Assembly (NCBI RefSeq): GCF_018449545.1
Contig: NZ_JAAVUR010000003.1
Location: forward strand, 124,001 to 188,000
DNA: 64,000 bases
DNA from: Granulicella sp. dw_53
Lineage (GTDB): Bacteria; Acidobacteriota; Terriglobia; Terriglobales; Acidobacteriaceae
Direction of reading: 5' to 3'
A program made the translations under genes and the position numbers. Below, one piece after another: positions 1-64,000 of this stretch (within the stretch, counting starts at the first letter, position 1; each line of letters starts with the position of its first letter). The notes beneath the pieces were generated by a model. It had not been told where the DNA came from, made no database searches, and saw nothing but the letters and a program-made list of their open reading frames with translations.

Positions 1-886
1 AGGTATATCCGAAGCTGTTACTGAAGGCCGTACCGACGGTGTTGGTGAAGCGCATCGCAATGGAGTTGTTACTTGAGGTGATATCGACTAGTGCCAAACC
101 CTCAGTGAAAGAGACCGTATTGTCGAACCAATAAGCAGATGAGGTCGGCGTTCCATTGAAGTTGTTTACTGCAACGTTAGTAAGGTGAATCTTCGAGATG
201 TCACCAGCGTGAATGCCACTGATGGCGGACGCAGAGGTGTTGTAGATCGAACAGTTATCAACGGACGGACCTTGATTGGGCTGGGTAGCAGCAGAACCGG
301 CGATCTGCGCGTGAGGCAGAATCCGAATCGCATCTCCTGATCCGGTGTAGGTCAAGATGACACCCGGTTCGCAGTGCAGATTCACATAGGGCGAATCGAG
401 GACGATGGTCGTGCTGAAGTCGTAGTTCCCCGCCGCATTATAGGCGGGGATGGTGACGGATCCTCGTGCCCAGACTTGCCCGTTCTGTGTCACCGTGGGC
501 AACGTAGCAATAACGGCGTTGACCCATGACCCAATATCCGGGACCTGGCTTGTGGAATCTACAGCTGCCCCTTCATCGGAACGGGTCACCATAAGAGCAT
601 TGCCTGCTATGAGCGCCGACGAAGCAGTCTCGGTCCCGTGGATCCTGTTTGCGATAACCGGCGATATAGGAGTGTCGGAATGGACCGGCACTCTGTAGTT
701 TTTTTCAAAAGTCACTGCATTGCTTCCATCCACCAAATCTATCGTCTTTTTGGCAACCGAACTGAAGTGGGCTCGGCTTGCCGCGAGATGGAACTGGGCA
801 CTCAGCTGTGCGGTGGATGTAACAAGGAAAATACCTGCAGCCACACGCATACTATTGTGAAATGGGTTGAGTTTACGACTCGTCAT
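1..886 (-). CDS. Secreted beta-helix protein, partial (runs off left edge)
   Basis: About 295 codons are open from an ATG at 886 to the window edge, so the C-terminus is missing. The N-terminus has a basic stretch and then a hydrophobic core (VAAGIFLVTSTAQLSA), which reads as a signal peptide. The body is rich in Asn, Ser, Thr, Gly and Ile with short repeating turns such as ISGIHAGDISKIHLTNVAV, typical of right-handed parallel beta-helix folds (pectate lyase or tailspike type). A stop codon lies about 20 bases upstream of the ATG; a GTG at 898 is an alternative start. It is either cargo of the integrated element or a chromosomal gene beyond its left end. Substrate and activity cannot be told. 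Confidence 0.7.
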   Translation of the reverse strand, partial: MTSRKLNPFHNSMRVAAGIFLVTSTAQLSAQFHLAASRAHFSSVAKKTIDLVDGSNAVTFEKNYRVPVHSDTPISPVIANRIHGTETASSALIAGNALMVTRSDEGAAVDSTSQVPDIGSWVNAVIATLPTVTQNGQVWARGSVTIPAYNAAGNYDFSTTIVLDSPYVNLHCEPGVILTYTGSGDAIRILPHAQIAGSAATQPNQGPSVDNCSIYNTSASAISGIHAGDISKIHLTNVAVNNFNGTPTSSAYWFDNTVSFTEGLALVDITSSNNSIAMRFTNTVGTAFSNSFGYT

Positions 887-1369
887 CAGAACGCTCACTA
901 GTCTCTACTTCGGTTTTCGCGCGTGACGGCGCCTTCGGACGAAGCTCCGACTAACCTTGGGCACACGACGCAAGATAAATGAATTGCCAGGAGGGAATAG
1001 TTCGGCTAACTCCGAGCCGCAAGGCACCTAAGGCCGCACCCAGATACTAGCGTTCTTGGGGAGGTCCTGGAATACAACTTATGGTATTCCAGGCGATAGT
1101 CTGGCGCAGTTACAAAGGGGTGATTCCATGCAAAACTGAAATAGCGCCAAGTGACCGGAACTCCGGCTGATGTCGTGGTTCGTGGACCGCGCTCTTGTTC
1201 CGTTACACAGCATCATCTTGATGACTGGAGTTCCTGGGACGGAATAAACATCACTGGCTAAAGGGCTGGCGACGAAACAAAGAAGCTTGAAGACGTTGAA
1301 GAACTCAACGAAAAGGGATTAAGCATCCGTCTCGGCGAGTAGCAGTAACGAAGGTATAGTCCCGTCGCT
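887..1369. other. Intergenic region with a 10-bp inverted repeat
   Basis: No convincing gene lies between the start of the beta-helix gene and the 3' end of the relaxase gene. It contains a perfect inverted repeat, CCTGGAATAC at 1066-1075 and GTATTCCAGG at 1084-1093, with an 8-base loop. No T-run follows, so it is not an obvious intrinsic terminator. I looked here for a copy of the tRNA-Ala 3' end that would mark the left end of the element and found none. Confidence 0.5.
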
Positions 1370-4093
1370 CTACATATGGAAGCCCACGCTTTCGGCCGTC
1401 GAAAACTGCTGAACGACTTCGACGGCGGACGACTTCACTACATCGTGCGACAGTTTGCCAACGAGGGACGCGGCGTTATCCGTGTAGATGTGTGCGTCAT
1501 GAGATCCTCTCGAAACAGTGACATATGCGAAGCGTTTGTTAATCAGATCTGCGTGCATGTCGCTAGCGAGATTTACCATGACACGCTGAGCGGTGAGTCC
1601 TTGGGAACTATGACTCGTGACTGCGTAGCCGTGGTCGAAGTGCCGCATTTGGTTAGCGTCGAACCTGACTAATTTTCCATTGTCCATCTTCACGGCGAAC
1701 TGGCCGTCCTTGCCGATATGCTGTACTGTGCCAAGGTCGCGGTTGGCAACGTCTAATTCTTTGGACGGTGCGGTGAAGCTCAAACGGTCGCCCACCGCAA
1801 ACTCCTGCTCCAATTCCCGGTAGACGTTCACGCCGTAGAGCCGCGTTGGATTGTAAGTGACGGTGGCTCCATCTTCTTTCTGAACGGTGAGCAAATTGTC
1901 TTTGGGGCGTGTAGCGATCACCTTTGTATGGCTTTGCTTCCCAATGCCGATGTCCTGGCTGCCGCGCGGGTAGTGGAGTACATCATCTACCGCATAGCGA
2001 GCTGCCCAGGTCCGGTCCGCTCCTGTCATGTCGGAACGGGGAGCAAGTATGCGCATCGGATGATCTTCCAAGGCCACCGTGCCATGGGCCCGCAATTCGG
2101 AACGTACTGCCTGATTGATCTGACGGCGCGAGGCGTTATCGGGGGAGACAACAATGGTGTTGTCCGGGCTAGCGGCATAGCTCCGCGCAATGGTGGCAAT
2201 GCGCTGCTGCGCATCGGCGATCTCGGTGACGCGACCCTGGCGTTCCAGCAGCGTCACACCCTCCGCGATCTCGCCACGGGACAGATGCTCAACCGCCTTC
2301 AACAGCTCGGGAGCTTCTAGTTGACGCACGATCTGGTCAAGATGTGTGGTGCTCATCCCTGCATTGATCAACTGCTCGAAAGGTTTGCCCGCTTCGACGC
2401 CCTGATGCTGGCGGGTGTCTCCGATGAACAACACGCGGTCGCTCGATCCGAGTTTGGCAAGGAAGTCACGGAGCTGTTTCGTGCTGGCAAGACTGGATTC
2501 GTCCACCATATAAAGATGACGGTCGGGGTTCGGCTGGCCGGGACGGACGAGGAAACCCTGTAGGGTGTCGGCAGAGATACCGGCGGCGCGGAGCTGGTTG
2601 GCGGCGCGGGATGTCGGGGCGAAGCCTTCGACGACATAGCCGCGTTGTTCGGCTGCTTCACGGACCGATTTCAAAAGGGTCGTCTTCCCGACACCAGCCC
2701 GTCCCTCCAGCCCTTGCACGACATCGCGCGAGGTCAGAATCTCCTCGGCGGCAGACCGCTGTCCGGCGTTAAGATGCTGCTGCTTTTCGGTATGGGCGAC
2801 GGCAGCTTGGATGGGCATGATCTGCTCGGCGCGACCCTGGCCCTGTTGCATCCGGCGCAGGATCTCTCTCTCGGCGCGGATCGTTTCAGCGGTCGTGAAG
2901 CTCCGGCCTGAGTCGTGCTTCTGTCCGGGCACAAGCTGGAACTCACCTGCGGCAATGCGAGCCTCAAACTCGGCGCGAACTTCCGAGTACGTTGTTTCAC
3001 TCATACCGCGTCGCAAAGCATCGCGGTAAAGCTCACGCTCATCGGTGACCGCTTCCCGCTCAAAGCTGCGGTCGCGGGCATAGGTGACAGCCTGTCGTGC
3101 AACCTGTCGCGAACTCTCCCGGTCGTGCTCGGGCGCATATTCCTGACCCCGCCTCCGTGCCTCCATCACAACTTTGTCTGCCTGGTTGCCGAATTCGGAT
3201 GCAATCTGCCGATGGGCGGCCAGGACATCCGCGGGCGAGTGAATTTCCTTGCGGTCACGGGTAGAGTGAGCGGCGATCTGCGCGGCCTCCGGCCCCTGAT
3301 AGCCGGTCTTTTCCAGATGCTCACGTATCTGCTGGCTGCGGGGGCTGGAGGCGTCAAGGTAATCCTGTGAGTAGCCTTTGATCTCCGGTGCGCCACTGCG
3401 TCCCGGCTCAATCTGGTAACCAAGATTACGAAGTCGATAGGTCAGTTCCGATTGATAGACGGCAGTGACAAACTGCTGCGACTCGAACAGACCGCGCTCC
3501 TGCAAGGCTCGCGTTTGTCCGTTGTCGCGCATGGCGACATTGAAAATGACGGCGTGGGTATGGAGCTGCGGCGCGGCGTAGCCGTCCACGGGGCGCGCGG
3601 TGTCATGCTCGAACTTGGCGGCGATGAACTCCCCGGTGGTCTCGGCAGTGTGATTGCCGCCGATGCGGGCTTGCGTGTACCTTTCCAGCTCGCTCAAAGC
3701 GACGTTTACCGCTTCCCGGTGCGCGTCCCGCACCCGGTCATCCCCACCGACGAGCGCGGTGAGTGAGACCGACTTGGGCGCGGAGAATGTGGCGTCCCAA
3801 CCGGCACGATGTTCTACCGGCGCAACCGCCTGCCCATCCGCGCCTTCGTACTGCTGTACGACGCGATGACGTACAAGCTGCTCGGCAGTATGAGGGTGCT
3901 GGCCGTCCGCGAGCCGCGCAAAGTGTTCCTCGCTTACGGCTCCTGCGAGGTCGAACTTTTCAGCGAGCTTGCCATGCCACTCGCCCAAAGTTCGGTCGTC
4001 TTGCTTCCAATAATTCTGTTCCGCAGACGTGAACTCCTTGGCGTGGTAGGTCTGCGCCTGCGTTGCGGAAAGCGGTTTGGAGATGGTCAACAT
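1370..4093 (-). CDS. MobF-family conjugative relaxase (TrwC/TraI type)
   Basis: This 907-residue protein would nick oriT and unwind the transferred strand. The relaxase domain fills about residues 1-310: candidate catalytic tyrosines are Y16 and Y28, and the metal-binding histidines are H163, H178 and H180 (in PQLHTHAV). A RecD-like helicase follows, with Walker A GRAGVGKT at 464-471 and Walker B DE at 531-532, then a C-terminal SF1 helicase segment. It is the last gene of the minus-strand operon and starts two bases after the stop of the coupling protein gene. The length is typical of TrwC. No truncation is visible. Confidence 0.95.
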   Translation of the reverse strand: MLTISKPLSATQAQTYHAKEFTSAEQNYWKQDDRTLGEWHGKLAEKFDLAGAVSEEHFARLADGQHPHTAEQLVRHRVVQQYEGADGQAVAPVEHRAGWDATFSAPKSVSLTALVGGDDRVRDAHREAVNVALSELERYTQARIGGNHTAETTGEFIAAKFEHDTARPVDGYAAPQLHTHAVIFNVAMRDNGQTRALQERGLFESQQFVTAVYQSELTYRLRNLGYQIEPGRSGAPEIKGYSQDYLDASSPRSQQIREHLEKTGYQGPEAAQIAAHSTRDRKEIHSPADVLAAHRQIASEFGNQADKVVMEARRRGQEYAPEHDRESSRQVARQAVTYARDRSFEREAVTDERELYRDALRRGMSETTYSEVRAEFEARIAAGEFQLVPGQKHDSGRSFTTAETIRAEREILRRMQQGQGRAEQIMPIQAAVAHTEKQQHLNAGQRSAAEEILTSRDVVQGLEGRAGVGKTTLLKSVREAAEQRGYVVEGFAPTSRAANQLRAAGISADTLQGFLVRPGQPNPDRHLYMVDESSLASTKQLRDFLAKLGSSDRVLFIGDTRQHQGVEAGKPFEQLINAGMSTTHLDQIVRQLEAPELLKAVEHLSRGEIAEGVTLLERQGRVTEIADAQQRIATIARSYAASPDNTIVVSPDNASRRQINQAVRSELRAHGTVALEDHPMRILAPRSDMTGADRTWAARYAVDDVLHYPRGSQDIGIGKQSHTKVIATRPKDNLLTVQKEDGATVTYNPTRLYGVNVYRELEQEFAVGDRLSFTAPSKELDVANRDLGTVQHIGKDGQFAVKMDNGKLVRFDANQMRHFDHGYAVTSHSSQGLTAQRVMVNLASDMHADLINKRFAYVTVSRGSHDAHIYTDNAASLVGKLSHDVVKSSAVEVVQQFSTAESVGFHM

Positions 4094-4095
4094 GG

Positions 4096-6033
4096 CTAAT
4101 CTCCCAACGAGAATCCGGTCTCGACGGGCTCGTCTTCGCTATCTTCACGACCGGTGGTTGCCGCTGTATCAGCAGACTTCGGCGGCTTCTTCGTGAGCGT
4201 CTTTGGATCGAAGGTAAGGTCATCGTCGTCCAGCGGACGCGGCACAAATGCGGGCTGCGTGGCGGGGATGTCGTGATACGCAAAGGAGAATCTGGCTACC
4301 GTGTTCCCCAGCTTCAGGAATGCGTGCCTGTCGGGGAGTCCGGAGATCTCCGAGTCCAGTACCAACGGCTCGACCTGGCGCTCTATGCTGAAATTGTTGC
4401 CTGCCCGCAGCCCGGTGGAGTGCGTCTCCCGCAGTCGCTCGATCTCAACCTTGCCAATGGCGTTCGACATCCACTCGGCGGCCTTGGGCTCCGTGGTTTT
4501 CAGGAATATCTTGGTGGCCGGCTGCGATAGCATCACCTCGGCCAGATGACCGTAGATCATCTCAAGCTGGGCCTTGCCCTGAAAGCCAAGGATGAGCGGG
4601 TTCTTCGCCTTTCTGTTCTCTGTGATCGCAGTATGCAACTGCGGCAGGCGCTGCAGGCTAGCCAACTCGTCCAGCACGAACCAAACGGGATGCTGGCTCT
4701 CTTTCGGCTCATTCAAGAGACGCAAAACGAGCAGGTCGATCCATAGACTGTGAAGCGGACGCAGGGCCTCGCGTTCGCTTGGCTTCGATGTAATGAAGAT
4801 CCATCCTTTTCTTTGTTCCGCCCATTCGGTTGCAGTCCAATGACTCGCGGACTTCTCTTTCCGGGGAAGCATTCGCAGGCTATCGGCAATCAAACCGAGA
4901 GAGGCCAGAACGCCGTTGCGCTGCTGCTGCGCTCCCTTCGCAATCATCATCGCCATCTCCGTGTTCTGGACCCGGCGGTCGATCTCGTCGGGGTTCGCCA
5001 TCCACTCCACCAACTCCTGCGGCGATGGGCCGAAGGTCAGCAGATGGGCGAAGATTTTCTGCGGAGTCTCAGTAAAAAACTCACCCTTCTTGTCCGTAGT
5101 CGGTTGATACAGGGACGCGGCAATGGCCCTGGCCTCGGCACGGCGGCGCAGCTCTTCGGACGGTCCCCAATAGGGGCAGCGTGCATCGAGAGGATTCAAA
5201 ATGATGTCGCCGCGGCTGGGGTCATAGAATCGCTGCACGAACTCGCAGGCTGGGTCGTACACGATGGCAGAATGGCCGCGCTCCTTGATCTGTACGAGGA
5301 GCTGCATAACCAGCCTGGACTTGCCCGCGCCGGTATCGCCCATGATCTCGATGTGTTGTCCTTCGGCGCGTTGCGGGATACGCATGAGGTGCTTTGACTC
5401 GGTGGTTTTGAACCCGACGCCATCGCCTCGGACGGCCTTGTTGAAGCCTTCTGGCGACACAAGTACCGGCCCTTTCAAGAGTCGCCCGTACTTCATCTCT
5501 TTGAGCCGTTGAATATCTTTACGGACGGCGAACGGGAGCTGGAAAAGAAACGCGGCAAGTCCTGATAAGAGAGGAATACGGAAGATGCCCGCGAACGTAT
5601 CCCCGTCGTAAACGAAGCGCCGCAGGTACTCGTGAAGGGGCCGATTCATGTAACCGACCTTTGCTCCCCGATACAGAAAAACAACCCCTGCGGCGCGAGC
5701 AGCCGGGGAGAGTGCGAGTGGAATCGGCTTGCCGATCGGCTGTGGCGTGGAACCTGGCTGCACATCGGGCTCGGTAACAGGCCGGACGTGATGCTGGCGG
5801 TCGGCTACGGTCACAAGCTGGTACTCATTGCTCTGGCGCATGGTGCCAAGGAAACCCGTTTCGGCGTAGCAGGAGAGGTAATAGCGTTGCAGCGGCGTCA
5901 TGACAAAGGCGAGGTGGAGGTAGACGCAGAGCAGGCTCACCACGAGCGCAAGGAACACGGCTCCGAAGCTGTAGACGGGATAGTGGGGTGGACGGACGAT
6001 GGTTTCTTTGCGTCCCCATTGTGTGTCGCTCAT
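4096..6033 (-). CDS. Type IV coupling protein (VirD4/TraD/TrwB family)
   Basis: A 645-residue inner-membrane ATPase that links the relaxosome to the secretion channel. Two hydrophobic segments lie near residues 22-46 and 150-170. Walker A is GDTGAGKS at 232-239 and the Walker B-like stretch is VWFVLDELASL near residue 430. The C-terminus is acidic and low complexity. Its ATG overlaps the stop codon of the upstream mobilisation gene when that gene is read through a frameshift, and the relaxase gene follows after two bases, so the three genes form a transfer operon. Confidence 0.93.
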   Translation of the reverse strand: MSDTQWGRKETIVRPPHYPVYSFGAVFLALVVSLLCVYLHLAFVMTPLQRYYLSCYAETGFLGTMRQSNEYQLVTVADRQHHVRPVTEPDVQPGSTPQPIGKPIPLALSPAARAAGVVFLYRGAKVGYMNRPLHEYLRRFVYDGDTFAGIFRIPLLSGLAAFLFQLPFAVRKDIQRLKEMKYGRLLKGPVLVSPEGFNKAVRGDGVGFKTTESKHLMRIPQRAEGQHIEIMGDTGAGKSRLVMQLLVQIKERGHSAIVYDPACEFVQRFYDPSRGDIILNPLDARCPYWGPSEELRRRAEARAIAASLYQPTTDKKGEFFTETPQKIFAHLLTFGPSPQELVEWMANPDEIDRRVQNTEMAMMIAKGAQQQRNGVLASLGLIADSLRMLPRKEKSASHWTATEWAEQRKGWIFITSKPSEREALRPLHSLWIDLLVLRLLNEPKESQHPVWFVLDELASLQRLPQLHTAITENRKAKNPLILGFQGKAQLEMIYGHLAEVMLSQPATKIFLKTTEPKAAEWMSNAIGKVEIERLRETHSTGLRAGNNFSIERQVEPLVLDSEISGLPDRHAFLKLGNTVARFSFAYHDIPATQPAFVPRPLDDDDLTFDPKTLTKKPPKSADTAATTGREDSEDEPVETGFSLGD

Positions 6034-6421
6034 GGCTGTTCTGTTGTCCCTTCCGCATAGCTGGCAAGCATATCTGCGGCCGCTTTGCGCTTATTGGTTT
6101 TCACGTACCGGAGCATTTCCTTGAATTGCTCGACGTCATCTTTTCGCCGCGCAGCAACGGCTCAAGGGAGTTGATGAGCAAGAGACGTAGGGCTTGCACT
6201 TCGGCAAACAATGGCGCGCCATCGCCGTGTTGCTGTCCGTTCGCGGCATCCAACAGGACTTCCCGTGTCCATTCGCGGAGATTCTTTCCGCAGCTTGCGG
6301 CAACCCGCAATAACGCTCTTTCTTCACTGCGGGTAAACCGCGTAGCGATGCTCTGCGTGCGGGTCTCCCGTCCCTTAAGCCGCTGGAGGCGGCCTTCGAT
6401 TTCAGAGGTCTGTGAAAGCAT
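6030..6421 (-). pseudogene. Mobilisation accessory protein, split by a frameshift near 6140
   Basis: From the ATG at 6421 (AGAAGGA just upstream) the reading frame encodes a MobC/NikA-like protein with the core FTRSEERALLRVAASCGKN and a helical C-terminal half. After LLRGEK it enters a short tail and stops at 6101. In the -1 frame the sequence continues sensibly (DDVEQFKEMLRYVKTNKRK) to a TGA at 6030-6032 that overlaps the coupling protein ATG, as is normal for operon partners. The intact protein would be about 130 residues. The shift point contains AAAAG, so a programmed -1 frameshift, a decayed gene and a sequence error are all possible. An upstream ATG at 6589 would add a low-quality extension. 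Confidence 0.7.
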
Positions 6422-6622
6422 CACTGATCCTTCTGCGGCCAACTTCGCTGGCGGTTCCGAATGGAACCTCGCGAATTTGTTCTCGGTGGCAAGCCACTTG
6501 TTTTCTGCATGTTTCCCGCTGGAACCAAATTGGTTCCAAACGCAACCCTGCGAGGGATGGAGTGTCAATCTTCTTCCGGTGCGCAGCACCGTAGTGGCTC
6601 TGCCACTGCATTAGCAGCGGGA
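6422..6622. other. Candidate origin of transfer (oriT) with four inverted repeats
   Basis: This 200-base gap between the mobilisation gene and the RHH gene has no credible ORF but carries four perfect inverted repeats: GTGGC/GCCAC (6486-6497), TGGAACCAA/TTGGTTCCA around a single A (6520-6538), CGGTGC/GCACCG (6577-6591) and AGTGGC/GCCACT (6593-6607). In MobF systems such as R388, oriT lies beside the RHH accessory gene trwA. The nic site itself was not identified. Confidence 0.5.
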
Positions 6623-6949
6623 TCATGCTTTCGACCCCGCCACGGATGCTGCTGTTTGTGCTGGCGATAATGCGGCGGATACCGGCTTCTTTGCTGGGGG
6701 CTCCGCTGCATCATTAGCTGGCGCTCTCCGAATGCGAAGCGTCGAAGAGGCCTGCTTCGCTTGTGGCGTCTTCAGAAAGTCCTGGAAGTCACGGTCTTTC
6801 AGGAACACATAAGCAAGCGCCTGTTCCACGACATCATCCGCTGATGCGCGAATGAAAGCGGCGTACTGATCGACCTGCGTAGCGGTTGAGTCAGTGAGCC
6901 GGATAGAGGCACTGACCTGACGGGTTTGGATGACTTCGAGTAGTGGCAT
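6623..6949 (-). CDS. Ribbon-helix-helix-like DNA-binding protein (possible TrwA-type accessory)
   Basis: About 108 residues from the ATG at 6949, chosen because AGGAG lies 8 bases upstream; an ATG at 6997 would overlap the primase gene. The N-terminal stretch VSASIRLTDSTATQVDQYAA, followed by two helices, fits a ribbon-helix-helix fold: a beta strand, then a helix-turn-helix. The C-terminal third is Ala/Pro/Lys-rich and probably disordered. Its position beside the candidate oriT suggests a relaxosome accessory or autoregulator. The family assignment rests on pattern only. Confidence 0.6.
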   Translation of the reverse strand: MPLLEVIQTRQVSASIRLTDSTATQVDQYAAFIRASADDVVEQALAYVFLKDRDFQDFLKTPQAKQASSTLRIRRAPANDAAEPPAKKPVSAALSPAQTAASVAGSKA

Positions 6950-6974
6950 TGCTGTTCTCCTTTGGGTGATAAAT

Positions 6975-7919
6975 TCAAGCGACCTTGTTGCGTGCAATCA
7001 TGCGCTGTGCCGTGGCCGCAATCTCCCGCGCACGAGCGGAGCAAAGTGCTGCGGGAATCTCAGGCTGTCTGCGGCTCTCAAGCATGGCGACTACGTCCGC
7101 GATGGATGTGCCTTCCATCAGCCAGAGACGGGACGAAGCCATGTCCACGGTGCGTTGGGCGTAGTAGGTGGGATTGGGCTTGTCGGAGCGCCGCGAAGCC
7201 AGCTCCAGCGTGAGCGTCACGGCGTCTTTGCCGTGGGCAAGCTCACGCGAGATCCAAGCCCAATCATGCTCGGAGTTGGTCTGCATATCCCGGCGTATCG
7301 GCTGTTGCGGGATCGGCGGAATCATGCAGGCTTCGCGCAGGACATACAGGTGAAAGTCATCCGGCTGATAGGTCGCATCAGAGGGATATTCGACGGTGAC
7401 GAGTTGCGCGGGATCGTACTTGCAATTCTTGAATCCGGGGATGCGAAGAACCCGGTTGCAGTCCGTGCACGAGATGTCGCCGTGGAAGCCCATTGCGAGG
7501 AGCTTGAGCGTCATCTCTTGCGTGTAGAAGTCGAAGTCCTCAACGCGCCACAACACCTGGTACTTGCCAGCCGATGTGGAGACGATCACGTTCGGCTCTG
7601 GCACAAGCTCGGAAGCACGGAGCGCAGCAAGCCGGGCCTCTCCGTTCACGTCGATGTCGATATAGAGATGGCGAATGGAAGCGATGCAATCCTTGGTGCG
7701 CTTCCGGCTGCCGGAGAGCAGCGGATTGGCAGCCACATAGATATTCGCTCCGTGGTGGTTTTCATGAGCGAGCCAGCCACGGTAACGTGGCGCGAGCGCA
7801 CGTTCCAAAGGAACGATGCGTTGTTCTGTCTTTGCTATGCTCTCGTTGCGAAGCAAGAGAGCGATGATGTCGCCCGGAGCGAAGCAACGGGTAAGAAAGT
7901 CCTGGGCTGTTCCATTCAT
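6975..7919 (-). CDS. RepB-type DNA primase domain protein
   Basis: A 314-residue protein that resembles the archaeo-eukaryotic-type primase domain found in plasmid RepB proteins and integrative elements. The LYIDID stretch supplies metal-binding acidic residues, and CNRVLRIPGFKN matches the conserved C-terminal motif of this fold. It probably primes synthesis on transferred or replicating element DNA. GGAGG lies 7 bases before the ATG. The next gene upstream is ssb, so priming and single-strand protection are encoded together. Its 3' end overlaps the longer possible start of the RHH gene. Confidence 0.8.
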   Translation of the reverse strand: MNGTAQDFLTRCFAPGDIIALLLRNESIAKTEQRIVPLERALAPRYRGWLAHENHHGANIYVAANPLLSGSRKRTKDCIASIRHLYIDIDVNGEARLAALRASELVPEPNVIVSTSAGKYQVLWRVEDFDFYTQEMTLKLLAMGFHGDISCTDCNRVLRIPGFKNCKYDPAQLVTVEYPSDATYQPDDFHLYVLREACMIPPIPQQPIRRDMQTNSEHDWAWISRELAHGKDAVTLTLELASRRSDKPNPTYYAQRTVDMASSRLWLMEGTSIADVVAMLESRRQPEIPAALCSARAREIAATAQRMIARNKVA

Positions 7920-7975
7920 CTCGATACCTCCAATCCGACCTGTACTGCGAGCGCGATGCCACGGGCCTTTAGCAG

Positions 7976-8009
7976 CCGAAGAAGCCCGGCTGGACGCCGG
8001 ACTCTTCGG
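7976..8009 (-). promoter_or_regulatory. Hairpin between ssb and primase genes
   Basis: CCGAAGA (7976-7982) pairs with TCTTCGG (8003-8009), with an inner CCGGC/GCCGG stem (7986-7990 and 7996-8000). It lies between two genes of one operon and has no T-run, so it may be an attenuator, processing site or mRNA stabiliser. Confidence 0.4.
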
Positions 8010-8023
8010 AAAGGAGGAAGGGC

Positions 8024-8398
8024 CTATGCGGCCTCTTCCTCGGTGGATTCATCCTCGTCTTCCGCTGCCGCTTTGGCGGCACGGTCCAGCTTGAGAATCG
8101 AGTTGACCCGAATCTCCCAAACCGTCACTTCCGTGCCGGTCTTCGTGCTGTCGTACTTGCGGCTGCGCAACTCGCCCTCGACCTGGATATGAGCGGCCTT
8201 CTTGAGCGTGGCGGCGAACTCTCCGAGCTTCCCGAAGACGACGCAACGGTGCCATTCGGTGTGCTCGATGTACTTGCCGTCCTTCTTGTAGGAGGACTTG
8301 GTTGCCAGCGAGAGAGTGGTGAGGCTGCGGTCGTTGTTGGTGCGAACTTCTGCATCAGCGCCGGTAAATCCGATGAGGGTGACTTTGTTTGAGTACAT
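8024..8398 (-). CDS. ssb: Single-stranded DNA-binding protein
   Basis: A 124-residue SSB with one OB fold. It begins MYSNKVTLIGFTGADAEVR and has the conserved TEWHRCVVFGKLGE segment and the basic SRKYDSTKTG loop. The C-terminus is very acidic (AEDEDESTEEEAA) but lacks the DDDIPF tip of chromosomal SSBs, which suits an element-borne copy. The ATG at 8398 has GGAG upstream. The frame stays open for more than 150 codons further upstream, but that stretch is low-complexity and probably leader. Confidence 0.92.
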   Translation of the reverse strand: MYSNKVTLIGFTGADAEVRTNNDRSLTTLSLATKSSYKKDGKYIEHTEWHRCVVFGKLGEFAATLKKAAHIQVEGELRSRKYDSTKTGTEVTVWEIRVNSILKLDRAAKAAAEDEDESTEEEAA

Positions 8399-8929
8399 GA
8401 TGGTGATCTCCGTTTCGTTGAATTTCCCGTAACCTGCTCGGGTCACACTTGGCAAAGCCAGCGAGTGGGCCCGGCTCCCAAGCGCCAAGGAGTGCTTTCT
8501 TGGCGGGGCCCGAAAGAAGTTTGCGCGGTGTTCTTTGCCGCGGTTCTCAAACTTCTTTTGGGAGGAACCGAGACCCCGTAGGGGCGACATCGTTGAAGCA
8601 GAACGACGCCGAGCCGCAGGGCGCCGGTTTGGCCCCGAAGCGTGACCCCGAGCAGAGGACGGGATACGAGGCGGAAGGCTCCCCGATGCACCGAAGTCAA
8701 ACTCTCGATCTCGGCGGTGAATGTTCGCCCATACCGCAGCCCATCTCATCGCCACAGAGGCTCCATAGAAGGAGGGCTCAGAGCACCCTCCGTTGCGCTC
8801 TCGACTATGCCGGAATGCCACGCTGGGCGCTTTTAGGGACGAGTTGGGCTGTGCAGCCGTTTTGGCAGCATGACGGTACATCGAAGTGACCTCGATTCGG
8901 GTTCGGTTCTCTAGCTGTATGCCTGATGC
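8399..8929. other. Long structured leader or intergenic region upstream of ssb
   Basis: About 530 bases separate virB11 from ssb with no protein I believe. AAAGAAGTTTG (8513-8523) is a perfect complement of CAAACTTCTTT (8548-8558), with an inner CGCGG/CCGCG stem (8524-8528 and 8538-8542). A second stem, CGCCAAG/CTTGGCG (8483-8489 and 8499-8505), lies beside it. It could be an untranslated regulatory leader, a single-strand or vegetative origin, or a small RNA. Confidence 0.45.
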
Positions 8930-9898
8930 TCAGGCGGCGGAAGCACGATAGATGTCCTCCGTCTGGAAGCTCTGGTCCGCGTGGGTGTATCCGGTGACGG
9001 TAATCAGCTCGCGCACGCGGCGACGGCCCGTGGCATCGCGCTCGCAGTACAGAACGAAGTCAATGGCCTCTGCTGTCTCGGAGCGGATGAATGCGTGATT
9101 CAAATTAGCCCTGGCACTTAGGGCCAAATCCGACAGCCTATTGAGGGCATCCCATGCGGACTTTGCATGGATGGTGGAAAGCGTCCCACCATGCCCGGTG
9201 TTCATCGCTTGCAGCAGGTCATAGCCACACTCATCGCGTATCTCGCCCATGATGATCCGGTCGGGACGATGACGCAGAGCGGCAGCTAAGAGCTGACTCG
9301 GAGTGATGGCAACCTGGCCGGGAATCGCCTCAACAGCCTCCCAGCGGACGGCATTGGGATGCGATACCTTCAGCTCTGCCGGTTGCTCGATGACGACGAG
9401 ACGCTCCTGCTGGGGAACGTGGTCAAGCAGCGCCTTCATTAAGGTCGTCTTTCCTGAGCTGGTTCCGCCGCTGATGATCCCATTCTTTCTCTCGTTGATG
9501 AAGTGGATGACTTTGTCCCGAACGGACTCCGGCAAGCTGCCAGCGGCGATCAACTCATCGGAGGTGTACCAGCGATTGAATTGGCGGATGGTCAGGGTCG
9601 GTCCATTGATCGAAGACGGAGCGCCCACGACCGCCACACGCGAGCCGTCCGGCAAGCGTGTATTCAGGATCGGATTCTGCATTGTGAGGTCTTGCCCGAG
9701 GATGCGAGCCACCCTCTCGATAGCGGCCTGTAGCCGGTCGTTCGAATACGGCGTCGCCAAGGGGATATGCTCGATGACGCCGTTCCGATCCGCATAGACG
9801 CCGGTGGTGCCATTAATCATCAAGTCCGAGATGGACGGATCTAGGAGCAGCGCCCGTAACTCCTTAGGAAAGAACGGCAATATAAGGTGGTAGCTCAT
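8930..9898 (-). CDS. virB11: VirB11/TrbB-family T4SS ATPase
   Basis: A 322-residue hexameric traffic ATPase. Walker A is GGTSSGKT at 144-151. The region around RHRPDRIIMGEIRDECGYD holds the His/Asp box and Walker B, and MNTGHGGTLSTIHAKS is the conserved C-terminal core motif. It lacks the long N-terminal extension of CpaF. Its ATG overlaps the stop of the second reading frame of virB8, which shows the two were translationally coupled. Confidence 0.95.
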   Translation of the reverse strand: MSYHLILPFFPKELRALLLDPSISDLMINGTTGVYADRNGVIEHIPLATPYSNDRLQAAIERVARILGQDLTMQNPILNTRLPDGSRVAVVGAPSSINGPTLTIRQFNRWYTSDELIAAGSLPESVRDKVIHFINERKNGIISGGTSSGKTTLMKALLDHVPQQERLVVIEQPAELKVSHPNAVRWEAVEAIPGQVAITPSQLLAAALRHRPDRIIMGEIRDECGYDLLQAMNTGHGGTLSTIHAKSAWDALNRLSDLALSARANLNHAFIRSETAEAIDFVLYCERDATGRRRVRELITVTGYTHADQSFQTEDIYRASAA

Positions 9899-10700
9899 TT
9901 CGTCGCTCCTGGGGCTGGCATTGCCGGGAGTGCCGGCAACGCTGTACTGGTTCCGGGCGCTATGGGGTCGACCGAAAGCCTGTTCTCGTGGAACTCCGTG
10001 ATGGTCAATCCGAGCGGATTGATCATCTCGAACTGCGGGAAGATGCGGGCCTGGTCACTGACCTGTTTCGGGTTCAAATAGTAGGTAATGCTGAGCATCC
10101 AATGTTCTGTCCGGGGCTCGCGAGAGTTCTGAGCGGAGTAGAATCTGTCGATGGCTACAAGGGCCGTCCCACGGGCAATACCTGCGCCCTGGACAGTCTC
10201 CTCGGACATGGACGTAATGGTGACATTCTTCACCTGCACGTCGCTGGTCTCGATCTGTCCGCTACAACCTGCGAGACGAGATGATTGGCGTTGTCTGCCG
10301 TCATCAATTGCGAGGCGAGCGTTTGCGACAAGAAGTAGTAGTTGAGCGGGTACTTCTTCGCGATGGTGTCCCGGCCAATCGTGTAGCGATAGCTGGCCCA
10401 ATCGGTGAGGTAAGTCCGTACCTCGCCCTCGCGGGGGCTGTAGTTGAGGTCGCTGTATTGGATTGCCTGGGCGCGGCCCATCTCGTCGATACGGATGTAA
10501 CGATTGGCGATCGGACGGTGCGCCAAAGAGAAGTTCAGCCACATTGAACCAAGCAGCAGCACGGTTCCGGAAACAATGATGAGGCGGTATGCTTTGCGCT
10601 CCGCATAGTGGGAGGCATAGACCTCATTCCCGATGTGGTCGGTAAGCAGGGCTTGCTCCGGCGTGAGCGCGCTTTCAACGGGTGCTGTGTGTGTGGACAT
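9895..10700 (-). pseudogene. virB8: VirB8/TrbF-family T4SS protein, frameshifted near 10260
   Basis: The first frame (ATG 10700, AGGAG 11 bases upstream) gives a cytoplasmic tail, one membrane segment (YRLIIVSGTVLLLGSMWLNF) and the start of the periplasmic NTF2-like domain, up to NHLVSQVVA. The frame then shifts by -1, and the rest of the domain (GQIETSDVQVKNVTITSMSE and YYLNPKQVSDQARIFPQFEM) reads on to 9895, overlapping the virB11 start. Adding one base in the GCGGA stretch at about 10256-10264 restores a normal protein of about 265 residues. Either the gene is broken or the sequence has an indel there. Confidence 0.8.
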
Positions 10701-10863
10701 GGGGGACTTGGCTCCTTTCCTCGATCGCGTGAAAGACGACAACGGTATAGATCAATCCGGCGATAAGGCATCCAGCAAACAGCACCAGAAGCATGTAGCG
10801 AAAAGGCCTAGCCAAGCCCAGACGCCGGAGCATTAGAACGTCAACGAGCCACCAGAAAGACAT
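10675..10863 (-). CDS. Small membrane protein in the T4SS operon
   Basis: A 62-residue protein with one strong transmembrane segment (MLLVLFAGCLIAGLIYTVVV) after a short basic N-terminus. It starts right after virB6 and overlaps the start of virB8, which argues that it is translated. Position and size recall small T4SS proteins such as VirB7 or VirB3, but it has no lipobox and no clear similarity I can name. Confidence 0.6.
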   Translation of the reverse strand: MSFWWLVDVLMLRRLGLARPFRYMLLVLFAGCLIAGLIYTVVVFHAIEERSQVPHVHTHSTR

Positions 10864-10866
10864 CGT

Positions 10867-11784
10867 CTATATCCCCCCTGCCATTGCCACGGTGGAAACA
10901 GCTTTGCCGATGAATCCGCCCATGCTTCCCGCCATCCCAGCAGCGCCTCCAAAGATGGCCTGGGTCATGCTCGGAATGAACAGCATATTAATGATGAAAG
11001 CGACGAAGACCATTAAGCAAGGGATCAGGTTGGCAATCCACATATCCATCGAATAGTTGCCATTGAACGTCTGCTGCAGAAACCCGTTCATGAATCCGGC
11101 CCACACATAGATGAAGGCGGCAGCCACAGCGCGAATCATCGCGAACGAGATGAGCACATCGAGGAAGTGAAAGAACTTCGCCTTGAAGGTCTGCGTCATG
11201 AGCAACGGCACAAAAACAGGACCAAAGAGCGCAGTCACACCGTAGAGGATGAAGGCGCTGCAATTGATGACGAACAAGGTGGCCGAGGCCAAGCCGAGCA
11301 TGATCTGTACCAGCACATAACAGAGGATCTGGACGGGTGCGGTGAAGGAGGGCATGGACGTTCCATCGCCAGCGTTCTTGAGCAGCTGAAGCAACTGGTC
11401 CAGCGAGTGCTGGTCGAACGCTGCAACCATCGCTTGTGCGATGTAGCTGAAGAAGTGATTGATGCCGAAGCTCGCGCCGGGAAACGGATTCACCCAATAG
11501 TTCAGCAGCAAGCTGCACACGATGAGCTTGAGCAGAAAGTGGGTAAGGTCGCCCGCACGCACGGGATGGTGATGCGGCCGGAACGTCATCGTGCTGGTGT
11601 TCCAGTTGATGACCATGTTCACAAGGGTGAAGAGCGAGATGCAGCTCAGCTCCGTCCAACCGAACTGGGTCAACGCGCCGCCATTCTGCGTGGTGAGGTT
11701 GGTCAGGTTGTTGGTGAACTGGTAGAGCCAGTCCATGCCCGACGATGCGGACGGCAGTGCTTGTGCGAGAACGGCGATGCTCAT
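10867..11784 (-). CDS. virB6: VirB6/TrbL-family T4SS inner-membrane protein
   Basis: A 305-residue polytopic membrane protein with at least five hydrophobic segments. They include LKLIVCSLLLNYWV near residue 87, VLVQIMLGLASATLFVINC in the middle, and LIPCLMVFVAFIINMLFI near the end, followed by a Gly/Ala/Met-rich C-terminus. This is the usual VirB6/TrbL layout. The product forms part of the inner-membrane channel. The next gene downstream begins three bases after its stop, consistent with one transcript. Confidence 0.85.
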   Translation of the reverse strand: MSIAVLAQALPSASSGMDWLYQFTNNLTNLTTQNGGALTQFGWTELSCISLFTLVNMVINWNTSTMTFRPHHHPVRAGDLTHFLLKLIVCSLLLNYWVNPFPGASFGINHFFSYIAQAMVAAFDQHSLDQLLQLLKNAGDGTSMPSFTAPVQILCYVLVQIMLGLASATLFVINCSAFILYGVTALFGPVFVPLLMTQTFKAKFFHFLDVLISFAMIRAVAAAFIYVWAGFMNGFLQQTFNGNYSMDMWIANLIPCLMVFVAFIINMLFIPSMTQAIFGGAAGMAGSMGGFIGKAVSTVAMAGGI

Positions 11785-11801
11785 ATCGGTCTCCGGTGAA
11801 A

Positions 11802-12053
11802 TCAGGGGATATAGCTCTTCCAGGTCTTGCCTTCGTTACCGGCTGCAGAATTATGCCGTTTCTTGTGCTGCTCTACTTTCTTGCGAAACGCTTCATCTTC
11901 TTTGTTGCGCTCCTCGGCATCGTGCTGTTGTTGTTCAAGAATGGCGGCGGCCTTGTGAGCCTCATGGCTCTGGTAAATCACGGCACCGCCGATGGCCGTC
12001 AGCGCCGCAAGGATGGCAAGTAGGATCTTGGTGTTGATCGCTTTCAGCATCAT
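11802..12053 (-). CDS. Small single-pass coiled-coil protein in the T4SS operon
   Basis: An 83-residue protein with an N-terminal hydrophobic segment (ILLAILAALTAIGGAVIY) and then a charged coiled-coil stretch rich in His, Gln, Glu and Lys. Its last residues (TWKSYIP) closely resemble the end of the upstream VirB5-like protein (TWQTYLP), suggesting a shared C-terminal interaction motif or partial duplication. Function is unknown; its position suggests a periplasmic T4SS accessory. Confidence 0.65.
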   Translation of the reverse strand: MMLKAINTKILLAILAALTAIGGAVIYQSHEAHKAAAILEQQQHDAEERNKEDEAFRKKVEQHKKRHNSAAGNEGKTWKSYIP

Positions 12054-12062
12054 GTCTCCGAA

Positions 12063-12849
12063 TCAGGGAAGATAGGTCTGCCAGGTGTTACTTTCATTCG
12101 CCGCACTCACGTTGTTGGTTGAGCGTTGCTGCTGGACAAACGCGGCGGTGTTGAGATCTTGCGCCGCAGCGTTCCTGCGTTCCATGTTCGTGACGGTCAT
12201 CTGAGAGGCAAGGCAGGCTTGCAAGACGCCTTGCGATTGCATCTCGGACATCTTCTGGGCTTCGGCAGCATTCAGGAGATTAAGCTGCTCGACCTCGGTG
12301 TTGGTGCCATCGCTACCGTCGAGCTGCTGCGAGGCGAGCGTGTTGTTTGCGGTGACGTTCTGTGTCCTCGCGCCTCTGTACTGGCCGACTGCGGTAAGGC
12401 AGTCGGGAGAGATAGAGTCCGATGCCTCGATCATGGCAAGTTGCGAAAGCTGTGCGCTTCCCGGCGTCTGCCCTTGCAGGTATGTGGTTGTGTTCCCGCT
12501 TACCTTGATTGTCCCGGCAGTCCAGGGCCGTGGACGACGCACTGGGCGAGTTCGTATTGAGCGCGATGCTCATGCCGCTCGTCTCACCAAACATATTGGC
12601 GACGTTGGCGTTCTTCATGGCATTCAAGGTCGTCTGCCACTGCTGCTTGAGTGAGAAGTGTGTGATGTTGTTCTGGAGCATCTTGTACTGCGACTCCAAG
12701 GTCGTGAGCTGGGAGACAAGACTGGCATAGCTAGTCGGGTCGAAGACGATGTCGCCGATCCCGAAGAGAGCGAAGCTAGGTGTCGCGGTCAACAAGAGCA
12801 GACCGCCGGTAAGAAGATACTTGTTGCGTTTGGTCATCACGAGTTTCAT
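12063..12849 (-). pseudogene. virB5: VirB5/TrbJ-like T4SS protein, frameshifted near 12526
   Basis: From the ATG at 12849 (AGGAGG five bases upstream) the first frame encodes a signal peptide ending at ATPSFALF and a helical stretch (YASLVSQLTTLESQYKMLQN) typical of TrbJ/VirB5 pilus-tip proteins. After SASSTA the frame becomes nonsense, while the +1 frame continues (TAGTIKVSGNTTTYLQGQTP) through a Gln-rich helical region to TWQTYLP. Removing one C from a CCC run near 12524-12529 joins them into about 260 residues. The family call rests on position, signal peptide and helical pattern. Confidence 0.7.
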
Positions 12850-12872
12850 ACAGCCTCCTTTGGGGGAAAAAG

Positions 12873-13109
12873 CTAGAACCACTGCGGGCGGGTGGGGTCC
12901 AACCTGTCCAGGGAAAAGTGACGGATGTCGGTCACGATCTTGCATGGAAACGCCGTCACAGCGTCAACGGTCTGGGCAAACCAATCGAGCGTGCTGGCTA
13001 CAGAGCTATGTCCGACCGTCGAGATGAGAAGAGCGAGAGCCAGCATGGATGCACTGACTGAGAGAATGAGCCTGTTGCGTCTTGTAATGTTGAGTGTGGT
13101 CCTAAGCAC
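12873..13109 (-). CDS. Small membrane or secreted protein of the T4SS operon
   Basis: Seventy-eight residues from a GTG at 13109. The N-terminus is basic (LNITRRNRLIL) and followed by a hydrophobic core (SVSASMLALALLISTVG), then a short soluble tail ending in PTRPQWF. The AGGAGG upstream sits only two bases from the GTG, so the exact start is uncertain. It lies in the 260-base interval between two T4SS genes on the same strand, which is the main support that it is real. No family recognised. Confidence 0.45.
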   Translation of the reverse strand: MLRTTLNITRRNRLILSVSASMLALALLISTVGHSSVASTLDWFAQTVDAVTAFPCKIVTDIRHFSLDRLDPTRPQWF

Positions 13110-13115
13110 AACCTC

Positions 13116-13358
13116 CTATTCCTGATCCACGAACTGGCGGGCAACCTGTGGAATCATCGCAACCCACCCGGAACCGCACCGCTCGATGGCTTCCGCAATG
13201 GTGTATCCCTGTTCCATAAGCCAGTCGGCACGATTGAGGACCAGAGCAACAGCGACTTTCTCACCAGTGGACTGGACAGCCCAGGCGTCGTGACCGCCGC
13301 GCTTGGCATCCTCCGCTTTGCGGAGCAAATGGTCGTATCTTGAATTGCTCTCATCCAT
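13116..13358 (-). CDS. Conserved-looking small protein of the T4SS operon, unknown function
   Basis: An 80-residue soluble, acidic protein of mainly helical character, with the segment VALVLNRADWLMEQGYTIAE. It begins 24 bases after virB10 and its stop overlaps the ribosome-binding site of the next small gene, so it is probably co-translated. I do not recognise the family. It has no signal peptide or membrane segment and so probably acts in the cytoplasm. Confidence 0.6.
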   Translation of the reverse strand: MDESNSRYDHLLRKAEDAKRGGHDAWAVQSTGEKVAVALVLNRADWLMEQGYTIAEAIERCGSGWVAMIPQVARQFVDQE

Positions 13359-13382
13359 ACGGGCACCTCTAGGGAAAAGCGT

Positions 13383-14720
13383 TTACATGGTCGGATCGAC
13401 GCGATGCTCCGCGTAGGAGGGAATTAGGATGTCGCGCCCAACGTATACGCGGGCACGGGAACCTTCCTTGAGCGTGATGACAGGCAGGCGATTCAGAAAG
13501 TGGTTCAACACCTGCTCACCCTCGGTGGCCGACTGCTCGGAGATCCCGCTGCGTATCTGGGATGACGCTGTAAGCACACTGCCGTTGTTGCCGATCTGCG
13601 CCAAACCACCTAAACCGCCCACGGCTGCAGCCGCGCCGAAGGCCATCAGATAGCCGTGGTCTACTTTGGTCGCGAGGCCAGTAGTGCCTAATGGGTCAAG
13701 GCCAATGTACTTATCGAAGTCAAGCGAGAACCCATCCGGGCAAACGGCGCGATGGAAGGTGACGAACATCTTGCGCTGCTGGGCATTTCCCACGCTCTGT
13801 ACTGTGCCGATCAATCGTGTCCCCTGCGGCATGAGAAGCTGCTGATGGTCGTGAGAGTAGTAGTCGGTGGTGAGCATGACCAGGATCGGGCCGCTCAACC
13901 CGCCGTCAATATGGTTGGTGACAACCCCTTCAAATACCGTTCCCTCGAAGACGCGATAAAGACGGCCCTGATAGCTATCGAAGTCGTATACGGCCATCGC
14001 GTCGGCCTTGGAAGCAGCTCTGGCCTGTTGAGCGGAGGGCACCGGCACAACACCGGGCTTGTCGCTCGCGCTAGTGGGAGATGGACTGGTGGGAGTTTCC
14101 TCGACAGTCTGGGGATGCGCCTCCTCACGCTCCCCCAATACAGCCGTTGCCGTCTGCGACGGGACGGCGGCACCGGCACCGGGCGCTGCGCCCGCGTGGG
14201 CGAAGTCGATAGCGACCGTATCGCTATTGATGGCGTCCTGCGCTTGTTTTTCCTTCGCAAGCTGTTTTTGCTTGGCCTCTGCCTGAGCCTGCGAGATGTT
14301 CGAGGTGTGTTGTGGTGCGTTCGGGCTATTGCCATAGATCGCATCTCGCTGCGCTGCCGTCATCGGCTGTGTCCCGGCGGCCTCTGGACCGGGGACACTC
14401 TGTTCGGCCTGTAGTTGCTGCATCGCAGCGGCCAACTCCTGCTGATGTTGGCGCTCCTCAGCGTCTCGCTGGGCCTGCACCTGCTGCTGCGTCGAAAAGC
14501 TGTTTACCTGCTGGGCATTCGGCGAAGCGGGGCGCATGGTCATTGCGCTTGCCGGGGCTGCTTTCTTGTTGCCGTTCAACAGGCTCGACACATTGGCGAC
14601 GCCGATTAGGGCAATGATGACAACGAGGACGATTACCACCGGCATACCCTTTTTGAGTGGTGACTTCGCTTCCGGCTGTTCCGGGACGGTTGCGGGCGGA
14701 TTCTGGTTTGGCTCGGTCAT
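13383..14720 (-). CDS. virB10: VirB10/TrbI-family T4SS core-complex protein
   Basis: A 445-residue protein with a short cytoplasmic tail, one membrane segment (MPVVIVLVVIIALIGVANV, residues 26-44), a long Gln/Ala/Pro-rich periplasmic linker with coiled-coil character, and a C-terminal beta-barrel domain. Conserved features of the last domain include YRVFEGTVFEGVVTNHIDGG, SGPILVML, PQGTRLIGTVQSV and the final GRDILIP. It spans both membranes in the core complex. The gene starts two bases after a TAG that ends an unrelated short tail (14723). Confidence 0.93.
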   Translation of the reverse strand: MTEPNQNPPATVPEQPEAKSPLKKGMPVVIVLVVIIALIGVANVSSLLNGNKKAAPASAMTMRPASPNAQQVNSFSTQQQVQAQRDAEERQHQQELAAAMQQLQAEQSVPGPEAAGTQPMTAAQRDAIYGNSPNAPQHTSNISQAQAEAKQKQLAKEKQAQDAINSDTVAIDFAHAGAAPGAGAAVPSQTATAVLGEREEAHPQTVEETPTSPSPTSASDKPGVVPVPSAQQARAASKADAMAVYDFDSYQGRLYRVFEGTVFEGVVTNHIDGGLSGPILVMLTTDYYSHDHQQLLMPQGTRLIGTVQSVGNAQQRKMFVTFHRAVCPDGFSLDFDKYIGLDPLGTTGLATKVDHGYLMAFGAAAAVGGLGGLAQIGNNGSVLTASSQIRSGISEQSATEGEQVLNHFLNRLPVITLKEGSRARVYVGRDILIPSYAEHRVDPTM

Positions 14721-14722
14721 GG

Positions 14723-14784
14723 CTAGTTCGCCCCTCCCACGCGGTGAAACTCGACCTTCTGCTTACCGATGGCGAGATACCCTG
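14723..14784 (-). pseudogene. C-terminal remnant of the gene preceding virB10 (virB9-like?)
   Basis: In the +1 frame relative to the lysR remnant, a sensible C-terminal tail (GYLAIGKQKVEFHRVGGAN) ends at a TAG two bases before the virB10 ATG, which is the spacing of a real operon neighbour. VirB9 normally precedes virB10 and ends in a short strand of this kind, so I infer the 3' end of a deleted virB9. The segment is too short to prove family membership. Confidence 0.4.
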
Positions 14785-15105
14785 ATCGACCAGAGGGGTA
14801 CATCCGAAGCGAACGGAGCGGATGTCACCACGTTCAATCGCTATGAGCGCATCGAGAACTTCATCGCGCGTCTCCAACAAGATCCGGGCAAGAACCTTGA
14901 ATGCGATGCCCGTATCCGTGGGCCTGATGCGACCACCTTTCATCTTTCGGAAGAGGCGGACGGAGGCGTTCTCCTGAAACTGTCGCGCCTGAACACTGAG
15001 GTTAGGCTGCGCGGTTCGCAACTCTTCCGCAGCCGCGCGGAATCCCTGTTTCTCCAGGATCGCGAGAAGATATCGAAAGTGACGAAGCTCGGCCCATTCA
15101 TACAT
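14782..15105 (-). pseudogene. LysR-family regulator, truncated after about 108 residues
   Basis: From the ATG at 15105 the protein reads as a clean LysR N-terminus: winged HTH with FRAAAEELRTAQPNLSVQAR, the linker helix, and the start of the effector domain (VRFGCTPLVDQ). Normal LysR proteins have about 300 residues; here recognisable sequence ends at about 14782 and the frame runs as nonsense over the virB10 start to 14458. The break coincides with the apparent virB9 tail, so a deletion seems to have fused the two. The remaining HTH could still bind DNA. Confidence 0.75.
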
Positions 15106-15281
15106 AACGCACCGCTCGACAGGATGACGTGCTGTGGCACTCCACTGCAAACGAGCGGGAAAATCGCACCTCCGCCTGTGGAAATTCTGTCAATCCTGTT
15201 TCTAGTTATCAACAGAAATCTCAATTTTGGCCAAACTTACGCCACACGGTGTAAGCGCGCTTCACAACTGGGCTTAGGCGG

Positions 15282-15306
15282 GGGTGATACGTAAAACGTA
15301 TCACCC
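15282..15306. promoter_or_regulatory. 25-bp palindromic operator candidate
   Basis: GGGTGATACGT and ACGTATCACCC form perfect 11-base arms around AAA, in the divergent space between the lysR remnant (minus) and the excisionase/integrase genes (plus). A second palindrome, CCCGGT/ACCGGG, lies at 15362-15383. The first is a strong candidate operator controlling excision genes. Confidence 0.5.
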
Positions 15307-15405
15307 GATAAATGGAAAGTATTAGACAACGCCTTTCCGCCGCGAGAGGCTAGGCACATTTCCCGGTATCTACCGACACCGGGATTCCACATGTGGAGAT
15401 GCGCT

Positions 15406-15645
15406 ATGGCTTTCGCAGCGAGCGTTCAGCAAATGCCGTCCAGGGATGTCCTTCTCACCGTTGAGGACGTTGCGCAACGACTGAACGTTACGAAGGACTG
15501 GGTATGGGATCACTCCTCACGCAAGGCACCGTTTCTTCCTGTCATCCGGATGAGCGACGGAGTTTTACGCTATCGCCTGAGCGAGGTTGAGGAGTTCGTC
15601 AACGAGCGCGAACGCGCCTCTGTTTTACGCAGAAAACGCCGGTAA
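15406..15645 (+). CDS. Excisionase-like MerR/AlpA-type HTH protein
   Basis: Seventy-nine residues from the ATG at 15406, chosen because GGAG precedes it; an ATG at 15391 lacks a site. The core LLTVEDVAQRLNVTKDWVWD followed by RYRLSEVEEFV is the winged-helix HTH_17/excisionase fold. It ends 45 bases before the integrase start, so it is probably the recombination directionality factor of the element. Confidence 0.8.
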   Translation: MAFAASVQQMPSRDVLLTVEDVAQRLNVTKDWVWDHSSRKAPFLPVIRMSDGVLRYRLSEVEEFVNERERASVLRRKRR

Positions 15646-15689
15646 AATAGAAGGTGCCCGCTTGGTTCCCCCACAGAACTGAGGACGTT

Positions 15690-17057
15690 ATGGGTAAGTC
15701 GCACCAGAAGGGATGGGTTCTCGTTCGAGGAAAGAAATGGTACGGCTACTTTCGCCGCACAGTCCTCGATCCAGATACCAATCAAACCAGGACAGCCGCG
15801 ATTCCAGTCGCGCTCGGTCTGAGATCAGAGATGACGAAGACGCAGGCGCGAGAGAAGTTGGAAAGCGAGATCGTCCGCCTCACTGGGCAGACTTCCGAGG
15901 ATGGCACCGTGAAGAGCGGCATGGTCACCTTCGGATGGTTTGTTCGCAACCGCTACCTGCCACTGAAGCAGGCGGACTGGAGAGAAGAGACCGCCAAGAT
16001 CAAGACGTACCTGATCCAGGCGGATCTCGTGAACGAGTTCGAAGATGTTCGACTGGAAAGCTTCGATAAGTTCACTCTGCAACACCACCTGAACAGATTG
16101 GCCAAAATCCATTCCAAGGACAGAGTCTTGCAGATTCGTTCCTACATGCGGGCCATCTTCGCGGAGGCAGTCGATCAGGACTTCCTCTCAAAAGATCCGG
16201 CGCGTATGGTCAAGCCGCCGGCGAACCTCCGTGAGGTCGATAGAACGACCCTTACGTGGGATCAACTCCGCGCGGCCCTGGCGAAGCTGGACGAACTGAG
16301 TTTGCGTGATTGGATTCTGATCAAGCTCGATATGTCGAATGCGCTTCGGCCCAGTGAGTTGTTCCCGCTGCGCTGGCGCTGCTTCGATGATGTGAAGCAA
16401 GTGCTTGATATTCAGGAGACGATCTACAAAGGCAAGCTTCGTCCGTTTGGCAAGACGAAAGGAAGTCTGACCAAAGTGCCCGTCGCCGGAGTCCTGGCGG
16501 AGGAGTTGGTGGAATGGCGAGCGCAACTGAAGAAGCAGGGCAAGGACACCTCTCCGGATGCGTTCCTGTTTCCAGGCCGATTCGGCGGCCCGATGGATTC
16601 GAGCAACTATCGCCACCGGGTGCTGCATAAGCTGGCCGACGAACTGGAGTTGCCGAAGCTGACCTTCCAGGTCATCCGGCGCACCATCGCCACGCTTGGC
16701 AAGACCAAAGGTCACGTCAAGGACATCCAGGGCATGATGCGCCACTCGAAGGCTTCGACGACGACGGACGTTTACATGCAGTCGCTCGAACCGGAGGTGC
16801 GCTCGACCATCAACTCGATTCACTCCGAGCTGATGAGCAATGGCACGAAAGAACCCGATCCTTGGGAACCGGACACAACGGGAAGGCGCTTCCCTGGCGG
16901 AGACAGGAACTTCGCTGCACAGGGGAAAAAGCCCCTCGAAACTCGCCAGTCGGTGGTTTCCGAACACAGGAAATCCACGAATCCGAATCCGGTCCGCGGT
17001 GTGGTTTTGGAGTTTGCTACAAAATTGCTACAAAGTAGCGGAAGGGGGGAGTGCTAA
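15690..17057 (+). CDS. Tyrosine-family site-specific integrase
   Basis: About 455 residues from the ATG at 15690 (GAGG five bases upstream). It has an N-terminal arm-binding region, a SAM-like core-binding domain (residues 80-175) and a C-terminal catalytic domain. Catalytic residues visible are R220 (NALRPSEL), R330 (FQVIRRTIATL), H352 (MMRHSKASTT) and the nucleophile Y362. The usual box II histidine is Q327, a known variation in the superfamily. The gene ends 14 bases before the 3' end of the tRNA-Ala gene, as expected for an element inserted into that tRNA. Confidence 0.93.
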   Translation: MGKSHQKGWVLVRGKKWYGYFRRTVLDPDTNQTRTAAIPVALGLRSEMTKTQAREKLESEIVRLTGQTSEDGTVKSGMVTFGWFVRNRYLPLKQADWREETAKIKTYLIQADLVNEFEDVRLESFDKFTLQHHLNRLAKIHSKDRVLQIRSYMRAIFAEAVDQDFLSKDPARMVKPPANLREVDRTTLTWDQLRAALAKLDELSLRDWILIKLDMSNALRPSELFPLRWRCFDDVKQVLDIQETIYKGKLRPFGKTKGSLTKVPVAGVLAEELVEWRAQLKKQGKDTSPDAFLFPGRFGGPMDSSNYRHRVLHKLADELELPKLTFQVIRRTIATLGKTKGHVKDIQGMMRHSKASTTTDVYMQSLEPEVRSTINSIHSELMSNGTKEPDPWEPDTTGRRFPGGDRNFAAQGKKPLETRQSVVSEHRKSTNPNPVRGVVLEFATKLLQSSGRGEC

Positions 17058-17071
17058 ATGCTTGAAATAAT

Positions 17072-17147
17072 TGGTGGACCTGATCGGGATCGAACCGATG
17101 ACCTCTTCCATGCCATGGAAGCGCGCTCCCAGCTGCGCCACAGGCCC
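17072..17147 (-). tRNA. tRNA-Ala (anticodon GGC)
   Basis: The reverse strand folds into a full cloverleaf: acceptor GGGCCTG/CAGGTCC with the G3-U70 pair that identifies alanine tRNAs, anticodon loop ATGGCAT giving GGC, T loop TTCGATC, and an encoded CCA end. Its 3' end faces the integrase gene, so this is the likely attachment site (right end) of the element. Confidence 0.96.
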
Positions 17148-17380
17148 ACTCTTAGGAAGGACTCCATCTATTCTGACTGACCCTACGCGGTTCGTCAACG
17201 TCACGTAGCTTTTTCCCAATAATCATGGGAACTAAGTGGCCCCCTGCTGGTGTCTAAGTACAGTAGAGTGAGCGAGCACTCGGTCGGCGCCGGCGCTGTT
17301 TCTCCCGTCTCCTTACGCCTGTGGCATCAGTGCCATTTGCCGGAGACCGAAAGAAAGTCGTACTGTAGAGGACACCCGAT

Positions 17381-18091
17381 ATGCAGGCGGGCATGGCAGT
17401 GGGCAATCTAGCAAGCGCGATCGGTATCACCACGGAAGACGCATCTCTCGTCGCCGACCTCAAGGCCGGCTCCGAAGAGGCATTTGGCCTGCTCATCGCG
17501 CAGTATCACCAGCCGCTTTACTCTCTCATCGCGCGCAGCATCAACGACCCCGCAGACGCATCCGACATCACCCAGGAAGTCTTCATCAAGGTCTTCCGCA
17601 GCATCCGCGGCTTCAACGGCGACGCCAGCCTCCGTACCTGGCTCTACCGAATCGCCCTGCACGAGGCCTCCAACCAGCGCCGTTGGTGGTCCCGCCACAA
17701 GCGTCAGGAAATCACCATCGACTCCACTCCCGAGTCGGATGAAGAAGGCGACTCCCTCTGCCTCAGCGCCACCCTTGCCGACCAGGGAGAATCCCCCTAC
17801 GAGCAAGCCGTCCAGTCCGAGTCCCGCGAGCGCCTCGAATCCGCCCTCCGCCAGCTTCCCGAGGCATACCGCACCGTCGTCGTTCTCCGCGAGATCGAGG
17901 GCTTCGCCTACGAAGAGATCGCCGAGATCCTCGACCTCCAGCTCGGCACAGTTAAATCCCGCCTCACTCGCGGTCGTACTGCTCTTCGATCGCTATTGGT
18001 AGCCGACTCCAAAGCTGCCGCCTCGAAATCCGTTCACTCTTCTGCGTCACCGCACTCCTTCCAGGCATCCAAAGGAGCGGCAACCCGATGA
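17381..18091 (+). CDS. ECF (RpoE-like) sigma factor
   Basis: A 236-residue sigma-70 family protein. Region 2 is visible in FGLLIAQYHQPLYSLIAR and DASDITQEVFIKVFRSIRG; region 4 is in LRQLPEAYRTVVVLREIEG and YEEIAEILDLQLGTVKSRL. GAGG lies upstream of the ATG at 17381; a second ATG at 17393 is possible. Its last codons overlap the start of the zinc-finger anti-sigma gene (ATGA), which fixes the pair as a regulatory unit. The C-terminal 30 residues are Ser/Ala-rich and extend beyond region 4. Confidence 0.93.
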   Translation: MQAGMAVGNLASAIGITTEDASLVADLKAGSEEAFGLLIAQYHQPLYSLIARSINDPADASDITQEVFIKVFRSIRGFNGDASLRTWLYRIALHEASNQRRWWSRHKRQEITIDSTPESDEEGDSLCLSATLADQGESPYEQAVQSESRERLESALRQLPEAYRTVVVLREIEGFAYEEIAEILDLQLGTVKSRLTRGRTALRSLLVADSKAAASKSVHSSASPHSFQASKGAATR

Positions 18092-18801
18092 CTGAGCGCC
18101 AGACCCAAATCCCGAACAGCCTCACCAGTCGTTGCAATTCAATCCGTGCCTTCTTCTCCGCATACCTGGACGGAGCCGTCAGCGGCCGCCGCATGCAGAC
18201 CATCGCCACCCATCTTGAGACCTGCGACTCCTGCCATCAGGAGTTCGAAGCCATGCGAGACATGCAGCGCTCTCTCGCCGAACTCGGAACCCTCAAGCCG
18301 CCCGCCGACCTCGGCATGAAGCTCCGCCTCGCCATCTCCCATGAGCGCGCCCGCCGCAAGGCCGGCCTCTTCGACGGCTTCAGTCTCAAGTGGCAGAACG
18401 CCATTCGCCCCGTGCTCATCCAGGCCTCTGCTGGCTTTGCGGGCACCATCGTCCTCCTCGGAGGCATTCTGCTGCTGCTCGGCATGGTCGCCGCTCCCGA
18501 GCCAGTCATGGCCAACGACGAACCTCTCGGCGCAATGACCGTCCCGCACTACCGCTACTCCGCTGCCTTGCCGCGCCCCATCATCAACAGCCACGACGCC
18601 ACCATCATCGTGGAGGCCTACGTCAACAGTGAGGGTCGCGTCTACGACTATAAGATCGTCTCCGGCCCCGAAGACACCGCCGTCCAGATCCAGATTGTCG
18701 ATCAGCTCCTCCTCAGCGTCTTCGAGCCAGCTCGTGTCTTCGGAGCCCCCATCCGCGGCCGCGCCGTGGTCACCTTCTCCGGAGTCTCAGTCCAGGGCTG
18801 A
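18088..18801 (+). CDS. Zinc-finger anti-sigma factor with C-terminal TonB-like domain
   Basis: A 237-residue protein. The N-terminal HTHLETCDSCHQEFEAM motif is the zinc-binding anti-sigma (zf-HC2/ZAS) signature that would hold the overlapping ECF sigma factor. A membrane helix follows (AGFAGTIVLLGGILLLLGMV). The C-terminal periplasmic part (VEAYVNSEGRVYDYKIVSG and FEPARVFGAPIRGRAVVTF) resembles the TonB C-terminal fold. The architecture suggests that an envelope signal is passed to the sigma factor. The ligand is unknown. Confidence 0.85.
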   Translation: MTERQTQIPNSLTSRCNSIRAFFSAYLDGAVSGRRMQTIATHLETCDSCHQEFEAMRDMQRSLAELGTLKPPADLGMKLRLAISHERARRKAGLFDGFSLKWQNAIRPVLIQASAGFAGTIVLLGGILLLLGMVAAPEPVMANDEPLGAMTVPHYRYSAALPRPIINSHDATIIVEAYVNSEGRVYDYKIVSGPEDTAVQIQIVDQLLLSVFEPARVFGAPIRGRAVVTFSGVSVQG

Positions 18802-18977
18802 CCCGCCTCCGCAAGAAAGCGGGACCGCAGTCTACCAATTCCTATCAGCATTTATCCCCGAAATCACCGTCACGCTTTAAAATCGGTGCCATCGGCGTTA
18901 AGCCTCCTTCCGAACACCCCACATTCCATCCCTCCCTAAAATGCTCTAAACTCCACAGGGAGCGTCGAACACCTATC

Positions 18978-20810
18978 GTGTCATCCCAAAACCCATTCCG
19001 CATCGCAGCGATCACCCTCGCAGTCCTCTCCTGCTCTCTGGTAGCCATGGCCCAGTCCCAGCCCCAGTCGTCCAGCAGTAAGTCGTCGTCCAGCAGCAAG
19101 TCCTCCAGCAGCCAGAGCACCGTCCAGCAGGACTCCCGCAGCACCGACACCCGTCCTGCGGCCGCTCCCCGCATCGCCCAGCCCGAAGCTGGCGGCTCCG
19201 CCATCACCCTCGAGACCAGCGAGCCACTCTTCTACATCGCCACCGCCCTCAACACCTGCGGCTACGACGCCGGCCTCTCAGCCTCGACACCCGTTCGCAC
19301 CGCGATCCGTCAGGAGATCAACGACGCCCTGGCCGCCTCCGCCGAAGCCCGCGACGCACGCGACGCCCTCTGCAGCTACATCCAGCTCCACACCCTCGCC
19401 GACAGCGGCCTCAACCTCGCTCAGTACGTCTCCCTCGCCGTCTATCTCAAGCCGCCACCCGAGCTCACCCCCACCGCCGAAGAGACCGAGCTCCCCGCCG
19501 ACTCCACCCAGGTCGTCAACATCCTGCCCCTCCTCCGCACCTTCGGCGAGTCCGTCCACCTCCACGCCATCTGGGTCAACCACCGTCCCGAGTACGAAGA
19601 CCTCGTCAGCCGCGTCCACGACCCCCTCACCAAGATGGTGCTCAACACCAACATCTATCTCGGCCTCCCCGTCAGCAGCTACGACGGCCGCCGCTTCCTC
19701 GTCCTGCTTGAGCCCATGCTCTCCCCCGCCGCCACCAACGCCCGCATCTACTCCAGCGACTTCCTCGTCGTAGCCTCCCCCACCGGCGACCCCTTCGGTC
19801 AGGTCCATATGGATCAGGTACGCCACACCTACCTCCACTACGAGGTCGAGCCCCTCGTCTACGCCCGCGCCACCGCCATGGACCGCCTCCTGCCCCTGCT
19901 CAAATCCGTCCAGGACGCCCCCCTCGAGTTCACCTTCAAGTCCGACATCGTCGCCCTCATCACCGAGTGCCTCATCAAGGCCATCGAGACCCGCACCATG
20001 GACGTCGGCATCGCCAAGCCCAAACGTCCCGACGCCATTCGCCAGCGCATCGACATGGAGCGCTTCGACGCCGAAATGTCCGCCTACGACAAACAGGCCG
20101 AGACCGTCCGCCGCCAAGCCGTTCAGCTCGCCGTCCGCCAGGGCTGGGTCCTCGTCGACTACTTCTACGAAAAGCTCGGCATGATGGAGCACGACAACAT
20201 CAGCCTCAAGGAAGACATCGGCGAGATGGTCTACGGCATGGACGTCCAGCGCGAGCTCCATAAAGACCTGCAGGTCACCTTCCTCCCCCAGGGCTCCAAC
20301 GACCTCGTCCGCCGCGCTCCTGTCCAGCTCACCGGCCTCCGCCTCGCCGAGCGCAAGCTCCTCCAGGGCGACACCGCCTCCGCCGAGGACCTCGCCAACA
20401 AAGCCCTCGCCGACCCCAAGGCCGACCACGCCCAGGCCAACTACGTCCTCGCCCGCATCGCCCTCATGGACAAGGACCCCGACGAGGCCGTCTCCCGCTT
20501 CCAGACCGTCCTCACCACCTCCAAGGAGCCCCGCACCCTCGCCTGGGCCCACATCTACCTGGGCCGCCTCTACGACGTGAAGCCCGACCGCAAAAAGGCC
20601 ATCGAAGAGTACCGCGCCGCCCTTACCGTCCGCGACAGCCAGCCCGACACCAAGGCCGCCGCCGACGCCGGCATCAAGCAGCCCTTCGCCTTGCCCAAAC
20701 GAGCCCAGCAGTCCACCCAGCCCGACGACGACGCCCCCCTCGACCCCAGCGGCAAAGCCGAAAAGGACGCCTACCGCCCGCCGCCCGGAGACCCAGCCCC
20801 GCAGCATTAA
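18978..20810 (+). CDS. Secreted TPR-repeat protein
   Basis: A 610-residue protein starting at GTG 18978. A signal peptide (IAAITLAVLSCSLVAMAQS) is followed by a Ser/Lys linker. The middle 350 residues are an alpha-helical region I do not recognise. Tetratricopeptide-like repeats fill about residues 450-560 (LLQGDTASAEDLANKALADP, LARIALMDKDPDEAVSRFQT, YLGRLYDVKPDRKKAIEEYR). It probably acts in the periplasm as a scaffold. The coding strand is extremely C-rich, which creates long spurious antisense frames. Confidence 0.8.
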   Translation: MSSQNPFRIAAITLAVLSCSLVAMAQSQPQSSSSKSSSSSKSSSSQSTVQQDSRSTDTRPAAAPRIAQPEAGGSAITLETSEPLFYIATALNTCGYDAGLSASTPVRTAIRQEINDALAASAEARDARDALCSYIQLHTLADSGLNLAQYVSLAVYLKPPPELTPTAEETELPADSTQVVNILPLLRTFGESVHLHAIWVNHRPEYEDLVSRVHDPLTKMVLNTNIYLGLPVSSYDGRRFLVLLEPMLSPAATNARIYSSDFLVVASPTGDPFGQVHMDQVRHTYLHYEVEPLVYARATAMDRLLPLLKSVQDAPLEFTFKSDIVALITECLIKAIETRTMDVGIAKPKRPDAIRQRIDMERFDAEMSAYDKQAETVRRQAVQLAVRQGWVLVDYFYEKLGMMEHDNISLKEDIGEMVYGMDVQRELHKDLQVTFLPQGSNDLVRRAPVQLTGLRLAERKLLQGDTASAEDLANKALADPKADHAQANYVLARIALMDKDPDEAVSRFQTVLTTSKEPRTLAWAHIYLGRLYDVKPDRKKAIEEYRAALTVRDSQPDTKAAADAGIKQPFALPKRAQQSTQPDDDAPLDPSGKAEKDAYRPPPGDPAPQH

Positions 20811-21185
20811 TCCGCGAATCTCCGGCAGCAACCGCCGAGGGGGAGTATCGAACCCGGTTCAAGCCCCCGCTTACACCGCTGATTCTGCGGCATTTGAAAT
20901 CGTTCCATTTGCTTCCGGACACTCCAAGGCTTTAGCCTTGGCATCGTGGGCCTCATACGATCGAGCCCAGCCGCAGGGATAGATTTCTTCGCCGCACGTC
21001 TACCATTTCGGTCTATCCGCAGTCGTAACCTTGGTACCGCACGATCATGCCAAGTCTTGTTCTGAGGACGAAGCCGTATTCTGCCTTCGCGGCCAAGTCG
21101 CTTTTAGGATTAGCGCAGGGCTTTAGCCCCGGGCCTCTCTTCGGAGCACCCACTGGCTTTCACGAAAAGCGCAAAAGGAGTCGAT
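20811..21185. repeat. Intergenic region with two GGCTTTAGCC-type palindromes
   Basis: No gene is seen between the TPR protein and rnc. CCAAGGCT/AGCCTTGG (20924-20941) and GGGCT/AGCCC (21118-21129) both have the loop TT and share the core GGCTTTAGCC. They look like members of a small dispersed REP-type palindrome family. No T-run follows either. Confidence 0.45.
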
Positions 21186-22043
21186 TTGACGACGCTGAAG
21201 CCGAATCCAGGTAAGGCAGGAAGACCTCCGGCGAAGCACCGCAAACCACCCGCCCCACCCTCTCTCCCCGACATCTTCCACCACAAGTTCCAGCGCCCCG
21301 AGCTCCTCACCTGGGCTCTCACCCACCGCTCCCTCTCTTACGAGACCAACCCCGAGACCCTCCCCGACCCCACCGCCGACAACGAGCAGCTCGAGTTCAT
21401 CGGCGACGCCGTCCTCGGCCTCCTCGTCGCCGAAGCCCTCTTCCGCCGATTCCCCAACTCCCGCGAGGGCGAGCTCACTCGCCTCCGCGCCTCCCTCGTC
21501 AGCAGCCGCCACCTCGGCAACGTCGCCGCCCGAATCGGTCTGGGCGCCATGCTTCGCCTCGGCCGTGGCGAAGAGGCCAGCGGAGGCCGCCGCAAGCCCG
21601 CCCTCCTCGCCAACGCCCTCGAAGCCATCATCGCCGCGCTCTACCTCGACGCCGGCCTCCCCCCCGCCCGCACCTTCGTCGAAAAGCAGATCATCGAGCC
21701 CGCCCTGCCCGACCTCCACATCGCCCTCCGCTCCGGCGACACCTTCAGCGGAGCCATCGGCGACCACAAGTCCGCCCTCCAGGAGCACCTCCAGGCCATC
21801 GGCGCCGGCCAGCCCGAGTACGTCCTCACCGCCCAGTCCGGCCCTGATCACGCTAAGCGCTTCCGCGTCGAAGTTCGCGTCAATGATCGCTCCGGCGCAT
21901 CTCGCGCCCTCGCCGAATCCGAAGGCTCCACCAAGAAGCAAGCCCAGCAGGAGGCCGCCCGCCTCGCCTTCGAACACCTCATCGCCGAACAGCAGACCAA
22001 GCCACCCGTCTCCGAGTCAAACAACACAGAGGCAACGGGGTAA
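21186..22043 (+). CDS. rnc: Ribonuclease III
   Basis: A 285-residue double-strand RNA endonuclease for rRNA and mRNA processing. It starts at TTG 21186 with AGGAG five bases upstream. The catalytic signature NEQLEFIGDAVLGLLVAEAL is followed by the second acidic cluster (LLANALEAIIAALYLDAG), and the C-terminal dsRNA-binding domain starts at DHKSALQEHLQA. The N-terminus has a basic, Pro-rich extension of about 30 residues. It is followed three bases later by lepB. Confidence 0.95.
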   Translation: MTTLKPNPGKAGRPPAKHRKPPAPPSLPDIFHHKFQRPELLTWALTHRSLSYETNPETLPDPTADNEQLEFIGDAVLGLLVAEALFRRFPNSREGELTRLRASLVSSRHLGNVAARIGLGAMLRLGRGEEASGGRRKPALLANALEAIIAALYLDAGLPPARTFVEKQIIEPALPDLHIALRSGDTFSGAIGDHKSALQEHLQAIGAGQPEYVLTAQSGPDHAKRFRVEVRVNDRSGASRALAESEGSTKKQAQQEAARLAFEHLIAEQQTKPPVSESNNTEATG

Positions 22044-22046
22044 AAA

Positions 22047-22832
22047 ATGCCGACGGAACCCATCCTGTCGCCCTCCCAACCCCAGACCCAGCCCGGCCTG
22101 CTCTCCCAGTCCGCCCCCGATCCCCACCAGACCCACGGTCTCCTCCCTGCCCTTCAGTCGCTCTTTTACATCATCGTCATCGCCATCTTCATCATCACCT
22201 TCACCCTCCAGCCCTTCCGCATCCCCTCCGGCTCCATGGAGCCCACTCTCCTCATCGGAGACTTCCTCCTCGTCAACAAGCACAGCCTCGGCTTCGACGA
22301 GTCCAACTTCATCCTTCCTCCCACCTCCATCCGCCGCGGCGAAATCATCATCTTCCACTACCCCATCGACCCCAACATGCACCTCATCAAGCGCGTCGTA
22401 GGCGTCCCCGGCGACCACCTCCGCCTCCACGAGGGCCACGTCTACATCAACGGCCAGCTCCTCACCGAGCCCTACGCCATCTACCGCCCCAGCACCCCCG
22501 ACAACTTCCGCGACAACTTCCCCCGCCTCCAAAGCACCTCCCCCGACATCGACCCCGCCTGGTGGATCAAGATGCACCAGCTCATCGACCACGGCGAACT
22601 CATCATCCCCACCGGCAACTACTTCGTCCTCGGCGACAACCGCAACGGCAGCGAAGACAGCCGCTACTGGGGCTTCGTCCCCCGCTCCGCCATCGTCGGC
22701 AAACCCATGCTCATCTACTTCTCCCTCCCCCCAGACCAATCCGACGCCCCACCCACCCTCCAATCCCACCCCTGGCTCGAAGCAGTCCTGGACTTCGCCC
22801 GCTGGGACCGCATCTTCCACATCCCCCACTAA
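22047..22832 (+). CDS. lepB: Signal peptidase I
   Basis: A 261-residue membrane-bound type I signal peptidase. After a Pro/Gln-rich N-terminus there is one membrane helix (LFYIIVIAIFIITFTL). The catalytic serine is S63 in SGSMEPT and the general base is K115 in HLIKRVVGVPGD. The box E motif GDNRNGSEDSRYWGFVP is present. The rnc-lepB pairing is common. A second, distinct copy lies at 25641. Confidence 0.94.
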   Translation: MPTEPILSPSQPQTQPGLLSQSAPDPHQTHGLLPALQSLFYIIVIAIFIITFTLQPFRIPSGSMEPTLLIGDFLLVNKHSLGFDESNFILPPTSIRRGEIIIFHYPIDPNMHLIKRVVGVPGDHLRLHEGHVYINGQLLTEPYAIYRPSTPDNFRDNFPRLQSTSPDIDPAWWIKMHQLIDHGELIIPTGNYFVLGDNRNGSEDSRYWGFVPRSAIVGKPMLIYFSLPPDQSDAPPTLQSHPWLEAVLDFARWDRIFHIPH

Positions 22833-23364
22833 ACAAAAAAACAAAGCCCCACGTCACAACGGACACAATGCAGATGCGGGCACGAAAGCGGGTGCCCCAT
22901 CCTTTTTGCAGTCTCATCGCAAATAGGGTGGGGTATCGGGCACAGCCCGACCGCCTTCCTCCCCCCGCCTCATCTCTCCCGGGCGAACCACAAACGATCG
23001 AACCACCCACACAAACTCTCACCCCAGGAACCAAAGCCCGGGTGCCCCATCCTTCGCGCCTTTGTCTCTAGCGAAGGGTGGGAACCACAACCTCTCCCCA
23101 GCCACAACGCTTCAAACAAGCACACAATTTGTCACAAACACCCACACAAATTGTCATCCTGAGCGAAGTAACTCGCAGCCTCATCGCGAGTTACGCAATC
23201 GAAAGACCTGCGGTTGCACTTGCTGTTGCCGTTGTTCTCGCACTTGTAGTTTCAACGAAGCACCCCCCCGCATTTCAAACCCATCACCCCCCACAAGAAT
23301 TAACTAGAAAATCCAACCCCCTTGCATCTATAACAAACCACCCTCAAATTAAGAAGACACGACC
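22833..23364. repeat. Gene-free stretch with three REP-like palindromes
   Basis: The block 22883-22952 pairs GGGTGCCCCATCC with GGGTGGGG...GGGCAC. A second block (23036-23085) pairs CCCATCCTTCGC with GCGAAGGGTGGG. A third begins GTCATCCTGAGCGAAG at about 23152 and holds the perfect 9-base stem GTAACTCGC/GCGAGTTAC (23168-23194). From memory, sequences of these types recur in acidobacterial genomes. No gene is seen. Confidence 0.55.
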
Positions 23365-24252
23365 ATGCGCAGAGCCCTACTAGCCCCCTTCCTCCTCACC
23401 TGCACCCTAAGCCTCGCCTACCAACAGCACCCTCACACCCGAGCCGCCTTAGGCTCGACCCACCGCTCCTCCGACACCACCCTCACCGATCAGCAAAAAC
23501 AACTCGCAAACACCCTATGCCTCGACGGAATGCCCGAGAAGACCTCCACCGATCTCGGCCCCACCGAGTTCATCTTCCGCAAAGGCTACGTCCTCGAGCA
23601 CAGCTCCCTCGACAAGATCCCCCTCTGGGTCTGTGAGCACGTCACCGCCGACCAGCTCGGCCCCGACACCAACCGCTCCAACAAGTTCAAAGCCGACGAA
23701 GATCTCAAAGGCCCCCACTCCACCCCCGCCGACTACGCCCGCTCCGGATACGACCAGGGCCATCAAGCCCCAGCCGCCAATCAAGGAAAAAATCAGGAGC
23801 TGCAAGACGAGACCTTCCGCATGTCGAACATGGCCCCACAGCGGCCCACCATGAACCGGCAGGCCTGGCGCTCCCTCGAAACCCTCACCCGCAAATGGGT
23901 CACCGACAACTCCGAGGCCTACGAGATCACCGGCCCCATCTTCTACGACCCCAAGGAAGACGACCGTCAGACCGCCGACGGCACCATCACCTTCCTCACC
24001 ATCGGCAAAGACGCAGTCGCCGTTCCCACCCACTTCTACAAGATCATCCTCGTCAAAGACAAAGACACCGGCAACTGGAAGTCCATCGCCTTCGTCATGC
24101 CCAACATCGCCACCTATAAATCGCCCTACCACCTCGAGCAGTACATCCAGTCCATCCGCTGGATCGAGCAGCACACCGGCCTAAACTTCATGCCCGACCT
24201 CCCCGCCCAGCAGGCCCAGGAGCTCGAAGCCACCGCATCCCCCATGTGGTAG
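23365..24252 (+). CDS. DNA/RNA non-specific endonuclease (NucA/NUC1 type)
   Basis: A 295-residue secreted nuclease. It has an N-terminal signal peptide (LLAPFLLTCTLSLAYQ) and the beta-beta-alpha-Me nuclease core: DQGHQAPAAN at 130-139, with general-base H133, then RMSNMAPQRPTMNR containing the metal-binding Asn. The family signature is normally DRGH; here Arg is Gln at 131, which may lower activity. It is convergent with the response regulator gene, with ten bases between stops. Confidence 0.85.
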   Translation: MRRALLAPFLLTCTLSLAYQQHPHTRAALGSTHRSSDTTLTDQQKQLANTLCLDGMPEKTSTDLGPTEFIFRKGYVLEHSSLDKIPLWVCEHVTADQLGPDTNRSNKFKADEDLKGPHSTPADYARSGYDQGHQAPAANQGKNQELQDETFRMSNMAPQRPTMNRQAWRSLETLTRKWVTDNSEAYEITGPIFYDPKEDDRQTADGTITFLTIGKDAVAVPTHFYKIILVKDKDTGNWKSIAFVMPNIATYKSPYHLEQYIQSIRWIEQHTGLNFMPDLPAQQAQELEATASPMW

Positions 24253-24262
24253 CCCGGATCGC

Positions 24263-25093
24263 TCAGGCAGGCAGCGCGTCGCTAATCGACTCGATACGGT
24301 AGCCATCCATCGCCTGGCTCAGTTGCGCGTCGACCTCATCCGCAATCGTCATCACGCTGAGCAGCAACACACTGAAGTCGATGCTCCCAAGATTTCTCTG
24401 CAGCGTCTCGAAGATGCTCACCTGCAGCATCCTCGACTCTTCGATCATCATCGCTGCCGTATAGCCTTGCTGTCGCCGCAGCAATCCATGATCGTGCGCG
24501 GCGGCTGACACAAACTCGTCGCTGCCAAGAGGAATCAAGGAACGCAGCCGAACCACCAGATCCATCAGAACCCTGTCCAGATACCCGGTCCGTTCCTCTC
24601 GGCTCAAGGAAACAACCATGACCTTTTCGCTCTTCTCAACTCTCTTCAACCATGCTTCGATCGTCTCTTCAATGGTGGATTCCAGAATGGCGGCAATGCT
24701 CTTGATCGAGCGCGGAGCAGGAGCCCCCTTCGCCAGCCTGTCCTTGATCACTTTAACCAGCCCATCGACATCCATCGGCTTCACTAGAATCTGATCGGCC
24801 TGCATCAGGATCGCCTGCGCCGCCGCGTCCATCTCCGGGAATGCGCTAAGCAAAATGGTGACAGCCTTCGGATTGGCATGGCGCATCGCGCTCACCACCG
24901 TTAAGCCGTCTCCCGGCCCTGGCATGTGAAGGTCACTGAGAAGTACCTCGAAGCTGCACGAGCTAATCAACTTCAAAGCTTCAAAGACGCAGTTCGCCAT
25001 CGTGACAGCGAAGCCACGCCTCTCCAGCAGAGTCGCCAGAGTGGAACATATAAGTTCATCGTCATCGACCAGCAGGATGTTTATTAGGGCCAT
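24263..25093 (-). CDS. Response regulator with RsbRD-like C-terminal domain
   Basis: A 276-residue protein. Residues 1-120 form a receiver domain: acidic pocket LLVDDDE, phosphoacceptor Asp in VLLSDLHMPG, and Lys in QILVKPMD. Residues 135-270 are all-helical (ESTIEETIEAWLKRVEK, GYLDRVLMDLVVRLRSLIP), matching the N-terminal domain of RsbRD-type stressosome proteins rather than a DNA-binding output. The output is therefore probably protein-protein. No kinase gene is adjacent. Confidence 0.75.
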   Translation of the reverse strand: MALINILLVDDDELICSTLATLLERRGFAVTMANCVFEALKLISSCSFEVLLSDLHMPGPGDGLTVVSAMRHANPKAVTILLSAFPEMDAAAQAILMQADQILVKPMDVDGLVKVIKDRLAKGAPAPRSIKSIAAILESTIEETIEAWLKRVEKSEKVMVVSLSREERTGYLDRVLMDLVVRLRSLIPLGSDEFVSAAAHDHGLLRRQQGYTAAMMIEESRMLQVSIFETLQRNLGSIDFSVLLLSVMTIADEVDAQLSQAMDGYRIESISDALPA

Positions 25094-25640
25094 AAAATCT
25101 CCGTAAGAGCATAGGTACCGGGAGTTAACTGATGCGGAGTCTAGCTGCGTGGTTTAGGCGACGCAACCTATAAAGAATATTTTTGCGTTAGTTCCACCAA
25201 TCATTCCCATGACAGGTTTATAATGTTGCACTTTTTTGCACTTACGAAAGCGAAGCCTGCCGGCGAAGAAAAATCCAGACCAGGACCTTCAAATTTCCCA
25301 GCAAATTCGCCTGTCAAGCCCCAAAACCACCTAAACCATTTGCTTCAAATCACTTACAAGTGGCACTTTAGTTTCGGTCAACCCGCTAAAATAGAACTAG
25401 AGAAGTAAAGGAAGCGGGCAAGCTTCACCAGATTCGCTAAGTGCTTCCCCTGCACGTATTTGGACGCAAGCCTTTTGGTTGCACGTATTTGGCGAGGGCT
25501 CCCCTTCGCATCTCCAGGCAACCAAACCGCTTACGCGCGGCGTAGGGGGAGGGGGGTAGGGTACCGGCAAACAAAGTCCAAGCCGCCACCGATCAGAGAT
25601 ACACTTACCGAAGCCAGAACCGCACCACACGGAGAGATGG
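25094..25640. repeat. Divergent promoter region carrying copy A of a dispersed repeat
   Basis: The recognisable repeat core runs from AAGTGGCAC at 25368 to ACTAGAG at 25402 and continues to TGCACGTATTTGGACGCAAG (25451-25470), with a partial GCACGTATTTGG repeat at 25480-25491 and a G-rich tail near 25545-25560. A diverged copy in the opposite orientation lies at 33768-33882. The region also holds the promoters for the divergent response regulator and lepB genes. No convincing ORF. Confidence 0.55.
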
Positions 25641-26450
25641 ATGAACACGAAGGAAGAAGTAGAGCTCGAAGCCGCCGAAAAGGAATACCAGAAGGAGGAG
25701 CCGGAGACCCCGCTTGAGTCCCTCGCCTCCATCTGCACCGTCCTCGCCATCGGCCTCTTCGTCATGACCTTCATCTTCCAGAACTTCGAGATTCCCTCCG
25801 CCTCGATGGTCAAGACCCTGCTCATCGGCGACCACGTCCTCGTAGACCGCATCGCCCTCGCTCCCCCCACCAAATGGGCGCCCTTCAACTTCTACCGCGA
25901 CGTCCACCGCGGCGACGTCATCGTCTTTCTCAAGCCAGGCGAGCCCGATCTCTTCCTCGTCAAGCGCGCCATCGGCATCCCCGGCGATCGCATCCACCTC
26001 CGCAACGGAGTCGTCTACCTCAACGGAGTAGCCCAGAACGAGCCCCAGGCCGGAATGCCAGCCTTCGACGACAACCCGCAACACGCCTTCCAGCCCTACC
26101 GCGACGACTTCCCCAACGTCCCCCCGGGCCGCATGGAAGAAGGCGAGATCACCGCCAGTTGGGCCAACGAGCTTCCCAGCCACATCCAGAACGGCGACCT
26201 CGTCGTCCCTCCCGGTAAGATCTTCGCCATGGGTGACAACCGCACCGAGAGCCTCGACGGACGCTACTGGGGCTTCGTTCCCCGCGAGAACATCGTCGGC
26301 CGCCCCATGTTCGTCTACTGGTCCTTCGATACTCCCGCCGATCAGATCAACAAGCAAACCATGGCGGATCGCCTCAGCTTTATGGCCCACATCGTGATCC
26401 ACGTCTTCGACCAGACACGCTGGAAGCGCACTCTGCACCTCATCCGCTAG
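25641..26450 (+). CDS. lepB: Signal peptidase I, second copy
   Basis: A 269-residue protein with an acidic N-terminal coiled coil, one membrane helix (SICTVLAIGLFVMTFIF), catalytic S55 in SASMVKT (an unusual form of SGSMEPT), base K108 in FLVKRAIGIPGD and box E GDNRTESLDGRYWGFVP. A longer insert in the middle (AFDDNPQHAFQPYRDDFPNV) separates it from the copy at 22047, so the two may differ in substrate range. It is followed by an AsmA-like gene 67 bases on. Confidence 0.93.
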   Translation: MNTKEEVELEAAEKEYQKEEPETPLESLASICTVLAIGLFVMTFIFQNFEIPSASMVKTLLIGDHVLVDRIALAPPTKWAPFNFYRDVHRGDVIVFLKPGEPDLFLVKRAIGIPGDRIHLRNGVVYLNGVAQNEPQAGMPAFDDNPQHAFQPYRDDFPNVPPGRMEEGEITASWANELPSHIQNGDLVVPPGKIFAMGDNRTESLDGRYWGFVPRENIVGRPMFVYWSFDTPADQINKQTMADRLSFMAHIVIHVFDQTRWKRTLHLIR

Positions 26451-26517
26451 AATTCCGAGAAGACGAAGACAAAGGACACCCGCGGCGCAGTGAAACTCCC
26501 TGCGCCGCACCACTTTC

Positions 26518-28170
26518 ATGCAACAAACCGACCCGATATCCGCGCAGGTTCAGGAAACAGCCCCAACAACCGGGAGCCGCCCGCCTCACCGCTCGCTCCT
26601 CCGCAGCCTCGCCTTCGTCTACTACATCCTCTTCGCTCTTTTAGTTCTCGCTCTGCTTCCGCCCTACATCAGCGTCAACCGCTATCAGCACCGCATCGCC
26701 GAGAGCATCGGCCAAAGCCTCGGTCGTCCCGTCCATCTCGACAAGGTCACTCTCAACCTGCTTCCGCTTCCCGGATTCACCATCGACAACCTCGTCGTCA
26801 CCGAAGATCCAGCCTTCGGCAGCGAGCCCATCATCCGCGCCAACTCAGTCCACGTAACGCTGCGCGTCTGGCCGCTCTGGCGTCGTCGCATCGAGTTCTC
26901 CTCCATCAGCTTCACCGAACCCAGCGTCAACCTGGTCCATCTTCCCGATGGACGTTGGAACCTCCAAAGCATCCTCCTGCAAGCCTCCCGAATCCAGGCT
27001 GCTCCAACCGCCCAGCGAACCATCAGCTCCGCGCCGCGCTTCCCCTACATCGAAGCCACTGGAGCGCGCCTCAACCTCAAGCTCGGCCAGGAGAAGACAC
27101 CCATCTCCCTCACCGATGCCGAGTTCGCCCTCTGGCTTCCCAATCCCCAGCAATGGCGCATCCGCATCGAGGCTCGTCCCGCCCGCACCGACGCCAACGT
27201 CTCCGACACCGGCATCTTCCGCCTCGAAGGCACACTCGGACGCGCTCCCTCCCTCAGTCTGGTTCCCATCAGCCTCGACGCCGAATGGCGCAACGCTCCG
27301 CTCGGCGGAGCCAGCCAACTCTTCCTCGGACGCGACGCCAACGTCCGCGGCGATATGACGCTCTCCGCTCACGCCACCGGAACCGTCGGCAACAGCTCCC
27401 TCACCACGCGCCTCCGCCTCAACGCCCTTCGCCGCGCCGACTTCGTCCCCCAGCATCCACCCAGCGTCGACCTCCAGTGCCACAGCACCGCAGCCAACTC
27501 CTTCCACTCCTTCCCCGACGTCCAGTGCTCCTGGCTGCCCGATAGCTCCTCCACCACGCAAGCCCTCATCCTCACCGCAGCCTTCCCGGACATCCGCCAT
27601 CTCGACTCCGCCACCGCGCGCCTCACCACCAACCGCCTCCCGCTCTCCACCGTCCTGGACTGGCTCCGCGCCGTCAGCACACGCATCCCAGCGGACCTCA
27701 CCGCGCAAGGAACCCTCATCGCCAGCGTAGAGGACACTAGCGGCCTCGGCCATTGGCACACGCATTGGGAGACCTCACTCCAGGCCGAAGACCTCACCCT
27801 CGCCAGTCCCCTCTCCGGCCTCGTGCCCCTCACCCTCGGAGAGCTCAACCTGACCTCTCCCGCCGCAACCACGCTCCAACTGTCACCCGCAACCATCCCA
27901 TTAGGAGGCAAGGATCCCGCAACCCTCGAAGGCCGCATCGACTCCCACGGCTACACGCTCCACCTGGCCGGAATGGCAACCATCCCTCACCTCCTGGCCC
28001 TGGGCAAAGCCCTTCCTCCACTCGGCGACGGACTCAAGGAAGCGCTTCCCACCAACCGCGCCTCCGGACCCATCCGCATCGACCTCACCGTCGCACGTCC
28101 CTGGGGAGGAACCCAAACATGGCAGGAAGCCACTCCCCACCCAACACCCAACCACCACCGCGCTCGTTAG
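26518..28170 (+). CDS. AsmA-family membrane-anchored protein
   Basis: A 550-residue protein with an N-terminal membrane anchor (LAFVYYILFALLVLALLPPY) followed directly by the AsmA-type start of the periplasmic domain (GRPVHLDKVTLNLLPLPGFT, DNLVVTEDPAF). AsmA proteins act in outer-membrane lipid or protein homeostasis. The last 20 residues (QEATPHPTPNHHRAR) are unlike the rest, so the gene may have lost its normal C-terminus to the convergent M1-like gene, which ends five bases away. Confidence 0.75.
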   Translation: MQQTDPISAQVQETAPTTGSRPPHRSLLRSLAFVYYILFALLVLALLPPYISVNRYQHRIAESIGQSLGRPVHLDKVTLNLLPLPGFTIDNLVVTEDPAFGSEPIIRANSVHVTLRVWPLWRRRIEFSSISFTEPSVNLVHLPDGRWNLQSILLQASRIQAAPTAQRTISSAPRFPYIEATGARLNLKLGQEKTPISLTDAEFALWLPNPQQWRIRIEARPARTDANVSDTGIFRLEGTLGRAPSLSLVPISLDAEWRNAPLGGASQLFLGRDANVRGDMTLSAHATGTVGNSSLTTRLRLNALRRADFVPQHPPSVDLQCHSTAANSFHSFPDVQCSWLPDSSSTTQALILTAAFPDIRHLDSATARLTTNRLPLSTVLDWLRAVSTRIPADLTAQGTLIASVEDTSGLGHWHTHWETSLQAEDLTLASPLSGLVPLTLGELNLTSPAATTLQLSPATIPLGGKDPATLEGRIDSHGYTLHLAGMATIPHLLALGKALPPLGDGLKEALPTNRASGPIRIDLTVARPWGGTQTWQEATPHPTPNHHRAR

Positions 28171-28175
28171 AGCGC

Positions 28176-30206
28176 TTACTGCACTCGAACCTGCTTCAAG
28201 TGCGTACTCGTCCCAACCTCCGGAACGTTCCCGTCGTTCACCAACACCTCCGCCGGACTTCCCTCAAACAAGATCCTCGTTGAAGTACTCGACCGTCCCA
28301 TCACTCGGAGCCGTTGCGTAGCAGTCAACGTACCCGAACGCACCGTCACCGGCACCTCAGCCGCCGCATCCCCCTCGTTCCGAACCTCCACAGCCACCAG
28401 GAAGCCGCCTCGGCCATCCTTCGCCGTCAACTCGCGCGAGTTCACACTGACAATCGAAAGATCCGGCAAGCCTTTGTCCTGGTACACCCAATCCTCGAAG
28501 AACCAGTTCAGGTCCTTATGAGCCGCCTCCTCCAGCACCCGCTGAAACTCCTTAGGATCGTCCCTCCGCCGTTCGTCCCGGCGATACGCATGCAGCGCAG
28601 CCTGTAGCGCCTCATCCCCTGTCACCGAACGCAGCATCCAGAGCACCGCAGCAGCCTTGGTCCTGTAGTACACCTCATCTCGCGCCTGCAATAGGCTCTG
28701 TCCGTCCCCATCCTTTGGCCGCGCCGGTTCGACGAACGCCAGCGGAGTCTCCTGCTCCCGAATCAGCGCAAGCGCTGCCTCACGTCCTCGGATCCGCTCT
28801 ACCCACAGCCATCCCATGAACTGCGCCACACCCTCATCCAGCCACACATGCGACGAGGTAAACCATCCATGACTTAGCGAGTGGGACAGCACTCCTGCAA
28901 TCACAGCCGAGTCCGTATCCGCCATCGGCGCGACCAGCAGCGAGCTATCCTCAAACGGCTGACCTACATGGTCGAAGATCGTCACCGTGCGCTGTGGCGC
29001 GTCTCCCAGCCACTCGACCATGAGCGGCTGAACCTCCGTCTCGGCCGCCGTGTAACGCGCCACCGCATCTTCATCGTCGGACAGGATCGCCAGCGCCGCG
29101 CCATCGTTCCTCTTCACCGCTCCATCCGGAACGAAGAGATTCGGCACACGAAATCCCAGCGGCTGCGCCGCAAAGTCTGCCGAGGCAATCCCCGGAGCAC
29201 TCTCCGAGAGCGCATTCATATCTTCCACCACCGCCGTCAACGGCTCCCGCTGTCCATCGAAGTAAGCCTCCTTCGGAGCGTCTCCCGCATACTCAATCGT
29301 CAGCCGCAGCCGCAGCGTCGCGCCTTCCTGCCGCAGCTTGGTCTGTCCCACCGCCTGGAACAGCTTCGCTCCATCCCCTAGAAATACCGGCACCGACGCC
29401 ACCGGATACCACAGCACATCTCCAAACCCGCGCAGCGCAATTCCCTCCGCCGCAATCTGGTCCCAGTCCGCGCGGCCCGCCTCTGCATCCGGCGCACCGA
29501 TCCGCTCCAGTCTTCCACTCGACTGTGCGATCGCACCCGCATAGAAGGCCGAGACGTCGACCGTCGCTCCAACCGCCAACGGCTCCGGTAAGGTCACAAT
29601 CGCCTCCTGGGCTCCGCCGGTGTGGTCCGCATCGGTATTGATGGCGTGTTGCACAAAAGCCAACGCCACCGACCCCTTCGGACCGGTCGACGCGAACCGC
29701 TCCCACTTCAACGAGGAGGAGATCTGAACCACAAGGCGCGTCAGTGCCTGCGTTCCATCGTTGCGCACCGAGAACTTCGCATGCATCACCAACTGCGACT
29801 GCGCCGGCACCAGATGTGCGTCCAGATCGTACGCAACAAAGGTCGGCGCTGACCGCTCCGCATCGCTTACCTCGATCTGCGTACCTTCAGCCGGTACCTG
29901 CGGTGTCGTTCCTGTGGGCTTTTTCTCATCCTCATCCTCAGGTTTTGTATCCTGGACCGGCGCTTCGTGCCTCTCGAACAGCACCGTTCCCTTGGGAGCA
30001 GGCAAACCGTCGGGAGCTTGCGTCTCAGGCGCTGCTGGAGGAGCGCTCTGCGGCTGCGGAGTTGATTGCGAAGACGTCGATTGAGAAGACGACGACTGCG
30101 ATGAGGAAGACTGCGATTGCGAACTTTGTCCCAGCGCCCCAAATCCCGACACCAGCCCTGCCACGAGCCACACACAGCTCACCGTACCTTGAAAACTCAA
30201 CCTCAA
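28176..30206 (-). CDS. M1-like aminopeptidase family protein with degenerate active site
   Basis: A 676-residue secreted protein with a signal peptide, a long Ser/Gln linker, an N-terminal beta domain, an M1 gluzincin-like domain and a C-terminal beta domain. The expected HExxH zinc motif is HSLSH at 442-446: both histidines remain but the catalytic Glu is Ser. The third-ligand region is recognisable (WLDEGVAQFM) but follows after only 11 residues instead of about 18. It is therefore probably not an active metallopeptidase and may be a binding or scaffold protein. Its start overlaps the stop of rlmB. Confidence 0.78.
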   Translation of the reverse strand: MRLSFQGTVSCVWLVAGLVSGFGALGQSSQSQSSSSQSSSSQSTSSQSTPQPQSAPPAAPETQAPDGLPAPKGTVLFERHEAPVQDTKPEDEDEKKPTGTTPQVPAEGTQIEVSDAERSAPTFVAYDLDAHLVPAQSQLVMHAKFSVRNDGTQALTRLVVQISSSLKWERFASTGPKGSVALAFVQHAINTDADHTGGAQEAIVTLPEPLAVGATVDVSAFYAGAIAQSSGRLERIGAPDAEAGRADWDQIAAEGIALRGFGDVLWYPVASVPVFLGDGAKLFQAVGQTKLRQEGATLRLRLTIEYAGDAPKEAYFDGQREPLTAVVEDMNALSESAPGIASADFAAQPLGFRVPNLFVPDGAVKRNDGAALAILSDDEDAVARYTAAETEVQPLMVEWLGDAPQRTVTIFDHVGQPFEDSSLLVAPMADTDSAVIAGVLSHSLSHGWFTSSHVWLDEGVAQFMGWLWVERIRGREAALALIREQETPLAFVEPARPKDGDGQSLLQARDEVYYRTKAAAVLWMLRSVTGDEALQAALHAYRRDERRRDDPKEFQRVLEEAAHKDLNWFFEDWVYQDKGLPDLSIVSVNSRELTAKDGRGGFLVAVEVRNEGDAAAEVPVTVRSGTLTATQRLRVMGRSSTSTRILFEGSPAEVLVNDGNVPEVGTSTHLKQVRVQ

Positions 30207-30985
30207 GATCCCAACCCTTTCAACTTCTTCTTCGGCTTCAGCACCGGCTCTGCCACAGGACGACGCTGTCGCATCGCCTCGTACATCACCACTGCTCCGG
30301 CCACCGACACATTCAACGAAGACACCATTCCCGCCATCGGGATTCGTAGCAGGTGATCACAGGTCTTCTTCACCAGGTCGTGCAGCCCTGCTCCTTCGCG
30401 CCCCAGTACCAGTATGCAGTCCGTCTTGAAGTCGAAGTCCATGTAGTCCGGGGAGCCTCGCTCATCCAACCCCAGCACCCAGACATTCTTCTGCTTCAAC
30501 TGCTCCAGCGATCGCACCAGGTTCGTCACTCGCGCAATTCGCACATGCTCCGACGCTCCCGCCGACGTCTTCGCCACAGTCCCTGTCACCGGGGCCGACC
30601 TTCGCTCCGGAAGTATCACCCCATCCACCCCGGCCCCATCCGCTGTCCGGATCAGGGCACCCAGGTTGTGAGGATCTTCGACTCCATCGAGAGCCAGAAA
30701 GAACCGGTACTCGCCCTCTGGCTTCGGCTTCATCAGGTCTTCGACCGTCAGAAACTCCCGCTCCTTCACCACCGCCAGCACACCCTGGTGCGCATCCGTC
30801 TTGGCCAACCTCGTTAGCTGATCCTTCGGCTCCAACGACACCCGCACCCCGGCGCTCCGGCAAAGCTGGATCAGATTCTCCAGGCGTTCATCCCGCCGTT
30901 CCCGCGCCACACTGACATGATCCAACCGCCGCGAACCCGAGCGAATCGCCTCCTCCACCGGGTGCAGCCCATAAAGAACTTCCAT
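30203..30985 (-). CDS. rlmB: 23S rRNA (guanosine-2'-O-)-methyltransferase RlmB, SpoU/TrmH family
   Basis: A 260-residue SPOUT methyltransferase. The N-terminal substrate-binding domain begins MEVLYGLHPVEEAIRS. The catalytic knot shows LDGVEDPHNLGALIRTADGA (motif 1), LVLGREGAGLHDLV (motif 2) and IPMAGMVSSLNVSVAGAVVM (motif 3). It would methylate G2251 of 23S rRNA (E. coli numbering). The C-terminus has a Lys-rich extension. It is divergent from an ECF sigma gene across 240 bases. Confidence 0.93.
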   Translation of the reverse strand: MEVLYGLHPVEEAIRSGSRRLDHVSVARERRDERLENLIQLCRSAGVRVSLEPKDQLTRLAKTDAHQGVLAVVKEREFLTVEDLMKPKPEGEYRFFLALDGVEDPHNLGALIRTADGAGVDGVILPERRSAPVTGTVAKTSAGASEHVRIARVTNLVRSLEQLKQKNVWVLGLDERGSPDYMDFDFKTDCILVLGREGAGLHDLVKKTCDHLLRIPMAGMVSSLNVSVAGAVVMYEAMRQRRPVAEPVLKPKKKLKGLGS

Positions 30986-31225
30986 CCCACCAGTCTACCG
31001 CCAGCTATTCCCTGCTACTCCCCAACATTGACGACCATCAGCAAGCCAACTTGACACAATCGCAACAGGCCGAATCCTTTTCGGGAAAGCAACCTCATAA
31101 GCGGCTGAAACAGCATCACTTAACTCCAAGACGCCTAAGGTGAGGTCGGTTTCTATGGGGCAACGGGCCGGATGCCTTAGAATAAGAACACCGAACGATC
31201 ACATGCTCTGCACCAGGGTCGCCCA

Positions 31226-31930
31226 ATGAAATTTGCTCCCTTGAAGAAGGAACACGCCGCAGACCGCGTCTTTTCCGCAACACATCGCGTCTCAGACAAT
31301 GTGCAGAGTGAAACGATCTCGATCGCGGCAGCCGTCGCTCAGACCCAGAGCGAAAGCGCGGAGATTGCGCGCGGCCTGAAGCGTCAGGACCCAGAGCTGC
31401 TGGATCACCTCATCGAGCTCTACCAGCATCGCCTCCTCCGCTACCTGCTCTTCCTTACTGGCAAGCGAGAGGTCGCGGAAGACCTCTTTCAGGAGACCTG
31501 GATGCGCGTCCTGCTTCGCGGAGCGCAGTACAACGGCAAGGCGCGCTTCGACACCTGGCTCTTCACCATCGCCCGCAACCTGGTCATCGACCTCTCCCGC
31601 AAGCGCACGATGTCCAGCCTGGACGAGATGAGCGAGGGCCGCGAAGACGACCGGCCCTTCGAGATTCCCATGACGGGACCGTCGCCGCTCGAACAGTTCC
31701 AATCCCGCGAAGACTCCGCCGAAGTCTCCGCCGTTCTGCTCAAGCTCGAACCGAACTACAGAGAAGTCCTCGTCCTGCGCTTCTACGAAGAACTCTCTTT
31801 GGAAGAGATCGCCAACCTCACACGAGCTCCGCTCTCCACCGTAAAATCTCGCCTCTACCGCGGTCTGGCCGCATTGAAGCCGGAGGTGGAGCAGATCCGT
31901 GCATCGCATCGCATGGCGGAGGTCGGATAA
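31226..31930 (+). CDS. ECF sigma factor
   Basis: A 234-residue sigma factor with a 45-residue N-terminal extension. Region 2 is seen in LYQHRLLRYLLFLTGKREVA and EDLFQETWMRVL; region 4 in LEPNYREVLVLRFYEELSLE and EIANLTRAPLSTVKSRLYRG. The next gene, a small membrane protein, starts at the base after its stop and may be its anti-sigma factor, but no zinc-finger motif is present there. Confidence 0.92.
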   Translation: MKFAPLKKEHAADRVFSATHRVSDNVQSETISIAAAVAQTQSESAEIARGLKRQDPELLDHLIELYQHRLLRYLLFLTGKREVAEDLFQETWMRVLLRGAQYNGKARFDTWLFTIARNLVIDLSRKRTMSSLDEMSEGREDDRPFEIPMTGPSPLEQFQSREDSAEVSAVLLKLEPNYREVLVLRFYEELSLEEIANLTRAPLSTVKSRLYRGLAALKPEVEQIRASHRMAEVG

Positions 31931-32320
31931 GTGAACAATCCCATTCATTCCGTCCCGCCAAGGGACGGGCAGAGTGCAACGTCGAAGGACATTCCGACAC
32001 TCAACTCCGCAGCACATGCCTTGCGCGTAAACCGAACTCATCGCGTCGTCCGCGAACGCGCTAAGTTGCTTCAAGCTCGCAGAAGCCGAGTTCGCAGTCT
32101 TTGGATTCCGATGGTGATCTGCTCGGCGCTGATGGTCATCTTCTGTTCGGCAATCTGGAACGTCTTGGACGAGTACGAACTCGTTCCGACTGGGATTCCA
32201 GACTCCAGTAACCAACTCTTCGTATTGCTTCTGTGGTTCTTTCCTGTCTCTGCTTCTCTGCTGGCGATGGTATGGTTCCGTCGTACCCGAAGTCGCTCAG
32301 AGGAGGAAGCAGCGCAATGA
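31931..32320 (+). CDS. Small two-TM membrane protein, possible anti-sigma partner
   Basis: A 129-residue protein starting at GTG 31931, directly after the sigma factor stop. About 55 basic residues come first, then two membrane helices (WIPMVICSALMVIFCSAIW and LFVLLLWFFPVSASLLAMVW) and a short charged tail. The layout (cytoplasmic basic domain plus membrane hairpin) fits a membrane anti-sigma factor, but I see no known anti-sigma fold. It overlaps the next gene by ATGA. Confidence 0.65.
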   Translation: MNNPIHSVPPRDGQSATSKDIPTLNSAAHALRVNRTHRVVRERAKLLQARRSRVRSLWIPMVICSALMVIFCSAIWNVLDEYELVPTGIPDSSNQLFVLLLWFFPVSASLLAMVWFRRTRSRSEEEAAQ

Positions 32321-32868
32321 CCTTACCCTTCGATACCAAGACGATTCGAGCCCAAAGCTCGACTGCTGGTGGAGACGACGAGTTGAGTATCATCCCAACT
32401 TGGTCTGTCATCCTGGCAGTTATCGTCTTCGCCGCAGCTCAATACCTCTTCCATGAGGTGCTTCCGCATGGCAGACACGAGATGCTGCCGATGCGTCTGC
32501 TGATGGGCTATTCGTGGGGAACTGCGTTTGCCAGCTACATCCTGCTGGTTGGCTATGTGAGCCGCGACGTCAAGCGCCGCAACATGTCGGCTAAGCTCTG
32601 GATGCTGATCGTGATCGTGATGCCAGGCGGAATCGGCGCTGTGGTTTACTTCCTGCTTCGGCAACCAATTCTGTCCCGATGTCCGCATTGCACCACGGAG
32701 ATTGCTTCCAGCTATCACTTCTGTCCGCAGTGCCAGTTCCAGATGGCTCCTGTTTGTGGGCAATGCTTTCGTGGAGTGCAGATTACGGATGTCTATTGCA
32801 CTCAGTGTGGACATGATCTGGCTGCGGATGGCGCTCCAGCGAGGCTCCGTGTTTACGGTGATCAGTAG
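32317..32868 (+). CDS. Membrane protein with C-terminal double zinc ribbon
   Basis: A 183-residue protein from the ATG at 32317, which overlaps the upstream stop. Three membrane helices (WSVILAVIVFAAAQYLF, GTAFASYILLVGYV, LWMLIVIVMPGGIGAVVYF) resemble a PLDc_N/phospholipase-anchor-like hairpin. The C-terminus holds two CxxC pairs per ribbon (CPHCTTEIASSYHFCPQC and CGQCF...CTQCG). It lies between the sigma-associated protein and a LytTR regulator, so it may sense redox or metal state at the membrane. Role unknown. Confidence 0.7.
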   Translation: MTLPFDTKTIRAQSSTAGGDDELSIIPTWSVILAVIVFAAAQYLFHEVLPHGRHEMLPMRLLMGYSWGTAFASYILLVGYVSRDVKRRNMSAKLWMLIVIVMPGGIGAVVYFLLRQPILSRCPHCTTEIASSYHFCPQCQFQMAPVCGQCFRGVQITDVYCTQCGHDLAADGAPARLRVYGDQ

Positions 32869-32874
32869 TTCGCT

Positions 32875-33660
32875 ATGCCACTGACTGCATTGATCGTCGA
32901 CGATGAGGCTTTGGCGCGGCAGGAGCTCAAGTATCTTCTGGAACGCGCTGGTGGCGTTGAGGTTCTGGCTCAAGGGACAAATGGGATTGAAGCTGTCGAG
33001 CTGATTCAGACGCATCGTCCCGATGTGGTGTTTCTCGATGTCCAGATGCCTGGTTTGGACGGTTTTGCGGTTTTGAAGAAGCTTTTGGACCGGAAGATCG
33101 TGCTGCCTCAGGTGGTGTTTGCCACGGCTTACGACCAGTATGCGGTCCGGGCGTTTGAGGTCAATGCTGTTGATTACCTGCTGAAGCCTTTTGACCGGAA
33201 GCGAGTGCTGCAGACGATTGAGAAGGCCGTGGCTCGGTTGGCGGCTCCGGCGGAGTCGAGTGACGCGAAGCTCGATGCCCTGCTGCGGCTGATGGGAGAG
33301 CAGGCGCAGGCTCCGAAGGCCAACTCCGGGAAGGTGATCGTTCGCGCTCAAAACAGGCTTCTGCTGGTGGACCAGCGGGAGATCTGTTTTGCTTCTATCG
33401 AGGGCGGCGCCATCAGCGTGGTTACTCCTACGGTCGAAGGGCAGTCGAACTGCCGGACGCTAGAGGAGCTGCTGGATCAGCTCGATCCGGAGACCTTCTG
33501 GCGAGCTCACCGGTCGTATGTGGTGAATATTCAGCACATACGAGAGGTCGTTCCGTGGTTCAAATCCAGCTATCAGCTCCGGATGGACGATCCTAAGAAG
33601 ACCGAGATTCCCGTTAGCCGGTCCCAGACCAAACGGCTGAGAGACCTCTTCAATCTTTAG
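32875..33660 (+). CDS. LytTR-family response regulator
   Basis: A 261-residue regulator. The receiver domain (1-120) shows IVDDEALARQELKYLLERA, the phosphoacceptor Asp in VVFLDVQMPG and the conserved Lys in YLLKPFD. The LytTR DNA-binding domain (165-261) contains FWRAHRSYVVNIQHIREVVP and IPVSRSQTKRLRDLF. It is the last gene of an ECF sigma/membrane/zinc-ribbon run. No LytS-type kinase is nearby. Confidence 0.93.
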   Translation: MPLTALIVDDEALARQELKYLLERAGGVEVLAQGTNGIEAVELIQTHRPDVVFLDVQMPGLDGFAVLKKLLDRKIVLPQVVFATAYDQYAVRAFEVNAVDYLLKPFDRKRVLQTIEKAVARLAAPAESSDAKLDALLRLMGEQAQAPKANSGKVIVRAQNRLLLVDQREICFASIEGGAISVVTPTVEGQSNCRTLEELLDQLDPETFWRAHRSYVVNIQHIREVVPWFKSSYQLRMDDPKKTEIPVSRSQTKRLRDLFNL

Positions 33661-34135
33661 GCTCTGTCCCTTGGAGGGGACCCCCTCCCCCCTTAGCTGC
33701 GTGTAACCCATTTATTTCCAATGGGATACGGGAGGTCGACCCCGCTAAGTACGTGTCAGCAAACGGGTTGCGTCCAAATACGTGCAGGAACACGGCTTAG
33801 CGGTCTGGCGTTCGCGAAATACGCTCAATTTCTTAGCTCTAGTTCTATTTTATGGGTTTGACCGAAACTAACGTGCCACTTTATTTGGTTTGTTTTGTTT
33901 GAGTTAAGTCGTTTGTGGGGTTGACATGCGATTTTGCTGAGGAAATCCGCAGAAACAATTTAAACAGCGTCTTTTGTGGTCTCGTTCCCTGGTTTCTTCT
34001 CTCCCTGCCGGGGCAGTAACGCATTGGTCAACAGGGTGTGGAAGGGTGTGGATGAAATCTTAGGTTTTGGCCGTTATCCTAGAGGGGATGCCCCTGTACG
34101 GTGGGGCCAGCCCAGCGAGAAGGAGAGTTCAAGAG
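33661..34135. repeat. Intergenic region with copy B of the dispersed repeat (inverted)
   Basis: Reading the complement, CCTGCACGTATTTGGACGCAA (33768-33788) and the block from AAGTGGCACGTTAG to AACTAGAG (33836-33882) match copy A at 25368-25470, as does a G-rich stretch near 33675-33695. The remaining 250 bases before the DUF2934 gene show no gene. Confidence 0.55.
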
Positions 34136-34375
34136 ATGGCAGAGACAGTGAAGAAGCCGAAAGCGCCAGCGAAGACGAAGACGCCAGCAGAGGCGAAGGC
34201 TCCGGTGGCCGTGAAGGCTAAGGCAGTAAAGAAGACGGCGGAGGCAAAGGCGGCTCCTCCATCGCACGATGAGATTGCACGGCTGGCCCAGAAGTATTGG
34301 GAGGAACGCGGCTGGCAGGATGGATACGCGGAGCAGGACTGGCTGCGGGCGGAGCAAGAACTACGAGCTTCCTAA
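34136..34375 (+). CDS. DUF2934 domain protein
   Basis: Seventy-nine residues from the ATG at 34136, preceded by AAGGAGAG. The N-terminal 45 residues are Lys/Ala/Pro-rich, like a histone H1-type tail. The C-terminus (IARLAQKYWEERGWQDGYAE, then DWLRAEQEL) is the DUF2934 core, common in Acidobacteria and of unknown function. The basic tail could bind nucleic acid. Confidence 0.8.
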   Translation: MAETVKKPKAPAKTKTPAEAKAPVAVKAKAVKKTAEAKAAPPSHDEIARLAQKYWEERGWQDGYAEQDWLRAEQELRAS

Positions 34376-34475
34376 AGGTTCCGGAGCGAGTCTTTTAAGC
34401 GGGATACACGGTCGCCGGGTATTCCGCTTCTTCGTATGTGTGTATGAAAGATCCGCTTGAGGCCATGTACCTCTT

Positions 34476-34511
34476 GTCGCTTGAGGGTATCCGGTCGCTT
34501 GAAGGTATCTG
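34476..34511. repeat. Imperfect tandem duplication of 18 bp
   Basis: GTCGCTTGAGGGTATCCG (34476-34493) is followed directly by GTCGCTTGAAGGTATCTG (34494-34511), two differences apart, just upstream of the next small gene. It may be a duplicated protein-binding site or only a slippage product. Confidence 0.6.
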
Positions 34512-34524
34512 GTAGTCTGCGGGC

Positions 34525-34833
34525 ATGCCGACAGATCTGACATTCGGGCAGTGGGCGGGACGATGGCTCCTGCGCGTGGTGGTGGGCATCCTGGTGCTAG
34601 CGACGGCGGTTTACCTGGGAGACTGGGCCGTGTGGCGAGTGCGGGTGGCCATGGGGCACGGGACGAGCAAGTTCATTGTGAGCCGGGTGGTGGTGGCGAA
34701 GCTGAAGGGGAACAAAGAAGAGTACTACCCGGACGGGACGAGCGAGGTGGAGTGCAGCCGAAGCCTGTTTCCGCAGACAGAGGCTGGTGCCTGCTGGTGG
34801 GTACAACGGCATCCGGTGATCTTCGACCGGTAG
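34525..34833 (+). CDS. Small membrane-anchored protein, unknown function
   Basis: A 102-residue protein with one membrane segment (LLRVVVGILVLATAVYLGDW) and a C-terminal soluble part (SKFIVSRVVVAKLKGNKEEY and a pair of Cys residues near the end). The sequence looks like normal acidobacterial coding DNA, but I do not recognise the family. No clear ribosome-binding site is visible before the ATG. It stands alone between a DUF2934 gene and the large sigma54 activator. Confidence 0.55.
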   Translation: MPTDLTFGQWAGRWLLRVVVGILVLATAVYLGDWAVWRVRVAMGHGTSKFIVSRVVVAKLKGNKEEYYPDGTSEVECSRSLFPQTEAGACWWVQRHPVIFDR

Positions 34834-35249
34834 TTTGATTCCCGCGGAGACAACTTTCGTTGGAGCGGGGTGTTTTCTCCATCAGAGTGCAAGGGTCTGG
34901 TAATCGGAATTTTCGACTACGAGCGGAATAATACGACAGCATCGGTGTCTCTTCATCTGTTAGAGGGAAATTTGTTTTTTCCCCCTCATCGCTCAGAAGT
35001 ATGTCTTCGGTTGAGTAACTTTGCGATTTATCTGGCTGTAACATTTGTGACAGAACATTTAGTCAACGGTGACGGAGTTTCTGCGGATTGCTGCCCATGC
35101 AGATGTATATCGAAGACACCCAAGCGATGGACGAAGGTTTGATTCTTCGGATCACATCGTGATTGGTGGCGTTGGGATGGTGGGATCGGCTCCTCATTCC
35201 CATGGGCTGCTGGACGGACAAGCAGAGAGACCGTTACGAAGCTTCAACA
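34834..35249. other. Intergenic region upstream of the sigma54 activator gene
   Basis: About 415 bases without a convincing gene, less GC-rich than the flanks. A longer reading of the activator gene could begin at a TTG at 35163, but the ATG at 35250 is a better start. No strong palindrome or promoter seen. Confidence 0.4.
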
Positions 35250-38200
35250 ATGACAGAGCAGTGGAAGTCCACATTTAGAGCGATTGGAGACGACAGAGGT
35301 TTCGACCTACCGCGGGTTGCGCGGCAGGAGGAGGCTTTGTTGGCGATGCCGAATCCAGCGTCGGCGCAAGCTCTACCGGAAGAAGACGTTGAGTTTGAGG
35401 ACGCGGAGGCGGCGGTCGAGAGGCTCGATTCCTGGTCTGGACAGCCTTTCGAGTTAGCGTTAACGCAGAGGCACCCGGCGCTGCTGACCGATACTCCTGA
35501 GGGTGAGCCGCTGGCTTCCCTGCTGGGTCGACCGTGGGAGCTGACGCAATTCCTGCGAGTCTCGATTGGCCTGGCTGTTTCGCTTGGCCGCTTTCACGAG
35601 CAAGGACTGGTTCACAAGGACATTAAGCCCTCGAACTTCCTGGTCAACAAGAGGACGGGCGAGGCGTGGCTGATGGGCTTCGGAATCACGACCCACTTCA
35701 CGCGCGAGGTACAGCCGCTGGGGCCTCCCTCGGTGATTGCCGGAACGCTTGCGTACATGGCGCCTGAGCAGACCGGCCGCGTCAACCGGTCGATCGACTC
35801 GCGAAGCGATCTGTATGCTTTCGGCATCACGCTGTACGAGATGCTGACCGGAGTGTTGCCTTTTACGGCCTCCGATCCGATGGAGTGGATCCATTGCCAT
35901 GTCGCGAGACATCCGGTGCCGGTGAACGAGCGAGTGGATGGAGTTCCGGCTACCATCTCCGCGATCATCTCGAAGCTGATGTGCAAGAACGCGGAGGACA
36001 GGTACCAGACGGCCTCCGGCGTCGAGGTGGATCTACGGAGATGTCTGACGGAGTGGGAGACGAGCAGGAAGATCACCCCGTTCCCGCTGGCCGCGCATGA
36101 TGTTCCGGACCGGATGTTGATCCCGGAGAGATTGTATGGACGCGAGCCGGAGATCAACCGACTGCTGGAGGCGTTCTATCGCGTCCTGGCTTCGGGAAGA
36201 TCTGAACTGGTCCTGGTGTCGGGATATTCCGGTATCGGCAAGTCGTCTGTGGTGAACGAGCTGGATAAGGCGCTGATCTCCCGGCAGGGTCTCTTCGCAA
36301 CCGGGAAGGTCGACCGATACCAACGCGACGTCCCCTATGCCACTCTCGGTCATGCTCTCCGCGGTCTCGTTCTTCGGATTCTGAGCCAGAGCGATACGGA
36401 ACTGGCGCGATGGAGCGCATTGCTTCAGGAGGCCGTGGGGGCGAACGGCCAACTCATCGTCAACCTTATTCCTGAGGTCGAACTGATCTTAGGGAGACAG
36501 GCTCCTCTTCAGACGTTGCCGCCGCGGGATTCGCAGAACCGCTTTCAGATGGTGCTACGGCGGTTTCTCTGCGCGTTTGCCCAGCCGGAGCATCCACTCA
36601 TACTCTTTCTTGACGATCTGCAATGGCTGGACATGGCGACGCTGGATCTGATGCGTCAACTGATGACGGGCCCAGAGGTGGGATATCTGTTGTTGGTTGG
36701 AGCGTATCGGAGTAACGAGGTCGACCGCTCGCATCCGCTGATGCGGGCTGTGACGGCGATCCGGGAGACCGAGGTTGAGGTAGAAGAGATCGCATTGGAG
36801 CCGCTGGAGCTGAAGGTGATTGGAGAGCTCGTCTCCGACACACTGCACTGCGAAGGCGCGCATGTCGATCCTTTGACCGCTCTTGTCTTCGAGAAGACGG
36901 GCGGCAATCCATTCTTCGCGGTGCAGTTTCTAAGTACGCTGGCCGAGGAGAGACTGATCGCCTTTGACCCCAAGGCGGGCGCCTGGACATGGGACCTGGA
37001 AGGTATCCGGGCCAAGAACTATACGGACAACGTCGTCAACCTGATGATTGAGAAGTTGAACCGCCTGCCTGTGGTTACGCGGGAGGTTCTAAAACAGCTT
37101 GCCTGCCTTGGAAACAGTGCCGAGGTCGCAACGCTGGCTCTCGTTGTGGAGGTATCGGAGGAGAGGATTCACTCGGTCCTGTGGGAGGCAGTGAATGTAG
37201 GGCTGGTCTTCCGGCAGGATAGCGCCTATTCGTTTTTACACGACCGGATTCAAGAGGCGGCCTACGCGCTGGTTCCTAAGGAAGAGAGAGCGGAGACCCA
37301 TCTTCGTACTGGCAAGTTGCTGCTAGAGAAGATACCGGCAGAGCGACGAGAGGAGATGATCTTCACGATCGTCAATCAACTGAACCGCGGCGCAAAGCTG
37401 CTGCACTCCACCGAGGAGTGCGAGCAGACCGCAGGGTTGAACCTGATTGCGGCCAATCGCGCCAAGGCAGCGACGGCTTATTCTTCAGCCTTGACCTATC
37501 TTGCGACGGGACGATCTTTGCTGACGGAGGATTGCGGGGAGTACTGCACTCAACTAGCTTTCGCGATCGAACTCAACCGGGCCGAATGCGAGTTCATTAT
37601 CGGCGATCTGGTTCATGCAGAGGATCGACTCACCGCATTGTCGCAAGATGCGACGACCCTGGTGGATCGAGCTGCCGTGACACGCCTGCGCGTTGCGCTC
37701 TACACGACCTTAGGCCGCTCCGATGAGGCTCTCGAGACGGGTCTTGCGTACCTGCGGCATGTTGGGGTGGAGTGGTCGTCCCACCCGACAGACGAGGAAG
37801 TTCGTAAGGAGTATGAGCTGCTGCAGCGCCTGCTTGGAGATCGAGAGATCGATGAGCTGCTGGATCTACCCCTGATGGAAGATCCAGATTGGCGAGCGAC
37901 GATGGAGGTCTTTGTAGAGGTCTCGCCGACGGCCCGATTCGCCGATGAAAATCTACACCACATCCTTCTGCTGCGTGTGGCGAATTTCAGCCTGGAGCAT
38001 GGCAACTGCGATGCGTCCTGCTACTCCTATGCTTGTCTCACCAAGGTGCTGGGGCACCGATTCGGTGACTTTCGGTCGGGATACCTGTTCGGCAAGCTGG
38101 GTGTCGAGCTGGCGGAGCAGAAGGGGCTCGATCGATTTAAAGCCCGCGTCTTCATGTGCTTTGGGGCCCTGGTTCTACCGTGGATGAAGAACGTGCTGAC

Positions 38201-41069
38201 CGGCCAGGAGTGGATACGACGCGCCTTTGAGACGGCGAACGCCATGGGCGATCCGATCTTCGCTGCCTACAGCACGAAGAATCTGGTCACGAACCTGCTG
38301 GTCTCGGGGGTTCCGCTCGCGGAGGTTCAGAGAGAGGCCGAGGATGGCCTTGGGTTTGCGCGGAAGACAAAGTTCGGCTTCGTCATCTCCCGATTTGTCG
38401 GACAGCTCACGCTTATCTACGCGCTACGTGGACTGGCTTCGAATGCTGTCTTCTCCGAAGATGAGTGTTGGGAGGAGATCGAGTTCGAACAGCACATTAC
38501 GAAGAGGCCGCAGTTGGCGTTTTCCGCTTGCTGCTATTGGACCCATAAGCTGCAGGCGCTCTTCTTCGCTGGTGATTTCGCGGGCGCAGTAGAGGCGGCG
38601 ATCAAGGCACGGTCTCTTCTGTGGACGACGGAGTCGTTCCTGGAGTCGGCTGAATATCATTTCTATAGTGCATTGGCGCGAGCGGCGGCCTGCGATAGCG
38701 ATTCTGCTGAGCGACAACAAGAGCACTTCGAAGAACTCTTTCTGCACTCCGCACAGCTTGCTATCTGGGCGAAGAACTGTCCGGAGAACTTCGAGGGCCG
38801 CGCGGCTCTTGTTGCGGCCGAGATTGCACGCCTGGAAGGGCGCGCATTGGACGCGCAGCAGCTTTATGAGGATGCGATTCGGTTGGGACGCGACGCGGGC
38901 TTCATCCAGGATGCGGCCGTGGCCAATGAGCTGGCGGGGCGGTTCTATACGGCGCGCGGATTCGAGGTGATCGCGCAAGCTTATCTGCGAAACGCGCGCG
39001 ACTACTATATTCGATGGGGAGCTGATGGCAAGGTACAGCAGCTCGACCGAGTCTATCCGTATCTACAGCAGGAGCAAGCCGGACTTAGCGCCACGGCTAC
39101 GATTGGAACGCCGGTAGAGCATCTGGATCTTGCGACGGTCGTGAGGGCTTCACAGGCTGTCTCGGGCGAGATCCTCGTCGAGAGCTTGATTCAAACGCTG
39201 ATGAAGATCGCGATCGAGCATGCGGGGGCAGAACGAGCGCTTTTAATTCTTCCGCAGGACGATGCACAAAGCATCGAGGCAGAGGCCACGACTGCCAGGG
39301 ATGGCATCACGGTCCAGTTCGTGGGGCGAAGTCCTACGGCTGCGGATCTGCCGGAGTCGGTGCTCAAGTATGTGGTTCGCACGCAGGAGACCGTGATTCT
39401 GGACGATGCGTTGGCTCCGAATCTCTTCTCTGCCGATAGCTACACTGCGCAGAATCCTGTGCGCTCGATCCTTTGTCTGCCGCTGGTGAAGCGGGCGACG
39501 GTCGTGGGTGTTCTGTATCTGGAGAATGCTACGACGTCCCATGTGTTTACGCCGGATCGGGTGGAGATACTGAAGCTGCTAACTTCGCAGGCCGCGATTT
39601 CGATGGAGAACGCACGGCTCTACACGGATCTGCGGGAGTCGGAGGATCGGCTGCGGCTGGCGATCGATACCATTCCTACGATCGTTTGGAGCAGTCTGCC
39701 GAACGGGCATGCTGATTTTCTCAATCGACGGTGGGAGGAGTACACGGGCTTGCCGTACCAGCAGGGATTCGATCGAGGGTGGGCGGCGACGATTCATCCT
39801 GATGATCTGCAAGGATTGATAGACGCCAAGAAAGATGCCTTCGAGGAGGGTAAGCCCTTCGCGAAGGAGGTTCGTATACGGCGTGCCGATGGGGTGTATC
39901 GGTACTTTCTGAACCGGGCTCTACCGTTGCGGGATGAGTCCGGAAAGATTGTGAAGTGGTATGGAACTAATACCGATATCGAAGATCGTAAGCGGGCAGA
40001 GGAAGCGTTGCAGACGGCTTATGAAGAGATCAGGGAACTGAAGGACGAGCTCTATCGAGAGAACATCGCTCTGAAAGAGGAGATCAACCGGTCGTCCATG
40101 TTTGAAGAGATTATCGGCAATTCTCCTGCGCTGCAGAGCGTGCTCAATCGGGTGGCGAAGGTCGCGCCCACTGACTCTACGGTTTTGATTACGGGAGAGA
40201 CCGGGACGGGGAAGGAGCTGGTGGCACGCGCTATCCATAAGGCCTCGAACCGTTCTGAGCGGGCTTTCGTGAGCGTGAATTGCGCGGCTATTCCGCAGGC
40301 TTTGATTGCGTCGGAGCTGTTCGGCCATGAGAAGGGGGCGTTCACTGGAGCGCAGCAACGTCGTCTAGGGCGATTTGAGCTGGCCGACGGAGGGACGATT
40401 CTGCTAGATGAAGTCGGTGAACTTCCGATGGAGACGCAGATCTCTCTGCTGCGGGTTTTGCAGGAGCGCCAATTTGAACGAGTGGGTGGGAACAGGCCGA
40501 TTCGCACTCATGTAAGGGTGATCACGGCTACTAACCGGAATCTGCAGGCTGCTGTTGCGGACGGTACGTTTCGCAGCGATCTGTTCTATCGGCTTAATGT
40601 CTTTCCGATTGAGATTCCTCCCTTGAGAGAGCGCAAAGAGGATATCGCTATGCTGGTCGAGTACTTTATCGACCGCCTGGCTAGGAAGGCGGGAAAGAAG
40701 ATCAGCAGGATCAAGAAGACGACGATGGATCGACTTCTGTCCTATCCGTGGCCGGGGAACATTCGCGAGTTGCAGAACGTGATCGAACGATCGTTGATCG
40801 TCTGCGAGACGGAGGATTTCACGATCGATGAGAGCTGGCTGGATGTGGGTGCGGGTCCAGCGCCTACGCTGCAGGTCGATGCTCCCGTAGCACAGACGGC
40901 TTCCACGAAGTCTCAGGAGAGAGAGATTATTGAGGCGGCCTTGGCTAAGTGCGATGGCCGGGTATCGGGACCGTTAGGTGCTGCGGTGAGGCTGAATATG
41001 CCAGCTTCTACGCTTGATTACAAGATTCGAACGCTGAAGATTAATAAGAACCGGTTCAAAGGCGGATAG
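35250..41069 (+). CDS. Giant pseudokinase-ATPase-GAF-PAS-sigma54 activator
   Basis: A 1939-residue regulator. An N-terminal Ser/Thr kinase-like domain (about 40-290) has HKDIKPSN near residue 120, but the metal-binding DFG is GFG (LMGFGITT, about residue 140) and the VAIK lysine lobe is not evident, so it is probably a pseudokinase. A STAND-type ATPase follows, with Walker A GYSGIGKS near 324, then a long helical region (about 700-1280), a GAF domain (about 1290-1460) and a PAS domain (about 1463-1583). The sigma54 AAA+ domain (about 1616-1850) has GETGTGKE and an intact GAFTGA loop, with a Fis-type HTH at the end. Related proteins usually end in a histidine kinase; here the output is sigma54 activation. 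A sigma54 promoter lies 108 bases downstream. Confidence 0.9.
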   Translation: MTEQWKSTFRAIGDDRGFDLPRVARQEEALLAMPNPASAQALPEEDVEFEDAEAAVERLDSWSGQPFELALTQRHPALLTDTPEGEPLASLLGRPWELTQFLRVSIGLAVSLGRFHEQGLVHKDIKPSNFLVNKRTGEAWLMGFGITTHFTREVQPLGPPSVIAGTLAYMAPEQTGRVNRSIDSRSDLYAFGITLYEMLTGVLPFTASDPMEWIHCHVARHPVPVNERVDGVPATISAIISKLMCKNAEDRYQTASGVEVDLRRCLTEWETSRKITPFPLAAHDVPDRMLIPERLYGREPEINRLLEAFYRVLASGRSELVLVSGYSGIGKSSVVNELDKALISRQGLFATGKVDRYQRDVPYATLGHALRGLVLRILSQSDTELARWSALLQEAVGANGQLIVNLIPEVELILGRQAPLQTLPPRDSQNRFQMVLRRFLCAFAQPEHPLILFLDDLQWLDMATLDLMRQLMTGPEVGYLLLVGAYRSNEVDRSHPLMRAVTAIRETEVEVEEIALEPLELKVIGELVSDTLHCEGAHVDPLTALVFEKTGGNPFFAVQFLSTLAEERLIAFDPKAGAWTWDLEGIRAKNYTDNVVNLMIEKLNRLPVVTREVLKQLACLGNSAEVATLALVVEVSEERIHSVLWEAVNVGLVFRQDSAYSFLHDRIQEAAYALVPKEERAETHLRTGKLLLEKIPAERREEMIFTIVNQLNRGAKLLHSTEECEQTAGLNLIAANRAKAATAYSSALTYLATGRSLLTEDCGEYCTQLAFAIELNRAECEFIIGDLVHAEDRLTALSQDATTLVDRAAVTRLRVALYTTLGRSDEALETGLAYLRHVGVEWSSHPTDEEVRKEYELLQRLLGDREIDELLDLPLMEDPDWRATMEVFVEVSPTARFADENLHHILLLRVANFSLEHGNCDASCYSYACLTKVLGHRFGDFRSGYLFGKLGVELAEQKGLDRFKARVFMCFGALVLPWMKNVLTGQEWIRRAFETANAMGDPIFAAYSTKNLVTNLLVSGVPLAEVQREAEDGLGFARKTKFGFVISRFVGQLTLIYALRGLASNAVFSEDECWEEIEFEQHITKRPQLAFSACCYWTHKLQALFFAGDFAGAVEAAIKARSLLWTTESFLESAEYHFYSALARAAACDSDSAERQQEHFEELFLHSAQLAIWAKNCPENFEGRAALVAAEIARLEGRALDAQQLYEDAIRLGRDAGFIQDAAVANELAGRFYTARGFEVIAQAYLRNARDYYIRWGADGKVQQLDRVYPYLQQEQAGLSATATIGTPVEHLDLATVVRASQAVSGEILVESLIQTLMKIAIEHAGAERALLILPQDDAQSIEAEATTARDGITVQFVGRSPTAADLPESVLKYVVRTQETVILDDALAPNLFSADSYTAQNPVRSILCLPLVKRATVVGVLYLENATTSHVFTPDRVEILKLLTSQAAISMENARLYTDLRESEDRLRLAIDTIPTIVWSSLPNGHADFLNRRWEEYTGLPYQQGFDRGWAATIHPDDLQGLIDAKKDAFEEGKPFAKEVRIRRADGVYRYFLNRALPLRDESGKIVKWYGTNTDIEDRKRAEEALQTAYEEIRELKDELYRENIALKEEINRSSMFEEIIGNSPALQSVLNRVAKVAPTDSTVLITGETGTGKELVARAIHKASNRSERAFVSVNCAAIPQALIASELFGHEKGAFTGAQQRRLGRFELADGGTILLDEVGELPMETQISLLRVLQERQFERVGGNRPIRTHVRVITATNRNLQAAVADGTFRSDLFYRLNVFPIEIPPLRERKEDIAMLVEYFIDRLARKAGKKISRIKKTTMDRLLSYPWPGNIRELQNVIERSLIVCETEDFTIDESWLDVGAGPAPTLQVDAPVAQTASTKSQEREIIEAALAKCDGRVSGPLGAAVRLNMPASTLDYKIRTLKINKNRFKGG

Positions 41070-41177
41070 CTTTTCAAAATGGAAGCGGCTTTTCGTGTTC
41101 ACGATTTTTTGGGGAATTTTTGGTGAATGAACGTGTACACCGTTTGTGATCTTCAGCGATATCAGTGGTTTACGATT

Positions 41178-41193
41178 TGGCACTCATATTGCT
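41178..41193 (+). promoter_or_regulatory. Sigma54 (-24/-12) promoter
   Basis: TGGCACTCATATTGCT matches the sigma54 consensus TGGCACGNNNNTTGCW with one mismatch (T for G at position 7) and exact spacing between GG and GC. It lies just after the sigma54 activator gene, in front of a small ORF and an ECF sigma gene, so it is a likely target of that activator. Confidence 0.75.
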
Positions 41194-41228
41194 TCAGTAA
41201 AGCCGAGACTGTCGTTCAAGGGAGCTAC

Positions 41229-41381
41229 GTGAAAAAACAGTTGCTGCTGAAAGCCTTCGTACCGCCTATTTTTTATCCGATCGTAACTTTGTGCCAAGGT
41301 GAGTGGCTCACGGCTGACGGTCGATTTGAACACCTATCTTCAGCGCCACGGCAGATGGCTGCGCGCTACGCCGAAATTTAA
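41229..41381 (+). CDS. Small ORF (50 residues) behind the sigma54 promoter
   Basis: GTG at 41229 is preceded by AAGGGAGCTAC, a good ribosome-binding site, 36 bases after the sigma54 promoter. The peptide starts basic and hydrophobic (VKKQLLLKAFVPPIFYPIVT) and has one Cys. It could be a precursor peptide, a leader peptide or a regulatory ORF; nothing in the sequence decides this. A hairpin follows its stop (ATCTCC...GGAGAT, 41386-41410). Confidence 0.45.
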   Translation: MKKQLLLKAFVPPIFYPIVTLCQGEWLTADGRFEHLSSAPRQMAARYAEI

Positions 41382-41523
41382 CCTCATCTCCCCTCTTCTG
41401 AGAGGAGATAGCCCCCAGCGTGTCGCGTGGAATGCGTCACTGCGCAACAGAAGGTTGTCTTGCGTGAGTTTGAAAGCAAGAGACGCAGGCCGACTCCGCA
41501 TTCATTCTAGAGAAGGATTGGGC

Positions 41524-42120
41524 ATGCATTGGAATTGTAATTCGAGCTACGAAGACATCGCGATAACGGAGTATCTGGATGCACTCTATGGCTATGCCAT
41601 GGTTCTGACCCGGAACCGGAGTGAGGCGGAGGATCTCGTCCAAGAGACCTGCGTTCGCGCTATCCGAGCTATGAAATATCTGAGAGCTGATAGCAATGTA
41701 AAGAGCTGGATGCTGACCATACTGCGCAACATCTGGCTCAATCAGCTACGCAAGCAACGTACTGCTCCGAATCTGATCGAGATGGATGCGGACGAGATTA
41801 CGGCAAACGTGGTCGTCGAGCCTTCCAAGGGTCCACATGCACTGTATGTAAGCAAGCTCGAGTCAGAGCAGGTGCGCGAGGCGATCCGAAAGCTTCCTGT
41901 GGACTTCCGCGAAGTCATCTTACTGCGCGAGTACGAAGAGTTGTCCTACCAGGAGATCGCCGGCGTTTTGAATTGCCCGGTTGGAACAGTGATGTCGCGC
42001 CTCGCACGAGCTCGCTCCAAACTGCGCACGCTGCTTACGGCTACGCTACAGATTCCAAATCCGCGCGTGATGAAGACGGATCGAGGAACCTATCTCGCCG
42101 CGGCGGCGTTACGATGCTGA
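41524..42120 (+). CDS. ECF sigma factor, copy 1
   Basis: A 198-residue sigma factor with no obvious anti-sigma partner. Region 2 is visible in LYGYAMVLTRNRSEAEDLVQ, region 4 in LPVDFREVILLREYEELSYQ and VLNCPVGTVMSRLARARS. The ATG at 41524 follows AAGGATT. It is nearly identical to the sigma factor at 42630 (same length, both ending in Arg-Cys), a recent duplication. It lies downstream of the sigma54 promoter and the small ORF, so a sigma54 to ECF cascade is possible. Confidence 0.9.
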   Translation: MHWNCNSSYEDIAITEYLDALYGYAMVLTRNRSEAEDLVQETCVRAIRAMKYLRADSNVKSWMLTILRNIWLNQLRKQRTAPNLIEMDADEITANVVVEPSKGPHALYVSKLESEQVREAIRKLPVDFREVILLREYEELSYQEIAGVLNCPVGTVMSRLARARSKLRTLLTATLQIPNPRVMKTDRGTYLAAAALRC

Positions 42121-42418
42121 TTTAGTCCGGTACGGAGGTTCCACGCTTCCAACGCCGCCACTCACGATATCCATGCGCTGTTCGCTTCCGTTGATATCGG
42201 CATGCTGTTTGAAGTGAGAGTGATTGAACATGAAGTGCACGACGTTATCCTGCGAGGCGGGACGGCGTTGTGCGTTTCGTCGTGCAGAGAGCTAACTTTT
42301 TAGTTTATAAGCTATTTCATGCGTAGCGACAATCCGATGACAATATCGGGACAATATTCTGACACATGGTGATCGCCCACGTAACACACTGATGGTGGGA
42401 GTTTGCTGAGCCTGAATG
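42121..42418. other. Intergenic region upstream of the radical SAM remnant
   Basis: Holds the first array of four 11-bp repeats (42328-42371, listed separately). No gene that I believe is present, although an open frame without a clear start crosses 42121-42305. Confidence 0.4.
42328..42371 (+). promoter_or_regulatory. Four 11-bp direct repeats (GACAAT-type), array 1
   Basis: GACAATCCGAT, GACAATATCGG, GACAATATTCT and GACACATGGTG follow one another without gaps, so the GACA unit recurs exactly every 11 bases. On the other strand this is TGTC every 11 bases, the spacing of PhoB/OmpR-type half-sites. An almost identical array lies at 43357-43400. Confidence 0.65.
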
Positions 42419-42620
42419 ATGCCGAAATCCATTTCTTCGCGAATGAAAACTGTATCCTTCTTCCCGCTTCTCTCCAGGGCAAAGACGACAGTGGAAGTCA
42501 TAGCCCTGACAGACCCAACCCCGGCAGTCGTACGGAACAGGAACAGAAGATAACTCTCGTCGATTCGACGATCGCGCAGATTCGAGGAGAAGCGTGCTCG
42601 AAGAGGTTCGCGATACAAAA
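42419..42620 (+). pseudogene. Decayed copy of the start of the first radical SAM gene
   Basis: The ATG at 42419 opens MPKSISSRMKTVSFFP, matching the start of the radical SAM gene at 43448 (MPKSIPSPKKVVFFFP). Homology resumes in another frame with ITLVDSTI (true gene VTLVDSTI) and then in the DNA GTGCTCGAAGAGGTTCGCGA. Frameshifts and an internal deletion make it non-functional. It runs directly into the second sigma gene, marking a tandem duplication boundary. Confidence 0.75.
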
Positions 42621-42629
42621 GGACTAGGC

Positions 42630-43226
42630 ATGTATTGGAATTGCGATTCGAGCTACGAAGACGTTGCGGTAACGGAGAATATGGATGCACTCTATGGCTA
42701 TGCCATGATGCTAACCCGGAACAGAAGTGAAGCAGAGGATCTAGTCCAAGAGACCTGTGTTCGTGCTATCCGGGCCATACGATATCTGCGGGCCGACAGT
42801 AACGTGAAGAGCTGGATGTTGACTATCTTGCGCAACACCTGGCTGAATCAGTTGCGGAAGCAACGTACCACTCCGAATCTCATCGAGTTGGATGCGGATG
42901 AGATCACAACGAACGTCGTGGTCGAGCCTTCCAAGGGTCCCCATGCGCTCTATGTGAGCAAGCTTGAGTCGGAGCAGGTGCGCGAAGCGATCCAACAGCT
43001 TCCCATGGACTTCCGCGAGGTGATCCTATTGCGCGAATATGAAGAGCTCTCCTACCAGGAGATCGCCCATGTTCTGGACTGCCCGGTTGGAACGGTGATG
43101 TCCAGGCTCGCTCGCGCGCGCGCCAAACTTCGAGCTTTGCTTATGGCCACGCTACAAATTTCGAGGCCACGCATGAAGGTCGACCGCGTATCGTACAGTT
43201 CCACCCCTGTGCCAGCACGGTGCTGA
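42630..43226 (+). CDS. ECF sigma factor, copy 2
   Basis: A 198-residue paralogue of the sigma factor at 41524, starting at ATG 42630 (AGGACTAGGC upstream). Regions 2 and 4 are intact (LYGYAMMLTRNRSEAEDLVQ, VLDCPVGTVMSRLARARA). Differences cluster in the N-terminal ten residues and the C-terminal tail. No anti-sigma gene follows. A strong hairpin terminator begins at its stop codon, so it does not read into the radical SAM operon by default. Confidence 0.9.
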   Translation: MYWNCDSSYEDVAVTENMDALYGYAMMLTRNRSEAEDLVQETCVRAIRAIRYLRADSNVKSWMLTILRNTWLNQLRKQRTTPNLIELDADEITTNVVVEPSKGPHALYVSKLESEQVREAIQQLPMDFREVILLREYEELSYQEIAHVLDCPVGTVMSRLARARAKLRALLMATLQISRPRMKVDRVSYSSTPVPARC

Positions 43227-43256
43227 CTTCATATGCTGGATCCAGCATATGCGGTC
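43223..43256 (+). terminator. Intrinsic terminator after sigma copy 2
   Basis: CTGAC, then the 22-base perfect palindrome built from CATATGCTGGA and its complement (43230-43251), then GTCAG, followed by TTTT. The stem begins at the stop codon of the sigma gene. Confidence 0.7.
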
Positions 43257-43332
43257 AGTTTTCCGCTGGTCGTGTCTGTTCCTGCGTGTGTGGTTCTACA
43301 GAATTTCACATAGAATGCAGCGAAGAATTCAG

Positions 43333-43400
43333 CCCTCTCCCTTTGGGTGGGAGAGGGACAATCCGATGACAATATCGGGACAATACCCTGACACACGGCA
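43333..43400 (+). promoter_or_regulatory. Hairpin plus second array of 11-bp repeats before the radical SAM operon
   Basis: CCCTCTCCC/GGGAGAGGG forms a perfect 9-base stem (43333-43357). It is followed by GACAATCCGAT, GACAATATCGG, GACAATACCCT and GACACACGGCA (43357-43400), nearly identical to array 1. It sits 48 bases before the first radical SAM gene, so it is probably the control region of the biosynthetic operon. Confidence 0.6.
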
Positions 43401-43447
43401 ATGCTTAACAGCACACACTGAGATTGGGAGCGTGCTGAGTCCAACCG

Positions 43448-44971
43448 ATGCCGAAATCAATTCCTTCGCCAAAGAAAGTTGTATTTTTCTTCCCGTCCTT
43501 CGCGAGTTCTGAGGCAACGGCTCCGCTTGGTGTTCTTGCGGTCGCTACGCCCCTGATTCGTGCGGGATATCAAGTCACACTCGTGGACTCGACGATCACA
43601 CCGGATTTCAAGAAGCGGGTGCTCGAAGAGGTTCGCGATGCTATCTGCTTGGGAATCTCGCTCGTTACAGGTCCGATGATCCGCGAGACAGTCGAGATCG
43701 CACGGGCCGTGAAGGCATGGAATCCAGACTTCCCCATTATCCTCGGTGGATGGCATCCTTCCCTGCTTCCCGACCAGACGCTCCAGGCTGACTGCGTCGA
43801 CTACATCGTCCGCGGGCAGGGCGAAGATGCGCTGCTGGACTTAGTCCAACATCTGGAGACGAGGTCGGCGCCCGATCTCATTCCAGGGATCGGCTTCAAG
43901 CGTGGCGGCAAACTTATTCTTACGCCGGAGCGGCCGTTGAAGCCTTTGGCCGATATGCCACCGAAGGCGTATCACATTGCGGATTTCGATGCTTATGAAC
44001 GCGGCTGCGGAAAGCGCTGGGCTATGTATACTTCGAGCCTGGCGTGTCCGTTTAACTGCGCGTATTGTACGAACGCCGGAGTCTATGGGCGCAAGTGGAA
44101 CGCCCTGTCGCCAGAGCAGTTCGTCGAAGAGACTGTCGACCTGACGAGACGCTACCGACTCGAGATGCTGTGGGTGGTCGACGACAACTTCCTGGTCGAT
44201 CTCGATCGCGCCCGAGGTATTGCAGAAGGACTGGTGCGCGAGAACTCTCAGTTCAAGTGGAGCATCCAGGCGACGACGAATATGGTTGCGAGACTCTCTC
44301 CGGAGGATCTCAAGCTGCTTCGGCGCGCGGGTCTGCACCAGGTCTGCCAAGGAGTCGACTCAGGGTCGCCCAAGATCCTGCAACTGATGAACAAGACCTT
44401 CCAGGACTTTGACCAGATCTACGAGAGCGCTGCACGGTGCCTCTCGGCGGATATACGACCTTCGTTCAATATCATCTTCGCCTTTCCTGGCGAGGGTCCG
44501 AAGGAGCGCAGGGAGACGGTGAGCTTCATGATGGATGTTTGCCGACGTTTCCCTGGGGCAGAGTTCTGGACGAATATCTTCACGCCTTATCCGGGCTCTC
44601 CGATTATGGAGCGGGCGAAGGAGATTGGCATCGAAGTGCCGGCTACGCTGGAAGGATGGGCTGACTTCTTTCCGCGCTACACGACGCTGCCGTGGCTGAA
44701 GGGTGAGGAGCACAAGCGGCTTCAGGTAACGCGCGATTATCTTCGTATTGCATTCGACCGTATTCCTATCGCGGCCGATACTCGCGGGCCGATTACGCGA
44801 ATCGTTCAGAAGTCCATCTCATTGCCGGCTCGCTGGCGTCTTGACAACGATGTCTATAAGTATCCTGTCGAGATCTGGTTGAACAATAAGCTAAAGAAAC
44901 GAATGGCAGCGAGTAAGCCTGCCGTCGACGCCAAGAGACTCGCCAACACACCGGCGGAGGCAGCGTGCTGA
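43448..44971 (+). CDS. B12-binding-type radical SAM protein 1
   Basis: A 507-residue protein. Residues 1-140 form a Rossmann-like cobalamin-binding type domain (VVFFFP..., GISLVTGPMIRETV, IILGGWHPSLLPDQ). The radical SAM 4Fe-4S motif is C200, C204, C207 (CPFNCAYC), followed by the barrel with GVDSGSPKILQLMNK and FAFPGEG. The layout matches the BchE/HpnP-like class, whose members methylate or rearrange unactivated carbons. The C-terminal 90 residues are helical with no cluster-binding Cys set visible. It overlaps gene 2 by seven bases. Substrate unknown. Confidence 0.9.
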   Translation: MPKSIPSPKKVVFFFPSFASSEATAPLGVLAVATPLIRAGYQVTLVDSTITPDFKKRVLEEVRDAICLGISLVTGPMIRETVEIARAVKAWNPDFPIILGGWHPSLLPDQTLQADCVDYIVRGQGEDALLDLVQHLETRSAPDLIPGIGFKRGGKLILTPERPLKPLADMPPKAYHIADFDAYERGCGKRWAMYTSSLACPFNCAYCTNAGVYGRKWNALSPEQFVEETVDLTRRYRLEMLWVVDDNFLVDLDRARGIAEGLVRENSQFKWSIQATTNMVARLSPEDLKLLRRAGLHQVCQGVDSGSPKILQLMNKTFQDFDQIYESAARCLSADIRPSFNIIFAFPGEGPKERRETVSFMMDVCRRFPGAEFWTNIFTPYPGSPIMERAKEIGIEVPATLEGWADFFPRYTTLPWLKGEEHKRLQVTRDYLRIAFDRIPIAADTRGPITRIVQKSISLPARWRLDNDVYKYPVEIWLNNKLKKRMAASKPAVDAKRLANTPAEAAC

Positions 44972-46467
44972 CGCGGGGCAAGGTCGTCCTGTTCTATCCA
45001 CCGTACGATGGGCCTCCGCTTGGAGCGCCGCTTGCGCTGTTGTCGCTCGCGGGACCGTTGCGTGAAGCTAACTTCGAGGTAGTGTTGATCGATGCGGCGA
45101 TTGAGCCGAAGTATCTGACGCGGATTGAGGAAGAGTGCAAGACGGCGCTTTGCATCGGTATCTCCGTGCTGACCGGACCCATGATCCGAGGTGCTATTGA
45201 AGCGGCTCTCCATGTGAAGAGCCGTACACCAGAGGTCTGCGTCGTCTTTGGGGGATGGCATCCGACGCTTTGTCCTGAGTCGACGCTGCGAGAGCCTTAT
45301 GTCGATGTTGTGGTGCGTGGGCAAGGGGAGATTACTCTTGTCGAGCTTGCGAGCGCGCTCGCACAGAAGCGGCCTTTGGATTTAATTCCGGGCATCTCCT
45401 GGAAGAAGCAGGGGCGACTGATTGAGAACCTGGAGCGACGGGTTCAACCGATCGATACCTTCGCCCCACCCGCCTTCGATATGACGGACTTCGATGCGTA
45501 TGAGCGCATCTCCGGCAAGCGCGAACTGGCGTATGCCACAAGCGTGGGCTGTCCTTATGCCTGTAACTACTGCACCGATATGGTGGTGTATAAGCGGCGC
45601 TTCAACGCCTATGCTGCTGAGCATGTCGTCGAGGAGTTAGTCGGCCTGGTGGCGCGTTATCGCATCACCAATGTGGCTCTGCTGGACTCCAACTTCCCTG
45701 TTGATTTGCGTAGAGCGATCGCCATCGCGAAGGGTATACGTGATTCGGGTGTGAAGTTTACGTGGACCTTTCAGGCATCGACGGACTTCATCTGCCGAAT
45801 GAGCCAGGAGGAGGTTCAGTTGCTTGCCGATAGCGGGGTGAGCTACATGGGGTTTGGAACGGAGTCTACTTCGCAGGCCGTTCTTAAGATGATGAACAAG
45901 CGCCATCAACGTGTCGATGAGATGTACGAGACCGCTCGCAAGGCTAACCTCGCCGGCATACGCATCACCTTCAATCTCATTCTTGGCTACCCCGGAGAGA
46001 CTGAGGCTGACAGGCTTATTACCTTCCGGACGATGAGTGATATCGGGCGTCAGTTCAGTAATGTTCGCTTCTCACCGAATATCTTTACGCCTTATCCCGG
46101 TATTCCTATCTGGCCCCAGTTGCGCGATCTTGGTGTAATTGAACCGCAGACGCTGGAGGATTGGATGACGATGCCACTAGGGGCCAACCTGCTGCCTTGG
46201 CTCCGGGGGCGGGCACTCACGCGACTCAATCGCATGCTTGCTTATTTTCTGCTGCTCAACCAGGTGCGGCGGCATTCTAAGAAGACGGCCTTGGTGCAGA
46301 AGATCACTAGCTTTCTCGTTGAGACGCCGATCCAATGGCGACTGCGCTCCAGCTTGTTTTATTGTCCGTGGGAGATATGGCTTGCTGAGCTTTCTGAGCG
46401 CATCGTCAAGCGACGTTCTCTTGTTACTGGCCAGGAGTTACCTGTGGAGCCAGCTAATGCGTGCTGA
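44965..46467 (+). CDS. B12-binding-type radical SAM protein 2
   Basis: A 500-residue paralogue of protein 1, starting at GTG 44965 inside the end of that gene. The B12-type domain has GISVLTGPMIRGAIEAAL and VFGGWHPTLCPESTL. The 4Fe-4S cysteines are C196, C200, C203 (CPYACNYC), with FGTESTSQAVLKMMNK and LGYPGET in the barrel. Close similarity to protein 1 suggests duplication and action on the same or sequential intermediates. The C-terminus again ends in Ala-Cys. Confidence 0.9.
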   Translation: MLTRGKVVLFYPPYDGPPLGAPLALLSLAGPLREANFEVVLIDAAIEPKYLTRIEEECKTALCIGISVLTGPMIRGAIEAALHVKSRTPEVCVVFGGWHPTLCPESTLREPYVDVVVRGQGEITLVELASALAQKRPLDLIPGISWKKQGRLIENLERRVQPIDTFAPPAFDMTDFDAYERISGKRELAYATSVGCPYACNYCTDMVVYKRRFNAYAAEHVVEELVGLVARYRITNVALLDSNFPVDLRRAIAIAKGIRDSGVKFTWTFQASTDFICRMSQEEVQLLADSGVSYMGFGTESTSQAVLKMMNKRHQRVDEMYETARKANLAGIRITFNLILGYPGETEADRLITFRTMSDIGRQFSNVRFSPNIFTPYPGIPIWPQLRDLGVIEPQTLEDWMTMPLGANLLPWLRGRALTRLNRMLAYFLLLNQVRRHSKKTALVQKITSFLVETPIQWRLRSSLFYCPWEIWLAELSERIVKRRSLVTGQELPVEPANAC

Positions 46468-46490
46468 TCATTTTTGCCTAGAGGTAGTCC

Positions 46491-47990
46491 ATGGCTGATG
46501 TACTGCTAACACATTCCAACCATCTCGCCTATGATGCGAAGCAATTGCGGAAGATGCAGCCGTATCCTCCGCTGGGCACGCTCTATGCGGCAACGGCGCT
46601 CCGCGCGGCGGGCATCTCTGTCGCGGTCTACGATACGACTTTCAATAAGCCTCTTCCGGGCTTCCTTGAGGCATTGACAGAACACCAGCCGAAGATTGTC
46701 GTCATATACGAGGACGACTTCAATTTTGTAACCAAGATGTGTCTGCTGCATATGCGGGAGTTGGCAAACGAGCTCTCTACGATAGCCCACGCTTCGGGAA
46801 TTGCCGTGGTGGTTCATGGGTCGGATGCTACCGATCATCCACAGGAGTATTTGGATAATGGAGCCGATTTTGTTCTCAATGGTGAAGCGGAACAGACCTT
46901 GCAGGATCTTTGCCGTTCGCTTTTGCAGGATGGGCGAGTCGAAGTAGAGGCTGTTCCTGGACTCGTGCGTTACTCAGCGGCCGATGGCAGTCTGGAAAAA
47001 CTATTGCCAGCGCCTAAGAATCCTTCGTGGGCCGCCCTGCCGCGGGTCGAGAGAGGGCTGATCGATCTTGAACCGTATCGACGGTCCTGGACGGAAGCGC
47101 ATGGTTATTTTTCGACGAACGTCGTTTCGAGCCGTGGGTGTCCCTATGGTTGCAATTGGTGTGCGAAGCCGATCTCTGGTAATCGATTCCATCTGCGTGC
47201 TCCTGAGGAAGTAGCGGCGGAGATGCACGAGTTGAAGACGCTCTTCGGGGTGCAGCATATCTGGTTTGGCGACGATGTCTTTGCGTTGGATCGGCACTGG
47301 ATAGAGCAGTTCGCGAACGCTGTTGAATCTTATGGCGAGGTTGTTCCCTTTAAGATTCAGTCTCGTGCCGACTTAATGAGCGAGGCGACTGTTGCTTCTC
47401 TGAAGCGGGCAGGCTGCGCTGAGATATGGATGGGCGTGGAGTCGGGCTCGCAGGTGATCCTCGATGCCATGAACAAAGGGCTGAAGCTCTCTACGGTTCA
47501 TGTCGCTCGGGAGAGACTTGCGAAGGCTGGCATACGGGCTTGTTACTTTCTTCAGTTTGGTTACCCGGGTGAAGGGTGGGACGAGATCTGCGAGACGGTG
47601 CAGCTAGTGCGGGATACGAGGCCGGATGATATTGGGGTGTCTCTCTCCTATCCCCTGCCGGGTACCGGCTTCTTCGAGCGTGTGCAAGCGCAGTTGGGGA
47701 TAAAACGGAATTGGGTTGATAGCGATGATCTCTGCACGATGCATATCGCCAGTTACACAGATAGTTTTTATCACGCTCTTCGGGATGCGCTGCATGCTGA
47801 GGTAGCGGGATGGCATGCGCCGGCTGATCCGTTTGACGCATCCATAGGCGAATCGTTATGGATGCGTGTGCATGAGATGGAACCGTTGAGCAGGAACGTC
47901 AATGTGCTTTCTTTACCTACCGCTCCCGCTGGGGAGGTGCGAGGCGCATTTGTGCCGCTCCAGGAGCTTGTGGTTGAGAGGAGATCCTGA
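46491..47990 (+). CDS. B12-binding-type radical SAM protein 3
   Basis: A 499-residue protein of a second subgroup (with protein 4), opening ADVLLTHSN and YPPLGTLYAATALRAAGISV. The B12-type domain is more diverged (VVVHGSDATDHPQEYLDNGA). The 4Fe-4S cysteines are C217, C221, C224 (CPYGCNWC), with MGVESGSQVILDAMNKG and FGYPGEG following. A 23-base gap separates it from protein 2; its stop overlaps the start of protein 4. Confidence 0.9.
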   Translation: MADVLLTHSNHLAYDAKQLRKMQPYPPLGTLYAATALRAAGISVAVYDTTFNKPLPGFLEALTEHQPKIVVIYEDDFNFVTKMCLLHMRELANELSTIAHASGIAVVVHGSDATDHPQEYLDNGADFVLNGEAEQTLQDLCRSLLQDGRVEVEAVPGLVRYSAADGSLEKLLPAPKNPSWAALPRVERGLIDLEPYRRSWTEAHGYFSTNVVSSRGCPYGCNWCAKPISGNRFHLRAPEEVAAEMHELKTLFGVQHIWFGDDVFALDRHWIEQFANAVESYGEVVPFKIQSRADLMSEATVASLKRAGCAEIWMGVESGSQVILDAMNKGLKLSTVHVARERLAKAGIRACYFLQFGYPGEGWDEICETVQLVRDTRPDDIGVSLSYPLPGTGFFERVQAQLGIKRNWVDSDDLCTMHIASYTDSFYHALRDALHAEVAGWHAPADPFDASIGESLWMRVHEMEPLSRNVNVLSLPTAPAGEVRGAFVPLQELVVERRS

Positions 47991-49396
47991 TGCCCGACCT
48001 CTTACTTACGCACGGATATTTTCTCTACGAAGATCCCAAAGAGATGCAGATCATGAAGCCTTATGCACCTTTGGGCATTCTGTATCTCTGTTCGCACCTA
48101 CGGAAACAGGGGTTCGATGTTGAGGTCTTTGATACTACTTTCTCCAGCCGTAATGCGCTCTTCCACCATCTTCAGACAGAGACGCCGACTGCGCTTGGCA
48201 TCTATGCGAACCTGATGACTCGGAGCAATGTTGTAGAGATTATTAAGGTAGCGCGAGAAGCAGGTTGGCGAGTTATCGTGGGTGGGCCGGAGCCTGGTGC
48301 TTATGCGCAAGAGTTTCTGGAGTCGGGTGCGGATTTTGTCGTCTTCGGCGAAGGCGAGTCCACGATGCAGGAGTTGCTGACTGCCTTTCGCGACGGCTGC
48401 GATGGCACAGGCGATGGATGGAAGGCGAAGATTGCCGGTACGGCCTATCTCGATCAAGAGGGAGTGTTTCACCAGAATCTCCCGCGCACGCAGATTGCAG
48501 ATCTAGATGCGCAGCCGTGGCCTGCACGCGAGGCTATCGATTTGCATCGGTATGTCAATACGTGGAGGACGCATCATCAGCAAGGTTCGGTGAACTTCAT
48601 CACGGCACGAGGATGTCCCTACAAGTGCCGTTGGTGTAGCCATCAGGTCTACGGGCAGACACATCGCCGCCGCGATCCTATCAAGGTGGTGGACGAGCTG
48701 GAGTGGTTGCTGACGGAGTATACCCCCGATATTGCCTGGGTATCGGACGACGTCTTCACGATCAATCATGAATGGATACGGAAGTATGCTGGGGAGATGC
48801 GACGACGCGGCCTGCATATTCCTTTTGAGTGCATCTCGCGCGCTGACCGCTTGAATGAAGAGATGCTCGATCTGCTGGCGGAGCTGGGTTGCTTCCGAAT
48901 TTGGATCGGGTCTGAGAGTGGTTCGCAACGACTGCTCGATTCGATGGATCGCGGTGTGAAGGTGGAGCAGGTGCAGAGGGCTGTTGAGATGAGCCGGGCA
49001 CGTAAGATCCAGAGCGGGATGTTTTTGATGTGGGGTTACGAAGGTGAAGAGATGGAGGACATTGAGGCTACTATCCGTCACGTCAGCAAGGCGAAGCCCG
49101 ATATCTTCTTTACGACGGTCTCCTATCCGATCAAGGGCACTCCTTATTATCAGCAGATCCAAAGCAAGCTGGTGCAGTTGAAGCCATGGGCGGAGACGTC
49201 TGATCGGGAGATCAAGATCGCTGGGCGGCATTCGCGGGCCTACTATGCGCATGCCGATAAGCTGCTTCGCGACGAGGTTCAACTGGCAAAGCTTCGTGAG
49301 GTGGAGACGGACTCAACCCTTCTCGAAGAGCTGAGCATGAGCATTCAGGCTTCACGCGAGGGACTTGTTACGACACAGAACGAGGTCGAGGCATGA
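47990..49396 (+). CDS. B12-binding-type radical SAM protein 4
   Basis: A 468-residue protein related to protein 3 (PDLLLTHGYFLYEDPKEM, YAPLGILYLCSHLRKQGFDV). The B12-type domain contains VIVGGPEPGAYAQEFLESGA. The 4Fe-4S cysteines are C209, C213, C216 (CPYKCRWC), followed by IGSESGSQRLLDSMDRG. The N-terminal DTTF element after the second strand is shared with protein 3. Its end overlaps the methyltransferase start by ATGA, so translation is coupled. Confidence 0.9.
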   Translation: MPDLLLTHGYFLYEDPKEMQIMKPYAPLGILYLCSHLRKQGFDVEVFDTTFSSRNALFHHLQTETPTALGIYANLMTRSNVVEIIKVAREAGWRVIVGGPEPGAYAQEFLESGADFVVFGEGESTMQELLTAFRDGCDGTGDGWKAKIAGTAYLDQEGVFHQNLPRTQIADLDAQPWPAREAIDLHRYVNTWRTHHQQGSVNFITARGCPYKCRWCSHQVYGQTHRRRDPIKVVDELEWLLTEYTPDIAWVSDDVFTINHEWIRKYAGEMRRRGLHIPFECISRADRLNEEMLDLLAELGCFRIWIGSESGSQRLLDSMDRGVKVEQVQRAVEMSRARKIQSGMFLMWGYEGEEMEDIEATIRHVSKAKPDIFFTTVSYPIKGTPYYQQIQSKLVQLKPWAETSDREIKIAGRHSRAYYAHADKLLRDEVQLAKLREVETDSTLLEELSMSIQASREGLVTTQNEVEA

Positions 49397-50229
49397 GTAC
49401 GAGCAGAGCAGCGCTTCCTCTCGGAGATGTTCCCGGATCGGCCGCTGGCGCGGCCTTCGATCGTATTGCCGTGGACTACGATCGCGTCTTTACCGATTCG
49501 CTCATCGGTCGGGCACAACGGGAAGCGGTATGGAAGGTCCTCCTGAGCACTTTCCATAGGAATGACAAGGTTCTCGAACTTAATTGCGGAACAGGCGAGG
49601 ATGCTCTGTTTCTCGCCGGTAACGGCATCTCCGTCTTTGCGTGTGATGCTTCGCGGGAGATGATCGCCAGGGCAGAACAGCGTCTGCGACACGAGCCGCA
49701 GCAGTCTTCCGTGGTCTTCCGTCAGTTGCCTACGGAGTTCCTTGGGGAACTTTCAGGAATGCAATTCGATGGGGCTTTTTCGAACTTCTCTGGATTGAAC
49801 TGCACAGACGACCTGGGCGCTGTCGCATCGTCTTTGGCGAGTCTTGTAAGACCGAATGGCCGCGTGGTTCTATGTCTCTCTACTCGTTATAGCCTGATCG
49901 AGATCTTCTACTATCTTGCTCTGGGACAGTGGAAGAAGGCATCGAGACGATGGAAGGGATATAGCGAAGCTAAGCTCGATGGCGCGAAGTTTACGGTGTA
50001 TTATCCGACCGTTCGCCAGATCCGGCGTTATTTTCGCGATGATTTTCGTCTGTACTCCTGCACGGGAATTGGAGTGGCGGTGCCCCCTTCTTATTTGGAG
50101 ATGTGGGCCCGAAAGCACTCTTTTCTTTTTGGTTTGCTTCGACGCCTGGAAGGATTCTTTTCCACGCTGCCCATCTTTCGCAGTACCGGCGATCATGTTC
50201 TGCTTTGCTTCGAGAGGATACCCCGATGA
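49393..50229 (+). CDS. Class I SAM-dependent methyltransferase
   Basis: A 278-residue protein with the Rossmann methyltransferase core: motif I VLELNCGTGEDALFLA, acidic residue in VFACDASREMIARAEQ, and motif IV-V region FSNFSGLNCTDDLGAVASSL. A C-terminal helical extension (about residues 165-278) probably shapes the substrate pocket. It starts inside the end of radical SAM gene 4 and its stop overlaps the next methyltransferase start. Methyl acceptor unknown. Confidence 0.88.
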   Translation: MSTSRAALPLGDVPGSAAGAAFDRIAVDYDRVFTDSLIGRAQREAVWKVLLSTFHRNDKVLELNCGTGEDALFLAGNGISVFACDASREMIARAEQRLRHEPQQSSVVFRQLPTEFLGELSGMQFDGAFSNFSGLNCTDDLGAVASSLASLVRPNGRVVLCLSTRYSLIEIFYYLALGQWKKASRRWKGYSEAKLDGAKFTVYYPTVRQIRRYFRDDFRLYSCTGIGVAVPPSYLEMWARKHSFLFGLLRRLEGFFSTLPIFRSTGDHVLLCFERIPR

Positions 50230-51230
50230 TGGTGACGCAGAGGGATGAGATCGATACCGTCGAAGGGACGCGGGAGGGTGAGAGCGTCACGCTGCTGTGT
50301 TGGCGTTGTGGCGCGCCTTCCATCGAGATGACCCCGGAGACGCGCGCTGGCTCCGGCGAACGCGTATGCCTTGGCTGCATGGCTGTAACGAAGTACAAAG
50401 AGGGGATCTGGCAGGCGCTCTCTCCGCAACAGATCGAGCGCTTTCAGCGTTTCGTCGCAGAGTATGAGTTTATTCGCTCCGCCGAAGGCCGAGGAAGCGA
50501 TAAGTCAGACTACTACCTCAGCCTGCCCTACAAAGATATCTCTGGCCGTAATAGCGACCAATGGAAGATACGAGCCTGCACCTTCGGGTCGATCGTAAAG
50601 CACATCGTTTCGCCGCTGGCTAAAGCTCGCAGACGTTCGCTCAGGATCCTCGACCTTGGCGCAGGCAACGGTTGGATGAGTTATAGGTTGTCCCTTATGG
50701 GACACCAACCCATTGCGGTGGATCTATTAAGCAACGATCAGGATGGACTTGGTGCCGCTATCCACTTCAGCTCCCAGGTCGAACCCCTATTCCCTCGAGT
50801 TCAAGCTGAACTCGACCAGCTTCCATTTCCATCGCCCATCTTCGACCTTGTGATCTTCAATGCATCGTTCCATTACTCGCAAGACTATCAACGTACGTTA
50901 GCGGAGGCTCTTCGCTGCACACGCTCCGGTGGCGGTGTGGTGATTGCAGATACGCCGTGGTACGCACGAGAAGAGAGTGGGATAAGAATGGTGGAAGAGA
51001 AGCATAAACACTTCGCATCAACGTACGGGTTCTCATCAAACTCGATCTCCAGCCAGGAGTACATTACGCCAGAACGGCTGAATCAATTGCAAGAGACGTT
51101 CAAGCTGGAGTGGCGCATGATCAAGCCTTTCTATGGGATTCAGTGGTCGCTTCGACCGGTTCGGGCAAAGCTCGAGGGGCGGCGACCACCGTCGGAGTTC
51201 CGTATCTATACGACGTGGGCCGGCCAATGA
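50226..51230 (+). CDS. Methyltransferase with N-terminal zinc ribbon
   Basis: A 334-residue protein from the ATG at 50226, which overlaps the previous stop. The N-terminus has two CxxC pairs (LLCWRCGAPS and VCLGCMAV), a probable zinc ribbon. The class I methyltransferase core follows: RILDLGAGNGWMSYRLSLMG, AVDLLSNDQDGLGAA and FDLVIFNASFHYSQDY. The ribbon may bind a partner or a carrier-bound substrate. It overlaps radical SAM gene 5 by ATGA. Confidence 0.85.
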   Translation: MMVTQRDEIDTVEGTREGESVTLLCWRCGAPSIEMTPETRAGSGERVCLGCMAVTKYKEGIWQALSPQQIERFQRFVAEYEFIRSAEGRGSDKSDYYLSLPYKDISGRNSDQWKIRACTFGSIVKHIVSPLAKARRRSLRILDLGAGNGWMSYRLSLMGHQPIAVDLLSNDQDGLGAAIHFSSQVEPLFPRVQAELDQLPFPSPIFDLVIFNASFHYSQDYQRTLAEALRCTRSGGGVVIADTPWYAREESGIRMVEEKHKHFASTYGFSSNSISSQEYITPERLNQLQETFKLEWRMIKPFYGIQWSLRPVRAKLEGRRPPSEFRIYTTWAGQ

Positions 51231-52696
51231 TCATTCTCTACCATCCACGCGCTACGCGGCCTCGGAACCGAAGGCTACCGCTTGCTGTGCTCGCTCTCGC
51301 TGCTGCACTTGAAGGACGAGAGGAGTACGAGATTGTCGATGGAAACCTCGAAGACGATCCGACGGCTCGCATCCTGCAACTTATCGATCAGCACAAGGTT
51401 GAATTGCTGGGTGTCTCGGCTATGCCAGGACCACAGATGGTGGCAGCGATGGAGACATCGCGTGAGGTTCGCCGCCTTCATCCTAAGGTACCGATCTGCT
51501 GGGGTGGATATTTCGCATCTATTTATCCGGACGCGGCGCTCAATGCCCGCTATGTAGACTTCGTAGCTCGTGGACAGGGGGAGGATACCCTCCTTGAACT
51601 TCTCGATGCGTTGCGCGGCAATCGTCCTCTGGACTCGGTGCTGGGCATCTCTTATAAAGATATGTTCGGGCTGCGACACGACAATGGCGAGCGTCCCATG
51701 AAGGGACCGGATGAGTTTCCGTGGTCTCCGTTTCATCGCCTTCCGGTTGAAAAATATTTGCGGCCTTCTTTCTTTGGCAAGCGAACCGCTGTTCACCACG
51801 CGAGCATCGGTTGTCCCTTCAACTGCAGCTTCTGCGGTGTTCATGCGGCGTATGGCAATAAGGAGAAGATGGAGTCTCCGGAGCGCACGGTCGCCATCTT
51901 GACTCACCTTGTGGAACGATATGGCGCGGACTCGGTTCAGTTCTACGATATGAACTTCTTCCTACGCGAGGATCATGCGCGGGAGCTCTGCGACCGTATG
52001 ACGCATTTGAAGCTTCGATGGTGGTGCGAAGCTCGCGTGGACATTATGTCCAAATACTCGGATGAGACCTTTGCCGCGATCAAGCGGGCGGGGTGCGCGA
52101 TGATCTTCTTCGGTGCGGAGTCTGGTTCTGATTGGGTGCTCGAAGAGATGCAAAAGGGCATCACCACGGAGCAGACGCTCGAGGTGGCGCGGCGTACAAG
52201 GAAGTTCGGCATCATTCCTGAGTTCTCTTTTGTGATCGGCAATCCCAACGACCCGGACCGCGATACGCGTGAGACGCTGCGATTTATCCGCAAGATCAAA
52301 CGCATCAATCCGGATTCAGAGATCATCATCCAGCACTACACTCCGACGCCACAGCCGCACAACGCGGGTGGAGAGATGTACGGGAAGATCGAAGTTCCAT
52401 TTCCAGATTCACCGGCTGGTTGGGCCACGAGCGACTGGATGAACTTTACTCTGCGCATCGACACGAATGCTCCGTGGCTCAAACGCCGGACGAAAAAGCT
52501 AATCGATAACTTCGAGATCGTTGTAGGGTCGCGCTGGCCAACGGTGCAGGATATTCGTGCACCACGTTGGAGCCGCGTATTTCTACAGGTTCTCAGCGCG
52601 TGGCGCTATGCCTTTCACTTCTACCGATTTCCTTTCGAGCTTCATCTCGCGAACCAGTTCATCGCTTTGCGTAAACCAAAACGGGAGAGCCTGTGA
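51227..52696 (+). CDS. B12-binding-type radical SAM protein 5
   Basis: A 489-residue protein from the ATG at 51227, closer to proteins 1 and 2 than to 3 and 4 (GVSAMPGPQMVAAMETSREV, CWGGYFASIYPDAALNARYV, VARGQGEDTLLELLDAL). The 4Fe-4S cysteines are C196, C200, C203 (CPFNCSFC), followed by FGAESGSDWVLEEMQKG and VIGNPNDPDRDT. Overlaps the preceding and following genes by four bases each. An upstream frame extension lies inside the methyltransferase gene and is not needed. Confidence 0.9.
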   Translation: MIILYHPRATRPRNRRLPLAVLALAAALEGREEYEIVDGNLEDDPTARILQLIDQHKVELLGVSAMPGPQMVAAMETSREVRRLHPKVPICWGGYFASIYPDAALNARYVDFVARGQGEDTLLELLDALRGNRPLDSVLGISYKDMFGLRHDNGERPMKGPDEFPWSPFHRLPVEKYLRPSFFGKRTAVHHASIGCPFNCSFCGVHAAYGNKEKMESPERTVAILTHLVERYGADSVQFYDMNFFLREDHARELCDRMTHLKLRWWCEARVDIMSKYSDETFAAIKRAGCAMIFFGAESGSDWVLEEMQKGITTEQTLEVARRTRKFGIIPEFSFVIGNPNDPDRDTRETLRFIRKIKRINPDSEIIIQHYTPTPQPHNAGGEMYGKIEVPFPDSPAGWATSDWMNFTLRIDTNAPWLKRRTKKLIDNFEIVVGSRWPTVQDIRAPRWSRVFLQVLSAWRYAFHFYRFPFELHLANQFIALRKPKRESL

Positions 52697-54651
52697 AGAT
52701 GCCCGAGACAGTTGCGATTTCCTCTCAAACGCAGCCGGATAGCTCTGTCTTCGACCGCTGGGCGGAGGTTTACGATGCGCAGTCCAATCCCCTGCTCATG
52801 CTGGAGGAGCGGAGCGTCTTGCCACTGCTGCCTGAGTTAGAGGGCAACGATGTTCTGGATGCGGGGTGTGGAACCGGCCGTTGGCTGGTGAAGTTGGAAA
52901 GGTTCCGTCCTGCTTCTCTTACTGGAACGGATTGCTCTGCCGCCATGCTGGAGCATGCTCGAGCGAAGGTCCAGCCTACGACAAAGCTCGAGCGTGGAGA
53001 GTGCTCGACGTTGCCCGGGGAGAACGCCTCTAAGAGTTTTGTGCTGGCTTCTTTCGTGCTCAGTTATCTGGACGATCTGAAGGGATTCGCTCATGAGTGT
53101 GCTCGTGTCCTTCGATCGGATGGGTCGTTAGTTATCTCCGATATGCATCCCGCGACCGCATCGGAGCGAGGCTGGACACGAAGCTTCTCTGTAGATGGTG
53201 CCAGGGTAGAGATCGCTACGTACCCTCGTTCTCTTGAGGAGATTGTCTCCATATTTGAAGAGAGTGGATTCGAGGTTCAGACTTTATTAGAGCCATCCTT
53301 TTCTGGGCCGGAGCGGACCCTCTTCGAGGATGCTGGAAAACTTGAGGAGTATGAAGGGCTCGTTGGCGTTGCCGCTATATACATCTTGAAGTTGCGGAAA
53401 CGGCAGTCGCAGCCATTCACAAGCTCTTCTCGTTCGAATATGCAACTGACCAACGCACGTATTGGTACGGGAGCCAGTACGTGGAAGGATGGGGTACTTC
53501 GGATCGAGGATGGCTACATCATCTCCGTTCGTGAAAGCGCTGATAGTGCAGTACCGACACTTGATCTGAATGGCTATGTGCTTCTTCCTGGCTTGATCAA
53601 TGCACACGAACATTTGGAGTTTGGGCTGTTTCCAAGGCTCGGACGCGGTGCAGAGGCGCCTTGCTATCGAAACTCGACGGAGTGGGCTCAGGAGATTCAT
53701 GAGATCCACGCAGATGTCATCGAGCGATATAGGCAAATTCCTAAAGCTATTCATCTGTGGTGGGGGGCAATCCGTAATCTCCTTTGTGGCGTAACGACGG
53801 TTTGTCATCACAACCCTTTGCACGAGGAACTCACTCTTTCCGATTTTCCTGTTCATGTTGTCTCCCGCTTCGGCTGGTCGCACTCTTTGTCGTTCGATCC
53901 GCATCTTGTCGAAAGATTTCGGTGGACGCCGAAGGATCAACCCTTTCTTCTCCATGCCGCGGAGGGGGTCGATGAAGCGAGTCGAGGCGAGATCTCCACG
54001 CTTGACGCGATGGAGGTACTGGATGAACGTACCGTTCTCATCCATGGATTAGCGTGCGCGGCAGAGGAGATCGCTCTGCTGAACCGGCGTGGAGTATCGC
54101 TGGTTGTTTGTCCTACGTCTAACCGATTTCTCTTTGCGGAGGCTCCTACACGCGATTTGCTTACTTCGGTCGAGCGATTGGCACTTGGTAGCGACTCCCC
54201 GATTACAGCGGCGGGTGATCTGCTCGATGAGGCTCGGTACCTTCATACAGAGGTTGGCCTTGATCCTGCCGCGGTCTACGACATGGTGACTTCCGGCCCT
54301 GCGAAGATGCTTCACTTAAAAGAGAACCAAGGACAGATTGCAGAGTTCGGAGTGGCCGATCTGATTGCTGTGCGTGGCGATCATGACACTCCTGCCGTGG
54401 CGCTTGTGGGGCTCACCTTTGTGGACGTTGAGTTGGTTGTGATCTCAGGTCGGGTGCAGATGGTCTCTCCTCCTCTCTATGAACGCCTGCCACAGGAGCT
54501 CCGCTCCGGCATGCAACTTCTTGAAGTAGCCGGCCAGCAACGCTGGATTCGAGCTCCGCTGGAGATGTTGTTTGAGGCGGCGGAGGAGGTTCTCGGCCAA
54601 GGCAAACTCTTGCTTGCTGAGAGGGAGGTGCGTTATCTCGGTACTCTATGA
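52693..54651 (+). CDS. Methyltransferase-amidohydrolase fusion
   Basis: A 652-residue bifunctional protein starting at GTG 52693. Residues 1-240 are a class I methyltransferase (VLDAGCGTGRWLVKLERF, GTDCSAAMLEHARAKV, VLRSDGSLVISDMHP). After a Ser-rich linker, residues 250-652 are a metal-dependent amidohydrolase of the chlorohydrolase/deaminase subgroup: PGLINAHEHLEFG, FLLHAAEG, IHGLACAAEEIALLNRRG, CPTSNRFLF and GSDSPIT supply the metal ligands. I know of no described enzyme with this fusion. The two activities probably act on one intermediate. Confidence 0.88.
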   Translation: MKMPETVAISSQTQPDSSVFDRWAEVYDAQSNPLLMLEERSVLPLLPELEGNDVLDAGCGTGRWLVKLERFRPASLTGTDCSAAMLEHARAKVQPTTKLERGECSTLPGENASKSFVLASFVLSYLDDLKGFAHECARVLRSDGSLVISDMHPATASERGWTRSFSVDGARVEIATYPRSLEEIVSIFEESGFEVQTLLEPSFSGPERTLFEDAGKLEEYEGLVGVAAIYILKLRKRQSQPFTSSSRSNMQLTNARIGTGASTWKDGVLRIEDGYIISVRESADSAVPTLDLNGYVLLPGLINAHEHLEFGLFPRLGRGAEAPCYRNSTEWAQEIHEIHADVIERYRQIPKAIHLWWGAIRNLLCGVTTVCHHNPLHEELTLSDFPVHVVSRFGWSHSLSFDPHLVERFRWTPKDQPFLLHAAEGVDEASRGEISTLDAMEVLDERTVLIHGLACAAEEIALLNRRGVSLVVCPTSNRFLFAEAPTRDLLTSVERLALGSDSPITAAGDLLDEARYLHTEVGLDPAAVYDMVTSGPAKMLHLKENQGQIAEFGVADLIAVRGDHDTPAVALVGLTFVDVELVVISGRVQMVSPPLYERLPQELRSGMQLLEVAGQQRWIRAPLEMLFEAAEEVLGQGKLLLAEREVRYLGTL

Positions 54652-55663
54652 CATTCAACCCGCGCCGACTAATCATCTCGAGCGATCACGCATCGTCGCG
54701 CTTCCGATCCTCCTGATTAACGTTCATAGTCAGTGCAATTGCCGTTGCGTGATGTGCGACATCTGGAAGCGGAAGGATGGGCGAGAGTTTCATGCTGCCG
54801 ATCTTGAACGGCATCGCGAGTCAATACGAGCGCTCGGGGTGAAGCACGTTGTGCTTTCGGGCGGAGAACCTCTGCTGAATCGGGAGTTGGAGGCGATTTG
54901 TGGTTTCTTCCGCGAACTGAATCTTCGTATTACGCTGCTTACGACAGGGCTCCTGCTGGAGAAGCGTGCAGAGCTGGTGACTGCGGGTTTCGACGATATC
55001 ATCATCTCGATTGATGGCCCGGCGGAGGTCCATGACAGGATTCGACGTGTCCGCGGGGCCTTCCAAACGATTGGAAGAGGGATAGCAGCGGTACGGAGAC
55101 GCCGGCCCGAGATTCCGATATCGTGCCGGACCACGGTACAAAAGTCGAACCATGCTGATCTGCGCGCCACGGTCGCCGCGGCAAGGTCGCTCGGGCTTGA
55201 TAGCATCTCCTTTCTCGCTGCGGATATTTCGTCGGCGGCCTTCAACCGGGAGGAGCGTTGGGCGCCTGAACGTCAGGATGAGATCACTCTTACCAGAGCT
55301 GAGTTAATCGCCCTGGAAGAAGAGGTCGAACTCTTGATTCGGATGCATCAGGACGATATTGATAGCGGTTTTATTGCTGAAAACAAAGCGAAGCTGCGAA
55401 GGATTGGCGATCGCTTTCGCGAGCATCTGGAAGGGATACCCCCCAAGGCCCCGATCTGCAATGCTCCTTGGGTCTCTGCGGTAATCGAAGTCGATGGGAG
55501 TGTTCGGCCTTGCTTCTTCCATCCTCCCGTCGGCAATGTGGATCGACAGACCTTGGAAGAAGCTGTTAATGGAGAGGCGGCTCTGAGCTTCCGCAGCCGC
55601 TTAAAGGTGGCCAGTAATCCTACCTGCCAGCGTTGTGTCTGCTCGCTGAACTACCAGTCGTGA
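54572..55663 (+). CDS. Radical SAM protein with SPASM-like C-terminus
   Basis: About 363 residues from TTG 54572 (GGAG upstream), overlapping the fusion gene by 80 bases; the true start may be later. The 4Fe-4S cysteines are C55, C59, C62 (CNCRCVMC), and LSGGEPLLNRELEAICGF and IIISIDGPAEVHDRIRR are barrel motifs. C-terminal cysteines (APICNAPWVSAVIEVDGS, RPCFFHPP, CQRCVCSL) form a SPASM/twitch-type auxiliary cluster region. It lacks the B12-binding domain. SPASM enzymes often modify peptides but also small molecules. Confidence 0.88.
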   Translation: MRRRRRFSAKANSCLLRGRCVISVLYDIQPAPTNHLERSRIVALPILLINVHSQCNCRCVMCDIWKRKDGREFHAADLERHRESIRALGVKHVVLSGGEPLLNRELEAICGFFRELNLRITLLTTGLLLEKRAELVTAGFDDIIISIDGPAEVHDRIRRVRGAFQTIGRGIAAVRRRRPEIPISCRTTVQKSNHADLRATVAAARSLGLDSISFLAADISSAAFNREERWAPERQDEITLTRAELIALEEEVELLIRMHQDDIDSGFIAENKAKLRRIGDRFREHLEGIPPKAPICNAPWVSAVIEVDGSVRPCFFHPPVGNVDRQTLEEAVNGEAALSFRSRLKVASNPTCQRCVCSLNYQS

Positions 55664-55779
55664 TGGAGTCTGGGAGACAGGGTTCTATGCCTGGCTTGAC
55701 ACGCCACGGGTCCGTTTCGTTATCTCTGGCTTGGTCGTACAAATTGCAGGTGGCCCCTGTTGACCCCCGGATTTCAGAG

Positions 55780-55943
55780 CGGTATATTCCAGATATCTGG
55801 TGTTCGGGAAGACGGTGCAAATCCGTCACTACCCCGTAACTGTAAGCGCTGAGAACTTAGCACTTAGGGTCACTGGGACGAAAGTCCTGGGAAGGCCGCC
55901 CAAGTTCAACGAAGCTCAAGTCAGGAGACCGGCCAGATGATTT
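55780..55943 (+). ncRNA. Cobalamin riboswitch
   Basis: The aptamer landmarks occur in order: GGTGTTCGGGAAGACGGTGC, AAATCCGTCACTACCCCGTA, ACTGTAAGCGC, CACTGGGACGAAAGTCCTGG, GAAGGCCGCC and the B12 box AGTCAGGAGACCGGCC. It precedes cobU by 135 bases. A hairpin TTCAACT/AGTTGAA (55953-55976) follows and may belong to the expression platform; no T-run is seen, so control may be at translation initiation. Confidence 0.92.
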
Positions 55944-56078
55944 CGGGCTTAATTCAACTTCGCTGGGAGAGTTGAAGAGCGTATCCGTGTGATCCCTACG
56001 GGATGTCTGCGGAAGCTGCCTCCTTATTATTCCCGCTCGGCCTCCGGTCCTTTTGCCACTGGATGCAAGGAGCGATGT

Positions 56079-56642
56079 ATGCAGCAGCGCCAACCCGCTT
56101 CCGTGACTCTTGTGCTCGGCGGCGTTCGCAGTGGCAAGAGCCGCTTTGCACAACGAATTGCCGAGCGTTCGCTTCGCGTCACATTTGTCGCGACAGCAGA
56201 ACGACGTGACGATGCCGAGATGCACGCCAAGATTGAGCGGCATCGTGCCGAACGACCTGAGACCTGGGCGACGATAGAGGAGCCGCTCCAACTGGCACAG
56301 ACCATTCAGGCCGCGAGTCTCGACTGCGATGTCCTCCTGATTGACTGCCTTACGCTATTCGCATCGAACCTTCTCGAGGCTCATGGCGAAGACTCCTTGC
56401 GGCTTCAAGCTCAAATCGATGAGCTTTGTTTAGCGCTTCAATCGGCGCAGTGTTCCGTCGTACTTGTGTCTAACGAGGTGGGAAGCGGCGTTGTTCCAGC
56501 CTATGAGCTGGGCCGACGATTCCGGGATCTCGTTGGAGAGATTAACCAGCGGGTCGCTTCGGTTGCGGATACAGTGCTCTTGATGGTCGCAGGACTTCCC
56601 TTCCCGCTCAAGGGCTCCGTTCCCGCGGAGGTTCGGCCGTGA
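56079..56642 (+). CDS. cobU: Adenosylcobinamide kinase/adenosylcobinamide-phosphate guanylyltransferase
   Basis: A 187-residue bifunctional enzyme that phosphorylates and then guanylylates adenosylcobinamide. The P-loop GGVRSGKSRFAQ lies near the N-terminus, followed by the guanylylation-site region ERHRAERPETWATIEEP, then DVLLIDCLTL and VSNEVGSGVVPAYELGRRF. The ATG at 56079 has AAGGAG seven bases upstream; an ATG at 55989 lies in the leader. First gene of the riboswitch-controlled operon; it overlaps the next gene by GTGA. Confidence 0.95.
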   Translation: MQQRQPASVTLVLGGVRSGKSRFAQRIAERSLRVTFVATAERRDDAEMHAKIERHRAERPETWATIEEPLQLAQTIQAASLDCDVLLIDCLTLFASNLLEAHGEDSLRLQAQIDELCLALQSAQCSVVLVSNEVGSGVVPAYELGRRFRDLVGEINQRVASVADTVLLMVAGLPFPLKGSVPAEVRP

Positions 56643-58030
56643 AGGGTTTCCTCATCGCCGGCACCGCAAGCGGAGTGGGCAAGACGACCGCCACGCTCGC
56701 GATTCTGGCTGCGATGCGACGGCGAGGATTGATCGTCCAGCCGTTCAAAGGGGGACCTGATTTTCTTGATACAGGTCACCACAGCCGTATTGCCGGCCGG
56801 CCGGCGCGAAACCTCGATACATGGATGCTTTCGGTAGCAGCGAATAAAGATGTCCTACGCGATGCGGCTCAAGGGGCGAACGTAGTAGTTGTCGAAGGCA
56901 TGATGGGCTTGTTCGATGGTAAAGATGGAGCTACCGAAGCGGGCAGCAGCGCCGAGATTGCCAAGGTGCTTCAACTTCCTGTAGTGCTGGTGCTCGATGC
57001 GAGCAAGAGTGCGCGGAGCATCGCTGCTGTCTTACTAGGCTTCGAATTTTTCGATTCGGAGCTTTCGTTGGCTGGGGTGATTCTTAATCGAGTCGCCAGC
57101 GAACGTCACTTCAAGATGCTTGAAGCTGCAATTCTCTCCAGGTGCAAGACGCCAATTCTGGGGTGGCTGCCACGAAATCCCGCTATCTCTATCCCGGAGC
57201 GACATCTGGGGCTCCAAGCGGTGGAGGAGGCTGATGATTCCCATACCGATGATGAGCAGATTGACGCACTCGCCGCGATGGCAGAGAAGCATTGCGCGTT
57301 GGATCGGATGTTGGAGCTCGAATGTGGCCTCGACCCGGCTTCCTCAACAATAGGAGCGCCTGAGGCAGAAGCTACTTCTATCCGAATTGGAGTGGCACGC
57401 GATCGGGCATTCAGTTTTTATTATGAAGACAATCTAGATCTGCTGCGACAGCAGGGTGCGGAGATCGTTCCATTTAGCCCGATAAGCGACTCCTCCCTCC
57501 CTGCGGATATTGATGCGCTCTATCTTGGGGGCGGGTATCCCGAGCTATATGCGGAACAGCTAAGTGCGAATATCTCGATGCATCGATCGATTCGCAATTT
57601 CGTCGCGACGCAGCGGCCTGTCTATGCCGAGTGCGGTGGAATGATCTATCTCTCCCAGCAACTCATAACTGCTGATGGGCAAGTACACGCGATGACAGGC
57701 GTGCTTCCCTTCGAGATGGAGATGACCAACAAGTTGGTTCAGTTTGGCTATGTGACAGTGGAGCTGATGCGTGATTGCCTGCTGGGCGACCGCGGCACTG
57801 TTGTACGAGGTCATAGCTTTCACTATTCACGAATTACAAATCAACCTATTGCGGCGACGAACTATCGTGTGCAATATTCCCTCTCTGGACGAGAAGAGGA
57901 TGAGGGGTACGGACTCAGCAACGTGCTCGCGAGCTATATCCATCTTCATTTTCGCGCCGCACCAAAGGCTGCGCAGCATTTTGTTGAGACTGCCCGCAAC
58001 ACGAAGATACTAGAGACATTGACACGATGA
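56639..58030 (+). CDS. cobB: Cobyrinic acid a,c-diamide synthase
   Basis: A 463-residue amidotransferase (CobB/CbiA) starting at GTG 56639. The N-terminal ATP-binding P-loop AGTASGVGKTTATLAILAAM and the motif EGMMGLFDGKDG are clear. The C-terminal class I glutamine amidotransferase-like domain has LYLGGGYPELYAEQLSANIS and the nucleophile in YAECGGMIYL. Which of the two names applies (aerobic or anaerobic route) cannot be told here. Overlaps the following small ORF by ATGA. Confidence 0.93.
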   Translation: MKGFLIAGTASGVGKTTATLAILAAMRRRGLIVQPFKGGPDFLDTGHHSRIAGRPARNLDTWMLSVAANKDVLRDAAQGANVVVVEGMMGLFDGKDGATEAGSSAEIAKVLQLPVVLVLDASKSARSIAAVLLGFEFFDSELSLAGVILNRVASERHFKMLEAAILSRCKTPILGWLPRNPAISIPERHLGLQAVEEADDSHTDDEQIDALAAMAEKHCALDRMLELECGLDPASSTIGAPEAEATSIRIGVARDRAFSFYYEDNLDLLRQQGAEIVPFSPISDSSLPADIDALYLGGGYPELYAEQLSANISMHRSIRNFVATQRPVYAECGGMIYLSQQLITADGQVHAMTGVLPFEMEMTNKLVQFGYVTVELMRDCLLGDRGTVVRGHSFHYSRITNQPIAATNYRVQYSLSGREEDEGYGLSNVLASYIHLHFRAAPKAAQHFVETARNTKILETLTR

Positions 58031-58152
58031 AACGATCTATACTTATTCTTCTCGCGACCCTCGACGTATTACCCTCCCATGGCAGCTCTACGGCGACTAA
58101 TGTGGCCGGTCGCGCCGCTATCATCCAGGATTCATTCATGGAGACTCTATGA
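58027..58152 (+). CDS. Small ORF (41 residues) coupled between cobB and cobT
   Basis: The ATG at 58027 overlaps the cobB stop and the TGA at 58150-58152 overlaps the cobT ATG at 58149, so the ORF fits exactly into the coupled chain. The peptide begins like a short signal sequence (MKRSILILLATLDVLPSHGS) and ends in QDSFMETL. It may be a real small protein or only a coupling device. Its tight overlaps match those of every other junction in the operon. Confidence 0.5.
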   Translation: MKRSILILLATLDVLPSHGSSTATNVAGRAAIIQDSFMETL

Positions 58153-59231
58153 CTAACTTGAGGACTACCACCATAGAGCAGATCGCGCATGGCATCGTTG
58201 CCCCCAGCGAGGTTTGGCGGCAACAAGCATTAACATATCTCGATACTCTTACCAAGCCACTGGGTAGTCTTGGACAGCTTGAAGAACTGGCGGCCCAGAT
58301 TGTAGCCATCCGTCAAGAGAGGTTTGCTGAAGAGATTAAAAAAGGGGTCTATGTCTTCGCCGCAGATCACGGCATTACTGCCGAAGGCGTGAGTGCCTAC
58401 CCACGCGAAGTTACGTACCAGATGGTCTTGAATTTTCTGGCTAAGGGCGCTGCCGTCAATGTGCTTGCACAACTACATCATGTGGATTTATGCGTTGTGG
58501 ATGTGGGAGTGGATGCGGATTTTCAAGACGTTCCAGGCCTGCTGCACCATAAGGTCTCCAGAGGCACGCGCAACATGCTCCATGAGTCCGCCATGACCGA
58601 TGACGAGCTCGCCCAGGCCCTTGCGATAGGGAAGGAGATTGGAGACCGCGCCTTCGCTGCAGGGCAGACGATGATTGCCATCGGAGAGATGGGGATCGGC
58701 AACACAACGTCCGCGAGCGCGATTACCTGCGCTGTTACCGGTGTTGCGGCGACAGAGACGACAGGGCGTGGTGCGGGAGTCAGCCCTGAGGCTCATGCTC
58801 ATAAGATGGGCGTCGTGCAGGCCATCGTAGAGAGACACTTTGGAGAGCCTTCTTCGGATCGATCTCCGCTCGAGATTCTCCGCTGTGTGGGTGGACTTGA
58901 GATAGCCGCCATGGCAGGCACCATCCTCGCTGCGGCGCGGCACCAACTTGTAATCGTCGCAGATGGCTTCATCTCAACAGCCGCTGCTGCCCTGGCAGTT
59001 GCGATCTCCCCCGAGGTGCGGGGTTATCTTATCGCTGGACATCAATCCGAGGAACCAGGGCACAAGCTTCTGCTCAACCACTTGAAGCTTACGCCTGTGC
59101 TCAAGCTCAATATGCGCTTGGGAGAAGGGACGGGCGCTGTCCTGGCGATGCCGGTTCTCGAATCCGCCATGGCACTCTATACGCAGATGGCGACCTTCAG
59201 TTCGGCAGGCGTAAGCGGAGCTTCGCAATGA
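58149..59231 (+). CDS. cobT: Nicotinate-nucleotide--dimethylbenzimidazole phosphoribosyltransferase
   Basis: A 360-residue enzyme that makes alpha-ribazole phosphate from dimethylbenzimidazole and NaMN. It shows KPLGSLGQLEELAAQIVAIR, the substrate loop GVYVFAADHGITAEGVSAYP, GEMGIGNTTSASAITCAVTG and TGRGAGVSPEAHAHKMGVV. A Glu of the C-terminal region (LRLGEGTGAVLAMPVLES) matches the catalytic base region. Together with bluB in the same operon it supplies the lower ligand. Overlaps cobS by ATGA. Confidence 0.96.
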   Translation: MTNLRTTTIEQIAHGIVAPSEVWRQQALTYLDTLTKPLGSLGQLEELAAQIVAIRQERFAEEIKKGVYVFAADHGITAEGVSAYPREVTYQMVLNFLAKGAAVNVLAQLHHVDLCVVDVGVDADFQDVPGLLHHKVSRGTRNMLHESAMTDDELAQALAIGKEIGDRAFAAGQTMIAIGEMGIGNTTSASAITCAVTGVAATETTGRGAGVSPEAHAHKMGVVQAIVERHFGEPSSDRSPLEILRCVGGLEIAAMAGTILAAARHQLVIVADGFISTAAAALAVAISPEVRGYLIAGHQSEEPGHKLLLNHLKLTPVLKLNMRLGEGTGAVLAMPVLESAMALYTQMATFSSAGVSGASQ

Positions 59232-60007
59232 GCTTCGCCACATCCATGGCGAGAGGATGGTCGGATTTCATTTCGGCCATCCAGTTTCTTACGCGCATTC
59301 CGGTTCCATCGCAACCATACGAAGCTGATTCACTTTCGAGGGCGGTAAAGTTCTTTCCTTTTGTTGGAGTGCTTGTAGGCGGAAGCGCTGCCTTGCTCAA
59401 TCTTCTGCTTCTTGCCCATCTACCAAGACTCGTCACTGCATTTTTTGTGTTGATCTTTCTGGTACTGATAACAGGCTGCTTGCACGAGGATGGCCTGGCC
59501 GACACGGCCGACGGCTTCGGAGGCGGATGGAGTCGCGAGCAAATTCTTCTTATACTGCGTGATAGCCGTATTGGCAGCTATGGAGCAGCGGCGATTATCT
59601 TTAGCCTCGTTGGCCGCCTACTTCTACTCTCCTCACTTCCATTGATGCAAATTGCGCACTATCTTATCGTGGCTCATGTTTTGTGCCGTTGGACGACACT
59701 GCCGCTGAGTTACTTTCTGCCGTCCGCGCGTACTCAAGAGATATCGGAAGCTAATGGACAGGGTGCGCGGATCGCTCAACTCACTTCAACGGGAACTCTG
59801 GTTGGCGGCACGCTCTTTAGTTTTGCTGTTGCGATCTTATTTCTACGTGGTCACGCAGTCGCTCCTATTGTGAGTGCCATTACTCTGGCTCTGCTCACAG
59901 GCCTTTACTATAAAAAACGCATCGGCGGCGTAACAGGCGATTGTTTTGGCGCGACGAACCAACTTACCGAAATTGGCGTGTATGTGTGCGGAGTGTGGAC
60001 TCTATGA
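59228..60007 (+). CDS. cobS: Adenosylcobinamide-GDP ribazoletransferase (cobalamin synthase)
   Basis: A 259-residue polytopic membrane enzyme joining alpha-ribazole to adenosylcobinamide-GDP. The family motif appears as HEDGLADTADGFGGGWSREQ, with DSRIGSYGAAAIIFSLVGRL and GGVTGDCFGATNQLTEIGVY. Five to six hydrophobic segments follow the usual CobS pattern. Starts inside the cobT stop and ends inside the cobC start. Confidence 0.95.
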   Translation: MSFATSMARGWSDFISAIQFLTRIPVPSQPYEADSLSRAVKFFPFVGVLVGGSAALLNLLLLAHLPRLVTAFFVLIFLVLITGCLHEDGLADTADGFGGGWSREQILLILRDSRIGSYGAAAIIFSLVGRLLLLSSLPLMQIAHYLIVAHVLCRWTTLPLSYFLPSARTQEISEANGQGARIAQLTSTGTLVGGTLFSFAVAILFLRGHAVAPIVSAITLALLTGLYYKKRIGGVTGDCFGATNQLTEIGVYVCGVWTL

Positions 60008-60576
60008 CCAGCCTCCACTTTATACGGCATGCGGAGACGGATATGGCTGGCAGATTCTGCGGGCATTCCGATCCGCCAATCAATGCAATAGGGGTGCAGC
60101 AGATCTGTCGTCTTGCCGAATCTATTCAACCTGCTTCCATCCATGCGATCTACTGCAGTGATCTGCGGCGGGCTGTGGTCACAGCGGAGGCACTCGCAAA
60201 GACTTTCGCTGTCCCAATTATAAGAAGACGAAACCTGCGCGAGATTGACTTCGGCGATTGGGAAGGTCTTAGTTGGAATGAAATCGAGCTGCGTGACCCT
60301 ACTTATGCGAGCAATTGGATCAAAGATTTTCCGAATCTATCTGCACCGGGTGGGGAGCCGTTTGCGGACTTTGAGATGAGGGTGTGGGACGAGATAGAGG
60401 AACTCCTTTCTTTTGCGAGATTCGGGCGGATTGCGGTTGTTACACATGCAGGAGTTATGCGAGTTGCACTTAGGAGATTTTTCAATTGTAGCGAGCAGGA
60501 GGCGTGGAGCCGTACAGAGGCTTATTGTTCCTCCTTCGTGTTCGAAGATGTCGCTACGCCACAGGAGGTGGCTTGA
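60004..60576 (+). CDS. cobC: Alpha-ribazole phosphatase
   Basis: A 190-residue histidine phosphatase starting at ATG 60004. The catalytic motif is FIRHAETDMAGRFCGHSDPP; further conserved parts are CSDLRRAVVTAEAL, REIDFGDWEGLSWNE and VVTHAGVMRVALRRF. It dephosphorylates alpha-ribazole phosphate (or adenosylcobalamin phosphate). Overlaps its neighbours on both sides. Confidence 0.92.
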   Translation: MTSLHFIRHAETDMAGRFCGHSDPPINAIGVQQICRLAESIQPASIHAIYCSDLRRAVVTAEALAKTFAVPIIRRRNLREIDFGDWEGLSWNEIELRDPTYASNWIKDFPNLSAPGGEPFADFEMRVWDEIEELLSFARFGRIAVVTHAGVMRVALRRFFNCSEQEAWSRTEAYCSSFVFEDVATPQEVA

Positions 60577-61397
60577 TGAGTCGCCAGAGGGTTCAGGTGC
60601 GCGAGTTGGCCGCCTGGGATTTAGATGATTACTCCTATCGCCCCCTCACCTTCGAAAGCAAGAAGCTATCGGAGAGACAACATCTTCCAGGACGCCGGTC
60701 TTCCTTTCGGCAGTCGGAAGTCATGCTCCAAAAGGAGTCAGCCGAACTTCGCGATCTTTTCTCGCCTCAAGCGCGGAGATCGGATCTTCTCGTTGAGATG
60801 ACTGGGCTGGATTGGTCGCTTGGCGTTGTGGATCTGCGCCAACTCCTAGCTTTTCAGCGGAGGCTTTTCTTCAACTCTACGTTTGTTCAAGCTCCGGCTC
60901 CTGCCGCACGAGATTGGCCGGCTTTGCTGGCTTTTTCGTTTGGTCCGTCAAAGCCGGTGGAGTGCGATATGGCGCACGATGCTGACACCAAGACATTTGT
61001 TCTGAGGTCAAGCAATCCAAATCTGCATTTTCGGACCACCAACGATGCTGCTGCGCCGCTCGAAGTCCACGCAGGAGGGCCATTCTTCGAGGTAGCCTGC
61101 TATCGTGGCAGGTGGTTCCTACGCGATGGATATCATCGCGCCTACAATCTGTTAAAGGCTGGCGTGTTCGAGATTCCTGCAGTGATCGTCCAAGCCAGGA
61201 CGATCGAAGAGCTTGGCGCTACTCAACCTTGGTTCTTCTCTGAAGAGGTGCTTTTCTCGGAGGCTCCGCCGTACGTTTCGGATTTCCTGGACGACGAGCT
61301 GATATTCGAATACGATCGTCCTCCGCTCATCAAGACACTTCGCGTTACATTGGAAGAGATCCTCGCACCAGCATCAATGACAGGAGAACAATTATGA
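60576..61397 (+). CDS. Unknown protein with ParB/Srx-like segment in the cobalamin operon
   Basis: A 273-residue protein from the ATG at 60576, which overlaps the cobC stop by one base. The best recognisable part is RGRWFLRDGYHRAYNLLKAG followed by VFEIPAVIVQA, which has the look of a ParB/sulfiredoxin nucleotide-binding motif (DGxHR). The N-terminal half (GLDWSLGVVDLRQLLAFQRR) is unfamiliar. Tight coupling to cobC and the adenosyltransferase gene implies a role linked to cobalamin or to its consumers, but none can be assigned. Confidence 0.7.
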   Translation: MSRQRVQVRELAAWDLDDYSYRPLTFESKKLSERQHLPGRRSSFRQSEVMLQKESAELRDLFSPQARRSDLLVEMTGLDWSLGVVDLRQLLAFQRRLFFNSTFVQAPAPAARDWPALLAFSFGPSKPVECDMAHDADTKTFVLRSSNPNLHFRTTNDAAAPLEVHAGGPFFEVACYRGRWFLRDGYHRAYNLLKAGVFEIPAVIVQARTIEELGATQPWFFSEEVLFSEAPPYVSDFLDDELIFEYDRPPLIKTLRVTLEEILAPASMTGEQL

Positions 61398-61969
61398 GCA
61401 TTGCAACGAAACGCGGCGATGGCGGTCAGACCGGCCTAGCTGGCGGGATCCGTATCTCCAAAGCAGACCTTCGCGTCGAGTCCTACGGATCCGTCGACGA
61501 ACTAAACACCTTCCTTGGATTTGCACGCAGCATCTGCCAGAATAAAGAGATTGCTACCTGGACAGAAGAGATTCAACGAACACTGTTCCGGGTTGGATCG
61601 GCTCTTGCTACGCCTCCCGAGAGCAAGAAACAGCCTCCAGTCGTCTCTCCTGAAGATATCGAGATGCTTACAAACTTAGTGCATCAGATCGAAGCGACCG
61701 AAGGAATTCTCTCCGACTGGTCTTTGCCTGGAGCTCACACTGAATCCGCAGCCTATGAGGTAGCGCGTACGGTATGCCGGCGCGCAGAACGCGCCGCTGT
61801 TCGCTTTATCGAAGCTGGCGGTGTGGTGCAGCCAACGGTTCTTCCCTATCTCAATCGTCTCTCCGACGTCATCTGGCTCTTCGGGCGTCTCATCGAGTTC
61901 AACGCCGGTATCGATGCGCGGCTCCGCGACGACACCAAGGGAGGACCAAAGTGGTCGAGAGCTTGGTAA
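61394..61969 (+). CDS. pduO: PduO-type ATP:cob(I)alamin adenosyltransferase
   Basis: A 191-residue adenosyltransferase. The N-terminal ATP-binding motif is TKRGDGGQTGLAGGIRISKA, then VESYGSVDELNTFLGFARS, and the helix SAAYEVARTVCRRAERAAVR contains the conserved catalytic Arg/Glu set. It makes the Co-C bond of adenosylcobalamin. Distinct from CobA/BtuR. Overlaps the upstream unknown gene and the bluB start. Confidence 0.94.
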   Translation: MSIATKRGDGGQTGLAGGIRISKADLRVESYGSVDELNTFLGFARSICQNKEIATWTEEIQRTLFRVGSALATPPESKKQPPVVSPEDIEMLTNLVHQIEATEGILSDWSLPGAHTESAAYEVARTVCRRAERAAVRFIEAGGVVQPTVLPYLNRLSDVIWLFGRLIEFNAGIDARLRDDTKGGPKWSRAW

Positions 61970-62637
61970 CAGGAGAGGAGAATGCTTTCAGCGATTCTGA
62001 ACGCGCTGCCGTCTATCGCGCGATCGCGGAACGCCGCGATGTGCGGCGAGGCTTCATCGATCGACCTTTGCCTGACGAACTCCTTAACCGGCTGCTCGCA
62101 GCCGCGCATAGCGCACCTTCGGTAGGGCTCATGCAGCCTTCACGCTTCATTGTGATTCGCAATCCCGCAGTACGGGAGGCTGTGCACGATATTTTCAAAA
62201 AAGCTAGTGCGAAGGCCGCTGAAAGATACGCTGACGACCAGAAGGAGCGCTACCTATCCCTCAAGCTCCAAGGTATTCTCGAAGCACCCCAGAACCTTTG
62301 CATCGTGTGCGACACCAACAACGAACGGGGTCGAGGACTAGGGCGCCACAGTATGCCTGAGACAGCAGCCTATTCGACCGTATGTGGAGTGCAGAATCTT
62401 TGGCTGGCGGCTCGGGCGGAAGGAATTGGCGTCGGTTGGGTCAGCATTCTGGATCCAGTGCGTCTCCGTGAGGTACTCCACATCCCCGAGCATATCCTTC
62501 CTGTGGCTTACCTTTGCATTGGTTACGTCGACAAATTTGCGCCCATACCTGATCTTGAATTTTTTGGATGGGAAAGACGTGTGCCGCCTGAGACCGCCGT
62601 CTGCCACGACTTTTACAGCGAGGACAACAAATCGTGA
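61951..62637 (+). CDS. bluB: 5,6-Dimethylbenzimidazole synthase (nitroreductase family)
   Basis: A 228-residue flavin destructase-type nitroreductase. The start is GTG 61951 with GGGAGG upstream; it overlaps the adenosyltransferase gene by 19 bases. Family features: RRDVRRGFIDRPLPDELLNR, AAHSAPSVGLMQPSRFIVIR (flavin binding), GRHSMPETAAYSTVCGVQNL and GVGWVSILDP. It makes the lower ligand of cobalamin from reduced FMN and oxygen, which implies the aerobic lower-ligand route. Confidence 0.94.
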   Translation: MVESLVTGEENAFSDSERAAVYRAIAERRDVRRGFIDRPLPDELLNRLLAAAHSAPSVGLMQPSRFIVIRNPAVREAVHDIFKKASAKAAERYADDQKERYLSLKLQGILEAPQNLCIVCDTNNERGRGLGRHSMPETAAYSTVCGVQNLWLAARAEGIGVGWVSILDPVRLREVLHIPEHILPVAYLCIGYVDKFAPIPDLEFFGWERRVPPETAVCHDFYSEDNKS

Positions 62638-64000
62638 GAGCACGCGCCATTATGGTGCTCGGAACAAGCTCGCATGTCGGCAAATCGCTGTTGACGGCAG
62701 CCCTCTGCCGCATCTTTGCACAGGAGGGATATCGAGTCGCTCCCTTCAAGTCGCAGAATATGTCGCTCAACTCCGCTGTTACACCTGAGGGACTCGAGAT
62801 TGGTCGAGCGCAAGCTCTTCAAGCTGAAGCTGCAGGCATTTTGCCCTCAGTCCATATGAATCCAATTCTGCTGAAGCCTTCGGGAGATATGTCGTCTCAG
62901 ATCATCGTGCGTGGAAAGATCTGGGGGAAGCTCACGGCCTCCGATTATCATCTGCGCCGAGTGGAAGAGCTGATGCCCATCGTGCGTGAAAGCTATGAGA
63001 TGCTCGCTTCACAGAATGATGTGATCATTCTTGAAGGCGCAGGTTCTCCGGCCGAGATCAATCTCAAGCAGCACGATATTGTGAATATGCGCATGGCAGA
63101 GGTCGCCGATGCGGCCTGCCTGCTGGTTGGCGATATCGATCGCGGCGGAGTCTTCGCCTCTCTCCTTGGCACTGTCGAGTTACTTGATCCTCAGGAGCAA
63201 GATCGCATTCGCGGCTTTCTCATCAATAAATTTCGAGGCGATGTGACGCTGCTTGAACCGGGTATACGCATGATGGAGGATCGACTCGACAAGCCGTGCC
63301 TTGGGGTATTGCCCTATCTTTCTGGACTCATGCTTGATGAAGAAGACAGCCTGGGACTTCCTGTGGACAAAGGCGATATGGCTCCGTGGCTTCGCTCTAC
63401 CGATCCCGAAAGATTGTTGCGGATCGCGGTCATTGCGCTCCCGTCTTTTTCCAACTTTACCGACTTCGATGCGCTCTCCGCCGAGCCCTCTGTTTCGCTC
63501 CATTTTTGCAGGAGCCGAGAGCAGCTTTCAGAGGCAGACGTCATCATCGTTCCGGGCAGCAAGCAGACTGCTGACGATCTCCTGTGGATGCGCGCCGAGG
63601 GCTTGGACGATGTGCTGCTCAACTACGCACGCACAGGTCTGGTGGGAGGGATTTGCGGTGGCATGCAGATACTCGGCGAGGAAATTCATGACCCACATGA
63701 GATGGAGCATGTGGGCGTAGTCGCTGGGCTCGGCTTGCTACCTATTCACACGACGATGGCGCCACAAAAGATTACCAGGATCAGCAATGGTAGCCTGTCT
63801 CCTTCCTCACTCTTTGGACAGGCTCTTCTCCCTCTACGACTAAGTGGCTATGAGATTCATCTCGGCGAGACACGCTACCTCGATGGGGCGCAACCATTCG
63901 CGAGACTGAAGGCTGAATCGGCCATGGAAGATCAAGGCCATCTGGATGGCTGCATCACGCCTGCCGGGCGCGTCTTTGGCAGCTATCTTCACGGGCTCTT
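62634..64000 (+). CDS. cobQ: Cobyric acid synthase, partial (runs off right edge)
   Basis: About 455 codons from GTG 62634, open to the window edge. The N-terminal P-loop domain reads VLGTSSHVGKSLLTAALCRI and FKSQNMSLNS, with EGAGSPAEINLKQHDIVNMR and DIDRGGVFASLLGT. The C-terminal glutamine amidotransferase domain has the nucleophile Cys in GGICGGMQILGEEI and the late SGYEIHLGET and SYLHGL motifs, so only the last residues are missing. It amidates adenosylcobyrinic acid diamide four times. Confidence 0.96.
   Translation, partial: MRARAIMVLGTSSHVGKSLLTAALCRIFAQEGYRVAPFKSQNMSLNSAVTPEGLEIGRAQALQAEAAGILPSVHMNPILLKPSGDMSSQIIVRGKIWGKLTASDYHLRRVEELMPIVRESYEMLASQNDVIILEGAGSPAEINLKQHDIVNMRMAEVADAACLLVGDIDRGGVFASLLGTVELLDPQEQDRIRGFLINKFRGDVTLLEPGIRMMEDRLDKPCLGVLPYLSGLMLDEEDSLGLPVDKGDMAPWLRSTDPERLLRIAVIALPSFSNFTDFDALSAEPSVSLHFCRSREQLSEADVIIVPGSKQTADDLLWMRAEGLDDVLLNYARTGLVGGICGGMQILGEEIHDPHEMEHVGVVAGLGLLPIHTTMAPQKITRISNGSLSPSSLFGQALLPLRLSGYEIHLGETRYLDGAQPFARLKAESAMEDQGHLDGCITPAGRVFGSYLHGL

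What the first reader, a model, noticed from the sequence alone, without database searches (positions are those of the whole stretch)
43448..55663. Nine-gene operon with five B12-type radical SAM proteins: an uncharacterised biosynthetic cluster
Nine genes overlap or nearly touch: five radical SAM proteins with cobalamin-binding-like N-termini (two subgroups: 1, 2, 5 and 3, 4), two methyltransferases, a methyltransferase-amidohydrolase fusion and a SPASM-type radical SAM protein. All CxxxCxxC motifs are intact. Members of this class methylate or rearrange unactivated carbons (BchE, HpnP). So many in one operon implies a heavily modified lipid, pigment, nucleoside or peptide. There is no polyketide, peptide synthetase or terpene gene, so the scaffold comes from elsewhere. 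I cannot name a described pathway with this set.
Basis: partly seen in the sequence, partly recalled or inferred. Interest (0 to 1): 0.88.

Follow-up and report, generated by a model that had tools for sequence, protein, structure and literature searches.

The report
B12-type radical-enzyme cluster, exopolysaccharide regulon
Nine overlapping genes, kept in the same order in many Acidobacteriota, encode five vitamin-B12-type radical SAM proteins with methyl-transferring partners; they matched no described pathway in our searches and likely make an unidentified, heavily methylated small molecule together with the cell's surface sugar coat, with whose genes they share a predicted control switch.

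Summary
Nine co-oriented, overlapping genes (43448-55663) encode five proteins with both a B12-binding and a radical SAM domain, three methyltransferase domains, a TRZ/ATZ-type amidohydrolase (fused to one of them) and a SPASM radical SAM protein. No NCBIfam cut-off is met in the rows shown. Gene order is conserved in 20 of 20 complete same-genus loci (gene 2 is missing in 8 and moved in 1) and, in parts, across the phylum.

(1) A reduced form of the locus keeps genes 3, 5, 6 and the amidohydrolase. In 7 of 8 same-genus cases it carries a diverged, extra GTP cyclohydrolase II; the same paralogue sits beside four full-size clusters. (2) An 11-bp-period repeat, TGACAA(N5)x3, precedes gene 1 in 20 of 23 full-size clusters of the family. 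It also precedes exopolysaccharide, HprK-like and NTP_transf_5 genes, including on other contigs of the window's own genome.

Best reading (part inference): the cluster is the biosynthetic arm of an exopolysaccharide regulon and makes a multiply methylated, probably GTP-derived ring compound. The main rival is that it modifies a sugar of the polysaccharide itself. Substrate, product and B12 binding are all untested.

The parts
43356..43394 (+). Operator-like direct repeat, four GACA-type units at 11-bp spacing, 54-92 nt upstream of gene 1
   Evidence: Score 16/18; similar repeat upstream of g1 in 20 of 23 family-f1 loci, this one included; whole-genome matches
43448..44971 (+). Gene 1: B12-binding/radical SAM protein (507 aa)
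   Evidence: PF02310 65 bits, PF04055 76 bits; CPFNCAYC
44965..46467 (+). Gene 2: B12-binding/radical SAM protein (500 aa), paralogue of gene 1, missing in some relatives
   Evidence: 39% to g1; absent in 8 and moved in 1 of 20 complete same-genus loci
46491..47990 (+). Gene 3: B12-binding/radical SAM protein (499 aa), the radical SAM member of the conserved core
   Evidence: present in full and reduced loci and distant loci; fold nearest AprD4 and OxsB
47990..49396 (+). Gene 4: B12-binding/radical SAM protein (468 aa), 34% to gene 3
   Evidence: present beside gene 3 in most distant loci
49393..50229 (+). Gene 5: class-I SAM methyltransferase (278 aa), core
   Evidence: PF13649/PF08242; kept in reduced loci
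50226..51230 (+). Gene 6: SAM methyltransferase with N-terminal Cys-rich segment, core; ATG at 50226
   Evidence: PF08241; kept in reduced loci; Cys-rich segment read from the translation
51227..52696 (+). Gene 7: B12-binding/radical SAM protein; ATG at 51227
   Evidence: CPFNCSFC
52693..54651 (+). Gene 8: methyltransferase domain (about aa 20-235) fused to TRZ/ATZ-type amidohydrolase (about aa 247-640)
54614..55663 (+). Gene 9: radical SAM/SPASM protein; start uncertain (TTG at 54614 or 54572)
   Evidence: PF04055 + PF13186; best PDB match cytosylglucuronate decarboxylase, E 4.5e-14; start region read
42594..43226 (+). Sigma-70-family (ECF-like) gene just upstream; membership in the system uncertain
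   Evidence: PF04542 + PF08281; tandem copy at 41513-42070, 82% over 558 nt
42325..42466 (+). Remnant copy of the operator repeat and the start of gene 1, apparently left by a tandem duplication of sigma gene + gene 1 head
   Evidence: 77% over 142 nt to 43354-43495; operator sites 42327/42338

Best explanation
Nine overlapping genes encode five B12-binding-type radical SAM proteins, three methyltransferase domains, a TRZ/ATZ-family amidohydrolase and a SPASM radical SAM protein, share an operator-like repeat with exopolysaccharide genes, and likely make a multiply methylated small molecule, on a ring that would come from GTP, as the biosynthetic arm of that exopolysaccharide regulon. Proposed order (inferred): GTP cyclohydrolase II opens GTP to a diaminopyrimidinone; this is an extra, cluster-linked paralogue in relatives and would have to be the housekeeping enzyme in the window's genome. 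The amidohydrolase domain of gene 8 would deaminate the ring, and methyltransferases 5, 6 and 8M would add N- or O-methyl groups. Radical SAM proteins 3 and 4, then 1, 2 and 7, would methylate or rearrange unactivated carbons using B12 and SAM, and SPASM protein 9 would do one further radical step. The product would be exported or attached with the surface polysaccharide. Shown: domains, motifs, conserved order, the reduced core, the GTP cyclohydrolase II clade, and the shared repeat. Inferred: every chemical step, B12 binding, and the binding of the repeat by the OmpR/PhoB-type regulator next to the polysaccharide genes.
For: Domains and motifs. Order conserved. Reduced loci keep, of this set, genes 3, 5, 6 and the amidohydrolase and form a clade inside the family's full clusters (gene 3 tree, SH-aLRT 94, joint clade 91), so these four likely act together. 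An extra GTP cyclohydrolase II lies between genes 5 and 3 in 7 of 8 same-genus reduced loci, and about 2.4 kb upstream of gene 1 in four full clusters. The 11 extra copies form one clade (100/100) on a long branch apart from the housekeeping copies; the 9 aligned keep zinc Cys and EGRGIGL; none in 6 of 6 same-genus cluster-free genomes examined. The amidohydrolase keeps HxH, HxxE, His and Asp in 37 of 39 copies by strict pattern; the other two differ only in CPxSN. Its fold is nearest N-heterocycle deaminases. Repeat: >=15/18 upstream of g1 in 20 of 23 f1 loci (related, not independent) against 1.1% of random 250-nt stretches. In the window's 6.15-Mb genome, <=1 mismatch gives 9 matches against 0 for the reversed pattern: 4 overlapping ones in two arrays at this locus, 2 at the polysaccharide/HprK-like locus on contig 54, 1 before a Wzy_C gene on contig 1, 2 elsewhere. 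In 26 regions, 72 of 84 sites precede genes of this set. A Response_reg + Trans_reg_C regulator, 68% to that of relatives, lies beside the HprK-like gene on contig 54.
Against: GTP cyclohydrolase II is not in the window's cluster, nor at 16 of the 20 complete same-genus full clusters (14 of those genomes searched whole; 2 only in the fetched stretch). It is absent from reduced locus G016 and broken by an in-frame stop in G241. So it is either replaceable by the housekeeping enzyme or specific to one clade. Co-regulation does not prove one product. The amidohydrolase folds nearest adenosine/MTA/SAH-type deaminases and might only clear by-products. Two genomic matches of the repeat in G000 lie elsewhere; the polysaccharide-type locus of G055 stays under threshold. 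Outside family f1, 0 of 3 readable loci have the repeat upstream of gene 1. A polysaccharide locus of this kind also exists in cluster-free G036. Cluster-free genomes also carry the repeat: 20 matches in 9 genomes against 6 for the control. The consensus was read from the same loci that were then scored.
Confidence: 0.33

Rival explanations
1. The cluster modifies a sugar of the exopolysaccharide itself: the radical SAM proteins would deoxygenate, methylate or rearrange an activated sugar, as AprD4-type enzymes do with aminoglycosides.
Confidence: 0.28
2. Small-molecule pathway on a scaffold not from GTP; the amidohydrolase is a clearing enzyme that deaminates S-adenosylhomocysteine and 5'-deoxyadenosine, the inhibitory by-products of so many SAM enzymes.
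Against: The domain is kept in reduced loci with a single radical SAM protein of this set and is fused to a methyltransferase in the window. It leaves the extra GTP cyclohydrolase II unexplained.
Confidence: 0.2
3. Ribosomal peptide (RiPP) pathway: SPASM and B12 radical SAM proteins modify a small precursor.
For: SPASM protein present; sub-cut-off similarity to RiPP C-methyltransferase models; HprK-like and NTP_transf_5 families also occur with peptide systems (recalled).
Against: Within 1.5 kb of either end in 23 loci (window included) no small ORF is conserved beyond close relatives, apart from the antisense of gene 1's own start. No peptidase domain in the proteins scanned.
Confidence: 0.07
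4. Membrane-lipid, hopanoid or tetrapyrrole/corrinoid tailoring (BchE-, HpnR-, ladderane-type, or linked to the adjacent B12 genes).
For: Weak similarity to BchE, HpnJ and ladderane models; CobU, CbiA/GATase_3, DBI_PRT (CobT), CobS and His_Phos_1 genes follow the cluster in the window.
Against: All these scores are far below cut-off. hpnP/hpnR reported absent from all examined acidobacterial genomes but one (PMC5462960, passages). The cob genes gave no match in the flanks held of L006 and L007 (L008 ends too early to tell) or of the 31 loci (short flanks).
Confidence: 0.06

Closest known systems
B12-binding radical SAM enzymes AprD4, OxsB, TsrM, MgmA, CysS, TokK
   Different: 14-22% identity over the aligned part; five paralogues in one cluster; no NRPS/PKS domain in the nine proteins
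Toxoflavin/pseudoiodinine-type pathways (GTP cyclohydrolase II + deaminase + methyltransferases)
   Same: In the reduced loci: GTP cyclohydrolase II, a deaminase-family enzyme and two methyltransferases; psd gene list read in PMC9911603 (passages)
   Different: Deaminase is an amidohydrolase, not RibD-type; radical SAM proteins present; no sulphatase-modifying-factor-type or glyoxalase-type domain among the nine
TRZ/ATZ amidohydrolases (adenosine/MTA/SAH-type deaminases, isocytosine deaminase, atrazine chlorohydrolase, guanine deaminase)
   Different: 16-23% identity; fused to a methyltransferase
Cytosylglucuronate decarboxylase BlsE (gene 9)
   Same: Best PDB sequence match, E 4.5e-14
   Different: 62.9 bits against a cut-off of 400; only residues 28-157 align

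Membership tests
B12-binding radical SAM superfamily (PF02310 + PF04055) | Both domains above gathering score and CxxxCxxC | tested here: met
   Genes 1, 2, 3, 4, 7
B12-binding radical SAM superfamily (PF02310 + PF04055) | Actual cobalamin binding | not testable with these tools
   Domain match only; AprD4 has the fold but, as I recall, no cobalamin
BchE (TIGR02026) | Score above 481 bits | tested here: not met
   Best 162.3 (gene 4)
Hopanoid HpnR (TIGR04367) / HpnJ (TIGR03471) | Score above 650 / 577.6 bits | tested here: not met
   Best 99.2 and 112.8
Ladderane-type rSAM (TIGR04072) | Score above 360 bits | tested here: not met
   Best 126.5 (gene 4)
RiPP radical SAM system | Conserved precursor peptide beside the maturase | tested here: inconclusive
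   None conserved beyond close relatives in 1.5-kb flanks of 23 loci; a remote precursor is not excluded
GTP cyclohydrolase II-initiated pathway (toxoflavin/pseudoiodinine type) | GTP cyclohydrolase II in the cluster | tested here: inconclusive
   Not in the window; extra-copy clade in 7 of 8 same-genus reduced loci and beside 4 full clusters
GTP cyclohydrolase II-initiated pathway (toxoflavin/pseudoiodinine type) | RibD-type deaminase, sulphatase-modifying-factor-type and WD40 genes | tested here: not met
   No such Pfam domain in the nine proteins
TRZ/ATZ amidohydrolase (deaminase branch) | HxH, HxxE, His, Asp metal/catalytic residues | tested here: met
   37 of 39 by strict pattern; the other two differ only in CPxSN
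TRZ/ATZ amidohydrolase (deaminase branch) | Deaminase activity and substrate | not testable with these tools
   Fold alone
Member of the exopolysaccharide regulon | Same operator-like repeat before both sets in the same genome | tested here: met
   G000 contigs 23, 54 and 1; binding itself untested

The most novel reading that the evidence does not exclude
A new class of bacterial natural product: a GTP-derived, nucleoside- or pteridine-like molecule carrying several radical-installed methyl groups or ring changes, built by up to five B12 radical SAM enzymes in series, switched on with the exopolysaccharide and built into or secreted with the surface coat of soil Acidobacteriota.
Probability: 0.22. 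Interest if true: 0.85.

Novelty: new variant of a known kind. Interest (0 to 1): 0.63.

Why it matters
Acidobacteriota are common soil bacteria whose chemistry is little known (recalled). [quoted passage not shown] A reduced version with four of the genes gives a tractable entry point, the GTP cyclohydrolase II clade gives a concrete first substrate to test, and the operator-like repeat predicts when the cluster is expressed and what it works with.

Tried and rejected
Lipid, hopanoid, ladderane and bacteriochlorophyll assignments: curated cut-offs not met (25 best rows per protein shown for genes 2, 4, 8 and 9). RiPP: no small ORF conserved beyond close relatives beside the cluster. Link to the adjacent B12 genes: no match in the flanks held of L006 and L007 or of the 31 loci. 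The idea that NTP_transf_5/HprK-like genes are part of the cluster itself: the same polysaccharide-type locus occurs without the cluster in G036 and, in part (HprK-like, NTP_transf_5, cytochrome c, cupredoxin), in G026. Repeat-like sites lie within 4 kb of NTP_transf_5 in cluster-free G026, G010 and G015, but not in G036; this suggests that the repeat belongs to that locus and the cluster joined it. Plasmid search with gene 3: 120 records, all under 60% identity (rows listed 26-29%), no informative context. Paper searches found no description of this cluster in the titles and abstract starts listed (an open-licence library, most subscription journals missing; listings capped). In one search the methyltransferase half of gene 8 is not covered; it appears. 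The 8A tree does not resolve the sister of the reduced clade.
Full report
What is there. Nine + strand genes at 43448-55663. Genes 1, 2, 3, 4 and 7 carry PF02310 and PF04055 above gathering scores; 5 and 6 are class-I methyltransferases; 8 is methyltransferase plus amidohydrolase; 9 is radical SAM plus SPASM. No NCBIfam curated cut-off is reached in the rows shown for the nine. The window's genome has 8 PF02310 matches over cut-off, five of them in this cluster.

Conservation. Edaphobacter modestus (L006) has nine of nine genes in order at 65-93% identity; E. lichenicola (L007) lacks gene 2; a subdivision-3 MAG (L008) lacks 2 and 5, has 8M and 8A as separate ORFs, and its held stretch ends before gene 9. 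Gene 8 orthologues occur in 32 of 120 relatives (own genome included) at E <= 1e-40. Of the 31 others fetched: 21 same-genus full-size loci (one, L043, cut by a contig end), 8 same-genus reduced loci and 2 full-size loci of another family (f5), where gene 8 is two genes. Of the 20 complete same-genus full-size loci, 20 keep the order 1-3-4-5-6-7-8-9; gene 2 follows gene 1 in 11, sits between 8 and 9 in 1 and is absent in 8. Gene 3 relatives occur in 37 of 396 phylum genomes at E <= 1e-75. Of 20 neighbourhoods fetched (mapped), two in another genus of the family have full-size clusters without gene 6, one is a reduced locus, L162 and L163 in another family hold most of the set, and 11 of the other 15 have matches to 3, 4 and 5 with some of 1, 6, 7, 8 and 9. 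The protein database holds many more (2907 proteins at E <= 1e-20 for gene 8, 120 listed; at least 7994 at E <= 1e-60 for gene 3, capped).

The reduced form. Eight same-genus genomes have, at this locus, only genes 5, 3, 6 and the amidohydrolase of this set, behind an NTP_transf_5-type gene and followed by an MGT-type glycosyltransferase (Pfam run on L066 only). Genes 1, 4 and 7 were not sought elsewhere in those genomes. In the gene 3 tree the reduced loci form a clade (SH-aLRT 94) sister to L051-L057 (91) within the family's full-size clusters, so they look like a reduction; the 8A tree leaves the sister open. In 7 of the 8 (not G016) a GTP cyclohydrolase II gene lies between 5 and 3; G241, of another genus, has one interrupted by an in-frame stop. 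It is an extra copy: 8 of the 9 extra-copy genomes searched also have a separate copy at 57-64% identity (not the 74%-complete G019). The same extra copy is found about 2.4 kb upstream of gene 1 in four full-size clusters (L054-L057), and in none of six same-genus cluster-free genomes examined. The 11 extra copies form one clade (100/100, branch 0.94), and the 9 aligned keep the zinc cysteines and EGRGIGL. I take this as the best clue to the scaffold. It is indirect for the window, whose genome has only the housekeeping-type RibA and a RibBA-like gene.

The operator-like repeat. Comparing the window with itself showed that sigma gene plus gene 1 head is tandemly duplicated (41513-42070 with 42619-43176, 82%; 42325-42466 with 43354-43495, 77%), and that the duplicated part includes GACAAT-type units every 11 bp, 54-92 nt upstream of gene 1. 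A three-unit TGACAA score of at least 15 of 18 occurs within 250 nt upstream of gene 1 in 20 of 23 family-f1 loci (misses L039 13, L051 14, L052 13), in 0 of 3 readable loci outside the family, and in 1.1% of 4000 random 250-nt stretches of the same regions. The loci are related and the consensus came from them. In 26 regions 84 sites were found; 72 lie within 400 nt upstream of (or up to 120 nt inside the predicted start of) gene 1 (11), gene 3 of reduced loci (7), NTP_transf_5 F13 (10), HprK-like (11), the unassigned gene F16 (10), PhyH (8), the polysaccharide-export gene F9 (6), cupredoxin (5) or GT87 (4); 12 do not. In the whole window genome the pattern with at most one mismatch has 9 matches against 0 for the reversed control: four overlapping ones in two arrays at this locus (the remnant, and before gene 1), one about 320-340 nt upstream of the cupredoxin-cytochrome-NTP_transf_5-export run and one about 170-190 nt upstream of the HprK-like gene on contig 54, one about 160 nt upstream of a Wzy_C gene (60% identity to F24) on contig 1, one about 490 nt before a 68% copy of the window's 1968-aa kinase protein, and one in a two-component operon. 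Pfam confirms SLBB/Poly_export, Wzz, Polysacc_synt_3, WecG, GT87 and Wzy_C for the window genome's copies; the HprK-like protein is just under its cut-off (31.2 against 33.3). Over 29 further genomes, 20 cluster carriers have 135 matches (control 33) and 9 cluster-free ones 20 (control 6), overlapping matches counted. The 11-bp spacing is typical of OmpR/PhoB-type regulators (recalled); a Response_reg + Trans_reg_C protein, 68% identical to one found near the cluster in relatives, lies beside the HprK-like gene on contig 54. Binding is not shown.

Position near polysaccharide loci. NTP_transf_5 lies within 25 kb of the cluster or gene 3 relative in 30 of 52 genomes, expected 0.62 if placed at random. 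Many genomes are related, some contigs are short, and the window's genome is among the 22 misses.

Judgement. Shown: one conserved cluster, with four genes that stay together when the rest is missing, and a shared repeat with exopolysaccharide genes. Inferred: a GTP-derived, multiply methylated product. The sugar-modification rival is nearly as likely. Nothing in the listings seen describes this cluster, but that library omits most subscription papers.

Noticed in passing
41299-43226: Two tandem sigma-70-family (ECF-like) genes (82% over 558 nt) with a remnant of the gene 1 start between them; no such gene lies directly before gene 1 in the 31 loci (one 33% match further off in L062).
   Followed up: partly
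35163-41069: A 1968-aa protein with Pkinase, AAA_16, GAF, PAS and Sigma54_activat domains; a 68% copy on contig 53 has an operator-like site about 490 nt upstream.
   Followed up: partly
55989-60576: CobU, CbiA/GATase_3, DBI_PRT (CobT), CobS and His_Phos_1 genes follow the cluster directly; no match in the flanks held of L006 and L007.
   Followed up: partly
L179/L180 (G000:C54), about 18262-33420 of the joined stretch: Polysaccharide locus of the window genome: COX2-like cupredoxin, cytochrome c, NTP_transf_5, export (SLBB), Wzz, flippase-type, glycosyltransferases, WecG, GT87, HprK-like, response regulator; the combination with electron-transfer proteins is unexplained.
   Followed up: partly
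L066:14692-16803: GT87 membrane glycosyltransferase fused to a PD40 beta-propeller; an operator-like site precedes this family in four regions.
   Followed up: no
44962-44971 and 46458-46467: Genes 1 and 2 both end in ...AC with a C-terminal cysteine, as both sigma-like proteins end in ...RC; conservation in relatives not checked.
   Followed up: no
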